A program made the translations under genes and the position numbers. From NCBI RefSeq assembly GCF_014696385.1, contig NZ_JACJQB010000025.1, positions 1 to 53,498 of the forward strand: a DNA stretch of 53,498 nucleotides. Reading direction: 5' to 3'. Numbering within the stretch: the first letter of the stretch is position 1; each line of letters opens with the position of its first letter. Of the stretch, positions 1 to 53,498 are shown piece after piece. The notes under the pieces were generated by a model. That model worked only from the letters and a program-made list of their open reading frames with translations, had not been told where the DNA came from and made no database searches. Origin of the DNA: Pseudanabaena mucicola FACHB-723 (GTDB lineage: Bacteria; Cyanobacteriota; Cyanobacteriia; Pseudanabaenales; Pseudanabaenaceae).

Positions 1-61
1 CCTACGGGAAAATAGCTCGATGCCAAGCTTAATTTTTAGCTCCAAACAACAAAGACATAAG

Positions 62-106
62 AGAGAGAGGAGTCAGCTCGTATAAGCTGACTCCTCTCTC
101 TTTTTT
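62..106 (+). terminator. Rho-independent terminator of an upstream gene
   Basis: Positions 63-78 pair perfectly with 85-100 (16 bp) around a 6-nt loop, followed by a run of six T. Flanking bases 49-56 and 106-113 (CAAAGACA / TGTCTTTG) can extend the stem. No gene start lies upstream in the window, so it probably ends a gene entering from the left. A reading frame ending with TAA at 30-32 could be its last codons, but this is too short to judge. Confidence 0.8.
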
Positions 107-219
107 GTCTTTGTTTCATTCTGTGTAGATATGCCTTTTTGTTTTGTTGGAACAGCTTGTATTACAAGCTAGTATTTACTAGTAACATAAAATTTATTCT
201 AAGTTTTACTCAAGCAATT

Positions 220-711
220 ATGAAATATTGGCGATTAATTACAAGCATCATTTTGGCAACAGTAATGTTTTTAATGCCACTCTCCGCTCAAGCTGCTAGT
301 TCATCTAGCGTCACGCGCTCAATTTTAAATGAGGCAGGTGGCGAAGATTTTTCTGGAAGAAACTTGATTCGTGCTGAATTTACGAGTATTACTTTAAGGA
401 AGGCGAATTTTACTAATGCTGATCTTCGTGGGGCACTCTTTAATGGAGTTTTATTGGATGAAGTGAATTTACATGGAAGTGATTTTAGCTCTGGAATAGC
501 CTATGTTTCTAGATTTAAGGATTCTGATTTGAGCGATGCGATATTAGTTGATACAAATATGTTGCGTTCAACTTTTGACAATGTTGATGTGACAGCTGCT
601 GATTTTACTAATGCTTTGTTAGATATTCAGCAAGTAAAAAAACTCTGCTTAAATGCTTCGGGAAAAAACTCTAAAACTGGCGTTGATACTCGTGAATCTT
701 TGGGATGTTAA
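220..711 (+). CDS. Secreted pentapeptide-repeat protein, probably thylakoid lumen
   Basis: 163 residues from the ATG at 220. An earlier in-frame ATG at 139 would add 27 residues ahead of an obvious signal peptide, so the later start is preferred. Residues 1-25 are a hydrophobic signal ending in SAQAA, a typical signal peptidase I site. Pentapeptide A(D/N)LXX-type repeats follow (for example ANFTNADLRGALF and ADFTNALLD), predicting a right-handed quadrilateral beta-helix. The C-terminus (LCLNASGKN...TRESLGC) resembles the tail of cyanobacterial and plant lumenal pentapeptide proteins. Biochemical function is unknown. It converges on kaiC across a shared hairpin. Confidence 0.8.
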   Translation: MKYWRLITSIILATVMFLMPLSAQAASSSSVTRSILNEAGGEDFSGRNLIRAEFTSITLRKANFTNADLRGALFNGVLLDEVNLHGSDFSSGIAYVSRFKDSDLSDAILVDTNMLRSTFDNVDVTAADFTNALLDIQQVKKLCLNASGKNSKTGVDTRESLGC

Positions 712-720
712 ATACCAATT

Positions 721-759
721 GAATAAGAAAACGAGCGCATAGCGCTCACTTTCTTATTC
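721..759. terminator. Hairpin between convergent genes (pentapeptide gene / kaiC)
   Basis: Positions 721-738 pair with 742-759 around a 3-nt loop with two internal mismatches. A-rich and T-rich outer arms make it usable as a terminator in both directions. It overlaps the kaiC stop codon. Confidence 0.6.
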
Positions 760-2325
760 TAGAGGCTCAACCGATACTCCACGAATTATTCTGGACAATT
801 CGGATTTTTCATCAACAGAGACTCTGGTTGGTGAGCCACTGAGAATTCTTTCAAATCCTTGAAATGAATCCTTAATTTGAGCGCCTTGATCGGTGATAAT
901 ATATTCGCGAATGCGACTATCATGACGTGAACCACGCATTTTGAATACGTTAACTGCGCGGGACATTTGTCCACGAATTTCTACATATTGTAATAGGATG
1001 ATTGTGTCTGTGATTGTAGAAATATGGGACTCGGTAATTGAATGCGAACCCATGAATTGATCAGTGGTATTCGTGAATAGTCCAGTAATTTCTTCCTGTT
1101 TGACATACCCTGTTAGTCCAATCACAAATTGGCGGAATGTGTTGTTGCTTACACCTCTAGCTAAAGCGGATAAGGAGTCGATCGCAATTCGTGATGGTTT
1201 AAATGCCTCAATCTCAGATTTGATAACTTGCAGGTGATCTTCTAAGCCAGAGGACTCAGGATAAACGCAGATTATTTTGAGTAGACCTGAGCTTTCCCAC
1301 TTGTCAAAATCAGTCCCCCATGATGATGCGTTGCGTGTCAGTTGTTGGCGTGACTCTTCGTAGGCAAATAAAATTGCACGCTCACCATTTTCACAGCCAT
1401 TTTCAATAAACTTACTGACCATTAAGGTTTTTCCGGTTCCCGTTGCGCCTGTGGTTAGAATGATTGAGTCTTTGAAGTAACCTCCGCCACACATTTCATC
1501 AAGGGTTGTAATACCTGAAGAAACTCTGGTGTTGGAGGATTTTTGGGTAAGACGCATTGCGCCCAATGGGAATATATTGATCCCTTTTGTAGTCATCGTA
1601 AATGGAAATTCACCCTTCATGTGAGTAGTTCCACGCAGCTTGAGAATTTCAGCGGTACGATGGCGACGTTCTCCATCAAGAACGTTTCTGAGAATAATCA
1701 CATTGTCTGAAACAAACTCTTCTACGCCGAATCTTGCTACGGGACCGTATTCTAGTTCGCGCTCGGTAGTCATGACTGTAGTTACGCCGAGGGATTTGAG
1801 TCGAGCGACAATGCGGAAAATTTCGCGCCTAACGAGACCAAGTGAATCATATTGTTGAAATATGGCAGTCATTGAATCGATTGAGATTCGTTTGGCCTTG
1901 TATTTGATAATTGCGTATTGAATTCGCTCTATTAATGCTGATAAATCAAAATCACCAACTACTTCTTGTCCTTCGGGGTCGGGGGAAGCATCAAGGATGA
2001 ATAGTCTGCCTTGGTCAATTAGTTCCTGTAGATCCCAGTTAAAGCTATGGGCATTTTTAATGATGTCGGATGGTGACTCTTCAAAGGTCACAAATACACC
2101 ATGTTCATCTAGACCTGTGATGCCATTATAGAGAAACTGCATTGCGAGGAGAGTTTTTCCAGTACCTGATGTACCACTGACAAGAGTAGAGCGTCCCTTT
2201 GGTAATCCCCCATGGGTGATGTCGTCTAATCCCTCAATCATGGTACGTAACTTCTGGACACCTAGCTCTTGTCTTTTGATGTCGTTGGTGTTGTCGTTAT
2301 TGTTTTCAATAGATGAGCTAGTCAT
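754..2325 (-). CDS. kaiC: Circadian clock protein KaiC
   Basis: KaiC is the central oscillator enzyme: a double RecA-like (CI-CII) ATPase, autokinase and autophosphatase that forms hexamers. Starting from the ATG at 2325 (523 residues; a TTG at 2331 is also in frame), the CI P-loop GTSGTGKT is at about 51-58 with the Glu pair at 82-83. The CII P-loop GATGTGKT is at 293-300 with the Glu pair at 323-324. The phosphorylation segment SHISTITDT places the phosphosites at Ser436 and Thr437, equivalent to S431/T432 of Synechococcus elongatus. All residues expected of an active clock KaiC are present. Its start overlaps the end of kaiB by 8 nt (ATGACTAG), which indicates translational coupling. Confidence 0.98.
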
Positions 2326-2617
2326 TGCCAATTAATTCCTCGTATAGTAAATCTAGTCCAATTAACACTTTTTCGCGATCAGATAGATCGCCAATAATTT
2401 TCCTAACGGGAGGGGGTAAAACCTTTGCTAAGGTTGGGGTGGCTAGGATTTTATCTTCTTCAGCTAGTTGCGGGTTTTTGAGCACATCGATGACCTTTAA
2501 TGTGTAAACACCTTGAAACTCTTTCTCAAGGATATCGTTGAGCATTTTTAGTGCTCTCACCGAGTTGGGAGTATTGCCTGCGACATAGAGTTTTAGGACG
2601 TAAGTTTTACGAATCAT
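2318..2617 (-). CDS. kaiB: Circadian clock protein KaiB
   Basis: 99 residues with a thioredoxin-like fold. The [12 protein letters not shown] start, the [12 protein letters not shown] segment and the [23 protein letters not shown]-terminal half match KaiB closely, although the tail is a few residues shorter than in S. elongatus (102). KaiB is the fold-switching partner that binds phosphorylated KaiC CI, sequesters KaiA and competes with SasA. It lies 187 bp downstream of kaiA, a gap large enough for a separate kaiBC promoter as in S. elongatus, and overlaps kaiC by 8 nt. No operator in the gap could be recognised. Confidence 0.98.
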
Positions 2618-2804
2618 TTCATTAATCTTGTTTGCTTCGGCTATTTGTAGCGTATCTCTTAAACTTTGGTAAGCTCAACTCTGGTATATGTTTTTTTGCT
2701 CTGGGGTAGCATAAACAAAGTGTAGACAAAATATATGTAGACTTTCAAGCATTACGAGGGGTTAATAGAATGTAAATGTATGAATATTTGCATCTGTAGT
2801 TTGT

Positions 2805-3668
2805 TTAAGAACGTGGGATAGATCGTCGATATAGTTCGCATAGGTGAGCTATCATGTCGATAAGCGTAATGCGATAGTCTATTAAAATTTCGTCGTTTCT
2901 GCCTTCTAATCTTAACTGTTTGGCAAATTCATCCATTAGTTCCATGTGAATTTCTAGAACTTGTGAGACGGATAAATCGGCAAAAAATGATAAATTCACG
3001 AACTCGTCAATTTTCTGATTGAGATCGTCATTTTTTTCTAAAAAATATTCGAGAATAATCGATCGATATATATTTTTTAAGCGCCCGATGTATTCTTGCC
3101 TTTCTTCGGGAGTTAGATTGCGAAGGAATAATCGTGAATCTCTTTTGTAATACACTCCCAAGTACCCCAGTCTTTCGTTGAGCTTTTTCGCTAGCCTTTG
3201 TTGTTGAACGCTTAAAGATTCGGAAGCCGCGCTGTATGGAATATTGACATAAACTTGATGTCTAACTTGAGGTGAAATCTTAATGAAAGTTGCAATTGCT
3301 TGATCAATAACTGTGGGAAGATCTTGAAGTTGATCAAGACTAATACTGATGCTAGCTCTATAGAAGTCTCGATTTTCACTGGTCTCATGAGGTGGATCGA
3401 TTTTTTCGTCTAGAGCTTCTAAAACTAGTATGGTAGGCATAAAGATATTTAACCTACCGAGGTGATCGACTACAGCTTCGACATCTTTGAATATGACTAG
3501 ACAGTCTTGAACATTTTGGGTGTTTGTTAATAGGGTTACAAGTGACTCTAATTCAGAAACTACCGTGATGGTATATCGATCTTCTGGTAAAAACTTGGTG
3601 AGATTAGATTGAGTTTGGTGGACATTGGTTTCTGCCACCAAACAGCATACTTGCAGGTTGGGCAACAC
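2805..3668 (-). CDS. kaiA: Circadian clock protein KaiA (GTG start)
   Basis: 287 residues, full length compared with 284 in S. elongatus. An N-terminal pseudo-receiver domain (about 1-135) is followed by the all-helical KaiA C-terminal dimerisation and KaiC-binding domain. Diagnostic segments are ERLGYLGVYYKRD, FLRNL, VNLSFFADL, EIHMELMDEFAKQLRLEGR and LIDMIAHLCELYRRSIPR. KaiA stimulates KaiC autophosphorylation. The start is GTG at 3668: an in-frame TAG lies two codons upstream (3672-3674), so no longer ATG-initiated product is possible. No clear Shine-Dalgarno sequence is visible. It is divergent from a histidine-kinase operon across 161 bp. Confidence 0.97.
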   Translation of the reverse strand: MLPNLQVCCLVAETNVHQTQSNLTKFLPEDRYTITVVSELESLVTLLTNTQNVQDCLVIFKDVEAVVDHLGRLNIFMPTILVLEALDEKIDPPHETSENRDFYRASISISLDQLQDLPTVIDQAIATFIKISPQVRHQVYVNIPYSAASESLSVQQQRLAKKLNERLGYLGVYYKRDSRLFLRNLTPEERQEYIGRLKNIYRSIILEYFLEKNDDLNQKIDEFVNLSFFADLSVSQVLEIHMELMDEFAKQLRLEGRNDEILIDYRITLIDMIAHLCELYRRSIPRS

Positions 3669-3829
3669 AGGCTACTGGTGGTTAAAATGAATTTGGGTTT
3701 ATCTTAATCTTTATTTTCTCACTGAAATAGCTAAATTATGTGAGATTGGTGATTGTAATATGGATAAATTTACAAGTTATTAGTGGTAAAAAACACTTGA
3801 TTCATAATAACCCGTAAGGGTTTTGACGT

Positions 3830-6235
3830 ATGGACTCTCTCATCTTAAATCAGTCTTTAGAAATATATGGACAGTCGCTGGTAGCAATTTGCCGACTGCC
3901 CACTCATACTTCTGAAGCGCTAAGTATGCTTAAAAAAGGATGGTCGAGTGTGGTGGTGTTAGATCAGCATGATGTGCCACAAGGATTGTTTAACACTCAA
4001 TGTCTACTGAATTGGCAATCTGAATCTGACAATTTCACTTTTGTGGTGCCATCGCCTGATCTGGCGGATATTGATCTTGAGCCTTTGCCTGCGATCGCAG
4101 TTACGATGACGACGGCTGAATTTTTGCAAAGGATCTCCAAGTATCGGCATTCGGCAGAAACTTGGGCTTTAGTTGATGCCAATGGCAAATTTGTTGGCAT
4201 TTTGGAGGTAAGCGGCTTATTACGGACATTAGTCCAGACTGAGCTAGCCCAAGTGCCTACGGCCGCCTCATTATTGTTGCCACTGATCTATCAATTGCCT
4301 ATGCCTGTGATGGTTAGTGATTGCCATGGTGCGATTGTGGGGATGAACTCTTCATGGCGCAATAGTCTTTATGAGAGTCTGTCAGTTAAATCGGACGCAG
4401 ACATAGCCCATACAAATGAGGCATTGAGTGATCACGATATTAATTCTCAAACTGATGCATCGTCAGTAATTGAGTCAAACTTACCAGTCACCCATCAATT
4501 TTGTACTACGGATGGCGCATCTTTTACTTGGCAAGTAATTAATGTGTCTTTACAGGGAAGTCTTGCAGGCTTGGAATTGGCGATTGCCTATGATATTACG
4601 GCTCAAAAAAATCTTGCTCAAGAATTATCGGGACTCAGTCGGGTAAAGGATGAATTTTTAACCTGCATCAACCATGAATTGAAAACGCCTTTAACTTCGG
4701 TAATTGGCATTGCTAGTTTGTTGAGCAACAGTACATTTGGCGCATTGAACGACCGCCAAAGTCGCTATGTGAAAATGATTCACCAAAGTGGTCGGCAACT
4801 AGTCTCTATTATTGATAATATTTTTGATCTTGCCAAAGCTGAGTCAGGACAGTTAGAACTCTATCCTGAAATTATTTCTGTTAGAGAGGTCTGTCAAAAA
4901 AGTATTCAACAAGTTAAAAAGTTGGTGCAGCAAGATTCTACGATTTTTCGTAATTATCATTTTGAAGAGGGCTGGGAGCTGGATATTCAGCTAGATATTG
5001 ATCCAACGGTGCAGACGGTCTATGCGGATGAAACGAGACTACAGCAAATGTTGGTTAATTTGCTCTCTAATGCATTTAAATTTAGTTTCTTACCATCGGA
5101 GTTAGTGGATGATTTGCCATCAGTATCTCCACAAATAGGAATTACTGCCAAATGGTGGGAGGGCTGGCTAGCTCTGACGGTATGGGATCAAGGCATTGGC
5201 ATTCCCGAAGAAAAACAATGTTTGGTATTTCAAAAGTTTCAGCAGATTGAAAGCGTCCTGACACGAAGGTTTGAGGGTACTGGCTCAAGCTTATTGTTAA
5301 CTAGACATTTAGCTCGATTGCATGGAGGTGATATTACCTTTGTGTCGCAGGTGGATGTGGGGAGTCAGTTTACGATTTTGTTGCCACCTGAGCAGGGTAA
5401 GTTGGAGATTCTTTCTGGGAACATGGAGCGGCGGGCTGATCTCAGTCATAACCACTTGGTGTTGGTTGTTGAAACATCGACGGATGTGGTTGAGACTTTG
5501 AAGACTATCCTTGCGGATTTTGATTATCAGGTCATAGTTGCGCGATCTGGTCCTGAAGCTTTAGAAAAGGCAAGGCGATTACAGCCTTGTTTAATTTTAT
5601 TGAGTCCAGATGTACCTATGTTATCTGGCTGGGATGTTTTAGCTTTGTTGAAGGGTGATCCTGTAACGCAGATGCTGCGCGTGGTGATGATGAAACATGT
5701 CGATGAACCTAAAATCACTTCACATCAAGCTGATGGAATTTTACTTAAACCCATTAATAAAGAGGCCTTGGGTTCTTTATTACCCAGCTATGTACCTGCC
5801 CCTAAATCCCTTAAATGTTTGTATTTAAATCAAACTTTGGAAGAACCTGCAATTGATTTGTTGCAGGATCTTGGTCATTGTTTATTGGAAGCTGAAGACT
5901 TGTCTCAAGGTGAGGCTTTATCTAAAATTTGGCAACCAGATTTATTATTATTGAATGGCGATCATCAAGACTTGTTAAAAAATTTAGAAGATATCAGTCA
6001 TTTGGACATACTGTCGAGCTTACCAATTCTAATTATTACCAAATCAGCAATTGTGGAAATTAATTGGTTGCGAAATCAATTTTCTAATTTGAATTTATAT
6101 GATTGTTTAGGGTTAGACTTAGATAACTTAGATACTGCTAGGGCTGAGATTCTGTTGATTTTACATCAGTCAATTACTGAGGCTATGCGTTTTGGGTTAC
6201 CTCATTTTGATTTAGGAAGTGTTGACCAACTATGA
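3830..6235 (+). CDS. Hybrid sensor histidine kinase with CBS-like, PAS and degenerate receiver domains
   Basis: 801 residues, no membrane segment, probably cytoplasmic. Order: a CBS-pair-like region (about 1-135; SSVVVLDQHDVPQGLF and WALVDANGKFVGILE), a PAS-like domain (about 150-265), a HisKA dimerisation domain with H box HELKTP (phospho-acceptor His282), a HATPase_c domain (N box NLLSNAFKFS, G1 DQGIGIP), then two receiver-like domains (about 540-655 and 660-790). In the first receiver the acidic pair is VVETS and the phospho-Asp position reads LLSPDVP, so the usual Asp is Ser. The G2 box is GTGSSL rather than GTGLGL. The receivers are therefore probably non-phosphorylatable pseudo-receivers. 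An AAGGG about 10 nt upstream is a plausible ribosome site. It is the first gene of a tight operon divergent from kaiA. Confidence 0.9.
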   Translation: MDSLILNQSLEIYGQSLVAICRLPTHTSEALSMLKKGWSSVVVLDQHDVPQGLFNTQCLLNWQSESDNFTFVVPSPDLADIDLEPLPAIAVTMTTAEFLQRISKYRHSAETWALVDANGKFVGILEVSGLLRTLVQTELAQVPTAASLLLPLIYQLPMPVMVSDCHGAIVGMNSSWRNSLYESLSVKSDADIAHTNEALSDHDINSQTDASSVIESNLPVTHQFCTTDGASFTWQVINVSLQGSLAGLELAIAYDITAQKNLAQELSGLSRVKDEFLTCINHELKTPLTSVIGIASLLSNSTFGALNDRQSRYVKMIHQSGRQLVSIIDNIFDLAKAESGQLELYPEIISVREVCQKSIQQVKKLVQQDSTIFRNYHFEEGWELDIQLDIDPTVQTVYADETRLQQMLVNLLSNAFKFSFLPSELVDDLPSVSPQIGITAKWWEGWLALTVWDQGIGIPEEKQCLVFQKFQQIESVLTRRFEGTGSSLLLTRHLARLHGGDITFVSQVDVGSQFTILLPPEQGKLEILSGNMERRADLSHNHLVLVVETSTDVVETLKTILADFDYQVIVARSGPEALEKARRLQPCLILLSPDVPMLSGWDVLALLKGDPVTQMLRVVMMKHVDEPKITSHQADGILLKPINKEALGSLLPSYVPAPKSLKCLYLNQTLEEPAIDLLQDLGHCLLEAEDLSQGEALSKIWQPDLLLLNGDHQDLLKNLEDISHLDILSSLPILIITKSAIVEINWLRNQFSNLNLYDCLGLDLDNLDTARAEILLILHQSITEAMRFGLPHFDLGSVDQL

Positions 6236-9200
6236 GTCAAGTCGATAGGCCATTGAATCACGGTATTGAGACTGAGACGGTGATCCAAGTTGGGCTATCG
6301 AATCACAGCATGACCAATAATCTGGAGCAGGCAGTTCATGTTGGGGTTATGTACTCTTTAAGTCACCATTTAAATTTTGGTGATTTGCTTGCTAAAGAAG
6401 CTACTTTGATGGCAATTGATGAGATTAATCAATTGGGTGGGGTGCTAGGTCGAGAAATTAAGCCAATTGTGGTTGATGTTGATAGTAGTGATCAGAATGT
6501 TACTGGGCAAGTGCGAAGTTTATTACATGAACTAGAGGTTAAAAATCTATTTGGTTGTGGGCAATCTTCTTGGCGAAAAAGCATTATTCCTATTTTAGAG
6601 AACTGTCAAGCTCAGCTTTGGTATCCCTATAGTTATGAAGGTTTAGAATGCTCTAATAATATTTTTTATACAGGGGCTTGTCCTAATCAAATTGTCCAAC
6701 CTGCGATTAATTGGTTGTTGCAAAATAAAGGTACTCACCTTTATTTGATTGGCTCGAATGGGATTTATTCCCGCTCAGTGAATAAGATTATTCGTGGTCA
6801 GATTAAGCATCAGCATAGTTTATTAATTTCTGAAGACTATTTGCATGGTTTTGGCGATGATTATCAAAAAATTATTAATAACATTAAGCAAGTAGCCCCA
6901 TCTGCTGTTGTCAGTACCCTATCGACAGCAAATTCAATTGATTTTTTGCGTCAATATGCTGAAGCGGGCATCAAAGCCTCAGATATTCCTGTGCTGTCTT
7001 TTCGGTTTACTGATGTGGAGCTGCAACACCTTTGCCAAGCTATTAAACCTAATTTAATTGCAGGTCATCTTGCTAGTGCTAACTATTTTCAAGGTTTAGA
7101 CACTCCGCATAATCAATATTTTGTGCGTAAAACCTTTGCTCGCTTTGGAGAACGGAAATTACCCTTCCCAGCGCTTAATGCTTTGTTTCAGGCAGCATAT
7201 AGTCAGGTGTATTTGTGGAAACAGGCTGTCGAAACGGCACAAACTTTTGATGTGGTGGCTGTGAGGCAGGCGATGGAGGGACAGAGTTTTATGTCGCCTG
7301 CGGGAAAAATTGATTGCGATCGCAATCATCATGTGTGGAATGCTTGTCGAATTGCGGAAATTAGTCCTCAAGGTCGGCTTGACATTATTTATAGTAGTGA
7401 GCCGATTAAGCCCATGCCTTGGTTGGGGGCAGAGGATCTTGACCCAAATATGTCAACTGTGGTTTTAGAAATGTTGGCGGATATTCCGCAAGATATCCAG
7501 CATAGTCGGCAAGTCCAAAGAGAGTCACAGGATTTGGAGTCGATGATTAATGAATTGCTGGGACGGGGACAGGGTAAGGGACGTAATCAACTTGCGCCAG
7601 AAATTACGCGCTCTTTGATGTCGAAGTTGTTTAACTCTAATCAGCGATTGCTGAAAACTCAGGCAGACTTGCTGAATATGGAGTCGGCTTTGCGTGATGC
7701 CAATGAGCTGTTAGAGCAGAGGATCGAGCAGCGTACATTGCAGTTACAGAAAACGGTTAAACGTTTGCAAAATGAGGCTGCCGAAAGACAACAGGCAGAA
7801 AGTCTATTGCGCGAAAGTCAGCAAAGATTTTCTGCGATCGCAGATAACATTCCGGGGGTAGTCTATCGCGCTGTCTTACATCCCGACGGGGAAGTGTCGA
7901 TGCCTTACCTCAGCCCACGTACTCAGGAAATTTTTGGTATATCTGTTGAGGAGTTTTCCGAATATCTGGAATGGGTGTTTGATATGGCGCATCCTGAGGA
8001 TCGGGCTGAACTAAATAAAATGGTGCAGAAGTCGGCAGAAGAACTGACTTTTTTTGAATATGAATACCGCGTGTCTAGCCTGTTTGAAAAAGTGAAATGG
8101 GTGCGAATCATCTCGCAACCCCACCGCCAAGATAATGGTGATACAGTTTGGGATGGTGTAATTATTGATATCAGTCATCAGAAGCAAACTGAAGAATCTT
8201 TGCGCCAAGCTGAAGAAAAATATCGCAGTATCTTTGAGCAAGCCATTGAGGGGATTTTTCAAGCTCAACCCGATGGTTGTTACATTAATGCCAACCCTGC
8301 ACTGGCAAAAATATATGGCTATCAAAAACCGATAGACTTGCTGACGAGCGTTGCCGCAGATCCCTATCGTTTATTTGTAGACCCTCAACTCTATCAAGAA
8401 TTTATTGAGCAACTTGCGGCGGATGGCTCGGTTACCAGTTTTGAAGCTTTAGTTTACAAGAGCGATCGCAATATTATCTGGATTTTGATTAATGCTAAGG
8501 CAAATTACGATCTACAGGGTCATTTTATTTCCTACGAAGGTTTAGTCCAAGATATTACGGAGCGTAAACAAGCAGAACAGGCTCTCAAGGCTGAGCAAGA
8601 AAAATCCGAAAATTTACTGCTGAATATTTTGCCAAAAGCGATTGTGAAACAACTAAAACTAGGACACAATACCATCGCATCGCGATCGGATAATGTCACG
8701 ATTTTGTTTGCGGATATTGTTGATTTCACGGCGCTATCGACGCAGGTTTCTGCGAATGAATTAGTGACTATGCTCAACGAAATATTTTCTTCATTTGATT
8801 TACTAGCGGATCAGTTCGGTCTAGAAAAAATCAAAACGATTGGTGATGCCTATATGGTCGTTGGTGGGTTGCCGACAGCAAGACCTGACCATGCTGAAGC
8901 GATCGCCGATATGGCAATCGCGATGCAACGGTCGATTGCCAATTTTAAGCGTGGTGATGACAAGGCTTTTCGTTTAAGAATTGGCATCAATACAGGTACG
9001 GTGGTGGCGGGGGTGATTGGAATTCGGAAATTTATTTATGATATTTGGGGGGATGCAGTGAATATTGCTAGTCGGATGGAATCCCATGGTTTAGCAGGCG
9101 GGATTCAAGTTACAGAGACAACCTATGAATTGCTCAAGGATAAATATTCTTTTTGGCATCGTGGCAAAGTCATGATTAAAGGCAGGGGGGAAATGGATAC

Positions 9201-9243
9201 CTATATACTGCTGGATAAAAATCTCAATACATCCGAATCATGA
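6232..9243 (+). CDS. Urea/amide-binding-protein-like domain fused to PAS-PAS-adenylate cyclase
   Basis: 1003 residues. Residues about 35-400 match UrtA/FmdD-type type I periplasmic-binding proteins (GVMYSLS, INQLGGVLGREI, LWYPYSYEGLECSNNIFYTGA, PNQIVQPAINWLL, NHHVWNACRI), yet there is no signal peptide or transmembrane helix, so the domain should be cytoplasmic. A coiled coil (about 460-525), two PAS domains (about 533-650 and 664-785) and a class III cyclase domain (about 815-1000) follow. Cyclase residues visible: metal-binding Asp828 (FADIVDF) and Asp872 (TIGDAYM), adenine-selecting Lys868 and Asp937 (YDIWGD), transition-state Asn944 and Arg948. This predicts an active adenylate (not guanylate) cyclase. 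The gene starts inside the stop codon of the kinase gene (ATGA) and ends with ATGA into pheA. A urea- or amide-regulated cAMP signal is inference. Confidence 0.9.
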   Translation: MSQVDRPLNHGIETETVIQVGLSNHSMTNNLEQAVHVGVMYSLSHHLNFGDLLAKEATLMAIDEINQLGGVLGREIKPIVVDVDSSDQNVTGQVRSLLHELEVKNLFGCGQSSWRKSIIPILENCQAQLWYPYSYEGLECSNNIFYTGACPNQIVQPAINWLLQNKGTHLYLIGSNGIYSRSVNKIIRGQIKHQHSLLISEDYLHGFGDDYQKIINNIKQVAPSAVVSTLSTANSIDFLRQYAEAGIKASDIPVLSFRFTDVELQHLCQAIKPNLIAGHLASANYFQGLDTPHNQYFVRKTFARFGERKLPFPALNALFQAAYSQVYLWKQAVETAQTFDVVAVRQAMEGQSFMSPAGKIDCDRNHHVWNACRIAEISPQGRLDIIYSSEPIKPMPWLGAEDLDPNMSTVVLEMLADIPQDIQHSRQVQRESQDLESMINELLGRGQGKGRNQLAPEITRSLMSKLFNSNQRLLKTQADLLNMESALRDANELLEQRIEQRTLQLQKTVKRLQNEAAERQQAESLLRESQQRFSAIADNIPGVVYRAVLHPDGEVSMPYLSPRTQEIFGISVEEFSEYLEWVFDMAHPEDRAELNKMVQKSAEELTFFEYEYRVSSLFEKVKWVRIISQPHRQDNGDTVWDGVIIDISHQKQTEESLRQAEEKYRSIFEQAIEGIFQAQPDGCYINANPALAKIYGYQKPIDLLTSVAADPYRLFVDPQLYQEFIEQLAADGSVTSFEALVYKSDRNIIWILINAKANYDLQGHFISYEGLVQDITERKQAEQALKAEQEKSENLLLNILPKAIVKQLKLGHNTIASRSDNVTILFADIVDFTALSTQVSANELVTMLNEIFSSFDLLADQFGLEKIKTIGDAYMVVGGLPTARPDHAEAIADMAIAMQRSIANFKRGDDKAFRLRIGINTGTVVAGVIGIRKFIYDIWGDAVNIASRMESHGLAGGIQVTETTYELLKDKYSFWHRGKVMIKGRGEMDTYILLDKNLNTSES

Positions 9244-10076
9244 CTACGATTGCTTACCTTGGCCCTGCAGGTACATATTCAGAAATGGCGGCTCTACGAT
9301 ATCTACAGCTCTGTCATCCTGATCTAGAGCATGATCCTTCGCGAATGTGTCCCTATCCGACGATTCCGCAAGCCATTAATGCGGCTGAACGCGGGGATGT
9401 GGATATTGCCGTTGTTCCTGTGGAAAACTCGATCCAAGGTGGCGTGACGATGACCCTTGATAGTCTCTGGCAGTCAGAGGCTTTGCAAATTCAGCAGGCG
9501 ATTGTTTTGCCGATTGCCCATGCCTTGATTACCCGCGCCCAAAATTTGCAAGATATCAAAGTTGTCTATTCGCATCCCCAAGGCTTGGCTCAGTGTCAGC
9601 AATGGCTCGATCTCAATTTACCGACGGCGCAGCAAATTGCCACGGACTCTACGGCAGATGGTGTGCATCTAGCTGCGACAGATCCGACCATGGCTGCGAT
9701 CGCTTCTCAGCGAGCCGCCGAAATTTATAACTTGCCAGTTCTGGAATATCCGATTAATGATCAACCTGATAATTGCACCCGTTTTCTGGTGTTGGGGCGG
9801 ACTGCACCTACGACTCAAGGTACACATTCGTCATTAGCATTCAGTCTCAAGCGGAATATGCCAGGGGCTTTGGTGAAGCCTTTATTTGTATTTGCCAATC
9901 GCCAGATCAATATGAGTCGGATTGAGTCGCGTCCAACAAAGCGATCTTTGGGCGAGTACATTTTCTTTATTGATATCGAGGCTTCGATGGCAGACCCTAA
10001 TTTGAGTGAAGCACTGCAAGAGTTACGCACAGTTACGGAAGATTTAAAAATTCTTGGTAGCTACTCCATCTTGTGA
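9240..10076 (+). CDS. pheA: Prephenate dehydratase
   Basis: 278 residues, usual length for a monofunctional PheA. It converts prephenate to phenylpyruvate in phenylalanine synthesis. The N-terminus IAYLGPAGTYSE, the substrate-loop region VPVENSIQGGV and the catalytic Thr-Arg-Phe in DNCTRFLVLG mark the catalytic domain (about 1-185). The C-terminal ACT domain carries ESRPTKRSLGEYIFFID, the phenylalanine-binding feedback site. It overlaps the cyclase gene by 4 nt, so it is translationally coupled to a signalling operon, an unusual setting for an amino-acid enzyme. Confidence 0.95.
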   Translation: MTTIAYLGPAGTYSEMAALRYLQLCHPDLEHDPSRMCPYPTIPQAINAAERGDVDIAVVPVENSIQGGVTMTLDSLWQSEALQIQQAIVLPIAHALITRAQNLQDIKVVYSHPQGLAQCQQWLDLNLPTAQQIATDSTADGVHLAATDPTMAAIASQRAAEIYNLPVLEYPINDQPDNCTRFLVLGRTAPTTQGTHSSLAFSLKRNMPGALVKPLFVFANRQINMSRIESRPTKRSLGEYIFFIDIEASMADPNLSEALQELRTVTEDLKILGSYSIL

Positions 10077-10086
10077 CGGATCAACG

Positions 10087-10119
10087 ACGTAAAGCGCACG
10101 CGCAGCGTGCGCTTTACGT
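10087..10119. terminator. Perfect palindrome between convergent genes
   Basis: A 14-bp perfect inverted repeat (ACGTAAAGCGCACG, loop of 5) sits between the end of pheA and the end of the minus-strand gene at 10121. No T-run follows on either strand, so it could be a weak bidirectional terminator or mRNA-stabilising hairpin. Confidence 0.55.
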
Positions 10120-10120
10120 A

Positions 10121-10897
10121 CTAATTTCGGGACTGAACAAGCCGTTTATTTCGCATCAGCACATTAGACCCTTCATTAGTTTGCTCAATGACTAATAATG
10201 GTGTGGGCTTTGCGTTTTGATCCCAACTAATAATAGCCAATCTGCCTTGGATGGTGGGCTGCCAATTGCGATTTTCATCGGAAGCGATGACAAAATTTTC
10301 TAAACCAAGGGTTAAGTCTTTGAGAATACTTTGCGAACCATTGGCGGGGATTTTGGCTAACTTGACATGTACTCGGAAGAGTACGCGAATTTGCGAATCA
10401 TCATGATGTTCGGGTTGATAAGACACATCAAAAATCACATCAACCTTGCGAACTTGTCCGCCATCTTCTTCGGTAGGCATGAGGGCAGGAGCAACTTTTT
10501 GGCGGAGATTGACCTTCATCTGTGCCAAAATAATTTCGCAAAAATGCGGTTCCTCCATCCTCATACTGAGATAGTCCAAATTGAACTCACGGGAATTGAT
10601 CAGATCGGGATTACGCTCATTTTCATCAATGGTTTTTAGCGCTAACTTAAGTTTTTTGGCTAGTTCATGGGTTTTGAGTCTTTCTATCTTCAGTTGCTTC
10701 CGCTTTTTGGTGAGTTTCCAGTAGTAATAGGCATTACCTGCAAGTGTACCGAGCAACAAAACTAATAAGACAGTTACGCCAACGGGAGTTTGTAGTGGCA
10801 AAGTTGTCTGTTCTAAAGCATCCAGAAACCCTGTGCGATCGCTAGGTTGTGCTGCTACCGAAATCTTTGATATTTGTGGTTTTGATGTAAGTAGCAT
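10121..10897 (-). CDS. Single-pass membrane protein of unknown function
   Basis: 258 residues, family not recognised. Residues about 36-60 form one strong transmembrane helix (VGVTVLLVLLLGTLAGNAYYYW), followed by a basic, Lys-rich helical stretch (WKLTKKRKQLKIERLKTHELAKKLKLALKT) and a soluble domain of about 170 residues with mixed alpha/beta character. An N-out, C-in topology would fit the positive-inside rule, with the large domain in the cytoplasm. It converges on pheA and lies 146 bp upstream (in transcription) of nothing on its strand; the kinase gene at 11044 is a separate unit. Confidence 0.75.
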   Translation of the reverse strand: MLLTSKPQISKISVAAQPSDRTGFLDALEQTTLPLQTPVGVTVLLVLLLGTLAGNAYYYWKLTKKRKQLKIERLKTHELAKKLKLALKTIDENERNPDLINSREFNLDYLSMRMEEPHFCEIILAQMKVNLRQKVAPALMPTEEDGGQVRKVDVIFDVSYQPEHHDDSQIRVLFRVHVKLAKIPANGSQSILKDLTLGLENFVIASDENRNWQPTIQGRLAIISWDQNAKPTPLLVIEQTNEGSNVLMRNKRLVQSRN

Positions 10898-11043
10898 GGC
10901 AATATCCCAATAATTTAGATGGACAGTAGTTGGGTTAGGACAACCACAATGCTAGAAAATCTCAGAAAACCTACAAAATTCTATTTCCCCTTTCCCAATG
11001 CTACTATGCCCAAGATTTGCCCTGAAGTTACGTTGAATAGAAT

Positions 11044-12798
11044 TTAATTGACTTTTACGAGGTCAGCAATCTTCCATCTTCCCTCTGTAAACAGAAGTGT
11101 GCAGATATATCTACCTCTAGATGGCTGAGATTGAGATCGATCAACTTTGCCATTTATGAATAAGGTGGGGCTTTCAAAAATTTCTACCGTCACATTGGCC
11201 TGATTATCTTGAATTCCAAATACTCCTGCGGGACTGACGGTAAATTCGCCGTAGCTGTAGTAGGCATTATTTTTTTGTAGCCAATCGACCGAGCCTTTAC
11301 GATTTTTATAGGCTTCACCTGTGGTTAGCTCCGCCAATAACTGGCGATCAAAGGGAGGTGCAAATATCAATCCTTTACTGGCAACAAGTTCATTAATAAT
11401 TGCGATCGCATCCTCCTCATTTAACGGCGCAACTGTAGATGTGGGCGTAACTGTAGGAGTTGGGCTAGGTGTAGGTGCTGGTGTTGTTGGTGTTGGTGGT
11501 GTTTGAGTCGGTTGGGCGGGGGCTTGGCTAGTGACTGGACTAGCAACTGGTGATGCGGTTGTGGTAACGACTGGAGCCGTTGGCGTGATCTGCGGATTAG
11601 GATTACTGACTGTATTGGAATTGGCTAGATTGGTAGAACTATTGCTGCGAGTTGCCATGACTGCACCGATGGCGATGGCGATCGCAAAAGCACCAACCCA
11701 GAGACCAATCCATAAACCTGTTTTATTTTTATGGGAAACATTTGCCCCATGAACATTTGCCTCATTACTGAAATTTGCCACCTGTAATGTTTGCGGCGAT
11801 TGAGTTTCATGATATTGCTGGGGTACGGCTGGTGGCAGGGGTATTGGTTTTGCGATCGCAGGATTATAGATCTCCGTAGGAGGAACTGTCGCCGCACCTT
11901 GGGATAGCACTTCCGTCGCTAAGTTGTTGCTATTAGCGCTGACAATGGTTGATTGCAAGCTGTTAGGCGCATTGCTCAAGCTCTGTAATTGCGATAAAAC
12001 TTGCCTGATTTCTGAGGCAGATTCATAGCGGTCTTTGTAGTGATAACGGGTCATTTTGGCTAAGACATCGATGAGTCCAGACTTATTGGGGGCAAGATGT
12101 TGCCAAATTAATTCTCCCGTTTGATAGTCTTCCTGCAATTCTCGTGGCGGTAAACCCGTAAGAGCCTGAATGCCAATCACACCGATTGCATACAAATCAC
12201 TATTAGGGCGGGGCTTACCCTGTGCTTGCTCACTGGGCATATAGCCAAGAGTACCGATTGCCACTGTGGCAACGGTTTGTCCCTGTTGATTGAGTTGGGT
12301 TTCGACCTGTTTGATCGCCCCGAAGTCGATTAAAACTAACTTCTGATCAGATTTGCGGCGAATAATATTATCTGGCTTAATATCACGATGAATTACGCCA
12401 TGGCTATGGGTATATTCCAAAATCGTTAACAGGTCATCCAAAATCTCAATTACTTGGGCTTCACTGAGTCGATAGCCACGCAATAATTCTTGCTCTAAGG
12501 ACTTGCCCTCGATAAATTCTTCTACTAAATAAAATTCTCCTGCTTGCTCAAAATAGGCAAGTAAACGAGGAATGCGATCGTGACTGCCCAACTGGGCAAG
12601 GATCTGCGCCTCACTGGTAAATAATCGATTGGCAATCTTGAGATATTCGTGATCGCTACTGGTGGGCTTGAGATGCTTGACGACACAAAGCGGCTCATTG
12701 GGAATGCGTGTATCATGGGCTAGATAAGTATGTCCAAACCCACCCTCGCTGAGTTTACTGGCAATGCGATAGCGTCCATCAAGTAGCTGACCAATCAT
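11044..12798 (-). CDS. Ser/Thr protein kinase with transmembrane helix and ARC6/IMS-like C-terminal domain
   Basis: 584 residues from the ATG at 12798, chosen because GGAG lies 7 nt upstream and the kinase domain starts directly (GQLLDGRYRI); a longer frame to 12909 is less likely. The kinase domain (about 1-270) has the glycine loop LSEGGFGHTYLA, the ATP Lys in CVVKHLK, the catalytic loop HRDIKPDN, DFG and a SEQ-type activation segment. A Pro/Gln-rich juxtamembrane region, one transmembrane helix (about 365-390, GLWIGLWVGAFAIAIAIGAV) and a Thr/Pro-rich linker follow. The last about 110 residues (LLAELTTGEAYKNRKGSVDWL..., ending GRWKIADL) resemble the IMS domain of ARC6-type division proteins, often fused to cyanobacterial kinases. 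The IMS-like domain would be on the far side of the membrane. Confidence 0.9.
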   Translation of the reverse strand: MIGQLLDGRYRIASKLSEGGFGHTYLAHDTRIPNEPLCVVKHLKPTSSDHEYLKIANRLFTSEAQILAQLGSHDRIPRLLAYFEQAGEFYLVEEFIEGKSLEQELLRGYRLSEAQVIEILDDLLTILEYTHSHGVIHRDIKPDNIIRRKSDQKLVLIDFGAIKQVETQLNQQGQTVATVAIGTLGYMPSEQAQGKPRPNSDLYAIGVIGIQALTGLPPRELQEDYQTGELIWQHLAPNKSGLIDVLAKMTRYHYKDRYESASEIRQVLSQLQSLSNAPNSLQSTIVSANSNNLATEVLSQGAATVPPTEIYNPAIAKPIPLPPAVPQQYHETQSPQTLQVANFSNEANVHGANVSHKNKTGLWIGLWVGAFAIAIAIGAVMATRSNSSTNLANSNTVSNPNPQITPTAPVVTTTASPVASPVTSQAPAQPTQTPPTPTTPAPTPSPTPTVTPTSTVAPLNEEDAIAIINELVASKGLIFAPPFDRQLLAELTTGEAYKNRKGSVDWLQKNNAYYSYGEFTVSPAGVFGIQDNQANVTVEIFESPTLFINGKVDRSQSQPSRGRYICTLLFTEGRWKIADLVKVN

Positions 12799-13066
12799 GT
12801 GATGACTCCATTTCTGCCATAAATATAACCTAGAGACGAGATTTCCCCTAAAAGTATTGCCGTTGATCTGGAAAATTGCGATCGCGGTGGTTTTAGGTTT
12901 TACGGTCACCTTGGTTTATGATGGATAAGCTGTAATGCCTAGCAACCAAAATTGAAGCTATGTTGTTACAAAATGACATAATGCAGAATAGGCGTATAGC
13001 TGCTTGAAAATAGTTTTTAGAAAAGGTCTAGTAAACTGCTAGCCGCAACCTTTGTTTTGATGATTT

Positions 13067-13411
13067 ATGGCTAGATATACTCAAAATTTCTTAGTGGAAG
13101 TTGATCCTGAAAAGCTAAAAGCAACGATCATCAGAACGTTGGAAAGTTGTAGCTTGGCAATCAACTACGAAACTGAAGATTATGTAATTGCTCAAGAAAT
13201 TGAAACAAATGCCACGTTTGCCAAAATGGTAACTGTGGAAGTTTTGATTCACCGTTCTGAGATTGAGGACAACCAAGTCAAAATGACAGTTGTTACCAAA
13301 AATGCTGAGCTTCCCCTGCGTGTTAACAACTACTGTCATGGTATTGCAGATGTGGTTTCTAAAGCATTTTGTGATAATCCAGAATGGAAACTGCTTGAAT
13401 TCATCGCGTGA
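13067..13411 (+). CDS. Small conserved protein of unknown function
   Basis: 114 residues, no signal peptide or membrane helix, not assigned to a named family. Its beta-strand-rich pattern (VTVEVLIHRSEIEDNQVKM) suggests a compact single-domain fold. It lies 37 bp upstream of smpB on the same strand, so the two are probably co-transcribed. Function cannot be inferred beyond that linkage. Confidence 0.75.
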   Translation: MARYTQNFLVEVDPEKLKATIIRTLESCSLAINYETEDYVIAQEIETNATFAKMVTVEVLIHRSEIEDNQVKMTVVTKNAELPLRVNNYCHGIADVVSKAFCDNPEWKLLEFIA

Positions 13412-13448
13412 TCTTAGGCAGTGTTTAACGGGAAATTAATCGGAATAA

Positions 13449-13907
13449 ATGGCAAATTATTATCGTGTCCTCGCCGAAAATCGGCAAGCTAGATTTAATT
13501 ACGAAATACTCGAAACCTATGAAGCAGGAATCGAGTTACTTGGCACGGAAGTAAAAGCAACTAAGGGTGGGAAAGCAAATCTGCGTGATGCCTATGGCAT
13601 TGTGCGAAAGGGACAGATCATGTTGTTAAACATGTATATTGCGCCACACCACACGACTAGTTTGTACTTTAACCATGAGCCAACGCGCACCCGTCGCTTG
13701 CTGCTACACAAGGATGAAATTCGTAAGTTGATTGCGGCGGTACAGCAAAAGGGATTAACTCTAGTTCCTCTTAAGGTTTATCAAAAGGAGGGCTGGATTA
13801 AGGTGGATTTAGCCTTGGTTCGCAATAAAAAGCTCCATGATAAACGCGAAGACATGAAAAAGCGTGACGATAAGCGGGATATCGAACGGGTTATGAAAAA
13901 TAGATAG
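13449..13907 (+). CDS. smpB: SsrA-binding protein SmpB
   Basis: 152 residues, standard length. SmpB binds tmRNA and delivers it to stalled ribosomes for trans-translation. Visible hallmarks are the OB-fold core (NYEILETYEAGIELLGTEVK, GKANLRDAYG), MYIAPH and EPTRTRRLLLHKDEI. The C-terminal tail is Lys/Arg/Asp-rich (KLHDKREDMKKRDDKRDIER) and becomes the helix that enters the mRNA channel. A terminator follows 10 nt downstream. The tmRNA gene itself is not in the window. Confidence 0.97.
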   Translation: MANYYRVLAENRQARFNYEILETYEAGIELLGTEVKATKGGKANLRDAYGIVRKGQIMLLNMYIAPHHTTSLYFNHEPTRTRRLLLHKDEIRKLIAAVQQKGLTLVPLKVYQKEGWIKVDLALVRNKKLHDKREDMKKRDDKRDIERVMKNR

Positions 13908-13916
13908 TCTAAATCT

Positions 13917-13961
13917 ATTGCCAATAAAAAGCGGCGCATTGCGTCGCTTTTTATTGGCAAT
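13917..13961. terminator. Bidirectional terminator between smpB and the ABC exporter
   Basis: A 21-bp stem (13917-13937 with 13941-13961, one G:T pair) with a 3-nt loop. A-rich and T-rich arms on either side of a GC core let it serve both convergent genes. Confidence 0.85.
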
Positions 13962-13973
13962 GAATCAAATCAA

Positions 13974-15764
13974 TTAGTTTGCCATCATTTCTAGCTCATA
14001 GAGGCTAGCGTACAGACCTTGCTGAGCAATGAGTTGGTCATGACTACCAGACTCCATAACTTCGCCCTGTTTGAGTACCAAAATACGGTCAACGTTGCGA
14101 ATTGTGGATAGACGGTGAGCAATGATAATCGTGGTGCGATCAACTAAAAGTCGATCTAGGGCTTGTTGAATCAAAAACTCGGTATTGACATCAAGACTAG
14201 CCGTGGCTTCATCCAAAATCAAAATGCGCGGATCACGGATTGCAGCTCTAGCAAAGGCGAGTAACTGCTTTTGTCCACCCGATAAATTAGTACCACGCTC
14301 ACGGACTTGAGTGGCATAGGCTTCAGGCAATTCCTGAATGAAGCGATCAACATTCATCAGTTCGGCAGCTTCGACCACCTGCTCGATCGCATAGTCTTCG
14401 CCGAGGGTAATATTGTCTTTGATATCACCAGAAAAAAGGAATGCATCCTGCAAAATCACACCCACACTACGCCGCAGCTCTGATTGGGTGATTTCGCGAA
14501 TATCAACACCATCGATCAGGATTCGACCCTTGCTTGGTTCATACAGCCGTGACAATAGGCGAATGATTGAGCTTTTGCCTGCACCTGTGGGACCTACGAG
14601 GGCAATTTTTTCACCAGCTTTGAGGGTAAAGTTTACATCTTTGAGGACATACTCATCGGGCTTGTAGCCAAACCACACATGCTCAAAGCAAATTTCGCCA
14701 GTGCCATCAAGGGGAAGCGTTTTGGGATACTCAGGATCGCGGATGTCAATCGGCTCTTGCAAAATTGAGTTAATTCGCTCAACGGCCGTGAATCCTGCCT
14801 GAATTGTAGTGAATTTTTCGGCTAATTGACGAATTGGATCGAAAAGACGTTGTGAGAACAATACAAATGCGGAAAGCTCCCCAAAGGTTAGGTTTTTCTG
14901 AATAATTTGCCCGCCACCGAGCCAGAGAACGCCTGCGATCGCAACGAGGGCAATCCATTCCAATGTGGCTGATACGGCAGAATCATGGAAAACAGTCCGA
15001 TTGACCTCTTCCACATATTCCTCGTTGACCTTGAGGTGTTGATGGGAATTAAACTTTTCGCGGCGAAATAATTGAACGATATTTGCGCCAATAATATTTT
15101 CTTGGAGGATGGAGTTTAGCTCAGAGAGGCGATCGCGAGCTTTGAAGTTAGCTTTGCGATATTCATGCTGAAAATAAACAATGAGGGCAGTAACTGGGAT
15201 CACCATTGCCACTAACATCAGTGCTAAGTCCCAGCGTAATAGGAACATAAATAGGGCAATCGTGCCAATGGCGGCAAAATCGCTCAATACACCGACAGCA
15301 CCAGTGGCGAATACATCTCCTAACGCTTCAACGTCACTGGTCAGACGGGTGATTAATTTGCCGACAGGCGTGCGATCAAAAAAGCTGGTTGATAGGGAAG
15401 TAACGTGACGGAACAAATCAGTACGGATATCTGCGGTGATTTTTTGTCCGACCTCCTGCACCAAGTAGCCCTGCCATGACTGAAACGTAAGACGAACTGC
15501 GATCGTCAATAAAATGACTAGGCAAATCCACCGTAAACCCAACAGATCGCCGTTCTTGATCGGTCCATCAATGCCTTGCTGCACCAAAATTGGTTGCACC
15601 GCACTAGCGATTGATAGCGGCACGAGTAAAAGCAGCGATATGACAAGCTGTTTAGAATTTTGCTTTGCATAGGGCAATAAACTCAACATTAATCGCCAGT
15701 CATTGCTTTTGACGCGATTTGCAGATTGAGCTTTGGCAGAGCTAGCTGTGGAAGGAGTGACCAC
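13974..15764 (-). CDS. ABC exporter half-transporter (permease fused to ATPase)
   Basis: 596 residues, the MsbA/MdlB/BmrA-type layout. An N-terminal six-helix transmembrane domain (about 30-330) is fused to a nucleotide-binding domain (about 355-590) with Walker A GPTGAGKSS, Q-loop VILQDAFLFSGD, signature LSGGQKQ, Walker B ILILDEATASLD and switch His in AHRLSTI. It would work as a dimer; the substrate (lipid, peptide or drug) cannot be read from the sequence. The start is GTG at 15764, with AGGGA about 8 nt upstream; its first base is the last base of the psbI stop codon (TAGTG), so translation is probably coupled to psbI. Confidence 0.93.
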   Translation of the reverse strand: MVTPSTASSAKAQSANRVKSNDWRLMLSLLPYAKQNSKQLVISLLLLVPLSIASAVQPILVQQGIDGPIKNGDLLGLRWICLVILLTIAVRLTFQSWQGYLVQEVGQKITADIRTDLFRHVTSLSTSFFDRTPVGKLITRLTSDVEALGDVFATGAVGVLSDFAAIGTIALFMFLLRWDLALMLVAMVIPVTALIVYFQHEYRKANFKARDRLSELNSILQENIIGANIVQLFRREKFNSHQHLKVNEEYVEEVNRTVFHDSAVSATLEWIALVAIAGVLWLGGGQIIQKNLTFGELSAFVLFSQRLFDPIRQLAEKFTTIQAGFTAVERINSILQEPIDIRDPEYPKTLPLDGTGEICFEHVWFGYKPDEYVLKDVNFTLKAGEKIALVGPTGAGKSSIIRLLSRLYEPSKGRILIDGVDIREITQSELRRSVGVILQDAFLFSGDIKDNITLGEDYAIEQVVEAAELMNVDRFIQELPEAYATQVRERGTNLSGGQKQLLAFARAAIRDPRILILDEATASLDVNTEFLIQQALDRLLVDRTTIIIAHRLSTIRNVDRILVLKQGEVMESGSHDQLIAQQGLYASLYELEMMAN

Positions 15765-15880
15765 TATTCGAGATCCCTGTTACCGGGGTTACGAGATGGA
15801 TCGCTGTTAAGGAAGCCAAACACAAACAAACTGATGAAGAATATGACAGTGATGTAGACCACTATTTTTAAAGTGAGCAT
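15764..15880 (-). CDS. psbI: Photosystem II reaction centre protein I
   Basis: 38 residues read directly from the minus strand: [15 protein letters not shown], then [11 protein letters not shown] and [12 protein letters not shown]. Length, the single transmembrane helix and the C-terminal DPSRNPG...DLE motif are those of PsbI, a subunit next to D1 and CP43 that helps early assembly of photosystem II. GGAG lies 11 nt upstream of the ATG. The stop codon overlaps the start of the ABC exporter by one base, an unusual partner for psbI. Confidence 0.95.
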
Positions 15881-15974
15881 AAATAAATAATCTCCGTATA
15901 AATATCTAAGAATTTATCCTATGTTAAATCTTATAGGAAAAGATGGGGATTCCTAATACTTCATTGAGATTCAC

Positions 15975-16079
15975 TAAGTAGCTAGGCGCAATTAAATATA
16001 AAAAACTAAAACCCTGTGGCGCACTCTGTACCTGCGCCACAGGGTTTAGCTTTGGGTTTTAATTATGCCTAGCTACTTA
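15975..16079. mobile_element. MITE-like palindromic element related to the IS630 element at the right end
   Basis: Terminal inverted repeats of 22 bp (15975-15996 and 16058-16079; 20 of 22 match) begin TAAGTAGCTAGGC. An inner 15-bp perfect inverted repeat (16009-16023 with 16033-16047) fills the centre. The outer bases are TA on both sides, as expected of a TA target duplication. No coding capacity. The ends resemble the end of the IS630 element at 53046 (18 of 22 bases), so it may be mobilised by that transposase family. Confidence 0.7.
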
Positions 16080-16122
16080 TTTTTGAGTATAAATACTTAT
16101 TAGGTTGATGGCGCTAATTCTT

Positions 16123-16797
16123 TTAGGGGGTAAAGCCCTGTCCTAAAAGTTGCGATCGCTCGATATATAGTGAGACCTGACTTGCGATCGCCTGTAACAA
16201 TTTTTCATCTAATGTGGAGTAAGTTAATGTAATTGCATCAGCATTATCAGCAGTGACCACAATATCTTGAACTTTACGATTTATTAACTGAAAAACGCCG
16301 ATCGTACTTTTTTGTGAATTGAATATGGGAACTGCTAATACTGAGCGAGTGCGATATTCAATATCATGATCGAAGGTTTTGTGATGTTGGTATTCGGCAT
16401 CGGCGGGTAAGTCATGGGCATCAGATAGGTTCAGAATTTTGCCCGTCATGGCGACGTATCCCACAATGCTATTTTGGTTGAGGGGGACAGCAAAGCTAAC
16501 TAGGGAGCGATCTGGCTGGGAGTCATTTTGCGATACTTCAAAGCAGACTGTATGTACTGGTGCGGAGCGATCAATTAAGTAGATACTGCCTGCATCACTG
16601 GCAGTCATTTTGCGAGTTCTTGTTAAAGCTTCTTCCAAAAAGGTTCTTGGCTCAAGCGTATTAACCATAGACATCGATAGAGTGAGTAAATCGTTGAGTA
16701 AGCCTTGGTAATAACGCAATTGTTCCGCTAGCTCATGGGGATTAGATTCAGCAATATCTGCAAATATGTCTGGTTGACAGTCTAAATCAGAATTCAT
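16123..16797 (-). CDS. Stand-alone GAF-domain protein
   Basis: 224 residues. A short N-terminal helical lead (about 1-60, ELAEQLRYYQGLLNDLLTLS) is followed by one GAF domain (about 65-215; SDAGSIYLIDR, IVGYVAMTGKILNLSDA, YRTRSVLAVPIFN, IGVFQLINRK). There is no output domain and no bilin-binding Cys in the usual place, so it is probably a small-molecule sensor or a partner of a separate kinase. It is divergent from the metallo-beta-lactamase-fold gene at 17187. Confidence 0.85.
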   Translation of the reverse strand: MNSDLDCQPDIFADIAESNPHELAEQLRYYQGLLNDLLTLSMSMVNTLEPRTFLEEALTRTRKMTASDAGSIYLIDRSAPVHTVCFEVSQNDSQPDRSLVSFAVPLNQNSIVGYVAMTGKILNLSDAHDLPADAEYQHHKTFDHDIEYRTRSVLAVPIFNSQKSTIGVFQLINRKVQDIVVTADNADAITLTYSTLDEKLLQAIASQVSLYIERSQLLGQGFTP

Positions 16798-17186
16798 GGA
16801 TGTCCCCGTTACTCTATTTAATGTCCTGCTCAGGGCAAATTAAAATTCAATAAACGCCCAAACATCAAGTTTTAGGAGTTTGTCTTAGCAGCCTAAGCTC
16901 TCCGAATAATAATAGCAAAATCACCTTAGCAAAGTTCTAAATGGTGATCTATATCACGCAAAAGCTATTAAATAATCTTTTTTGGCTGTGAGCATAGTCA
17001 CTGCGATCGCGATTCAGAGATTGCATAATCTGAATACTAGCGACGTATCTACATAAATCCAACCCCGCAAGAATGCCTCCTGCGGGGTTTTTCTCTGTAA
17101 GACTGTAGTTGTTGGATTATTTTGCTGCTGGGATCTGTAAACAATTCGTTACAATGTGATTAAGAAAGTTCCCAGTACAGAGAATT
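16798..17186. other. 389-bp divergent intergenic region with an orphan plus-strand terminator
   Basis: Lies between a minus-strand GAF gene and a plus-strand gene. It holds one HIP1 site near 17003 and the terminator listed separately. No protein-coding frame or tRNA is visible. A CATAAT hexamer at 17024-17029 could be a -10 element for a short RNA ending at the terminator, but no matching -35 is evident. Confidence 0.5.
17061..17092 (+). terminator. Orphan Rho-independent terminator, possible small RNA 3' end or attenuator
   Basis: AACCCCGCA at 17061-17069 pairs with TGCGGGGTT at 17081-17089 around an 11-nt loop, followed by a T-run on the plus strand only. No plus-strand gene lies upstream, so it must end either a small RNA or a leader transcript of the gene at 17187. 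The loop contains TGCCTCC, which could pair with Shine-Dalgarno sequences. Confidence 0.65.
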
Positions 17187-17963
17187 ATGTATTTGACATG
17201 GCTAGACAGTAATTCATGGCTGATCGAGATTGCGGGTAAACGAATCTTGCTTGATCCTTGGCTGGTGGATGCCTTGATGTTTGGTAACGCGGCATGGTTT
17301 TTTAAGTCTGAGCGCCGCACGCCAAGGCAGATTCCTGAAAATATTGATTTGATTCTCCTATCTCAGGGGTTACCAGATCACGCTCATCCTGCAACGCTCA
17401 AGCAACTCGATCGCAAAATTCCTGTGGTGGCTTCACCAAGTGCCGCTAAGTTAGTCAAGGAACTTGGCTATACCCAAGTGACGGCGCTTGCCCATGGTGA
17501 GGTATTTAGTCTGCCTAATCTCATTGATATCAGAGCCGTATTAGGTTCGCCCACGGGACCAACTACGATTGAGAATGGCTATATTCTCAAAGATTTGGTG
17601 ACAGGAACTTCAATTTATTACGAACCCCATGGTTCTCATGCATCGTCAGTTCAAGAATTTGCACCTGTGGATGTAGTGATTACGCCGACGGTGGATTTGA
17701 AGCTGCCGTTAGTGGGGACGGTAATTAAAGGGACTCAAGGGGCCGTACAGATTGCGAAGTGGCTAAAACCGCAGGTGATGCTGCCCACTGCGGCGGGTGG
17801 TGACTTGACCTATAGTGGCTTGCTCTTGAATATTTTGAAGGCGGAAGGATCGGTGGATTCTTTGCGATCGCAATTTGCTGAGAATAATATTGCTACGGAA
17901 ATTATTGAGCCGCAACCTTGGCAACGTTTTGAGGTGAAGCTGAAACAGCCATCTATGCCATAA
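17187..17963 (+). CDS. Metallo-beta-lactamase-fold protein with altered metal motif
   Basis: 258 residues. The start (YLTWLDSNSWLIEIAGKRILLDPWL) and the strand pattern (DLILLSQ, VVASPSAAKLV, VDVVITPTV) match the UlaG/MBL-fold hydrolase-like family. The usual HxHxDH metal motif reads SQGLPDHAH here: the first two His are Gln60 and Leu62, while Asp64, His65 and His67 remain. It may bind one metal or none, so activity is doubtful. Cyanobacteria commonly keep such variants; the function is not known. It shares a perfect bidirectional terminator with ftsH. Confidence 0.75.
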   Translation: MYLTWLDSNSWLIEIAGKRILLDPWLVDALMFGNAAWFFKSERRTPRQIPENIDLILLSQGLPDHAHPATLKQLDRKIPVVASPSAAKLVKELGYTQVTALAHGEVFSLPNLIDIRAVLGSPTGPTTIENGYILKDLVTGTSIYYEPHGSHASSVQEFAPVDVVITPTVDLKLPLVGTVIKGTQGAVQIAKWLKPQVMLPTAAGGDLTYSGLLLNILKAEGSVDSLRSQFAENNIATEIIEPQPWQRFEVKLKQPSMP

Positions 17964-17965
17964 AC

Positions 17966-18013
17966 CCTAAAAAGCAAAAAAGGCAGCGAGCGCTGCCTTT
18001 TTTGCTTTTTAGG
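17966..18013. terminator. Bidirectional terminator between MBL-fold gene and ftsH
   Basis: A 23-bp perfect inverted repeat (17966-17988 with 17991-18013) with a 2-nt loop; a GC core (GGCAGCG) is flanked by A-rich and T-rich arms, giving a T-run in both directions. Confidence 0.9.
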
Positions 18014-18017
18014 ATGA

Positions 18018-19907
18018 TTAGAATTTCACTGAGACTGGTTTCTTTTCAGGCAATTGCGTGTATTCGGCAACGATTTTGCGGAATTCTTCACCATCTAGGG
18101 TTTCTACGTCTAACAGAATATCTACAAGGCGATCGCAGAGGTCACGATTTTCTTCGACTAATCGCTTGGCATTGTTGTAGCAAGTTTGGGCAATCTCGCG
18201 AATTTGGCGATCAATGCGATCGCCCATTTTGACTGAATAATCACTTTGGGGCATAAAGTTACGACCCAAGAATACTTCACCACTTTCCGATTCCAGCGCA
18301 CCTAAACCTAATTCCGACATGCCAAACTGAGTCACCATCAGGCGAGCTAATCTCGCGACCTGTTGAAAATCTCCCGATGCACCTGTGGTGATTTCGGCAT
18401 CACCAAAGACGACTTCTTCGGCAGCTCGACCACCGAGCATCATTGTGATCGTGTCAAGAATTTGCGATCGCGATTCCAGTCCATATTCTTCATCGGGGAC
18501 ACCCTTAGCAAAGCCACCAATTCCGCCAGAGCGCGGCACGATCGTGATTTTGTCCAGCAAAGAGGCATTTTTGAGCAAAGTCATCACTAAGGCGTGACCA
18601 ACTTCGTGATAGGCAACTAAGCGCTTTTTGGAGCTATCGAGCATCGGTTTCATGCTCAGCCCAATCGTAATCCGATCAATGGCATCGGCAATTTCTAGTT
18701 CACCAATTGCTTCTTTGTAGCGGCGAGCCGCTAAGATTGCGGCTTCGTTGAGTAGGTTAGCCAAATCTGCGCCTGCAAAACCGGGGGTCAATCGTGCCAC
18801 CGATTCTAGAGAAACATTTTCCTCTAGTTTTTTATTACGCGCATGGACTTTGAGGATTTCTTGACGACCTTTATAGTCTGGATAGTCCACGGTGATCTGG
18901 CGATCGAAACGGCCGGGACGGAGCAATGCGCTATCGAGTACGTCGGGACGGTTGGTTGCCGCCACAACAATTACTCCTGAATTACCTTGAAACCCATCCA
19001 TTTCCGTGAGCATTTGGTTGAGGGTCTGCTCACGCTCATCATTGCCCCCGCCAATACCAGAGCCGCGTTGCCGTCCAACGGCATCAATTTCATCAATAAA
19101 AATAATACAAGGCGCATTGTCCTTAGCTTTTTGGAACAGGTCGCGCACGCGGGAAGCCCCCACGCCGACAAACATCTCCACAAATTCAGAACCCGATAGC
19201 GAGAAAAATGGTACTCCCGCCTCCCCTGCGATCGCCTTAGCTAATAGGGTTTTACCAGTACCGGGCGGGCCAATTAGCAAGACCCCCTTAGGAATTTTTG
19301 CGCCAACGGCGGTAAAGCGATCGGGCTGTTTAAGAAATGTAACAACTTCCTGCAATTCTTCCTTAGCAGTATCAATCCCCGCCACATCTTCAAACATGAT
19401 TCCCGTTTTTGCTTCGGGAGAAAATCTTGCCTTGGTTTTGCCAAAGCTGAGGGTTTGCCCCGGTCCACCGGGGGCATTACTGAGGCGACGGAAGACGATG
19501 ACTAGCACAAATAGCATGAGCAATGGCAGAAATAGCGTACTTGCCAACTGCCAAACTAAGCCAGGTTGTTGTGGCGCTCTGACGGCGATATCGACATTAC
19601 TTTCCCGCAAAGCTTTCATCAGCTCCGTATTGCCATCACGGGCAATTAAGTCAACCCTGACCTTGCGCCCATCCTTCAAAACTGCTTCCGCAGCCAGACC
19701 GTTGCTTTCTAGATCGATTTTTTGGACACGATTTTCTTTTACGTTTGCCAGCAGTTCGCTATAGCCGATAGTTACGGCGCTGTCTGCATCAGCACGCACA
19801 GGTGTTGGCGCTGTGATGGCGACACCTTGCAAAATGGCTAGACTCACGGCTGTCGTTTTGACTTGCCGCCAGAAGTTTGCTAAAAAGACTTTTTTTCTAG
19901 AAGACAT
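18018..19907 (-). CDS. ftsH: ATP-dependent zinc metalloprotease FtsH
   Basis: 629 residues from the ATG at 19907 (a GTG one codon earlier is also possible). Membrane-anchored AAA protease: an N-terminal hydrophobic segment (about 17-38), a lumenal or periplasmic domain, a second helix (about 118-140), then the AAA module with Walker A GPPGTGKT, Walker [13 protein letters not shown] and the second region of homology ([21 protein letters not shown]). The protease domain carries the zinc site HEVGH (HEVGH instead of HEAGH is usual in photosynthetic FtsH). Such proteins remove damaged D1 during photosystem II repair and regulate stability of other membrane proteins. Which cyanobacterial FtsH paralogue it is cannot be decided here. 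Confidence 0.95.
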
Positions 19908-20104
19908 CACTGTCTGTCGCTCCTTATTGCCCCGTCGATGCGGAAATCGGTTGACTTAATTATTTACCTAGTTTAGTGCATTCCTATGGAAAGTAGAGAT
20001 TGGTGCTTTTCTCTGCCTTCACTTTTGATTTATCACAGTGAAAGAATTACACTAAAATACACGCAGTAACGCTACGTATCTTTAGCATATTTACCTCTTT
20101 ATCC

Positions 20105-20998
20105 ATGAACGCCACAAAAAATATTCAGCCCTTTTCTGCCGATGACTTTGCCAATGCCCTCGCAGAGCATAACTACGAATTTGCCGTTGGGCAGGTCGTG
20201 AAGGGTAAGGTTGTGTCCGTCGAAAGTAGTGGCATTTATGTCGATATTGGCGCTAAATCTTTGGGTTTTCTTCCCACCGAAGAAGCAACTCTCAGCAGTT
20301 CTTCTCGCTCGAATGATGAAGCTTTTCCTGTCGGCAGTGAGTATGAGTTTTTGATTATTAGTAATCAGAATGCTGATGGTGAAGTAAAGCTCTCTGTTCG
20401 TCGTCTTTTGTTTAAACAGGCTTGGCAAACTCTCCGCGACTACCAAGCTGAGTCTAAGGTTTTTGAAACTAGGGTGATTGGTACTAACAGTGGCGGCGTA
20501 ACTGTGGATTGCGTCGGCTTGCGTGGATTTGTACCGCGATCGCATTTATCTGATGCTTCAGATTTACCGAAGCTAGTCGGCAAAAAATTGCCAGTGATGA
20601 TTTTAGAAGCCGATGAAACCCGCAAAAAGTTGGTGCTGTCTAATCGTCAAGCGGCTAAACTCGCAGCCATGAGTCAATTGGCGAAGGGACAACTGATCAC
20701 TGGTCGAGTCAGCAATATTCGTCCTTTTGGCGCGTTTGTAGAATTTGCTGGTGTGTCTGGCTTGTTGCATGTCAAGGAAATGAGCCAAAAGAACGTTAGT
20801 GATCCCACCCATGTTTTTCAGATAAATGACACGATCAAGGCTGTCGTCATCGATATTGATGAATCTCGCGATCGCATTGCCCTATCTACCAAGATCCTTG
20901 AGCTTCATGCGGGTGAAATGCTGGACAATTCAGCACAGGTATTTGCTGAGGCTGAAGAGCGTCTCGAAAAAAACATCAGCAAGCTCTGGGAAGCTTAG
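20105..20998 (+). CDS. S1-domain RNA-binding protein, short ribosomal protein S1 type
   Basis: 297 residues with three S1 domains: about 27-100 (VGQVVKGKVVSVESSGIYVDIGAKSLGFLP), about 115-180 (a more divergent copy, VTVDCVGLRGFVPRSHL) and about 193-262 (LITGRVSNIRPFGAFVEFAGVSGLLHVKEMS, the canonical mRNA-binding type). Cyanobacteria usually have two short S1 genes; length and divergence fit the shorter one (rps1b type), which is not certain. Its role would be mRNA recruitment to the 30S subunit. It is divergent from ftsH across about 195 bp. Confidence 0.9.
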   Translation: MNATKNIQPFSADDFANALAEHNYEFAVGQVVKGKVVSVESSGIYVDIGAKSLGFLPTEEATLSSSSRSNDEAFPVGSEYEFLIISNQNADGEVKLSVRRLLFKQAWQTLRDYQAESKVFETRVIGTNSGGVTVDCVGLRGFVPRSHLSDASDLPKLVGKKLPVMILEADETRKKLVLSNRQAAKLAAMSQLAKGQLITGRVSNIRPFGAFVEFAGVSGLLHVKEMSQKNVSDPTHVFQINDTIKAVVIDIDESRDRIALSTKILELHAGEMLDNSAQVFAEAEERLEKNISKLWEA

Positions 20999-21013
20999 TT
21001 TGATTAGCTAGTA

Positions 21014-21035
21014 GAGGTAATTCATGAATTGCCTC
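21014..21035 (+). terminator. Possible weak terminator after the S1 gene
   Basis: GAGGTAATT and AATTGCCTC pair around CATG with one G:T pair, 15 nt after the stop codon. Only a short interrupted T-run follows, so readthrough into psbM is possible. Confidence 0.4.
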
Positions 21036-21123
21036 CACTTTTGACAAGAGTAAGCATTGCTTTCGCTTAATATATTATTAGTTCTGAAAATATTTAAAAT
21101 AAGCACAAATTAGAGTCAAATTT

Positions 21124-21243
21124 ATGGAAGTTAATTTTCTTGGTCTTTTGGCAACTGTCTTAGCCGTATTTGTACCTACCGTTTTCTTGCTAACTCTGTA
21201 TATTCAAACAGCTAGCCGCGAAGAAGGTCAGGCAAATAAATAA
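21124..21243 (+). CDS. psbM: Photosystem II protein M
   Basis: 39 residues, beginning [16 protein letters not shown] and continuing [15 protein letters not shown]. The MEVN(x)LG start, the Pro-containing single transmembrane helix and the LYIQTAS exit match PsbM, a dimer-interface subunit of photosystem II. It lies 125 bp after the S1-domain gene and has its own strong terminator, so it is probably a separate short transcript. No good Shine-Dalgarno sequence is visible. Confidence 0.93.
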
Positions 21244-21260
21244 CAGCAATGTTATTTTCA

Positions 21261-21293
21261 AAAAAAGCACCGCCCTAGGGTGGTGCTTTTTTT
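21261..21293 (+). terminator. Terminator of psbM
   Basis: A 15-bp inverted repeat (AAAAAAGCACCGCCC with one G:T pair) and 3-nt loop, followed by a T-run, 17 nt after the psbM stop. Confidence 0.9.
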
Positions 21294-21363
21294 GTAGTAT
21301 TCATTGACTTGCGTTGGGCTATAACTAAATCATCAAAGCTAAATTTTTTAAGACTTACTTCGC

Positions 21364-22869
21364 ATGAGTAACTGCCTTTGTCTTGCTTGCGATCGCGTTA
21401 ATTCTTTAACCACTAAATTTTGCACTCAATGCGGCGCGAAGTTGCAAATTCAAGAGCGTTATCGCGCTTTGAAGGTAATTGGACAGGGGGGATTTGGTAA
21501 GACTTTCTTGGCTCAGGATGAGTCGAAGCCATCACAGCCTCGTTGTGTGATTAAGCAGTTTGCTTTTGAGACGATCAATCCTAATGCGAGTCAAGGGACT
21601 TTGGATGTTGCCATCAGGTTATTTGAGCAGGAGGCAAAGCGGCTTGATGATTTGGGTAAGCATCCGCAAATTCCTGAACTTCTATCTTTTACAATTCATG
21701 AGGGTAAGCAGTACCTCATCCAAGAGTTTATCGATGGTGAGACTTTGGAGCAGGAGTTAGGGCGAGCTGGTGCTTTTAGTGAGCAGCAGGTGCGGGATGT
21801 GTTGGTGGAGGTGCTGCAAATTTTGGAGTTTGTGCATAGCAAGTCAGTAATTCATCGCGATATTTCGCCAGACAATATCATTCGTCGGCGTAGTGATCAA
21901 AAGTTGGTGCTGGTAGATTTTGGGGCGGCAAAGCACGCAACGGCGACGTTATTGGCAAAGACGGGAACGGGCATCGGAAAGCCGAGTTATGGCGCTCCTG
22001 AACAAATGTTAGGTAAGTCGGTGTTTCAGAGCGATTTGTTTGGGTTGGGTGTGACTTGTTTACATTTGCTTACGAATGTGGAACCATTTACGCTCTATGA
22101 CGTTTTGGAGAATGAATATCAATGGCGAGATTTTTTGAATGGGAAGGTGGTGAGCGATGCGTTTGGGAAGTTGTTAGATCGGATGTCTGCTTACAGGGTA
22201 AAAGATCGTTCAAGTTCAGTTATAGAGACTTTGCGAGAGTTAGGAATTACTCGTGTCAACACTGTAGGAACTTCTTCTAGTATCTATAGTTTTAAATCTG
22301 CTGATTTACCTTTTGAGCATCGGTTCTCTGTTATATCAGTCAAATCACAGCAGAATAATAATCAAGCTAATATTCACTACCCTATTGAATATAGCAATTT
22401 AGAGAGATTGTTAAAAGCGAAAGAATGGAGACAAGCCGATGTAATGACAGAAATAATCATGTTAAAAGTCACAAATCGCCAAAAAGAAGGTTGGCTAGAT
22501 GCTACGAATATTCAAAAATTTCCTTGTCCAGACTTGTTAACTATTGATGGTCTTTGGTCTTATTACAGTAATCATCGATTTGGATTTAGTGTGCAGAAAA
22601 ATTTATGGTTACAATATGATGCTCAGATTGGCGTGTACAAATCTGAAATCTGGAAAAAGTTTGCAATAAAGCTTGGTTGGTATAGTCTCAAAAGCAATAA
22701 ATGGTTAACTTATGACGAATTCATGAAAACCACAAAAAATGGTAATGATGCACTTCTTGCGAGTCTGCCTATGAATTATGCTATTCCAAAAGATTTGACA
22801 GAAGGCAATTTTGTAAGTCTAGATAGTATTGAATCGGTTACAAAAGTAATTTCAAGATGTAATAGATAA
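21364..22869 (+). CDS. Ser/Thr protein kinase fused to a GUN4 domain
   Basis: 501 residues. A four-Cys zinc-ribbon-like start (CLACDRVN ... FCTQCGA, residues about 7-25) leads into a kinase domain (about 32-290): glycine loop IGQGGFGKTFLA, ATP Lys in CVIKQF, catalytic loop HRDISPDN, DFG and an APEQ activation segment. The catalytic-loop Lys of HRDxKxxN is Ser; the catalytic Asp and Asn remain, and this variant also occurs in active bacterial kinases. The C-terminal about 150 residues are a GUN4 domain (YSNLERLLKAKEWRQAD, GWLDA, FPCPDLLTIDGLWSYYSN, RFGFSVQK), the tetrapyrrole-binding module that stimulates Mg-chelatase. Kinase-GUN4 fusions occur in cyanobacteria; porphyrin-controlled signalling is inference. 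Confidence 0.9.
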   Translation: MSNCLCLACDRVNSLTTKFCTQCGAKLQIQERYRALKVIGQGGFGKTFLAQDESKPSQPRCVIKQFAFETINPNASQGTLDVAIRLFEQEAKRLDDLGKHPQIPELLSFTIHEGKQYLIQEFIDGETLEQELGRAGAFSEQQVRDVLVEVLQILEFVHSKSVIHRDISPDNIIRRRSDQKLVLVDFGAAKHATATLLAKTGTGIGKPSYGAPEQMLGKSVFQSDLFGLGVTCLHLLTNVEPFTLYDVLENEYQWRDFLNGKVVSDAFGKLLDRMSAYRVKDRSSSVIETLRELGITRVNTVGTSSSIYSFKSADLPFEHRFSVISVKSQQNNNQANIHYPIEYSNLERLLKAKEWRQADVMTEIIMLKVTNRQKEGWLDATNIQKFPCPDLLTIDGLWSYYSNHRFGFSVQKNLWLQYDAQIGVYKSEIWKKFAIKLGWYSLKSNKWLTYDEFMKTTKNGNDALLASLPMNYAIPKDLTEGNFVSLDSIESVTKVISRCNR

Positions 22870-22889
22870 GAAATGAAAGAATTTAGGGA

Positions 22890-22948
22890 CAGAGCATTAC
22901 TGCCACAATTTATGAATTTTGCGATCCATTTAAAATGGTAATGCTCTG
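22890..22948. repeat. Imperfect inverted repeat, first of a pair
   Basis: CAGAGCATTAC at 22890-22900 is repeated inverted at 22938-22948. The core GAGCAT is shared with the next repeat. Located just after the kinase-GUN4 gene; it may also act as a weak terminator. Confidence 0.5.
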
Positions 22949-23015
22949 CTCTGAACCTTTGCCAATCAACAACAATCCCCAAACCGCAGGGATAAATTAT
23001 CGGTAACAGCGAAGA

Positions 23016-23081
23016 GGGTAGAGCATTTGCGTATAGAGATTTTGGTGATAATTTATGAATATCGGCGCAAATGCTCTACCC
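23016..23081. repeat. 16-bp inverted repeat, second of a pair
   Basis: GGGTAGAGCATTTGCG at 23016-23031 and its exact inverse at 23066-23081, with a 34-nt spacer. Together with 22890-22948 it forms a degraded palindromic element between the kinase gene and a decayed gene. Confidence 0.6.
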
Positions 23082-23142
23082 CTACATTTATGAATAAAAT
23101 CAATTTTTGTTAAAATAAAAACAACCAACGCTGTTACTTTCT

Positions 23143-23404
23143 ATGCAACAAACTATAACGCTAAACTTACCAGCCGATGTCAGAGATTCACTCGAAGCGC
23201 GATCACAGATTGAAGCAATCTCATCTATCGAACTTATCGAACGCGCAGTTCGGGAATATCTTTTAGTGCGTAGGTTGCAAACATTCCCAAATGGGATTTA
23301 CCCAAGAGCAGGCTACCAATGTTTTTTCCTGAGAAGCTGTTCGCTTAGGACTATTGCGATATTAGTTAAACGATGATTTTACTAGTCTTACAGAGTCCTG
23401 CTAG
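23143..23404 (+). pseudogene. Decayed ribbon-helix-helix (antitoxin-like) gene
   Basis: The first about 44 codons (QQTITLNLPADVRDSLEARSQ... ELIERAVREYLLVRRLQ) look like a CopG/RHH DNA-binding module of an antitoxin. The frame then degenerates. A second frame, from 23291, reads MGFTQEQATNVF, stop, EAVRLGLLRY, stop, LNDDFTSLTES, which looks like a continuous helical C-terminal half interrupted by two stops. So there is at least one frameshift near 23265-23290 and two nonsense changes. No toxin gene is recognised downstream; 23405-23623 holds only a 30-codon frame at 23414 of no clear identity and nothing else. Confidence 0.6.
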
Positions 23405-23623
23405 TTGGGTAAAAATGGACAGCAAACTCCTTGGCACAGGATTGCTACAAAAAATATCTGAAAATTATTTGGCATCGTCACGGCAAGTAGTTTTGCGATC
23501 GCATTAGTGATTAGGGTAGTGACAGGGCAATGATTTATGCCATAACTAAACCAGTTGAATTTTTGTAAATTCTTAAAAAGTATTCACTAAATCTTATGAA
23601 TTTGCCCTAAATATAGTTTTCTT

Positions 23624-24415
23624 ATGTTTCTTTCAATTATTTTGCCTGCATACAATGAAGAAAAACGGCTATTGATTTCGATGGAACAACTCAGAAAGCA
23701 GTTGACATCTATACTTACTAACATTGCGGAAGTATTAGGCGATGAGGTTGATGTATTTGAAATCATCATCGTCAATGATGGCAGCACTGATCAAACAAGC
23801 TCAATAGTCCGTGCATATATCAACAACTTTCCTGATTTTGACTTAAAGCTAATCGAGCTATCCCAAAATCAGGGCAAAGGCTATGCTGTGAAAATGGGTG
23901 TCGAGGCAGCAAGGGGAAAATATATTGCCTTTATGGATGCCGATCTATCCACACCACCCACAGAACTTCCTAAACTAATCACTGCTATTCAAAAAGACTG
24001 CGCGATCGCCATTGGTTCAAGGGGCTTGCCACAATCAGAGATAATTGAGCATCAGCCCCTTTATCGCGAATTGATGGGCAAAGCTTTTAATACTTTGGTG
24101 AGACTACTAGTAATTAACGGTATTCATGACACACAATGCGGGTTTAAAGTATTCCGAACCCATGAAGCAAAACAGATTTTTAGACTATTACAAACTGCAC
24201 GATTTGGTTTTGATGTGGAAATATTAGTCATAGCCCAAGAGTTAGGAATCCCTATCCGAGAAATTCCAATTACTTGGTACAATTCAGCTCATTCTAGTGT
24301 TTCCCCTTTCCGAGACTCATGGGAAATGTTTTATTCTCTATTGGCAATGAAACGCCAAGTGCGCCGAAACATTCTGACTAATTCCTTAGAAAAGAGCATA
24401 TTGCATGGAAACTAA
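23624..24415 (+). CDS. GT2 glycosyltransferase, polyprenyl-phosphate glycosyltransferase type
   Basis: 263 residues. GT-A fold of the dolichyl-phosphate glucosyl/mannosyltransferase (ALG5/DPM1) group: LSIILPAYNEEKRL, IIIVNDGSTDQTS, the NQGKGYAVKMGVEAARGKY segment and the metal motif MDADLSTPP. HDTQCGFKVF and FGFDVEIL are further family hallmarks. It has no transmembrane helices. It probably loads a sugar onto an undecaprenyl-type carrier in the cytoplasm. Its end overlaps the methyltransferase gene by 11 nt, and it is the first of three overlapping genes. Confidence 0.9.
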   Translation: MFLSIILPAYNEEKRLLISMEQLRKQLTSILTNIAEVLGDEVDVFEIIIVNDGSTDQTSSIVRAYINNFPDFDLKLIELSQNQGKGYAVKMGVEAARGKYIAFMDADLSTPPTELPKLITAIQKDCAIAIGSRGLPQSEIIEHQPLYRELMGKAFNTLVRLLVINGIHDTQCGFKVFRTHEAKQIFRLLQTARFGFDVEILVIAQELGIPIREIPITWYNSAHSSVSPFRDSWEMFYSLLAMKRQVRRNILTNSLEKSILHGN

Positions 24416-25148
24416 GCTTTATCAAGAAATGTATGATGTCGAGAGTAAGCATTGGTGGTTTCGGGCGCGGCGAGATATTCTGACTAATTTAGTCTTGCAA
24501 TGTATTTCCCAAGGGAACATTCTTGATGTCGGTTGTGGTACAGGCTTTATATTAGAAGCTTTGCAAACGGCATATGCAGGTAAATGTGAAACTTGGGGCA
24601 TAGATATTTCTGAAATGGCGGTGCAGGTTTGCCATGCAAAGGGATTAATCCAAGTTAGGCAAGGAGTTCTAGAAAATAACGCTTTGCCCGCACATTATTT
24701 TGACTTAGTGATGTTTCTCGATATAATCGAACATCTTGATCATGATTTGTCCATCTTGCTCGAAGCTAAATATTATCTAAAATCTCAGGGGCAAATATTA
24801 ATTACCGTACCTGCTTATCAGTTTCTCTGGAGCGCTCATGACGAGATTCATCACCATAAGCGCCGCTACACAAAAAAACAACTTACAGAAATCCTCCAGC
24901 AAGCGGGGTATGAAGTTGTTTTTAGTTCCTATTTCAATACATTTTTATTCCCTCTAATTGCGATCGCTCGTTTTATTGGCAATCTCCTCGATCGTCATCA
25001 TACTTCCGATGCCAGTTTGCCAACAGCATTAGTTAATCAAAGTCTGTATAAGATTTTTGGCTGGGAAAAGAATTTACTACCCTATCTATCCTTTCCCTTT
25101 GGTGTTTCGATTATTTGTCTAGCCCGTAATTCTACGAACCATGTCTAA
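24405..25148 (+). CDS. SAM-dependent methyltransferase
   Basis: 247 residues, class I Rossmann methyltransferase. SAM motif I is ILDVGCGTGFILEAL (about 37-51), acidic strand-2 end WGIDIS, and the post-motif LVMFLDIIEHLDHD. The N-terminus (YDVESKHWWFRARRDIL) is typical of methyltransferases in cyanobacterial glycan loci. The substrate is unknown; it may methylate a sugar or lipid carrier product of its neighbours. It overlaps both neighbours (11 and 8 nt). Confidence 0.9.
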   Translation: METKLYQEMYDVESKHWWFRARRDILTNLVLQCISQGNILDVGCGTGFILEALQTAYAGKCETWGIDISEMAVQVCHAKGLIQVRQGVLENNALPAHYFDLVMFLDIIEHLDHDLSILLEAKYYLKSQGQILITVPAYQFLWSAHDEIHHHKRRYTKKQLTEILQQAGYEVVFSSYFNTFLFPLIAIARFIGNLLDRHHTSDASLPTALVNQSLYKIFGWEKNLLPYLSFPFGVSIICLARNSTNHV

Positions 25149-27249
25149 AGATAGTCTGACTGCACGAAGTATTAAATCTGTTCTTTTGATGATTGCCACA
25201 ATGTTTATTGTGCCAATCATAATTATCGAATTTATCTTACGATCGCTCAAAACCATATCTTCATTCATTAGTAAGATTATTTATAAAATTATTGGTGTCA
25301 GGATTAGCCCAATAATCAATAGTTCAATAATTAGCCGAACAGAAGAGAGCTTTGATTGCATCAAGTTGGGGTTAAAAAGCTTATCCCTAGTTGGAATTTC
25401 CATCATTGCTATGATGCCGATGTTATTACATAGCTATCCGATGGCACATTCTACCGCCTATGACTTCAGTTGGATATTTCAATATCAGCGACAATTTTTT
25501 GCAGGACAAATTTATCCACGTTGGTTAGAATTTTCCCATTTTGGCTTTGGTAATCCTACCTTTGTCTTTTATCCATCAACATGGGCGCTAGCTACGTTAC
25601 CTTTTAGTCTTGTAGGCATGGATGTTCCCACATCCCTAGTCGGCAGTATGGTTTTGGCATCTCTCACTCTTGCCGTGGGTGTATACCTTTATGCTGCTCA
25701 ATACTTCCCATCTTGGTTAGCTTTGGTGATTTCTGGATTAGCGGTTGCTTCTCCTTACTTCCTAATTGACGTTTATCAACGGGGGACGATGGCTGAGGCT
25801 TGGGCAATCGCCTTTATTCCTTGGGTCTTACTTGCAACTCATAAGCTGATTAGCCAAGCTCATCTACCACAGATGAGACGAACTCATACCATTAGTTTAG
25901 CGATCGCTTGGGGAATGCTAGGGCTATCGCACTTGCCAACATTGTTAGTTAGTTTCTTGGCTTGGCTTCCTATGCCTTTGTTTATTCTAAAAGATTTGCT
26001 AAAGGATAAGTCTCTAAAAAACTATTTTATTGAAGTTGGTCGCTGCTATCTCAGTGCTAGCTTAGGATTTATCGGTATTAGCTTTTTCCTATTACCAGTT
26101 ATATTCGATCAAAAGCTAGTACATATTGAATGGGTGAATCCTGGACTGGAATATTTTCCCCAAAATCGTCTCATGCTGGATGGCTTGCTAAATCTGCATC
26201 CACACCTCCCTACTCATTGGTTTGAGACTAGTTCAGGACTAATTCCATATTTCTGGATATGCCTTTCAGTAGTGATGATTAACATTATCCTCTGGATAGC
26301 CAAAAGATTTTTCTTCTCAAACATATTTTCTTCTCAGCTATTAACTAGCAATGTAAATTCATCAGGATTTGGTCAATTAAGATTAGATTCTGCTGCACTC
26401 TTTTGGTTGATTGCTAGCGCGATCGTTGTGTTGATGACCACAGATTTAACATCATGGATTTATCAACTATCACCAACCTTGCAAAAGATACAATTCTCTT
26501 GGCGTTGGTATAGTGTAGTTATAACTACAATCCCCTTATTATGGGGATATCTCATGGGGCAGTTATGGCAACAATTTCCTAGCAACAAACTTGCTCAAAA
26601 TCTAATACAAGTATATATATTCAAATTCATTGTTATTGTTTCTTTAATTAGTATAATAGCTGGCTATATTTACACCGATAAAATTGTATTCAAACACACT
26701 GGATTTGATCCAGCGAGAGCTTCTAAATTTGATCAGCTTGTTAATGAGATTAGATTTCCTAAGGAATTTAACAATAAGCTTGAAGAACAATCAATCCCTG
26801 AATGGAGTTGGTTTTTTCCAGCAGATTTATCCATCATAGATGCAGGAGAATATCGACCTAAGAGCGTAATTTTGCCTCTGTCACCTTATGAAACTGCGCC
26901 CTTAGCTATATGGAAACCAGATGATAGTGAGGAGCATATTCAAATTAAGCGATGGCAATATGGACTACGTGAAATTCTAGTAGATAATCCCTCATCTGAG
27001 CAGTTATATCTGGCTTTGCGAATGTTCTATTATCCCGCATGGCAAGTATGGATTGATGGTAAAAAGGGTTTGCTAGAGCAAACCTCACAAGGACAAGCTC
27101 AAATTGCGATCGCAAATGGTCAGCACCTAGTTCTAGTTAAGTATGTTGGTACTCTTGCAGAACAATTAGGTAGAGCGATTAGCTGGTTTAGCATTATCCT
27201 TACAAGCTATATATTCTGGCGAATTAAATCTATAGTGATCGCCAAGTGA
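25141..27249 (+). CDS. Large polytopic membrane protein, glycosyltransferase C-like
   Basis: 702 residues with about a dozen predicted transmembrane helices, beginning near residue 85 (SLVGISIIAMMPMLLHSYP), and an acidic first external loop (PMAHSTAYDFSWIFQYQRQFFAGQIYPRW) of the kind used by GT-C enzymes and YfhO-like or 6-pyruvoyl-tetrahydropterin-synthase-related membrane proteins. A soluble C-terminal beta-rich region (about 555-670) contains FYYPAWQVWIDG, found in these families. It probably transfers a sugar from a lipid carrier on the far side of the membrane; the acceptor is unknown. It overlaps the methyltransferase gene by 8 nt. Confidence 0.8.
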   Translation: MSKDSLTARSIKSVLLMIATMFIVPIIIIEFILRSLKTISSFISKIIYKIIGVRISPIINSSIISRTEESFDCIKLGLKSLSLVGISIIAMMPMLLHSYPMAHSTAYDFSWIFQYQRQFFAGQIYPRWLEFSHFGFGNPTFVFYPSTWALATLPFSLVGMDVPTSLVGSMVLASLTLAVGVYLYAAQYFPSWLALVISGLAVASPYFLIDVYQRGTMAEAWAIAFIPWVLLATHKLISQAHLPQMRRTHTISLAIAWGMLGLSHLPTLLVSFLAWLPMPLFILKDLLKDKSLKNYFIEVGRCYLSASLGFIGISFFLLPVIFDQKLVHIEWVNPGLEYFPQNRLMLDGLLNLHPHLPTHWFETSSGLIPYFWICLSVVMINIILWIAKRFFFSNIFSSQLLTSNVNSSGFGQLRLDSAALFWLIASAIVVLMTTDLTSWIYQLSPTLQKIQFSWRWYSVVITTIPLLWGYLMGQLWQQFPSNKLAQNLIQVYIFKFIVIVSLISIIAGYIYTDKIVFKHTGFDPARASKFDQLVNEIRFPKEFNNKLEEQSIPEWSWFFPADLSIIDAGEYRPKSVILPLSPYETAPLAIWKPDDSEEHIQIKRWQYGLREILVDNPSSEQLYLALRMFYYPAWQVWIDGKKGLLEQTSQGQAQIAIANGQHLVLVKYVGTLAEQLGRAISWFSIILTSYIFWRIKSIVIAK

Positions 27250-27254
27250 TGCCA

Positions 27255-27305
27255 AAACCCAAAAGAGAGGTGCGGCGCAAAGCGCCGCACCTCTCTTTTG
27301 GGTTT
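27255..27305. terminator. Bidirectional terminator, member of a repeated palindrome family
   Basis: A 24-bp perfect inverted repeat (27255-27278 with 27282-27305), loop AAA. Its arm AAACCCAAAAGAGAGG followed by TGCGGCGC is nearly the same as those at 44071 and 48541. It separates two convergent glycosylation genes. Confidence 0.85.
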
Positions 27306-27307
27306 GA

Positions 27308-28690
27308 TCAAATCCAGTTGAATCCTGGGAACGGGCTATTGGGAAGAAACCACATTCGTTGATAAAACGCTTGTGGCGACAGGGGTAATCCTAACCAGAT
27401 CGGCATAAAAAACATTTGAGATGACATCACCCCCGTGATTATAATCACCACTATAAATTTGCCCCAAATCTGCTTTTGTTGGTACAAAAAAGAGATGATT
27501 CCTGCCAACGCCATAAAGCTAAATACAGAAGGACTCATGTAGTGATAGATAAACAGGCAGCGCTTGACAGCTAACCAAGGTAAGTAATTAGCAGCATATC
27601 CCACTGTTAAATAAATAAATTCTGGACGCACTTGCATGATTCCCCAAAATGCGATCGCAATAATCGCTAAAGTTGATAACCACCACAAAATCGGATTGCC
27701 CAAAGCATGAACATCTTGCCAAATATCGCCATTGGGCTGGAAGTAGTAGCCAACAGGTCGCATTGATAGCGGCCAAGAGATGGCACTAGAACAGTAAGGA
27801 TGGATAGGATAATCTGGAGAACCTACAGAACTCGCAGATGTATTCCACTGATAAATATATTGGTTGCTAATTACTAAATGTTTACCAAAGGCTTGCAACC
27901 ACTGCCATCCTGTCGCATTAGGGGCAAAGGTTTTCAATACCATGATTACATGCGGAGTCCATTGCCCAACATAGGCGATCGCTGGCAAGATGATAAAACA
28001 AACTAGATATTGATACCAAGATAGCTTGCCGAGGTTGCCAAGAATGCCGAGGTTGGCTGTCATTTTGGGTATGAATTTCTGAATAGGCATACTTCTTGAA
28101 AGCAAGGCGATTGCCACCAAAACCCAAGTCATTAGCCAAAAACCCGCCCCATTCCATTTCACTCCAGCACAAAAACCCATCATCATTCCCGCCAAACTCA
28201 GCATCAGCCAACGTCCTTTAGTCTGTCGTTCTAGCCCAACTAATAAAAAAATTTGGGATGCTAAACCCACAGCCACTAGAAAAACATTTAACAACCCATA
28301 GCGTGACTCGACCAATAGCAGTCCATCGGTAAAAGTCAGTAGCCCAGCCAATATAGCTAGCCCTCGCCTTGCTGTCAGTCGATAGATCAAGCCTGTGGCG
28401 AGCAAAGGAATACAAGCACCAATAGTAATGCTAGCAATGCGGTAGCCAGTTTCATTATGCCCAAACAACAAAATACCTAGGGCAATCAAGTATTTACCCA
28501 ATGGCGGATGTCCATCATTAGGTGGGTTTCCCAACAGATAACCTTCGGCAAACTTGGGGAAATGAACTTCATCGAATACAGGATAGGCGAAGCGATCAAG
28601 ATCCCATAGCCTTAAAGCTAGTGAAGCTAAAAATATTAGCAAACTCACCCCGATTAATAGCCAATTGTGTTTACTTTGCTTTGCTAACAT
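27308..28690 (-). CDS. PMT-type protein/lipid mannosyltransferase (GT39)
   Basis: 460 residues, about nine or ten transmembrane helices. The first external loop has FAYPVFDEVHFPKFAEGYLLG (the Asp-Glu pair conserved in Pmt enzymes), followed by DGHPPLGKYLIALG. The HPYCSSAISWPLSMRPVGYYF segment with its context is also typical of the Pmt/ArnT-like superfamily. Such enzymes move mannose from a polyprenyl phosphate carrier to secreted protein, suggesting O-mannosylation of surface proteins. It lies 12 bp after the cupin gene on the same strand, so the two form an operon converging on the GT2 operon. Confidence 0.88.
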   Translation of the reverse strand: MLAKQSKHNWLLIGVSLLIFLASLALRLWDLDRFAYPVFDEVHFPKFAEGYLLGNPPNDGHPPLGKYLIALGILLFGHNETGYRIASITIGACIPLLATGLIYRLTARRGLAILAGLLTFTDGLLLVESRYGLLNVFLVAVGLASQIFLLVGLERQTKGRWLMLSLAGMMMGFCAGVKWNGAGFWLMTWVLVAIALLSRSMPIQKFIPKMTANLGILGNLGKLSWYQYLVCFIILPAIAYVGQWTPHVIMVLKTFAPNATGWQWLQAFGKHLVISNQYIYQWNTSASSVGSPDYPIHPYCSSAISWPLSMRPVGYYFQPNGDIWQDVHALGNPILWWLSTLAIIAIAFWGIMQVRPEFIYLTVGYAANYLPWLAVKRCLFIYHYMSPSVFSFMALAGIISFLYQQKQIWGKFIVVIIITGVMSSQMFFMPIWLGLPLSPQAFYQRMWFLPNSPFPGFNWI

Positions 28691-28702
28691 GATGGGTAAA
28701 AT

Positions 28703-29791
28703 TTATGTAATGGATGGAAAATTCCATTCGTATTTATTAGGAAACTGAAAATTAGTAAAAGACATGGAAATACTGATATCGAGAGACTTAACAGCGTGCC
28801 ACCAACCAACAGGCATAAAAATAGCATCCCCTGGTTCGAGGGTTACTTCAATAATTGGCACTTTTTGAAATAGGGGGTATTTTTGATAGTCGGGATTCTC
28901 GATATCCACTTCACTGAATACGCCGCGATAGTTATAAAGCAGATGGGTGTAATACGGCGGGATAATTTTCCAAACTTTGTGCCCATAGACCTGTACAAAG
29001 ATGAGATTAACTGGATCATGATGAAGGGGGGTGATTGTTCCACCTGAACCAAACCAAAAGAAGGCTTTTCCATCAGTATTCAGAGGATCTAGATATTCGG
29101 GAAATATCTCTAGATCATCAAGTAATCCCCGCAATTCTGTTTTTTCAAGGTTGCCGTTATTGGCCACCATGTAGTAGTCATTGGTTGCACCGTTCTTAAC
29201 GACAGCATCGACATAATCTGCCATTTGCATTTTTTTGCGATGCTTTTCGATATTGATTTCGTAGAGGCGATCGCAACAGCGATCGCTCTGTACTTCTATT
29301 TCAATTTGTCCATAATTTGTTTTTAAATATTCAGGGTTCCAACGGTTAAGGGCTGACCAGTTGTGCGTGATTCCAGTCAGAATGAGAGGCATGTTTTTAG
29401 CATAGTAATTTTCTAGAAAATCATGGCGGCAAATTGTTTCTCGTCTCTCAATGGTTCGCGATCGGGGCGATAGTGTTGCTAATTCGGCGAGAATATTCGC
29501 GTGGGATTCGTGTTTTTTTAGTAATTGGACAAATTTCTGCCCTGATTGAAAGTAAGGATTTTGTCTAACAATAGCTACTTCGTGCTTAGCCGCACTAGGA
29601 CTAATGCCATGATTTATTAACTCCTGCACTAACAAGCGATCGTCACTCCCCGCAAATTTATTCTCTGCAATCCATCGCCTCAGTTCATCGGTCATTGGCG
29701 CTGAAGTAACTCGGATTTGTGACGAAAAGTAACGGGGATCAAATGTTGAGAAGTATTGCTGTTTTTTTTTGAGGGATGAATTTGCCTGCAT
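28703..29791 (-). CDS. JmjC-like cupin dioxygenase
   Basis: 362 residues. The C-terminal half (about 140-355) is a cupin_8/JmjC domain with the Fe(II) triad in TPLHHDPVN (His-x-Asp) and the distal His in MPVGWWHAVKSL; FWFGSGGTITPLHHD and LEPGDAIFMP are family signatures. These are 2-oxoglutarate-dependent dioxygenases that hydroxylate proteins or small molecules. The N-terminal about 130 residues form a helical extension (LRRWIAENKFAGSDDRLLVQELI) of unknown role. It is the first gene of a pair with the PMT gene and divergent from the hpsA-like gene by about 145 bp. Confidence 0.88.
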   Translation of the reverse strand: MQANSSLKKKQQYFSTFDPRYFSSQIRVTSAPMTDELRRWIAENKFAGSDDRLLVQELINHGISPSAAKHEVAIVRQNPYFQSGQKFVQLLKKHESHANILAELATLSPRSRTIERRETICRHDFLENYYAKNMPLILTGITHNWSALNRWNPEYLKTNYGQIEIEVQSDRCCDRLYEINIEKHRKKMQMADYVDAVVKNGATNDYYMVANNGNLEKTELRGLLDDLEIFPEYLDPLNTDGKAFFWFGSGGTITPLHHDPVNLIFVQVYGHKVWKIIPPYYTHLLYNYRGVFSEVDIENPDYQKYPLFQKVPIIEVTLEPGDAIFMPVGWWHAVKSLDISISMSFTNFQFPNKYEWNFPSIT

Positions 29792-29936
29792 AAAATCCTC
29801 TTTCAGCGATCGCCACGATTAATTAATTTGCCACAGAGCGACATAACTGTCATAAGTCTAGATAAATTTCATTAAACTGCTTGCAATTTTTACCTCTGTC
29901 TTGGGTAGTATATTGCAGTCAGGTTGGTAAAAGTGT

Positions 29937-32900
29937 ATGTCTGATTCTAAGCAAAGCCGTAAAATTAATCGCTTTTTCGCCGAATTTATTGCCAAGTTAA
30001 GAAAATGGCTCAATAAAATCGGTAGTCCTGTGCGGATTAGTCGGCGCTTTGTCAGGCAATTACTAGGCGCGTCGAGGGGGCGTGGCAAAGGTTCAGCAGG
30101 CTTTGTCTTGCCAACCGTAACCTTAGTGACCCTAATTGTCACACTTTTAGTGGTCACCACCGTATCTAGATCATCCGAACGCGCCCAAACTGCTGCCAAT
30201 GCAAGGCAAGAACAAGTCTTTAGAAGCGCCGCCACCCCAATCATTGATCGCGCTAGGGTCAAAATTGATGCCCTACTAAATGACGATAAATTACCACGTA
30301 CTACGCCACCTGAAGAAGTCTTAGATAGTGTAATCACCAACGATAGTGGCAAATATACCTTCCCAGATGAAACACGCTTACAGCTAGTTTATAACTTTCC
30401 TGGCACTGCAAACTCGATCGTTACTGGCGGCAATATTGAAAACAAGGAATACATCTCGACAGCATGGAAGTTTCCGATTGACACCGACAACAACGGCAAA
30501 TTTGACTCCTATGGCATCTACAGCATTCTCCTTCGCGCTCGTCCGTCAGCAACGGTAAATCGTCCCGTACTTCCCATTGAGTCAAGAGCCTTGCCAATGG
30601 ATGAAACCACTCTGGTAGGGGCTTGTACTCAGGCTAGCAGTGGCGCTAATGTGGCGAGCGATGGCGGTTGGACTCTATCGGGTAATCGCCTCCGCAAAGC
30701 ATTTTTTGTTTACTCTGTCACCGTTCCCATTACAGCTAGGGACAGCTTCCCTACGGAACTGACTGAAGCTCAGAAGGATGCTTCTTACGAAATATTCAAT
30801 GGCATTACATCAATCAGCGCTCTTGAACTTCAGCAAGATCGAGCTAGATCTCCTCAAAACAATAATGCTGTATTTTTTGAAGGAGATTTAGAATTAGTAG
30901 ATGTCGCGACCTTCCGCCTTAATGGAAGAGTTTATACCGCAGGTAGCATGATGGTTGCGGCTGGACAAAATAGACCGATTACTTTCTATCAAGTTAGTAG
31001 CTCTGGCGGAAATACTGCCAATCCTGCCCAATCAACAACCAATCCCAATGAGTATGGCTCCTGCTACTATGAGAAGAAGAATAGTGAAATTGTTGTTGCT
31101 GGTCAACTAGTTGATGGGGATGCGGTTACCGATTCTTTAGAAAATAAAGATCGAGTTAATGTTGATTTATTCTTTGGTGCAGGACCTGGGGTTCCGCCGT
31201 TTGACCCTACTGCCACCAACCCTCCAGGACGAAAAGTTATAGACAGTAGTAATAAAAGTGTCTCTGACCTTAGTTCTAAAGTTGCACTCAATGACTTTGC
31301 CTACAACAATCGCATCGCGGCTCTAGTTACAGAAGCTGTTCGCAAAAATGGGAATGTAACAGTTCCATCGCCCATACCTGCAAACTTTAGTGTTGAGAAC
31401 CTCACTTATGCAAATGCGTCGACTAAAGATCCTATCTCTGTTCAAGAAGACCTCGTTAAGCGCATCAAGGATGAGGCGCTGACTTCTTCAGATGAAGTTG
31501 CCACTGCCAGAAGAGCCGCTTTTACAGCCTATTTTGGTGAAAGAACTCGCCGTGTTTCCTTTGGTCAAATTCCTTTTACGACTGTTGAAACGTTTAATCC
31601 GACAACTTCTAATCTATTGACCCGCATCCCTGTTGCGGGTAAGCCTGGGGAAGACGAGCTAGCGCCCCCTGTGGACTGGATGCTGCCTGTTTTTACCAAT
31701 CCTAATTTTGGTAAAGCTGTTACAGCTTATAACTTGGCGACTGGGGCTGGCTTTGACGGCAAGGGCGTAATCACAGGAGCTGCCGCTGCGCCTGTGGGCG
31801 GACTAACACTTCTCAATACAGCGAACAGACTGAACTTGAGCGCTAGCGATCCTGACTCGGTAATCACTACCAATGAAGTTGAGCTAGGCGATCGCGTTCT
31901 AGTTGGTAATGGCTTGCCTGCGAGATGGCTCAAGAGAAATGACATTACCAATCAACTCGAATTTGTTGGCGATCGTGAACGCAACATGATTTCTACCATA
32001 TCAGGGGCGAGTGGCGTTAGCTGGGATAACCCATCAAATGCAGGAGATCGCTATCGAAATACTCGATCAATTACTCTCAATAGTCTTGGCGTGACCGATC
32101 GCGGTGGATTTTGGGAGCTATCGGCATCACTAGATCCTGCGGTATCAGATTTGGCTGACACCACTAAGCCATTAATTTCTGAATTGTCTCCCCGCACTGG
32201 TGGCTTGCGAGTCGTCACCAATGCAGGTATTTACAGCCGCCTCAGCAGTCAGACATTTTTACCTCGGTTCCGCACTGGATTTGTCGACGACCCTGCCACC
32301 CCTGCCAATGAGTCTAGTATGCCTCTTTGGGATGGCAAGCCTATCAACAACCCTATTACAGAGATTAACGAAGCTAAGTTCGCTGAAAAAAGCTGTAATA
32401 CTGCGGGCTGTGTCGATGACGGCAGCAAAAACTTTGTGGTTTGGCAAGACTCGATGCCAATGACAGGAGGCACTGGTGACAATCGCAAAGGCGACTTGCA
32501 AATGCGGGCTTCGGCGATCTATCACTACAAATATGACGCTTACAACCCCATTGGCGCGGCAGCAAATTATCAAACACCGATCGCCTGTGTCAGTAGTTAT
32601 TACGATCCATCGACTTCAATTACTGCTAGAAATGGCTTAGTGCCAAGTGGCGGAACATCTGTTAATGCACCTTGGAATTTTAACGCTGCTGGGCGCTCCA
32701 ACAATGGTCTAGTTTATAGGGTTGGACAAACGGCGGCAGGCTTTAACTTTAGTGGTATCAGCATTAATGCTGATGGTGTATTTAGCGGATTTAGCGCAAA
32801 CGCAAATAATCCCGCAAGTACGGCGGCAACACTCAAGGATCGTCTTACCTATCAAGCTAACTTGATTTTCCCCAATGGCAGATTTGTTAATGAGCCTTTG

Positions 32901-35900
32901 CGAGAGGTAATCAAGAAACTGATCGCCACGCCCTCAGCAACCCTAACTCTGCCACAGCAGTCCACCCTTGACTCCAATTTATGCGCTTTACAAATCCTTG
33001 ATGGCACGCTCACCCTAGCCAATACCAGTGGCACGAGCGCCACAATCACACCTGCGGCGGTGACAGGCAATCCTGCCGTTACCGCAGTGCAGCTTCCCCA
33101 CGGTGCTTTCCGCGAAAGTTCCTTCCTAGATGGTCGTGAGGTCAAGTCTCTCAACCGTAATGAGTCCCTTACAGAGGGTGCTGTTGGTAATGATCCCCGC
33201 ACTACTGGTCTAGCTAGCACTGACCCTACGGCTGCGGCTAAACAGGGGCTAGCGATCGCCACTAAAAATCGTGCTGATATCTATGACCTAGAGCTAGAAC
33301 AGCGTCAACCCCTAGAGATTCGCACCACTGACATTGACATGGATCGTCTGCGTGGCTCTAAGATCTCTGGCGGCAACAATGCAGGACTGGCAACCGATTA
33401 CTTACTGCCCTATAGCGGTCTAATCTATGCCACTCGTGAAGATGCCCTTGAGGATCTCAGCTATTTTGACAAAGATCCCACTACTGGCGATCCTGTGCAG
33501 ACTGACGATGTTAAGCGCAAAAATCTTAGTTCTACCGACTTCTTGCTTGACCCCACCCGCAAGCCTAGCAGTATCCGCTTGATCAATGGCTATCGCCTCT
33601 GGCGCAGTGACCTAGTGACGGCTAATTTGACTGCCACCCCCTCCCAAAACTTAGCAGTATCCAATACTAGCTATATTTCTTATCCTGTAACTGATGCAAC
33701 TCGCGGCGAAAAGGGACTGGCTCTAGTTTCTAATTTGCCAGTTTACATCAAGGCTCAGGTTGACCCATCTACTACCGTAGATTCAACGGTAGTGATACCA
33801 CCAATTCCTAGCTTTAACAGGCATACCAGACAGGAGTTTACACAACTCTTGATTGAAGATATTGCCAATCCCAATAATATTTGGGACAACTTCTATCGCC
33901 GCCATGCCAATGTCAGTGCTGCTGACAGACTAGACCCCAACTTTGCCTGTCGTCCTGGCTCATCTACTAGCTGCACCCGAGGCGATGAGTGGCGACCTGC
34001 GACAGTACTTGCCGACTCGGTGACGGTGCTGTCGTCGAACTTCCGTGATGGCTATCGTACCGATGGCGACTTTGACCTTCGCAATAATGCCAATACCTCG
34101 ACTAGCATTAATTGGCAGTCGCAGCTAAATCCTGCTCGTTATCCTAATGATCCGATTAAGGACAGTAGCTATGTATTGGATCGCCGCCGTTCGGGATTCT
34201 TTAACAATAGCTTTGTGACTAGCTCCCCTTGGTTGCAACGACTCAACTCTGACGGCGCAACTGTGCCAGATTCCAATCTATGGCCTGCATCTCCAGCGAG
34301 CAATCCGCCTAACAATGGCAACTTGGCAAGCTATAACGCCAATGGTGTGACCCCAATCCAACGGCGCATCAGTTTCCCTGAGTATGGGATGGAGATTTGT
34401 CGCAAGGTTCCTGTGGGTGAATGTACTTTCTCGGACTGGGTGAAGGCTGGGGCAGGTACAACGACCTTGCCAAGCTTTAATACCAATGGCACGATCAGCA
34501 CCGACGCTGCTGCACCTAGATTTATTTCTAGTGCAGATTCTCGATTTGCCAGACGTTTATCCTTCTTGCGTTTTGATGATATTTACAAAGATGGCAACCA
34601 ACAGCTAATTTTTGCGGGTAGTTGCCTAAATCCTGCCAGTCCTCCAGTAATTTGGCCAATGGCGATCGGGGTGGCTAACGGCGATAACGCCACTACTGGC
34701 TTCACCTATCCACAGGTAATGGGCGATCGCGCAACTCCGTTTGATGTAAGCAACAACAATAACAACAACAGTTACGGCACTGTGCCATGTCCTGAGCGCG
34801 GTATCAGAGTCACGATCAGTTCGGGCAACCAAGATATCGCAGAAGGTCGCAGACGCGATCAGAACCAAAGAACAGGTGGAACTGCTATTGGTTCTTTAGA
34901 AGCTCAGCTAAATGGTTCGGATGACCTTCCCCGAGTCACTTGGGGAACAGGCAACGACAATGGGGCAACAACTATCCCAACAACTCCGCTTATAATCGGC
35001 AGTGTAACTAATAGTAATGATAACAACAGTGGTCAAAGCAGTACTAGTACAACCAATCCTGCAAACAACCCTACTAACAGGTCGCGTAGCACTAATAATG
35101 CTGTTTACCGAAGGTTTAACTTTGATGTGAGGATTCAAGATTCTGATAGAGCCAATCTCCCCGCAGGGCAAACAATACGGGTTAGAGTTACGCTCAGGAG
35201 AACTGGAACCGCTCAACCAGGAGAAATAGGAGCATCTAATTTTCCAAATTTACCTTCTAAGTTCCCAGTCATAGGTGACGACGTAACCACAGCCCAAACT
35301 AAAGCTGACTATCTCAATCGCTTAGTTAACCCTGCAACTACAGCATTGGCGATGACTGTGCCTAGCACTGTCAATACTCAGACGCTAGACGCTACTACGG
35401 GAGCAGTCACCAACACCACTGGCACTATCGCTTCGAGCATTCCTGTGCCAGCGAATGGTGGTCAATACCCTCGTTTGAGAATTGGTCCTAGTAGTGCAGA
35501 AACTGTCGCCCCTGAACTAGCAACCTGCGAAGCCGATCGCTACTGTACTGTCCTGACTTGGACAGGACCCACGGAACCAACGAATGGCAGTGACCCAACT
35601 ATCAAGACTGTGACTGTGCTAGTAGTTCGAGATAGTGCTGATGAGCCAAATAATGAAGACTTTGAGATTCGTCTTGATAATATCAGGGGACCTCAAGCTA
35701 CCTATGGCTCCAACCGCACTAGACGCGGACGTATTCTTTCTCGAAATCCCAATAGCGATGAGAATCAAGCTCCTAATTGTGAAACTGGGTTAACTTTTAC
35801 AAATAACGACGATCGCGCAATTACAGCGCCAGCTACTTGCCCCACACCGACTCCCACACCGACTCCCACACCGACTCCCACACCGACACCAACTCCCACG

Positions 35901-38828
35901 CCAACGCCTACCCCCACGCCAACGCCTACCCCCACGCCAGGTACAGGTACAGGTTCTTTCCTTCCTCCTCCAGTATTTGCTAGTCTGCCCACCACCTCTA
36001 AATTGCCATTGGCAATGATGACATCCCCTGCGGCGGCTTATCCATTCCCCCATGCATCAGGAGATATCTTTAACCGTCCGTTTTCGCCACCATCTGACTT
36101 TGAAAACGGAGGTACTGAAAGTATGCGCTATGTATGGGGCGATGATACTAATGGTGATGGGGTATTAAATACTACTCCTGTAAATGGTGTTACTGATAAC
36201 CTGAACATCTTCCCGAATATTCCACCCCGCCCAGCATCTGGCGGAGAAATCCCGATGTTGCCTGGCAGGTTCAACTTAGATCCTGTCACCAATAACAACA
36301 ATAACAATCAGATGACTAGGAGTCGTCCTGCTTCACAGAATCGAACTTTGTGGTACAGAACTGCCAATAGTGATGGTAACTATACTGGTGAAAACGAAAG
36401 TATCCGCTATAGCAATGGTGCGAACCTGTTTATCAATAACCTCAGTTTCCCTATCATCGGTGGGGGTAGCACTGGCGGTTTGAGAGCCAACCTTAGCTCC
36501 ACAGGGTCGTTGGTGTTGCCACCCACGCCATGTATTAGCCTAGTCGATGGCACTGTCGATGCACGTTGTACTACCAAGTCCTATACGTTTGGTCAAAATA
36601 CTACATTTACCCTCGGCACTACTACCACCGAAACTGCCAGCACAACCTTACTCAACCTCAACCTTCCATACAACCCTCATTTCCCATCTGACAATAGAAG
36701 TACCCCGAATACAACTAGTTCGGTGCAACCAGCCAGCAGCTTTACAGTATGCGGTGGTACTGGTAATACTCGCAAATATCAAGCAATCGAACGTCCATCT
36801 TTGAGTAAATTTGATATCAGTGCTAGTAGCTGTTCTCAAGGAAACGATACACCAGGTCAGGCTATTAGAAACTTTGTCGGAAGAATCACAACCACAACCA
36901 CGGCAGGTTCTGGTAAAGATTTTGACACCTTAAATCTTACAGGTGGCACTGGGTTATTGAGCTTCAACTTCTTACCAGGAAATGCCGCCTTTAAAGGACT
37001 AAATCCTGATGCTACTAAGCGGAACGATATTACACAAAATAGTAATCTAGGTACTACCGCTGGCAGCAATATTGACGTGGCTCTAAGAGCAGTTAACACC
37101 TATGCTGACAATAGAGTTCATGTATATAATGTTGCTAACTTAGGAATACTAGACGGTGGTACTCGTGACTTGACTGGCACGATCACATTCAGAGCTAATT
37201 GCGCTGATCCAGTGACAGGAGCTACTAGCACTTGCACACCAACTAGTGTAAGGCTCGGCCCTAGCCCTGTATTTATCATGAGAGGTGATTACCAAGAAAG
37301 CATCAGGTTTAAGGGCTTGCGGGTAAATCTAGATGGAGTTGATCCCAACAATATTTTCTGGATATCTTCGCGTGTGCAGAAGAGAATAGAAGCTAAAACT
37401 AGTAGCGGCAATTTTGTCCTTGCCCCTGGGGACGGAAAAAATCCGTTAATCGCAGTGGGTAAGAAGATTGTATTTTCAGATAAGGATGATCCTGTCCCAC
37501 CACCACTTAGTGCAAACACTACTTACTACATCCTGACAAATAACGGCGGAAGTGGTCAGTCTTCTAAAATTACCCTTTCATTAACTCCGCCACCAGCAGG
37601 AGTAGATTGTTCAGTAAATAATCCACCTGCAAGTTGTCCTCCTGAGATCGCAAATATTGCAGGGAATACAGATTTTGCAGTTAGTGCTGAGCCTAGCTTT
37701 ATCTTTGAAGGGTCTAAGTTATCGCCCAATATTTTAACTGGTAACTTTTTAGGTAACACTAACCCTGATAGTTCTACTCTTACGGAAGATAACACTTCTG
37801 TATTCATGGTCAGAAAAGATCCTGCCGAGGATAAAGACTACAACTCATTCAGAGGTGTGCGCTTCCTTGGACTATGGGGTGATGCCGCTAAGATCAACAA
37901 CGAAACTCTGTTTGTGGCGATGACCTCCGTTGACCAGCCAGCCCTACTGCCAGTCTTGCAACTCAATGTCCCAAATGCCGCTAGCGGCTCTGATAATATT
38001 AGTCAGCCAAATCCACGTTTTGAGAATGCATTCAATGGCATTCCTGACGACAGCAGCACAGACCGCAAAGGACAATGGGCGATTCGACCAAGAAGTACCG
38101 AAATCAATGTTTACTTTGTGGCGGGTAGCACACCATCTAGAAATGGAGTTCCCTATAAGGTTTCTAGCACTAGATTTAATGATCCCGATCTTGCCCCACC
38201 TGCGGCGGATACTGTGCTAACTCCTCCAGATGATGGTATTGGTGAAACTGGCGGCGGACTAGCGAACTTTGTGCGATTCATCGAAAACTGGCAAGGACTG
38301 TCAGCCAAAATTACAGGGGGATTTATTCAAAATACTAAGAGTCGATTTGCCACTGCGCCTTGGTCTCCATCGTCACTCATCTCTGGTGTTGCTGATACCA
38401 CAACTGTATTTTTAAATCCTGCTTTACCAAGCACAGATCAAACCAACGGCAGAAGTATGAGTGGTTTTAATTTGCAATATATGTCTAGGACTCCTAACCG
38501 CGTTCCCTACTACACAGCACCAATTCGTCTCTGGGGCTATGACGTGGGCTTGCTGACACAACAGCCCGATCGCTTTGCCGAGCGCTTTGCTGTCCCAATC
38601 CCAGGGGCAAATGAATACTTTAGAGAAGTCACACCAGATGACCCTTGGGTAGAAGCACTACTTTGCGCCCTAGAGCCAACTAATCCCGCTATCAATAAGA
38701 CAGGTGCGGTACCAAGTGCTTACACTAGAAGAGCATTGCGTGGTACTGATCTGCGGAGTGGGTGTAATGATGCTAAGTACGGTACGACCACCCCAGGCGC
38801 AAATCCCAACATCACCTATACTCCATAG
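29937..38828 (+). CDS. Giant HpsA-like hormogonium polysaccharide biosynthesis protein
   Basis: 2963 residues. Basic N-terminus (1-52), then one hydrophobic segment at 55-78 (GFVLPTVTLVTLIVTLLVV) followed by RSSERAQTAANARQ..., the pilin-like start typical of HpsA. The remainder is a huge extracytoplasmic region, Asn/Thr/Ser/Asp-rich, with beta-rich modules. A Calx-beta-like stretch (about 1620-1955) precedes a Thr-Pro repeat (about 1969-2001) and poly-Asn tracts. Few Cys are present (some paired as in SYTCTRGDE-like spacing). In Nostoc, HpsA is needed for exopolysaccharide secretion in hormogonia and motile filaments and is encoded with pseudopilin genes hpsB-D, as here. The protein looks longer than HpsA proteins I know of, which I could not check. 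It is followed directly by four pseudopilin genes. Confidence 0.85.
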   Translation: MSDSKQSRKINRFFAEFIAKLRKWLNKIGSPVRISRRFVRQLLGASRGRGKGSAGFVLPTVTLVTLIVTLLVVTTVSRSSERAQTAANARQEQVFRSAATPIIDRARVKIDALLNDDKLPRTTPPEEVLDSVITNDSGKYTFPDETRLQLVYNFPGTANSIVTGGNIENKEYISTAWKFPIDTDNNGKFDSYGIYSILLRARPSATVNRPVLPIESRALPMDETTLVGACTQASSGANVASDGGWTLSGNRLRKAFFVYSVTVPITARDSFPTELTEAQKDASYEIFNGITSISALELQQDRARSPQNNNAVFFEGDLELVDVATFRLNGRVYTAGSMMVAAGQNRPITFYQVSSSGGNTANPAQSTTNPNEYGSCYYEKKNSEIVVAGQLVDGDAVTDSLENKDRVNVDLFFGAGPGVPPFDPTATNPPGRKVIDSSNKSVSDLSSKVALNDFAYNNRIAALVTEAVRKNGNVTVPSPIPANFSVENLTYANASTKDPISVQEDLVKRIKDEALTSSDEVATARRAAFTAYFGERTRRVSFGQIPFTTVETFNPTTSNLLTRIPVAGKPGEDELAPPVDWMLPVFTNPNFGKAVTAYNLATGAGFDGKGVITGAAAAPVGGLTLLNTANRLNLSASDPDSVITTNEVELGDRVLVGNGLPARWLKRNDITNQLEFVGDRERNMISTISGASGVSWDNPSNAGDRYRNTRSITLNSLGVTDRGGFWELSASLDPAVSDLADTTKPLISELSPRTGGLRVVTNAGIYSRLSSQTFLPRFRTGFVDDPATPANESSMPLWDGKPINNPITEINEAKFAEKSCNTAGCVDDGSKNFVVWQDSMPMTGGTGDNRKGDLQMRASAIYHYKYDAYNPIGAAANYQTPIACVSSYYDPSTSITARNGLVPSGGTSVNAPWNFNAAGRSNNGLVYRVGQTAAGFNFSGISINADGVFSGFSANANNPASTAATLKDRLTYQANLIFPNGRFVNEPLREVIKKLIATPSATLTLPQQSTLDSNLCALQILDGTLTLANTSGTSATITPAAVTGNPAVTAVQLPHGAFRESSFLDGREVKSLNRNESLTEGAVGNDPRTTGLASTDPTAAAKQGLAIATKNRADIYDLELEQRQPLEIRTTDIDMDRLRGSKISGGNNAGLATDYLLPYSGLIYATREDALEDLSYFDKDPTTGDPVQTDDVKRKNLSSTDFLLDPTRKPSSIRLINGYRLWRSDLVTANLTATPSQNLAVSNTSYISYPVTDATRGEKGLALVSNLPVYIKAQVDPSTTVDSTVVIPPIPSFNRHTRQEFTQLLIEDIANPNNIWDNFYRRHANVSAADRLDPNFACRPGSSTSCTRGDEWRPATVLADSVTVLSSNFRDGYRTDGDFDLRNNANTSTSINWQSQLNPARYPNDPIKDSSYVLDRRRSGFFNNSFVTSSPWLQRLNSDGATVPDSNLWPASPASNPPNNGNLASYNANGVTPIQRRISFPEYGMEICRKVPVGECTFSDWVKAGAGTTTLPSFNTNGTISTDAAAPRFISSADSRFARRLSFLRFDDIYKDGNQQLIFAGSCLNPASPPVIWPMAIGVANGDNATTGFTYPQVMGDRATPFDVSNNNNNNSYGTVPCPERGIRVTISSGNQDIAEGRRRDQNQRTGGTAIGSLEAQLNGSDDLPRVTWGTGNDNGATTIPTTPLIIGSVTNSNDNNSGQSSTSTTNPANNPTNRSRSTNNAVYRRFNFDVRIQDSDRANLPAGQTIRVRVTLRRTGTAQPGEIGASNFPNLPSKFPVIGDDVTTAQTKADYLNRLVNPATTALAMTVPSTVNTQTLDATTGAVTNTTGTIASSIPVPANGGQYPRLRIGPSSAETVAPELATCEADRYCTVLTWTGPTEPTNGSDPTIKTVTVLVVRDSADEPNNEDFEIRLDNIRGPQATYGSNRTRRGRILSRNPNSDENQAPNCETGLTFTNNDDRAITAPATCPTPTPTPTPTPTPTPTPTPTPTPTPTPTPTPTPGTGTGSFLPPPVFASLPTTSKLPLAMMTSPAAAYPFPHASGDIFNRPFSPPSDFENGGTESMRYVWGDDTNGDGVLNTTPVNGVTDNLNIFPNIPPRPASGGEIPMLPGRFNLDPVTNNNNNNQMTRSRPASQNRTLWYRTANSDGNYTGENESIRYSNGANLFINNLSFPIIGGGSTGGLRANLSSTGSLVLPPTPCISLVDGTVDARCTTKSYTFGQNTTFTLGTTTTETASTTLLNLNLPYNPHFPSDNRSTPNTTSSVQPASSFTVCGGTGNTRKYQAIERPSLSKFDISASSCSQGNDTPGQAIRNFVGRITTTTTAGSGKDFDTLNLTGGTGLLSFNFLPGNAAFKGLNPDATKRNDITQNSNLGTTAGSNIDVALRAVNTYADNRVHVYNVANLGILDGGTRDLTGTITFRANCADPVTGATSTCTPTSVRLGPSPVFIMRGDYQESIRFKGLRVNLDGVDPNNIFWISSRVQKRIEAKTSSGNFVLAPGDGKNPLIAVGKKIVFSDKDDPVPPPLSANTTYYILTNNGGSGQSSKITLSLTPPPAGVDCSVNNPPASCPPEIANIAGNTDFAVSAEPSFIFEGSKLSPNILTGNFLGNTNPDSSTLTEDNTSVFMVRKDPAEDKDYNSFRGVRFLGLWGDAAKINNETLFVAMTSVDQPALLPVLQLNVPNAASGSDNISQPNPRFENAFNGIPDDSSTDRKGQWAIRPRSTEINVYFVAGSTPSRNGVPYKVSSTRFNDPDLAPPAADTVLTPPDDGIGETGGGLANFVRFIENWQGLSAKITGGFIQNTKSRFATAPWSPSSLISGVADTTTVFLNPALPSTDQTNGRSMSGFNLQYMSRTPNRVPYYTAPIRLWGYDVGLLTQQPDRFAERFAVPIPGANEYFREVTPDDPWVEALLCALEPTNPAINKTGAVPSAYTRRALRGTDLRSGCNDAKYGTTTPGANPNITYTP
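35841..35940 (+). repeat. Thr-Pro coding microsatellite within the hpsA-like gene
   Basis: About 100 bp of 6- and 12-bp units (CCGACTCCCACA and variants) encode alternating Thr-Pro. All units are multiples of three, so slippage changes linker length but not the frame. Confidence 0.9.
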
Positions 38829-38873
38829 TTGACAATAAATGTATGCCTACATTTATACCGAAGGTCTAAAACA

Positions 38874-39659
38874 ATGAAAAAACAAGACATCGAAACTCAA
38901 GATAATCTCTATATAGGCGGCACTAGGTACGGGGCGATCGCTCTGTATCTACAATTCCTAGCAAATCGTAGTAGATTAAAACCACAAGAGTCAGGCTTTT
39001 CATTGTTAGAGTCATTGATTGCGGTAGCCGTTGTCAGCATTTTGATCGTGGCGATCGCGCCGATGATAGCCCTCTCTACCTCCGCAAGAATTAATGCCAG
39101 ACGTATCGATCAGGCAACTCAAGCCGCAAGATCCTATGTGGATGCAGTGCGTGGCGGCGTGATTGACACAGTCGCATTTCCTACCAATTTGATTAGAAAT
39201 ACCCCCAATGCTCAAGGGCAGTACACATTTGAGGCGATCGCCCCACCCACTAACGTTCCAACCCTTGCGGCCAGTTCTACCTGTAGCCAAGTCAATACAG
39301 CAGTTTTGGGGAGTGCCGCCGTACTGGGAACTTGCGTAGATGTTAATGCTAATGGTTTCTCTGTAAATGATCCACAGGACTTATTCATTCAACCAATGCG
39401 GAGTGGTCCGACTGATCCAAGCGAGTTAAGAGGGCAAGGGTATTGGTTGGCAGTAAGAGTTTATCGCAGTGACGCTCTGACCAGTGCTAGTGCAATTAGA
39501 ACAGGTACTGAAGAGAGCTGTAACTCAGGGGCAAATGCAACTGCTTTCTCTAGCACTAGTTCGATCACCTGCCCAATTGTAACCATCCGATCGCAGATTC
39601 CCCCTGTGGGAAGCTCGATTAATATCAATGAGGTCAGCAAAGGTATTGGCTCAAATTAA
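38874..39659 (+). CDS. Pseudopilin, HpsB-like
   Basis: 261 residues from the ATG at 38874 (AAGG about 9 nt upstream; an in-frame TTG at 38829 would add 15 residues and abut hpsA). After a long basic leader of about 43 residues there is a type IV pilin motif, SGFSLLESLIAVAVVSILIVAIAPM, with the Glu at position +5 after the prepilin-peptidase glycine. The rest is a small globular domain. By order and type it matches hpsB, a pseudopilin needed for polysaccharide secretion in hormogonia. Confidence 0.85.
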   Translation: MKKQDIETQDNLYIGGTRYGAIALYLQFLANRSRLKPQESGFSLLESLIAVAVVSILIVAIAPMIALSTSARINARRIDQATQAARSYVDAVRGGVIDTVAFPTNLIRNTPNAQGQYTFEAIAPPTNVPTLAASSTCSQVNTAVLGSAAVLGTCVDVNANGFSVNDPQDLFIQPMRSGPTDPSELRGQGYWLAVRVYRSDALTSASAIRTGTEESCNSGANATAFSSTSSITCPIVTIRSQIPPVGSSININEVSKGIGSN

Positions 39660-39689
39660 TTTGGAAATCCATAATTCACGCTAACAATT

Positions 39690-41108
39690 ATGAAAAGCCC
39701 ATTCTGCAAAATAGTTAAATTCTGGCAAAGGGCAATTTTGCGATCGCCCAAAAGATCAAACATCAAGGGCAATCGCCATAAGCGATTAGCCTTTGGTTTT
39801 ACGCTGATTGAGTTACTCGTGGCGGCTTTGATTGCGTCTTTACTGGTTTCTGTTTTGCTGGGCTTTTTGCTCGGTGTGTTAGATAGCGATCGCAAAGAAA
39901 CTGCAAAGTCTAACGCCCAAGAAGAATTGCAAGCTGCAATTAGTTATATTTCTGACGACTTACAAGAAGCAATCTATATCTATGGCGCTGATGCCCTCGC
40001 CAGCATTAACAGTCAGTTACCTCACACTCAAACTACTGACCCAAGTGGTGATTGCAACCCAACTACTAATACTTGTACGCCAGTTTTAGTCTTTTGGAAA
40101 AGATACAATTACAATCCAAATGCTGAGGCAAATTACACGGCTCCAACCGCACCAACCACAAAACAATACATTGGCTGTATGCCCTATGAAGATAGCAATC
40201 CCGCTTCAGTTTTGACAGCTTGTCGAGCTTCAGAGACTAAATTTGGGCGCGATACTTACACTTACTCCCTAGTTGCTTACTACCTCAAAAATGATACGAA
40301 TTTGGGTGGTTCTGTCTGGTCCAATACAGCCCGAATTTTGCGATGGGAGCTTAAAGATGGCTACGTGGCTTATTGTGCTGCTGGAGGAGCAATTACTAAA
40401 TCGACTACAGGCTTGCCAGTAAGTCCAGCAGGCTGTCCTGCGGTAGCAAAGCTAAGTACGAGAGCTAACTCCACACTGCTACCTATTACATCTCAAGTTG
40501 ACTCCAATGTTTACTTCATCGCTCCTGACAAAGGGTTTGCCCGTCCAGATTTCTCTAGTGCTGGCACTTTGTCAAGTCTAGCGGCAGGTTGGAGAAAATA
40601 CGATGACTTCAGTTTTAGCACCAACCCATTTGTAACGTTAGTAGATTTTATGGATGACACTGCTTACAACGTCAACCAAGGTGGCGATAACCTTGCTAGC
40701 GCAGCAAGCAGTGCTACGACTGACTCAGCAATTAAAATCCCCATTGGTAAAAATGTGTCGATTGCAGGACTACCAAGCACTAACCCCAATTGTGACGATC
40801 CCTCCGTTGGCGTTGGCAATACTAACCCTGCAACGACAACTAATCCGTCAGGCACTGTGACTCAGCGAGTACCTGCCGACTTTTCAGACGCAACTAGTAA
40901 CCCTGCGAGGTTAACAAGCTTCTATGCCTGTGTCGCTCCTGAGAATGTAACGGTGAGACTATTTATGAGGGGAAATGCGATCGCTCGTTTAGCAACCCCA
41001 GCAGTTGATCGCACTGCTCGTCAGCCAACAACCAACAATCTTTCATTTTTCCCGACTGCCGATGTCCGAGCCTTTGGGCGTAGCGCTGTGGGCTTGAAGA
41101 CTAGATAA
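39690..41108 (+). CDS. Pseudopilin, HpsC-like
   Basis: 472 residues. Leader of 35 residues, then the prepilin motif FGFTLIELLVAALIASLLVSVLLGFLLG with the +5 Glu, and a long C-terminal domain (about 400 residues), unusually large for a pseudopilin and consistent with HpsC. It starts 30 bp after the HpsB-like gene and ends 25 bp before the next pilin gene. Confidence 0.85.
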   Translation: MKSPFCKIVKFWQRAILRSPKRSNIKGNRHKRLAFGFTLIELLVAALIASLLVSVLLGFLLGVLDSDRKETAKSNAQEELQAAISYISDDLQEAIYIYGADALASINSQLPHTQTTDPSGDCNPTTNTCTPVLVFWKRYNYNPNAEANYTAPTAPTTKQYIGCMPYEDSNPASVLTACRASETKFGRDTYTYSLVAYYLKNDTNLGGSVWSNTARILRWELKDGYVAYCAAGGAITKSTTGLPVSPAGCPAVAKLSTRANSTLLPITSQVDSNVYFIAPDKGFARPDFSSAGTLSSLAAGWRKYDDFSFSTNPFVTLVDFMDDTAYNVNQGGDNLASAASSATTDSAIKIPIGKNVSIAGLPSTNPNCDDPSVGVGNTNPATTTNPSGTVTQRVPADFSDATSNPARLTSFYACVAPENVTVRLFMRGNAIARLATPAVDRTARQPTTNNLSFFPTADVRAFGRSAVGLKTR

Positions 41109-41133
41109 ATTTATAGGGTAATTGTAAAAAGCA

Positions 41134-41730
41134 ATGAAAAGAAATAGAAAACAACGCGATCGTTACAGTTTAGGCTTCACTCTTATTGAAGTTCTAGTGG
41201 TGATGATTATTGTTGGTATCTTGAGTGCGATCGCCGCCCCATCTTGGCTAGGTTTTGTCAATAATCAACGGATTAATTCTTCTCAAACTAAAATTTTTCA
41301 AGCCATTAAAGTTGCTCAGTCAGATGCAAAAGTTCGTAAGGTAAATAATGCTACGGGCAGGACTAAAATTACTTTTACATTTCCTGCAAGTGGAGATCCT
41401 ACATTCAAGTTAGATAATGTTCGTGCTAACAGTGGTCAAGAACAGAGGCTAGAATCAGGAGTAATAATTGCTTCAGTGACTAAAGGGAATATAACTGCTA
41501 ATCCCGCCGATCCACCACCTCCTGCAAATGTACTTCCTAGCCCTGTTGCTATTGAATTTGATTCTCGGGGGTTTTTAGTTGACGGAAGCAATCTTCCTAT
41601 ATGTATTAATCTATCCAACGATACTACTGCGAATAAAAAAGCCAAAAAGTGGATTAAAATTCAGACCATTCTTGGTGCTGTTACCACAGGAGCCGTGGAA
41701 TCAGAGCAGAGTATTTGTGGAAAAACATAA
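41134..41730 (+). CDS. GspH/FimT-like pseudopilin
   Basis: 198 residues. Short basic leader (MKRNRKQRDRYSLG), then FTLIEVLVVMIIVGILSAIAAPSWLGF, a classic type IV pilin N-terminal helix, followed by a beta-rich domain of GspH/FimT size. Similar to the next gene in motif and length; it probably forms part of a pseudopilus tip with HpsB- and HpsC-like proteins. Confidence 0.88.
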   Translation: MKRNRKQRDRYSLGFTLIEVLVVMIIVGILSAIAAPSWLGFVNNQRINSSQTKIFQAIKVAQSDAKVRKVNNATGRTKITFTFPASGDPTFKLDNVRANSGQEQRLESGVIIASVTKGNITANPADPPPPANVLPSPVAIEFDSRGFLVDGSNLPICINLSNDTTANKKAKKWIKIQTILGAVTTGAVESEQSICGKT

Positions 41731-41756
41731 AAACAATCTAAAAATCATAGAGAAGT

Positions 41757-42359
41757 ATGATCGGGCGTAAAAAGATCTATCGTCTATATCGTCAAGGCAT
41801 TATTGGGCGCAGATATTTACAGCGAGCAATGATTGGCTTTACCCTGATCGAAGTTTTAGTTGTCATGGCAATGATTGGCATCTTGGCAGCCATCGCTGCA
41901 CCATCTTGGCAAGCATTCGCCAATAATCAAAGGATTAACTCAGCCCAGAGTATAGCTTTTAGCAGTTTACGACTAGCCCAAAGCAATGCTAAACGCACTC
42001 AAAATATATGGCAAGCAACTTTTAGAAATACCCCCACGTTTGCTCAATATGCTGTACATCCTGCACCTCCTTCAAGCATGAATGCAGCCGATTGGAATAA
42101 CTTGCCTTGGCAAAACTTTGATGAAGGGGTCAGAATTGTCGAAAATACCGAAGCCCCGCCAAGAACAACTCTAACAAAACTAACTATTCCTGAGCCAGAT
42201 GTATACCGCATCCAGTTTAAATCTCAAGGTAATCCCAATGGTTTAGGCGAGTTAGGAAGAATTACCTTTGGAACCAGCTCTGGCAATAATAGAAAATGTG
42301 TAATTGTCTCCACATTACTAGGCTCATTACGACTAGCCGAAAATTCGGCATGTAACTAA
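41757..42359 (+). CDS. GspH/FimT-like pseudopilin, paralogue of the previous gene
   Basis: 200 residues. After a 27-residue leader comes GFTLIEVLVVMAMIGILAAIAAPSWQAFANNQRINSAQS. The stretch IAAPSWxxFxNNQRINSxQ is shared with the previous gene, indicating a tandem duplication with later divergence in the C-terminal domain. It is the last gene of the hps-type operon and is followed at 26 bp by the end of a minus-strand gene. Confidence 0.88.
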   Translation: MIGRKKIYRLYRQGIIGRRYLQRAMIGFTLIEVLVVMAMIGILAAIAAPSWQAFANNQRINSAQSIAFSSLRLAQSNAKRTQNIWQATFRNTPTFAQYAVHPAPPSSMNAADWNNLPWQNFDEGVRIVENTEAPPRTTLTKLTIPEPDVYRIQFKSQGNPNGLGELGRITFGTSSGNNRKCVIVSTLLGSLRLAENSACN

Positions 42360-42384
42360 ACGTTTAGGAAAAAGATGGGGAAAT

Positions 42385-43095
42385 TTACTTTTTTCGAGTT
42401 CGAGGTGGCGGAATCACGGTGTCAATGGATAAGTCCTCACTGAGCAGATAATTAGCGGCTTTTTCACTGATGACCATGGCTTTAGAAATTTGCGATCGCG
42501 CCGTACTGTTGGCGGGCAAATAAAGTTGAATAATTTTGCGCTTAATTAAGGGTGATGTGGCGCAGAGAGAGTTACGAGCATTACGCCATTCCGCATCGGA
42601 GCGACAGAATAGGCGCAAGGCAAGATCAACGGTGGGCTGTCGGCAATTGGTTTCATCATTGTTGAGGAAGGAATAGAGCTTTTCATAGCGGCGGCTGATT
42701 TCGGGTGCGATGCAAAGAACCAGCAGATCGCGCTCAAAAAGCCCTAATTCTAGGCGATTGCAAAGGGTGGGAATGGCAAGCCGAATATTTTGTTCTTGGC
42801 TAGCTTGAATGCGATCGCCATAACGACCGAGGGGATGGATAATCGGTGTTTTTGGGGCAACACTGCCACCTTTGGCGGGATCGATGGCAATAAACCCCTT
42901 CCACCAATGACTCGTAGCCCGATCGGCTGCATTTCTGGCAACCCGTTCAATTTCTTGATTGCTTTGACGTTGTTTCGATAGCGATCGCATTAATATGCGA
43001 TCGAGCCATGCCAGCTCGGCTTTGAGATATGACCAATTGTCCGCAAAGGGTTGTGCCTTAGGCAAAGCAGGGACTTCACCTGTTTCTGCAATCAT
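42385..43095 (-). CDS. Helical protein of unknown function, AAA-associated winged-helix-like
   Basis: 236 residues from the ATG at 43095, chosen because this ATG overlaps the permease stop codon (ATGA); a longer frame to 43194 reads through the permease gene. The central part (ATSHWWKGFIAID, NRLELGLFERDLLVLCIAPEISRRYEKLYSFLNND, TVDLALRLF) resembles the winged-helix segment that precedes AAA domains in some cyanobacterial ATPases, but no ATPase domain is present. The role is unknown; coupling to the ABC-2 permease suggests a shared process. Confidence 0.65.
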   Translation of the reverse strand: MIAETGEVPALPKAQPFADNWSYLKAELAWLDRILMRSLSKQRQSNQEIERVARNAADRATSHWWKGFIAIDPAKGGSVAPKTPIIHPLGRYGDRIQASQEQNIRLAIPTLCNRLELGLFERDLLVLCIAPEISRRYEKLYSFLNNDETNCRQPTVDLALRLFCRSDAEWRNARNSLCATSPLIKRKIIQLYLPANSTARSQISKAMVISEKAANYLLSEDLSIDTVIPPPRTRKK

Positions 43096-43982
43096 GCTAC
43101 GCCTCGGCGTAATGTCCCCCGAATAAATACAGCCACGAATATACCAAAGCTCAATAATGCGATCGCAGATGTCAAAATGGTCATGCTGCCCCAAGGCGCG
43201 GTAAATACGACGCTATCCCATGCCCATGTGCTGTGGCTATAGACATAGCGAATTGGCTCAATTGCCCAAGAGAGTGGGTTGAGGCTCGCGATCCATTGTA
43301 ACCAAGTGGGCATAAATGCAAGGGGGGCAAGGGCGGTGCTAGAGAACATCAGGGGCAAATTTACTAGGAAAATAAAGGCAAGCATTTCTTGGTGACCGGG
43401 CATCGCAAAGGCTAGCCCTAAGCTCAACATGGTGAAGTCAACGATCAGCAGAGTCAAGATCAGCGACATCACCGCTAAGCCTGTCACACTCGGTAAACCT
43501 GCGCCCATCAGTCCACTGACGGAGACGATTGCTGCTGTTTGTACCATACTCAGGGCAATGATGAAAATGGCGGAGGCGGCGATGATCGAGAATCTGGATA
43601 CAAGTGGGGCGACAAGGATGCGATTGAGAAATCCAAATTCACGATCAAATAGCATTGGCAGTCCTGAATTGAGGGCGCTACTGAAGGCGGTAAAGACAAT
43701 TATTCCTGCTGCTAAAAACTGCACATAGGTCTGGTCATCGCCGACTAAGCCTTTGGGTAAACCACTAAATAGCGCCCCAAACAGTAGTAACCACATTAGG
43801 GGCTGCAATACACCTGCGATTAATGTGGTGGGGCGGCGACGTAGTTGGATAAACAGGCGGGTGGTTAGGGCTGTTACTTCTTGGCGAAAGTCCGCCGACC
43901 AAAAATTAGGGCTAGGATCTGCGGGTTGGATAATTTGCGGCGGCTCTGAGGTAGATAGCGGTGGGAGAGAGGTTTGGGTCAT
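43092..43982 (-). CDS. ABC-2 type transporter permease, Ycf38-like
   Basis: 296 residues with six predicted transmembrane helices. FWSADFRQEVTALTTRLFIQLRRRPTTLI and FDREFGFLNRILVAPLVSR, together with the FMPTWLQWIASLNPLSWAIEPIRYV segment, match DrrB/Ycf38-type permeases of the ABC-2 family. The partner ATPase is not in the window. It overlaps the following minus-strand gene by 4 nt. Confidence 0.88.
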   Translation of the reverse strand: MTQTSLPPLSTSEPPQIIQPADPSPNFWSADFRQEVTALTTRLFIQLRRRPTTLIAGVLQPLMWLLLFGALFSGLPKGLVGDDQTYVQFLAAGIIVFTAFSSALNSGLPMLFDREFGFLNRILVAPLVSRFSIIAASAIFIIALSMVQTAAIVSVSGLMGAGLPSVTGLAVMSLILTLLIVDFTMLSLGLAFAMPGHQEMLAFIFLVNLPLMFSSTALAPLAFMPTWLQWIASLNPLSWAIEPIRYVYSHSTWAWDSVVFTAPWGSMTILTSAIALLSFGIFVAVFIRGTLRRGVA

Positions 43983-44049
43983 CGATGTATGTTAGCGAAA
44001 AAGTTCTATCTCTATTCTATTTGCCAAGTCCCAAATTATAGCCATAGCC

Positions 44050-44121
44050 ATTTACGTTAGGACAAATCCAAACCCCAAAATAGAGTCGCGGTATTTCGCG
44101 CCGCAACTCTATTTTGGGGTT
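44050..44121. repeat. Intergenic palindromic repeat, copy 2
   Basis: Inverted repeat 44071-44091 with 44101-44121 (20 of 21 pairs). The flank before it (TTTACGTTAGGAC...CCAAACCCC) is also shared with copy 3 at 48521, so the repeated unit is longer than the hairpin. No gene in 43983-44211 otherwise. Confidence 0.75.
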
Positions 44122-44211
44122 CACAATCCAGACCGGTAAATCACTGTGAATTTCTCCTATAATTTTTATAGGGTGCAGTTAACTATCGATAGCTGCTAAT
44201 GCGAGGGATTT

Positions 44212-44577
44212 ATGAACAGACATTATCAATACATTGCTCCAGTAGCGATGATGGCAATTATGGCTATTAGTGCGATTGCCCCAGCCTTCGCGCAGTCCAT
44301 CCAGCCCCGTCGTGGGGACGCAGATCAGTTACGCCCTGCCCAAGGACAACCAATCTCGCCGACCAATCAGGATCAGTTTGCGCCTAACCAAGTACAACCT
44401 GATGCCAGTTTGCAAATTCAAAACATTGAGCTTGATACTGAGGAAATCCAGCCTGTAATTCCCGGAAATTACAACGCTTCACCGCAGAGGGTGAATAAGT
44501 CAGGAACTTTTAGTAGTGATCCTCTCAATGCGATTCTGATTTTCCAAGACACAAATACATCATCAAAAGGTAATTAA
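44212..44577 (+). CDS. Small secreted protein of unknown function
   Basis: 121 residues. Signal peptide at 1-28 (YIAPVAMMAIMAISAIAPAFA, then Q) with a signal peptidase I site after AFA. The mature part is Gln/Pro/Asn-rich with no recognised domain and no Cys. GAGGG lies 5 nt upstream of the ATG. It ends at a palindrome and a strong terminator. Confidence 0.7.
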   Translation: MNRHYQYIAPVAMMAIMAISAIAPAFAQSIQPRRGDADQLRPAQGQPISPTNQDQFAPNQVQPDASLQIQNIELDTEEIQPVIPGNYNASPQRVNKSGTFSSDPLNAILIFQDTNTSSKGN

Positions 44578-44588
44578 GTAGCTACTTA
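44575..44588. repeat. Perfect palindrome made of two MITE end sequences
   Basis: TAAGTAGCTACTTA, two abutting copies of the outer TAAGTAGCTA of the MITE and IS630 ends, overlapping the stop codon of the preceding gene. It may be an excision scar or chance palindrome. Confidence 0.4.
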
Positions 44589-44598
44589 GTAATGTATT

Positions 44599-44656
44599 AC
44601 AGAGAAAGCCTTGAGAACTCTGCTTCGCAGAGTTCTCAAGGCTTTCTCTGTTTTTT
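44599..44656 (+). terminator. Strong terminator between convergent genes
   Basis: A 25-bp perfect inverted repeat (44599-44623 with 44627-44651), loop TTC, followed by six T on the plus strand. It ends the small secreted-protein gene and also lies at the end of menC. Confidence 0.92.
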
Positions 44657-45671
44657 ATCCAGCGCTTTGGGCTGTAGCCAAAAAATGACCCGTTGCTAAA
44701 CCACAGGCGCGTTGGATGGGGAGTGATGCAGCGAAGTTCAAGGCGGCTTGTCTGGCGATTTCGCCTTCAATGGTGGTGGTTACGACTATATCTAAGCCAG
44801 CCTTAAGGGCAAGTGTCGCAGCATGGTGAGCAGTCAAAATCCCTCCTAATGCCATGGGTTTAAGGATGACCAGATCAGCAGCTTGGGTGTTAATCACCTG
44901 TTGCAATTGGGCAAGATTATTCACAGATTCATCGGCGGCAATAGGGATTGATTGCGATTGTTTTACCCTTGCCAGACCTGCTAAATCTGAAGCAATTACA
45001 GGTTGCTCGACATATTCGATGTCGAGGGCGGCAAGTTTTTGTAAATTTGCGATCGCAGTTTCCACATCCCAGCCCTGATTGGCATCAATGCGAATTTGGA
45101 TCTGATTACCAACTTGCGAGCGCACTGCCGCTACGCGCTGCAAATCAGCTACAAAATCTTGAGTGCCGACCTTGATTTTGAGACACCGATAGCCTTGATT
45201 AATATATGCTTGAGCCTTGGCGGCGGCAAGTTGCGGACTAATTGCACCAATCACCGCATTGATTGCTACGTCTGGGTGAACTGTGCCACCAAAATGATTG
45301 ACAAGTAATTGGGAAAGAGAAATATTTTGCCTTTGGGCTAGTAAGTTCAAGAGCGCTAACTCAACGCCATGCTTTGCCGCAGGATTGCGATCGCAATCTC
45401 TTAGTAAGCCTTCGATATCCTGTACATTGCCGATTTCGACATCAATTAGGGATTTTTGAAATTTGCTTAAAACCTCTGCTGTTTCCGCTAGTGATTCCAT
45501 CCCAAAGCCATCGAGAGGGGCAGCTTCGCCTAAGCTCATATGATGATTGCGATCGAAAATTTTAATCACAAATCCTTCTCGATGGGAAAGAATACCCCGC
45601 GCCGTTTGCCAAGGTTCGCGAAAGGATAATCGATAGGGTTGAAAACTAACTGACTGAATAGCTAAATTCAC
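44655..45671 (-). CDS. menC: o-Succinylbenzoate synthase (enolase superfamily)
   Basis: 338 residues. Enolase-superfamily capping domain plus TIM barrel: catalytic Lys pair KIKVG (strand 2), metal ligands in RIDANQGW, EYVEQP and IAADES, and the C-terminal catalytic Lys in ILKPMALGG. The TTTIEGEIARQAAL segment and the ACGLATGHFL end fit the cyanobacterial MenC group, which makes o-succinylbenzoate for phylloquinone. A dipeptide epimerase of the same superfamily is the alternative. The start is GTG at 45671, required to keep the first strand; no ATG is suitably placed. Confidence 0.8.
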   Translation of the reverse strand: MNLAIQSVSFQPYRLSFREPWQTARGILSHREGFVIKIFDRNHHMSLGEAAPLDGFGMESLAETAEVLSKFQKSLIDVEIGNVQDIEGLLRDCDRNPAAKHGVELALLNLLAQRQNISLSQLLVNHFGGTVHPDVAINAVIGAISPQLAAAKAQAYINQGYRCLKIKVGTQDFVADLQRVAAVRSQVGNQIQIRIDANQGWDVETAIANLQKLAALDIEYVEQPVIASDLAGLARVKQSQSIPIAADESVNNLAQLQQVINTQAADLVILKPMALGGILTAHHAATLALKAGLDIVVTTTIEGEIARQAALNFAASLPIQRACGLATGHFLATAQSAG

Positions 45672-45742
45672 AGGTAAAAATCACCATAAGTTATGCTGTC
45701 TGAACAAGGGGCTTAAGACCCTTGTCTGTATTTCACTAGCAT

Positions 45743-45850
45743 GAAGGCTGCGAACAGTGGCTCAAAGCTACCTTTGCTGATGGCAGTGAAAGCACTTCTG
45801 AGATATTTAATTTCTGTCAAGACCTCGATGAGCCGATTGTTTTTGAATAA
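45743..45850 (+). other. Possible gene remnant
   Basis: An open frame without a start codon reads EGCEQWLKATFADGSEST..., ends in DEPIVFE and then TAA. Its composition looks protein-like and hydrophilic, but it is preceded by an in-frame TAG and is only about 35 codons. It may be the tail of a decayed gene; identity unknown. Confidence 0.25.
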
Positions 45851-45873
45851 ATACAGCACTGAAATCTTCTCTA

Positions 45874-45920
45874 GTTAAATAAAAAAGTGCCGCGCAGAGT
45901 GCGGCACTTTTTTATTTAAC
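45874..45920. terminator. Terminator of the clpR-clpP3 operon
   Basis: A 20-bp perfect inverted repeat (45874-45893 with 45901-45920) with a 7-nt loop. A GC core and A-rich/T-rich arms give a T-run on both strands; on the minus strand it ends clpP3. Confidence 0.9.
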
Positions 45921-45932
45921 TTTTTTATTTAA

Positions 45933-46526
45933 CTAGGGAGTTGACTCAAGCACGCGATCGATCAGACCATAGTCAAGAGCCTCTTGCGAAGACATGTAAT
46001 AATCACGATTCATATCCCGCTCGATTTTCTCTAGGGGTTGCCCTGTGCGCTTGGCATATTCTTCATTCAACTTGTGCCGAATCCGAATAATTTCTCTCGC
46101 TTCAATCTCAATATCTGAAGCTTGACCACGAGTACCACCCGATGGCTGGTGAATCATAATTCTGGCATTGGGTAGGGCATAACGCTTGCCCTTAGTACCA
46201 GCCATCAGTAAGTATGAACCCATCGATGCAGCGAGTCCGACGCAAATTGTGGTTACCTCAGACTTGATATGTTGCATCGTATCGAATATCGCCAAACCTG
46301 CTGATACTGAACCACCAGGGGAGTTGATATACATGTAAATATCTTTATTCTGATCTTCAGAATCGAAGTACAGCAGGCGGGCAATGATTGAGTTTGCCAT
46401 ACCGTCCGACACTTCACCGCTCAGAAAAATAATCCGCTCCATTGACAGACGCTCGTAGATGCTAATCCACTGCGTATATGAGTCACCAGGATAGCGATAG
46501 GGAACTCTAGGAACACCGATAGGCAT
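45933..46526 (-). CDS. clpP3: ATP-dependent Clp protease proteolytic subunit (ClpP3-type)
   Basis: 197 residues. Catalytic triad visible: Ser in GLAASMGS, His in IMIHQPSGG and Asp in ERDMNRD. The [17 protein letters not shown] and [12 protein letters not shown] segments are standard. It sits downstream of clpR on the same strand, the arrangement of clpR-clpP3 in S. elongatus, where ClpP3 and ClpR form a mixed core used with ClpC. The paralogue number rests on this synteny. Confidence 0.93.
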
Positions 46527-46560
46527 AGTTTTAGAATTAGTATTTGGTACTTGGGAATGG

Positions 46561-46632
46561 GCTTTTAGCTTTTAGCTTTTAGCTTTTAGCTTTTAGCTTT
46601 TAGCTTTTAGCTTTTGGCTCTTAGCTTTTAGA
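46561..46632. repeat. Tandem heptanucleotide array TTTTAGC
   Basis: Seven perfect TTTTAGC units (46563-46611) followed by degenerate units TTTTGGC, TCTTAGC and TTTTAGA. It lies between clpR and clpP3, in the spacer of the operon. Confidence 0.95.
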
Positions 46633-46666
46633 TCTTGATGTTGGCTATGGAATTTGAAATCAACTG

Positions 46667-46708
46667 AGCTAACAGCTAATGGCTAACAGCTAACAGCTAA
46701 CAACTAAA
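46667..46708. repeat. Second heptanucleotide array AGCTAAC, roughly complementary to the first
   Basis: Units AGCTAAC, AGCTAAT, GGCTAAC, AGCTAAC, AGCTAAC, AACTAAA. Read inverted they give GTTAGCT, a near match of the TTTTAGC array, so the two arrays could fold together in RNA. The array overlaps the stop codon of clpR (46704). Confidence 0.85.
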
Positions 46709-47405
46709 CAAGGGCAGGAATGGCTTTAGGCAAGTCTTTTGTACTTTCAAGAACGCGATCGATAATGCCGTATTCTTTGGCTTGTTCTGGTGTCATATAG
46801 AACATGCGATCCATATCCTTGGTAATCACTTCAGGAGCCTTGCCTGTGTTGCGCGACAGGATTCTCAGCATCGCTTCACGGTTAGTTAGCACTTCCTTGG
46901 CTTGAATCTGCAAATCGGAAGCTTGACCTCTAGTTTGACGACGAGCTTGGTGAAGTACGATCGTGGCGTTGGGCAAACTGGCACGGAAGCCCTTAGTGCC
47001 GCTAGAGAGAATCATCGCTGCTGTTCCCATCGCTTGACCAAGGCAGATGGTATGCACTGGGGGCTTGATGTAGTTGAGGGTGTCGCAAATGGCAAATGCT
47101 TCAGTTTCAAAGCCGATCGCATCGCCTGTATACCAAGATGTCCCCGTGGAGTTGATATACAGAAAAATTGGTTTTTCGGGATCTTCGTATTGCAAATAGA
47201 GGAGTTGGGCGATGAGCAATTCTGTAACATCGACACCAAGCTGCTGTTTGTATTCGTCGGGTGATACAAGAGGCAACCCAAAGTAAATGATTCGCTCTTT
47301 TAGTAGCAGCGAAGGTAAGTCAGGCGGCGGTGTGCGTCCGTATGACGAATCCCCTGAATAGGCGGCTTGTGCGGCTTGGGGAACAGAGCGAGAAGGTCGA
47401 TCCAT
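46704..47405 (-). CDS. clpR: ClpR, catalytically inactive ClpP-like subunit
   Basis: 233 residues from the ATG at 47405 (a GTG at 47432 would add nine residues). ClpP fold with LYINSTGTSWYTGDAIGFE and IVLHQARRQTRGQASDLQ. The nucleophile segment reads CLGQAMGTAAM, so the catalytic Ser is replaced by Gly, the defining feature of ClpR. It is the upstream partner of clpP3, separated by 177 bp of repeats. Confidence 0.92.
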   Translation of the reverse strand: MDRPSRSVPQAAQAAYSGDSSYGRTPPPDLPSLLLKERIIYFGLPLVSPDEYKQQLGVDVTELLIAQLLYLQYEDPEKPIFLYINSTGTSWYTGDAIGFETEAFAICDTLNYIKPPVHTICLGQAMGTAAMILSSGTKGFRASLPNATIVLHQARRQTRGQASDLQIQAKEVLTNREAMLRILSRNTGKAPEVITKDMDRMFYMTPEQAKEYGIIDRVLESTKDLPKAIPALV

Positions 47406-47593
47406 GTTTATTCGTGTTAATGACACTAACACTGCTAGCTTATCACAGCGATCCCACTGCTATGGTTGCTCTAGGCAAGATTGAGGTGTGGTTAGCCGTC
47501 TACTGCGATCGCAATTAAATTTCTTATTATTTGCAATTCATAAATCACGGCAAAATAACAGAATTAAATCTATATAAACTATAGCTTTCAGTC

Positions 47594-48505
47594 ATGAAAA
47601 CCTATCAGCCTAGTAATATTGCGCCATCACAGGGTGTGGCAATTCTGGCAGCATCTTCGCTAGTGTCAGGAGCAGCGATCGGCGGAGCCACAGCATTCGT
47701 CAGCAAGTTTATTTACTTTATTGTGTTGTTTCCGATTGGTATGGGGTTTGCGACGGGTGCAGTATTGGGATTTGCGGTCAAAAAAGGCAAAATTCGCAAT
47801 CCTGTCACGGCGCTAGGACTCGGTATTCTTGGGGGGGTAGTTGCCTATGGGGCTTTGATGTATGGGCAGTACATGAATTTTCAGGATGAAACTGAACGGA
47901 TCATGGCAACTGAATATCAAATTACGGATCAGCAAAAAGCAAAGGAAGGGATTGAGACTTTTTTAAAGGAAGAAACTGGCTCGTCTGGTTTTGTTGGCTT
48001 CTTGAAATTGGCGGCGAAGGAAGGGACAAGCATTAGTCGCGGCAGCAGTAAAATTAAGCTGAATGAAACCTTTACCTATTTGCTATGGTTGATTGAGTTG
48101 GGCATTGTGGGCTTTTTGGCAGCTTCGATTCCTTTTGGGGCGGCAGGTGAACCGTTTAATGAAGAAGGCAATGAATGGTATGGCGACAAGAAATTAGTGG
48201 GTAGCGCTCCCGCAGAGTCTCAGGATGAACTGATTCGCTTGCTGAATATGGATGATATGGCAGGTGCGGCGGCGCTATTGTCGAGTCAGCCTGATTTGCC
48301 GATGCCGAGGATTGATGTTTATGCTCAGTCCTGTGAGGCTGTCCCCTATAGTGACTCGGTGATTATTGTGAGTCGGGTTTCGACCAATGCTAAAAAACAG
48401 CAGGAATCTAAGGATCTTTTATCAGGGCTAGTCTCAGCATCACAGCGATCGCAACTTGTGCCGCAGATTGCAGACACAGCAACAGAGGCAGCACCAGAGG
48501 CTTAA
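47594..48505 (+). CDS. Membrane protein of unknown function
   Basis: 303 residues. Three glycine-rich hydrophobic segments at about 14-36 (GVAILAASSLVSGAAIGGATAF), 39-60 and 70-92, and a fourth at about 160-178 (LLWLIELGIVGFLAASIPFG). The C-terminal about 115 residues are soluble. The family is not recognised. It is divergent from clpR and has a repeated palindrome downstream. Confidence 0.7.
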   Translation: MKTYQPSNIAPSQGVAILAASSLVSGAAIGGATAFVSKFIYFIVLFPIGMGFATGAVLGFAVKKGKIRNPVTALGLGILGGVVAYGALMYGQYMNFQDETERIMATEYQITDQQKAKEGIETFLKEETGSSGFVGFLKLAAKEGTSISRGSSKIKLNETFTYLLWLIELGIVGFLAASIPFGAAGEPFNEEGNEWYGDKKLVGSAPAESQDELIRLLNMDDMAGAAALLSSQPDLPMPRIDVYAQSCEAVPYSDSVIIVSRVSTNAKKQQESKDLLSGLVSASQRSQLVPQIADTATEAAPEA

Positions 48506-48520
48506 AATTTAGCTACAGCC

Positions 48521-48590
48521 CGTTACGTTAAAACCGACCAAAACCCAAAATAGAGTTGCGGCGCTTCGCGCCGCAACTCTATTTTGGGTT
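48521..48590. repeat. Intergenic palindromic repeat, copy 3
   Basis: Perfect 23-bp inverted repeat 48542-48564 with 48568-48590, loop TTC. Together with its flank (GTTACGTTAAAACC...) it matches the copy at 44050. It also serves as a bidirectional terminator between convergent genes. Confidence 0.85.
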
Positions 48591-48629
48591 CTTCATAGGA
48601 GAGGCTGTGCTTAGCACAGCTCTTCTTAT

Positions 48630-49433
48630 TTAAACGGTGGGAATTGGGAAAGTTGCGCCTTGTTGATATGCCTCAAAATGCTGTTTGAAATATTGCCAAG
48701 ATGTCATTTCTTCACCTTCAACTTTGGCTGGAGGCGCATCTTTAAATAGAGGTATGCGAGTTTCGATTTCTTTTTTAAGAATGTGTGGCAGCGCATCAAA
48801 ATCTTTCACTTTCTTGCCAGAGGCACTATAAATCAGATTGCCCTCACGCTGTCCCATTTTCATCCAAGGTAACCATGGCCCCACTCGATGCCAAGATAGG
48901 GATAGTTTGGAGACAGTGGTGGTATCAGGACTTTCGAGATCGGCTAGGGGGACTGATAGCTTAAATAGCTCTGCGGCATTGTAGAGATCGCGATCGCAAT
49001 ATTCAGCAAATTTAGGATCATCAGCTAGGGGGTTGGGATAGTGAGCAAAGAGGTCAAAAACAAAGGTGGCAGTGTCGCCATCGACTTCGGCAGGAATATT
49101 GCGGCGAAAAGTGCCTTGAATGGGGCTATTAGCAACATGCATTACGGGCAACATCTCGCCAGTCCAAGGGTTTTGCCAATGGCGTTGAATCTTGCCAGTT
49201 TCAGGATCAAGGTATAAGTTCACCTCACGGGAGGCGAAGTCCCATACACCATCGCCTTTATCAATACACCTTGCGACATTCATACCCACGATTTGAAATA
49301 GTTTCCGTTTGGGTTGATCTGGTGTAAATGAATAGAGGTAGCCACTCCACCCCAAAAATGTCGGTGTGCCGTCGGTGGCACATCTGGTTTTGACAAATTG
49401 TGTAGCCGAAAATTCTCTCGTTTCTGCAAACAT
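48630..49433 (-). CDS. DUF1838 family protein
   Basis: 267 residues, hydrophilic, no signal peptide or helix. The layout (GYLYSFTPDQPKRKLFQIVGMNVARC, REVNLYLDPETGKIQRHWQNPWTGE, SLSWHRVGPWLPWMKMGQREGNLIYSASGKKV) matches DUF1838, a family of unknown function common in cyanobacteria and proteobacteria. A lipid- or ligand-binding role cannot be judged from sequence. Confidence 0.75.
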   Translation of the reverse strand: MFAETREFSATQFVKTRCATDGTPTFLGWSGYLYSFTPDQPKRKLFQIVGMNVARCIDKGDGVWDFASREVNLYLDPETGKIQRHWQNPWTGEMLPVMHVANSPIQGTFRRNIPAEVDGDTATFVFDLFAHYPNPLADDPKFAEYCDRDLYNAAELFKLSVPLADLESPDTTTVSKLSLSWHRVGPWLPWMKMGQREGNLIYSASGKKVKDFDALPHILKKEIETRIPLFKDAPPAKVEGEEMTSWQYFKQHFEAYQQGATFPIPTV

Positions 49434-49595
49434 TGATTTTCTCGCTATTTTAGATTTTGATCACTTATCGCTAGCTTCAGTGTACAAAATTTAGGCAAAG
49501 TAAAAAATATATAAGCACCCCCATTTATGAAAATCGCTCTAGTCTGTACGTCAATTTTTTACTTTGGCAATAAAAAATTGTCTCGCTAGTTGTAA

Positions 49596-49967
49596 TTAGA
49601 TGATCTTCTGCCAGAGATGACCCACTTCAAGGATTAGTGTTGCAGCCCACACAAAGATGCTGATGCCAGCCGCAGCGGCGGCAATATCCTTGATAATACC
49701 AATTTGCATATCTTTTCGTGGTTGCACAAAATCACACAAAATTTCGATCGCACTATTTAATAGTTCTGCCACTAACATCATTCCTGTCGCCAGCAAAATC
49801 AAGGTGAAATCAACCCATTGCTGAAGAATAAATGACAAGAGAAAGACAGGAACTGACAAGACTAGTTTATAAGCAACACTAAAATCAGAGACTGCAAAAT
49901 GAAGCCCTGAAAATATGATTTTTAACTTCCTTATGGGATCATATTTAGATTTTGGCAGTTTAGACAT
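49596..49967 (-). CDS. Diacylglycerol/undecaprenol kinase, DgkA family
   Basis: 123 residues from the ATG at 49967 (the longer frame begins with TTG). Small three-helix integral membrane kinase; hallmarks are AELLNSAIEILCDF and KDIAAAAAGISIF. The gram-positive members phosphorylate undecaprenol and the gram-negative ones diacylglycerol, so the substrate is open. About 160 bp before it (49434-49595) hold no gene. Confidence 0.85.
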   Translation of the reverse strand: MSKLPKSKYDPIRKLKIIFSGLHFAVSDFSVAYKLVLSVPVFLLSFILQQWVDFTLILLATGMMLVAELLNSAIEILCDFVQPRKDMQIGIIKDIAAAAAGISIFVWAATLILEVGHLWQKII

Positions 49968-50025
49968 ACATGCATAGACAAGGGATCTAGGGACAGTCAA
50001 CCATATCTTAATCTCTAAGTGATAG

Positions 50026-50451
50026 CTAAAAAACGAAATGCTGTTTAATCACATCAAGTTTGCTACATTCCCAGTAATCAACATGGGAAATAATTAATTC
50101 GCGATCGCTTTCTCCATTGCCCCAAGTATCTGCAAATTTATTTACAGTCAGATCACTCCAACCTGTAACACTAATCCGAGGTTTCCAAGGTAAAGGTGCG
50201 TCCCAACTCATTGTCCAGCGAGCTTTGACGAGGTTGTCGGTGCGGGTGATGTCGTGCAGTTCTAGTTTGAGATTTTTAAACCAAAAGGTGATGAAGCCAA
50301 TCATCTTTTGATATTGCTTGATGCCCCGAAAGTTATAGACAGGATCTTTAAAATAGACATCTTCGCTATAGATGCTATAGGTTTGCGCGGCGGGGAATTT
50401 GGCATAGTCCGCCTTAATGATGTCGAGAATATTAGGCTTTGATGTGGTCAT
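50026..50451 (-). CDS. DUF2358 protein (NTF2-like)
   Basis: 141 residues. YSEDVYFKDPVYNFRGIKQYQKMIGF is typical of DUF2358, a small NTF2-like family found in cyanobacteria and chloroplasts; WDAPLPWKPRISVTGWSDL is its second conserved block. Function unknown. It lies 58 bp upstream of dgkA and is probably co-transcribed. Confidence 0.8.
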   Translation of the reverse strand: MTTSKPNILDIIKADYAKFPAAQTYSIYSEDVYFKDPVYNFRGIKQYQKMIGFITFWFKNLKLELHDITRTDNLVKARWTMSWDAPLPWKPRISVTGWSDLTVNKFADTWGNGESDRELIISHVDYWECSKLDVIKQHFVF

Positions 50452-50508
50452 TTTGCGATCATCTTTAAAAAAAATAAGTAAGTTTAGCTTTATGAAAATA
50501 GGATAAAT

Positions 50509-51723
50509 CTAAATTTGATAGCGCCAAGCTCGAATTGCAAGATCAACAAACCAACTTAATTTATCAGTTTCTTGATTCTGAAACTCTTCCCACCAAACTT
50601 GAGAATTTTGGGAGACTAATTCTGGATAAAGGGCTTCAAAAACAGATCGGTTATTGTAAGCAAAACTTAGCTGTGCAAAGTATCCTTTACCAGTACACCA
50701 TTTAGGCATACAATCTCTTCCATAAATTGAACTGTTTTTTTCAAAACTTGCGGATAGGTTTTCTCGTTCTTTTAAACTTATGCCACGAGTTGAAATCAAT
50801 GCTACATATTCAACTTTACTCCCAAGTTTAAATAAATTTTCTGATTCAGAAAAAATGATTTCAAATCTCTTCGTTTTTACAGGATTACCTGTTGTGTAGT
50901 AATGACTCATCGCAGTATGTTTACTTGGAAGATGTAAGAAGAAAGAGATCTGTTTATCTGAAATGCAAATCTCAGACAGATTTTTACTGCCTGTCCTGTC
51001 ACTTGTTGCATAAAAAACACGAGTACCCAAAGAGTTAACTATTTCTTTAACTTTAGGTTGAGCTAAAAATAGTTTTCTTAAATTCCAAAAATCGTCTCTA
51101 TTTTTGTCAGAAATATTGTGCGTTAAAGCTGCTAAATTTGGTGCTGTTTCACGCATTTCACTCCATTTTGGAGCAGATTCGTATGATAATTCATCAGCTA
51201 ATCCAGCAATTGAATATGGAATGTAATGATTGCGCCCTGATAGATGAAGAATCTTCTGTGAAACTGTGAAACTAAAAGTCAGCAGTGTGATGTTTAATTC
51301 AAACTTGCAAGCCTCCTTATCAGTGAGACTATCTTCATGAAATGAAGGTGCGATTGCAATTAAATCAATAGGAAGTGCATAATTAATTTGATCTGCAAAT
51401 GGTCTCTGAGTAACAATTAATTTTCTATATCTTACTAACTGCCAGACAATCCCCCGATCCTCTTCATTTTTCAACTCAAGAAGAACTGCTTGATGCGTTT
51501 GTTTATGACGGCACAGCAAATCATAACGCTGAGTTTTTAGCCTGAATTGACGTTGAAGTAACTCTAAATCAGGAAAAAGCTCATCAAGATGATTTTCAAC
51601 ATATATTTCTAAATCTTCCTCTGATTGAAATCTTAGAGCATTAGCTGTGTAGGCAATTCTAGGTATTTTGTTCTCCCCATGACCAAAATACTTAGGCGTT
51701 ATAGATTTTCTACGCGGAGCCAT
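50509..51723 (-). CDS. NucS-like PD-(D/E)xK nuclease domain protein
   Basis: 404 residues from the ATG at 51723; the frame can start four codons earlier at a TTG. Residues about 30-120 hold a NucS/DUF91-like nuclease core: SEEDLEIYVENHLDELFP, then QRYDLLCRHKQTHQAVLLELKN, where the Asp and the ELK supply the PD-(D/E)xK residues. The C-terminal about 280 residues are not recognised. The gene is visibly more A+T-rich than the housekeeping genes near it, hinting at transfer. No partner genes of a known defence system are seen. Confidence 0.7.
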   Translation of the reverse strand: MAPRRKSITPKYFGHGENKIPRIAYTANALRFQSEEDLEIYVENHLDELFPDLELLQRQFRLKTQRYDLLCRHKQTHQAVLLELKNEEDRGIVWQLVRYRKLIVTQRPFADQINYALPIDLIAIAPSFHEDSLTDKEACKFELNITLLTFSFTVSQKILHLSGRNHYIPYSIAGLADELSYESAPKWSEMRETAPNLAALTHNISDKNRDDFWNLRKLFLAQPKVKEIVNSLGTRVFYATSDRTGSKNLSEICISDKQISFFLHLPSKHTAMSHYYTTGNPVKTKRFEIIFSESENLFKLGSKVEYVALISTRGISLKERENLSASFEKNSSIYGRDCMPKWCTGKGYFAQLSFAYNNRSVFEALYPELVSQNSQVWWEEFQNQETDKLSWFVDLAIRAWRYQI

Positions 51724-51810
51724 ATTGAATAACAATTAGATTTTAAGATGTTAATTAGAAGATTATATTATAAATAAAGTTAAAATCCTATAAATTTTCG
51801 CGAATATCAT

Positions 51811-51866
51811 AGATTATCATTGTTATCTATCAAAAATCATGATAAAGCTCAATTGTAATGATAATC
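51811..51866 (+). promoter_or_regulatory. Possible Fur-box-like sites upstream of the DUF2214 gene
   Basis: AGATTATCATTGTTATCTAT (51811-51830) and AATGATAATC (51857-51866) resemble the GATAATGATAATCATTATC-type Fur operator. The sites precede the gene at 51893. AT-rich DNA gives such matches by chance, so this is weak. Confidence 0.3.
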
Positions 51867-51892
51867 TTGAAAATAAATTATAGGAGAATCTT

Positions 51893-52351
51893 ATGTGGGC
51901 GAATGCGATCGCAGCTTACTTACATTACTTGAGCTTAGGTCTCATCTTTGCAGCTTTATCTACTGAATTGTTTACTCTCAAACAAGACCTAAGCAATCGT
52001 GATGGCTGGCGAATTCTCATTGCTGATACTATTTATGGCATCGCAGGAATTACGGTCTTAGTAACAGGAATTTTAAGATATTTATATTTTGAAAAAGGCG
52101 CAGATTACTATTCGCATCAGCCCGTTTTTTGGATCAAAATATCCCTATTTATTGTGGTTGGCTTATTGTCGCTATATCCCACAGTCTCATTCTTGATGTG
52201 GATTAAAAACCTTCGTGCGGAAAAGCCCCCAGAGGTCAGTCCAGAAAAAGTCAAAACCTTAAAAACAATCATTCACGTTGAGCTTGTGGGATTTAGTCTC
52301 ATTCCTCTCCTTGCTTCCATGATGGCAAGAGGAATTACATTAGGCTTATAA
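51893..52351 (+). CDS. DUF2214 family membrane protein
   Basis: 152 residues with four predicted transmembrane helices (about 6-26, 43-64, 80-101 and 124-148). AYLHYLSLGLIFAALSTELF and ADTIYGIAGITVLVTGILRYLYFEKG are DUF2214 hallmarks. Function unknown. A good Shine-Dalgarno (AGGAG, 6 nt before the ATG) supports the start. It has its own terminator. Confidence 0.85.
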   Translation: MWANAIAAYLHYLSLGLIFAALSTELFTLKQDLSNRDGWRILIADTIYGIAGITVLVTGILRYLYFEKGADYYSHQPVFWIKISLFIVVGLLSLYPTVSFLMWIKNLRAEKPPEVSPEKVKTLKTIIHVELVGFSLIPLLASMMARGITLGL

Positions 52352-52382
52352 ACAAAGGGGACGCTTAGCGTCCCCTTTGTTT
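52350..52382. terminator. Bidirectional terminator between DUF2214 gene and arsR
   Basis: A 15-bp perfect inverted repeat (52350-52364 with 52368-52382), loop TTA, touching the stop codons of both convergent genes. Confidence 0.85.
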
Positions 52383-52707
52383 ACGAAAGAGCATTCCTTA
52401 ACATCGCTAACTTTTCAGGCAAAATGCGATAGTAAATCCAAGTGCCACGCCGATCTTTGGTGAGTAAACCTGCCTCATAGAGGACTTTGAGATGGTGACT
52501 AACGGTAGGCTGCGCTAATCCCAGAGTTTCCACTAATTCACAGGCACAAACTTCTTGACTAGGCTGAGCTGCAATCAAGCTCAAGATTTGTAAACGCGCA
52601 GGTTCCCCCAATACGCGAAAAATACTGGCTAAATAACTCGCATCGCTGGAGGTAAGACGACCTTCCAACAAGGGTGGACAACAGGTGATCAATTGATTTG
52701 AATTCAT
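52381..52707 (-). CDS. arsR: ArsR/SmtB family metalloregulator
   Basis: 108 residues from the ATG at 52707; the longer frame to 52917 runs through the divergent gene. Winged helix-turn-helix with EVCACELVETLGLAQPTVSHHLKVLYEAGLL: the CxC in the helix before recognition is the ArsR-type As(III) site (compare ELCVCDL). It would repress its own and the divergent efflux gene until arsenite or antimonite binds. The target gene next to it is broken, so its role may now be limited. Confidence 0.9.
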   Translation of the reverse strand: MNSNQLITCCPPLLEGRLTSSDASYLASIFRVLGEPARLQILSLIAAQPSQEVCACELVETLGLAQPTVSHHLKVLYEAGLLTKDRRGTWIYYRILPEKLAMLRNALS

Positions 52708-52742
52708 AAACTTATACTGCCATGAATCAAGCTGAAATAGCA

Positions 52743-52770
52743 AATATCGATTATCATAAATATTGATATT
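52743..52770. promoter_or_regulatory. Candidate ArsR operator
   Basis: AATATC (52743-52748) and GATATT (52765-52770) form an AT-rich inverted repeat, of the kind bound by ArsR/SmtB dimers, in the 82-bp region between the divergent arsR and acr3 genes. Confidence 0.45.
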
Positions 52771-52789
52771 AGCTGATATTGAGTAAATC

Positions 52790-53047
52790 ATGGCACATGT
52801 ACAGCCAATTAAGAAACTCTCCCTACTCGATCGCTTTTTGACGCTGTGGATTTTTTTGGCGATGGCGGTAGGTGTGGCGATCGGTGTACTTTTTCCTGCG
52901 GTTGATCGGGTAATCAATCAGTTTCAAATTGGCACTACGAATATTGCGATTGCGATCGGTTTAATTTTGATGATGTATCCACCCTTTGCGAAAGTACGTT
53001 ACGAAGAGTTAGGCGATGTCTTCCGCAATGGCAAAATTCTGGCTCTA
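52790..53047 (+). pseudogene. ACR3-type arsenite efflux gene, truncated by an IS630 element
   Basis: About 86 codons from the ATG at 52790: [23 protein letters not shown] then [31 protein letters not shown], the N-terminal part of the ACR3 arsenite permease (full length about 350-400 residues). The frame runs into the IS end and stops at 53054-53056. The first two or so helices remain, without the later catalytic Cys region, so the product cannot function. The rest should lie beyond the IS, outside the window. Confidence 0.88.
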
Positions 53048-53498
53048 AGTAGCTAAGCAAAATTAATTACATAAGTTGAACCAAAGTCTCGAAGAACTTT
53101 TTCAACATAAGAGACTAAACTTTCCCAAGATTCATATGCATTGAGTTCAATCCACTCATACTTCATGAAACGCCACAAAATTTCAATCAAGTTCAACTGG
53201 GGACTATAAGGGGGTAACTGGAAAATCTCAACTTGCTGGTTCTTCCACTGCTCTAATTTCTCTTGAATCAGTTGACTGGTATGAATAGAGGCTTTATCCA
53301 TAACAATCACTGTTGGCTTGGTAGATTGACGAGCAAAGTCATCGATACAAGCGAGAATGACTGCACTGGTGATACTGCGTTCAAAAACATAAGCAGATAA
53401 GTCATTGTTTCGATTCATCAAACCCACGACATTTAACCTCTTACTGCGTTGACTGGGTAAGCTTAAACCCGTCCCTTTCTCTTGCCAAGCATAGGGAA
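53046..53498. mobile_element. IS630-family insertion element, left end to window edge
   Basis: The element starts after a TA at 53046-53047 inside the ACR3 gene, consistent with the TA target preference of IS630. Its first bases (TAAGTAGCTAAGC when the TA is included) match the MITE-like ends at 15975 and 16079. The right end and its TA copy are outside the window. Confidence 0.75.
53053..53498 (-). CDS. IS630-family transposase, partial (5' end outside window)
   Basis: The frame runs open past the GTG at 53427 to the window edge: [25 protein letters not shown], then the GTG residue is just an internal Val. The rest shows [12 protein letters not shown] (second catalytic Asp), [21 protein letters not shown] (third catalytic Glu), the DDE signature of IS630. 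The first catalytic Asp would be upstream, outside the window. About 148 residues are visible. The stop codon is close to the IS end. Confidence 0.93.

Follow-up and report, generated by a model that had tools for sequence, protein, structure and literature searches.

Most of what is established about the circadian clock of cyanobacteria comes from S. elongatus. Among the described systems that come closest to the locus reported here is the kinase CikA, whose pseudo-receiver binds KaiB and quinones. The domain layout of CikA, described in part in two papers (PMC12691664, PMC12632262), includes a GAF domain and a single pseudo-receiver. The second paper describes the pseudo-receivers of CikA and of the kinase ShkA as docking a partner or restraining the kinase core, with ShkA additionally having a true phosphate-accepting receiver (PMC12632262).

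The window analysed here, a stretch of 53,498 nucleotides from Pseudanabaena mucicola FACHB-723, carries kaiA, kaiB and kaiC on one strand and, divergent from kaiA, the genes for a hybrid histidine kinase, a sensory cyclase and a prephenate dehydratase (Table 1). Because the kinase gene stands back to back with kaiA in many kinds of cyanobacteria, it is a strong candidate for a clock partner that has escaped notice. With moderate confidence, we place its product in an ancient kai-linked family of cyanobacterial hybrid histidine kinases that probably acts together with KaiABC. Should the kinase have a part in the clock, a component possibly overlooked in the S. elongatus model would be present in a large share of the class, and through its CBS pair the energy state might reach clock output. 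No paper describing a kinase divergent from kaiA was found in the open literature; subscription papers were mostly outside the scope of the search and may hold an earlier mention.

Layout of the Locus

The open reading frames confirm that the three plus-strand genes are joined by 4-nt ATGA overlaps (kinase/cyclase at 6232-6235, cyclase/pheA at 9240-9243) and that the upstream region common with kaiA measures 161 bp, both as an earlier note on this DNA had described. The spacer has 47 positions that are invariant in 25 loci of the genus, and 32 of them fall in the block given in Table 1, whose role in control is putative. In the loci compared outside the genus the distance between the kinase gene and kaiA is variable, mostly about 200-900 nt, so that no tight shared promoter is maintained there. 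A scan for promoters and terminators found 16 promoter-like sites against 19.6 in shuffles, and 9 terminator-like sites against 6.2. A canonical SasA is encoded elsewhere in the same genome (G000:C34, 457.5 bits).

Table 1. Features of the kai locus and its divergent neighbours (positions in the window)
Feature	Position	Strand	Remarks
kaiC	754..2331	-	Pfam and NCBIfam; TIGR02655 951 bits, cut-off 546
kaiB	2318..2617	-	Pfam and NCBIfam; TIGR02654 180.3 bits, cut-off 145.3
kaiA, divergent from kinase gene	2805..3668	-	Pfam KaiA 5.8e-59, KaiA_N 2.6e-19
Spacer, kinase gene/kaiA	3669..3829	.	161 bp
Spacer block, best conserved in 25 genus loci	3701..3747	.	candidate shared operator/promoter
Kinase gene	3830..6235	+	801 aa hybrid histidine kinase: CBS-CBS / PAS / HisKA / HATPase_c / pseudo-receiver 1 / pseudo-receiver 2
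CBS pair, N-terminal, residues 1-139	3830..4246	+	Pfam CBS 21.2 bits, cut-off 24; fold of AlphaFold model
PAS-like domain, about residues 145-255	4262..4594	+	secondary structure of AlphaFold model
HisKA, phospho-acceptor His282 in HELKT	4646..4849	+	Pfam 1.8e-16
HATPase_c; N414, D453, G455, G457 intact, G2 box changed	5027..5392	+	Pfam 6.4e-22
Pseudo-receiver 1, Ser592 at phospho-acceptor Asp site	5447..5785	+	Pfam; receiver fold in model
Pseudo-receiver 2, Pfam-unrecognised in window protein	5807..6199	+	receiver fold in AlphaFold model
Cyclase gene	6232..9243	+	1003 aa, sensory class III cyclase
Peripla_BP_5 (UrtA/AmiC-like) domain of cyclase	6334..7428	+	5.8e-106; UrtA-type and AmiC structures by sequence
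Two PAS domains of cyclase	7906..8562	+	
Class III nucleotide cyclase catalytic domain	8680..9210	+	Guanylate_cyc 2.8e-65
pheA, prephenate dehydratase	9240..10076	+	278 aa; NF008865 346.4 bits, cut-off 219

Conservation of the Kinase beside kaiA

Of 131 Cyanobacteriia genomes that carry kaiA, 84, spread over 20 of 30 families, have the kinase gene divergent from it according to a profile made from the N-terminal (CBS and PAS) half of the kinase; the 84 include three weak matches (G145, G157 and G164; 41-53 bits), counted for their position at kaiA. This number supersedes a census with the full kinase profile (64/131), which was too low, as a copy whose ATP site is broken scores under unrelated kinases. 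Taken the other way round, 86 genomes have a strong match and in 81 of them the gene adjoins kaiA, where G091 was entered by hand from the kinase profile and counts in both numbers; with a stricter kinase profile the figure is 63 of 68. In G043 the gene is split across two contigs and its N-terminal piece adjoins kaiA. In five genomes the strong match lies apart from kaiA or on a different contig, but relocation is not certain for every one of them, since some involve separate contigs of fragmented assemblies (the KaiA contig of G061 has 3055 bases). None of the 15 kaiA-less genomes gave a strong match (Fisher p 5e-7, relatedness ignored).

The other flanks of these loci are not conserved. For this comparison 72 candidate loci were taken, 12 fetched via the kinase and the rest via KaiA, and the duplicates L097 and L101 were dropped; outside the genus, of the 67 loci with an ORF to compare upstream of kaiA, 54 have their first ORF there in a single protein cluster, against largest clusters of 5/65 for the first ORF past kaiC and 8/60 for the first ORF past the kinase. 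Moreover, in a set of 80 loci with the best KaiA matches the kinase gene is present in 69, in some as contig-edge pieces only. Three of the remaining 11 (L111, L139 and L151) have less than 600 bp of room, and L112 fails the gene test yet carries a divergent gene with the N-terminus of the family, while seven loci with room (L098, L100, L126, L132, L135, L153 and L157) are without the kinase gene.

The profile did not find the kinase gene in 47 of the 131 genomes, among them several lineages that keep kaiA (0/7 in family f2, 0/7 in f17, 0/6 in f5, 0/5 in f20 and 0/2 in f12); a KaiABC locus can thus do without it. In both f12 genomes an rplU-like gene lies divergent from kaiA instead, and a truB-like gene takes the place of the kinase in 2 of the 7 f17 genomes examined, both genes being named by eye. 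Two small-genome relatives have a shortened copy of the kinase devoid of the CBS pair, with no KaiA match within the 20 kb examined. Identities to the window protein mostly lie at 27-40% in other families. In the tree, 22 sampled kai-adjacent kinases and two relocated relatives form one group (support 100/99). The nearest relatives in this small tree are L050 and L051, which were considered as CikA and dropped, being PAS-PAS-kinase-receiver proteins by eye. Anabaena all2883 may be the kai-linked kinase gene of that organism.

Architecture of the Kinase

The earlier note did not mention the CBS pair or the PAS-like domain at the N-terminus. The CBS assignment, below the Pfam cut-off in the window protein, exceeds it in a relative (L103, 25.4 bits, cut-off 24), and PAS_8 of Pfam gave a weak match in a relative only. 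No GAF domain matched in Pfam, up to E 1 for the window protein and up to E 0.5 for eight relatives. The HrmK and ArcB models score far under the cut-off.

Judged by its motifs, the HisKA/HATPase core is predicted to be of the active type, with H, N and G1 present and G2 altered. The G2 box reads GTGSSLLL against GTGLGL and is the sole altered ATP-site motif of the window protein, so that the description of the kinase as degenerate holds for this box but not for the histidine, the N-box and G1, all of which are intact. The order of domains recurs across the family. Most rows have an intact ATP site; some lineages have lost it, and the histidine remains. Rows with an intact site carry H[E/D], and lineages that lost it usually retain a phosphatase-type HExx[T/N/S] motif: in one alignment HE..[T/N/S] is kept in 9 of 10 broken-site rows, which were placed by MAFFT so that motif columns are approximate. 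Four further broken-site copies from Nodosilinea-type loci, reading HALKT, have lost the HE motif (total kept 9/14), and this counts against a phosphatase role in those copies.

The term pseudo-receivers, used in that same description, fits both C-terminal domains. Neither offers the phosphorylatable Asp of a phosphorelay hybrid kinase, as Ser592 occupies the acceptor site of the first and Asn709 the matching site of the second, which also lacks the acidic pair. In the family, the acceptor of receiver 1 is N, S or H in 80 of the 83 alignment rows having a residue there, and Asp occurs at the receiver 2 site in 53 of 85 rows. Compared by sequence with solved structures, pseudo-receiver 2 matched receivers weakly only (best E 0.0011); CikA chains are absent among the matches listed there too, which excludes nothing. 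Receivers are among the matches listed for the C-terminal model, aligned mostly to pseudo-receiver 1, and the RpaA receiver stands among the top ones (Z 18.9, rmsd 1.8 over 115); this match is tied with many others and is thus uninformative on partnership. CikA and KaiA are absent among the matches listed for that model, and ShkA (6qrj) is the second Foldseek row for the full kinase model.

The Cyclase and pheA

The cyclase is of the class III adenylate cyclase type by its Guanylate_cyc domain, with putative metal- and purine-binding residues assigned by eye. Its N-terminal Peripla_BP_5 domain, of the urea/amide-binding kind and not mentioned in the earlier note either, is related to UrtA and scores below the cut-off for UrtA itself (TIGR03407, 327.8 bits, cut-off 492.75); no paper matching the architecture as a whole was found in the open literature. 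Among 25 genus loci, 23 have the cyclase beside the kinase and the other two stop at contig edges; outside the genus this pairing occurs at no kai locus examined. A search of 146 genomes (E up to 1e-90, at most five candidates per genome) returned no full-length cyclase match outside the genus, and the PAS and catalytic half is about 40-59% identical to proteins of other families.

Within the genus, the gap between kinase and cyclase amounts to 157-1089 nt in the 20 of 22 loci with a settable start, pheA follows in 8 of 22 loci (gap 109-294 nt), and ATGA overlaps were seen in none of the relatives measured. Alignments of relatives to the cyclase mostly begin at its residue 22-35, which makes the start at 6232 doubtful. 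No second prephenate dehydratase was found in the genome, and pheA is accordingly taken to be housekeeping. Altogether, gene order beside kaiA, the check that had been proposed, is conserved for the kinase and not for the trio, and the cyclase and pheA look like later neighbours outside the kinase-kaiA unit.

A Candidate Partner of the Clock and Its Alternatives

The best reading of the kinase is an uncharacterised clock-linked kinase/phosphatase. Adenylates are common CBS ligands, and the CBS pair and PAS domain would sense an internal metabolic signal. The HisKA dimer may phosphorylate or, more essentially, dephosphorylate a separate response regulator, for which RpaA is the obvious candidate, though this is a guess. 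The two pseudo-receivers would pass no phosphate and, by analogy with CikA and ShkA, might dock a partner or restrain the kinase core, and the shared divergent region may set the dose of the kinase together with that of kaiA. A more specific version is tentative and, in our opinion, doubtful: the kinase would be an unrecognised, widely conserved partner of KaiABC, regulated through its CBS pair and acting essentially as a phosphatase on the response regulator of the clock, with the tandem pseudo-receivers docking a Kai protein; it would be missing in several kaiA-bearing lineages, and those devoid of an ATP site would keep a phosphatase or docking scaffold.

Alternatively, the kinase could be an ordinary metabolic or stress sensor that is kept by the divergent region shared with kaiA and affects kaiA or its own transcription with no Kai contact. 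Where divergent genes share a conserved spacer, they are often a regulator and its target, as the spacer found here would suggest, and promoter reasons alone can keep such pairs together, a point that counts against a clock partner; the persistence of the gene order despite low identity across families also agrees with a sensor. However, the kinase is not a DNA-binding regulator and hence would not act directly on the spacer, no response-regulator gene was seen adjoining it in the window, and its distance to kaiA varies outside the genus; we regard this alternative as rather unlikely. Simple inertia, in which the kai locus rearranges slowly and the kinase plays no part in the clock, agrees with a kinase tree consistent with descent within the class and with the other genes that fill its place in f12 and f17, but sits poorly with the unconserved flanks of the same loci and with the lack of a strong match in the 15 kaiA-less genomes, and appears improbable.

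Least probable of all, and to our mind very improbable, is a clock-linked cAMP/nitrogen output produced jointly by the three genes, kinase, sensory cyclase and pheA, as one signalling operon. The overlaps in this genome, the constancy of the cyclase beside the kinase in the genus and a UrtA/AmiC-like domain that fits a nitrogen-compound ligand are compatible with it; against it stand relatives devoid of the overlaps, the restriction of full-length cyclase matches to the genus in the genomes searched, and a single-copy housekeeping pheA that follows in a minority of genus loci. The signal that the earlier note had envisaged draws its whole support from the neighbourhood in one genus.

Comparison with Known Systems

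The clock-linked kinase proposed here resembles CikA, also cyanobacterial, in a HisKA and HATPase core followed by a C-terminal receiver that is not phosphorylatable in the usual way, and in a link to the clock, which for the window kinase comes from gene neighbourhood. It differs in its CBS pair and PAS-like domain at the N-terminus, in having two pseudo-receivers where CikA has one and in a gene divergent from kaiA; the comparison with CikA is one of domain layout. SasA, too, is a histidine kinase with ties to the Kai system, but no KaiB-like N-terminal domain was found in the window kinase, and its NF006800 match is confined to the kinase core, at 95.2 bits (cut-off 342). As in ShkA, the kinase core is followed by two receiver folds, one of them a pseudo-receiver, whereas in the window protein receiver 1 has no acceptor and receiver 2 no acidic pair. 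The neighbouring cyclase, in turn, has the PAS-and-catalytic half of the cyanobacterial class III sensory adenylate cyclases of the PAS/GAF types and differs from them in its UrtA/AmiC-like N-terminal domain.

Conservation of the Kinase Beside kaiA

As the earlier note described, three plus-strand frames with ATGA overlaps lie 161 bp from kaiA, behind which kaiB and kaiC are found. The note was right about the spot of interest and misplaced the boundary of the unit: what is conserved is not kinase, cyclase and pheA, but the kinase together with the kai genes. Within the genus, the kinase occurs at an identity of at least 69% in 25 of 26 genomes (the window's own counted), all 25 copies are divergent from kaiA, and the sole genome lacking it (G006) is an assembly 82% complete. 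Class-wide, KaiA (PF07688) was found in 131 of 146 genomes, and a kinase profile at a threshold of 500 bits recovered 68 genomes, in 63 of which a divergent kaiA adjoins. Upstream of kaiA in genomes seemingly without the kinase, copies with a decayed ATP site turned up, and an N-terminal-half profile built with these copies included placed the kinase in 84 of the 131 kaiA genomes and 20 of 30 families, the copy lying beside kaiA in 81 of the 86 genomes with a strong match, counts that are descriptive, genomes not being independent samples. No strong match to this profile was obtained in any of the 15 genomes without kaiA. In a named set of 80 loci found via KaiA, 69 had the kinase, carriers including Microcystis, Microcoleus, Okeania, Oscillatoria, Lyngbya and Nodosilinea, and seven with room for one lacked it. 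One family (f32) has the kinase in 7/7 despite short KaiA frames (188-202 aa), which shows that the association does not depend on the N-terminal domain of KaiA. A limited search of the open literature found no description of this linkage.

Features of the window
Feature	Coordinates	Strand	Remark
Kinase	3830-6235	+	ATGA overlap with cyclase
Cyclase	6232-9243	+	ATGA overlap with neighbouring frames
pheA	9240-10076	+	ATGA overlap with cyclase
Conserved spacer block	3701-3747		
Two Ser/Thr protein kinases	21364-22869 and 11044-12909		One GUN4-like domain, one ARC6-like domain
2963-aa open frame	29937-38828		No Pfam match at E up to 1e-5

A frozen gene order would have retained other neighbours too, hence the other flanks of the kai loci served as a control. 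Outside the genus, 54 of 67 loci share a single cluster for the first frame upstream of kaiA. For the first frame past kaiC the largest cluster covers 5 of 65 loci, all five from Microcystis, and for the next frame past the kinase it covers 8 of 60. Seven further window genes gave no more than sporadic matches in loci outside the genus. In the kinase tree, the 22 kai-adjacent kinases sampled form one supported group (100/99), with two relocated, shortened copies inside. The copies of the window's family, plus one long-branched outsider (L105), occupy one side (98/91) and the remaining kinases the other (96/85), a topology that fits descent rather than transfer.

The shortened kinases (loci L047 and L049, genomes G026 and G033) are ~500 aa long, lack the CBS pair and by eye retain both pseudo-receivers; no KaiA match occurs in the 20 kb covered around them, and their hosts are small-genome relatives within the window's family. 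Two KaiA C-terminal matches per genome were seen in G053 (C21 and C6), where they resemble two partial copies, and in G026 (C4 and C8). Elsewhere in the window's genome (L008, G000:C56), a hybrid kinase is preceded closely upstream, on the opposite strand, by a partial KaiC-like gene with 45% identity across 113 aa.

Cyclase and pheA

That the trio is kept as a unit with kai did not hold up. The cyclase, in which a UrtA/AmiC-like domain is fused to a pair of PAS domains and a catalytic domain of class III, comes after the kinase in 23 of 25 genus loci; the remaining two stop at contig edges. No full-length or near full-length match was found outside the genus (146 genomes, E up to 1e-90, up to five candidates scored per genome), where its front and back parts were matched separately. 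pheA, the sole prephenate dehydratase found in the window's genome, follows in 8 of 22 longer genus loci, and the 4-nt overlaps were not found among the relatives measured. The cyclase is possibly a member of an amide or urea sensor family. By eye it seems to be devoid of a signal peptide, and related N-terminal domains occur in other frames of ~577-1163 aa in other families.

Architecture and ATP-Site Decay of the Kinase

Pfam recognised HisKA, HATPase_c, one receiver and, below threshold, CBS. In an AlphaFold model (alignment of 62 sequences, mean pLDDT 79) the kinase core is preceded by a CBS pair and a PAS-like fold and followed by two successive receiver folds, both of which were recovered in a separate C-terminal model (pLDDT 86). 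Of 85 distinct alignment rows, 84 have His282, 80 have Asn414 and 79 have Asp453, and the second glycine of the G2 box is Ser in 25 (all 24 from the window's genus plus a single row from outside it). The acceptor Asp of receiver 1 is replaced by Asn, Ser or His in 80 of the 83 rows with a residue there; receiver 2 has Asp at this site in 53 of 85, its acidic pair was not found in the alignment columns shown, and Pfam calls it a receiver in just 6 of 35 family members (E up to 1).

In HisKA proteins, phosphatase activity is tied to an HExx[T/N] motif. Both the N-box Asn and the G1 Asp are present in 64 of 74 aligned rows, all with H[E/D]..[T/N/S]; one or both are gone in the other 10, 9 of which retain HE..[T/N/S]. 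In four further copies (HALKT rows, Nodosilinea-type loci) the HE motif is gone along with the ATP site, which leaves this motif in 9 of 14 broken copies. Survival of this motif where ATP binding seems lost suggests that phosphate removal or docking may be the older need. Nodosilinea-type copies L112, L134, L148 and L158 are weak kinase matches, still divergent from kaiA.

Proposed Mechanism and Comparison with CikA

The conservation of the kinase with kaiA is solid, and a clock role is likely. Its sensor half would read an internal signal, the core would control how far a separate regulator is phosphorylated, and docking or restraint would fall to the pseudo-receivers; RpaA may be the target and a Kai protein the partner. 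Across 25 genus loci, the spacer has 47 invariant positions, of which 32 lie in the conserved block, which fits a candidate shared operator. In a study of Anabaena, a candidate RpaA motif is reported upstream of that organism's kai genes (PMC8064755). As for the pseudo-receivers, that of ShkA blocks its HisKA and that of CikA inhibits the CikA kinase and binds KaiB (PMC12632262). In outline the proposed way of working resembles that of CikA, but the GAF domain, a defining feature of CikA, was not found in the kinase, which is therefore not classed as CikA.
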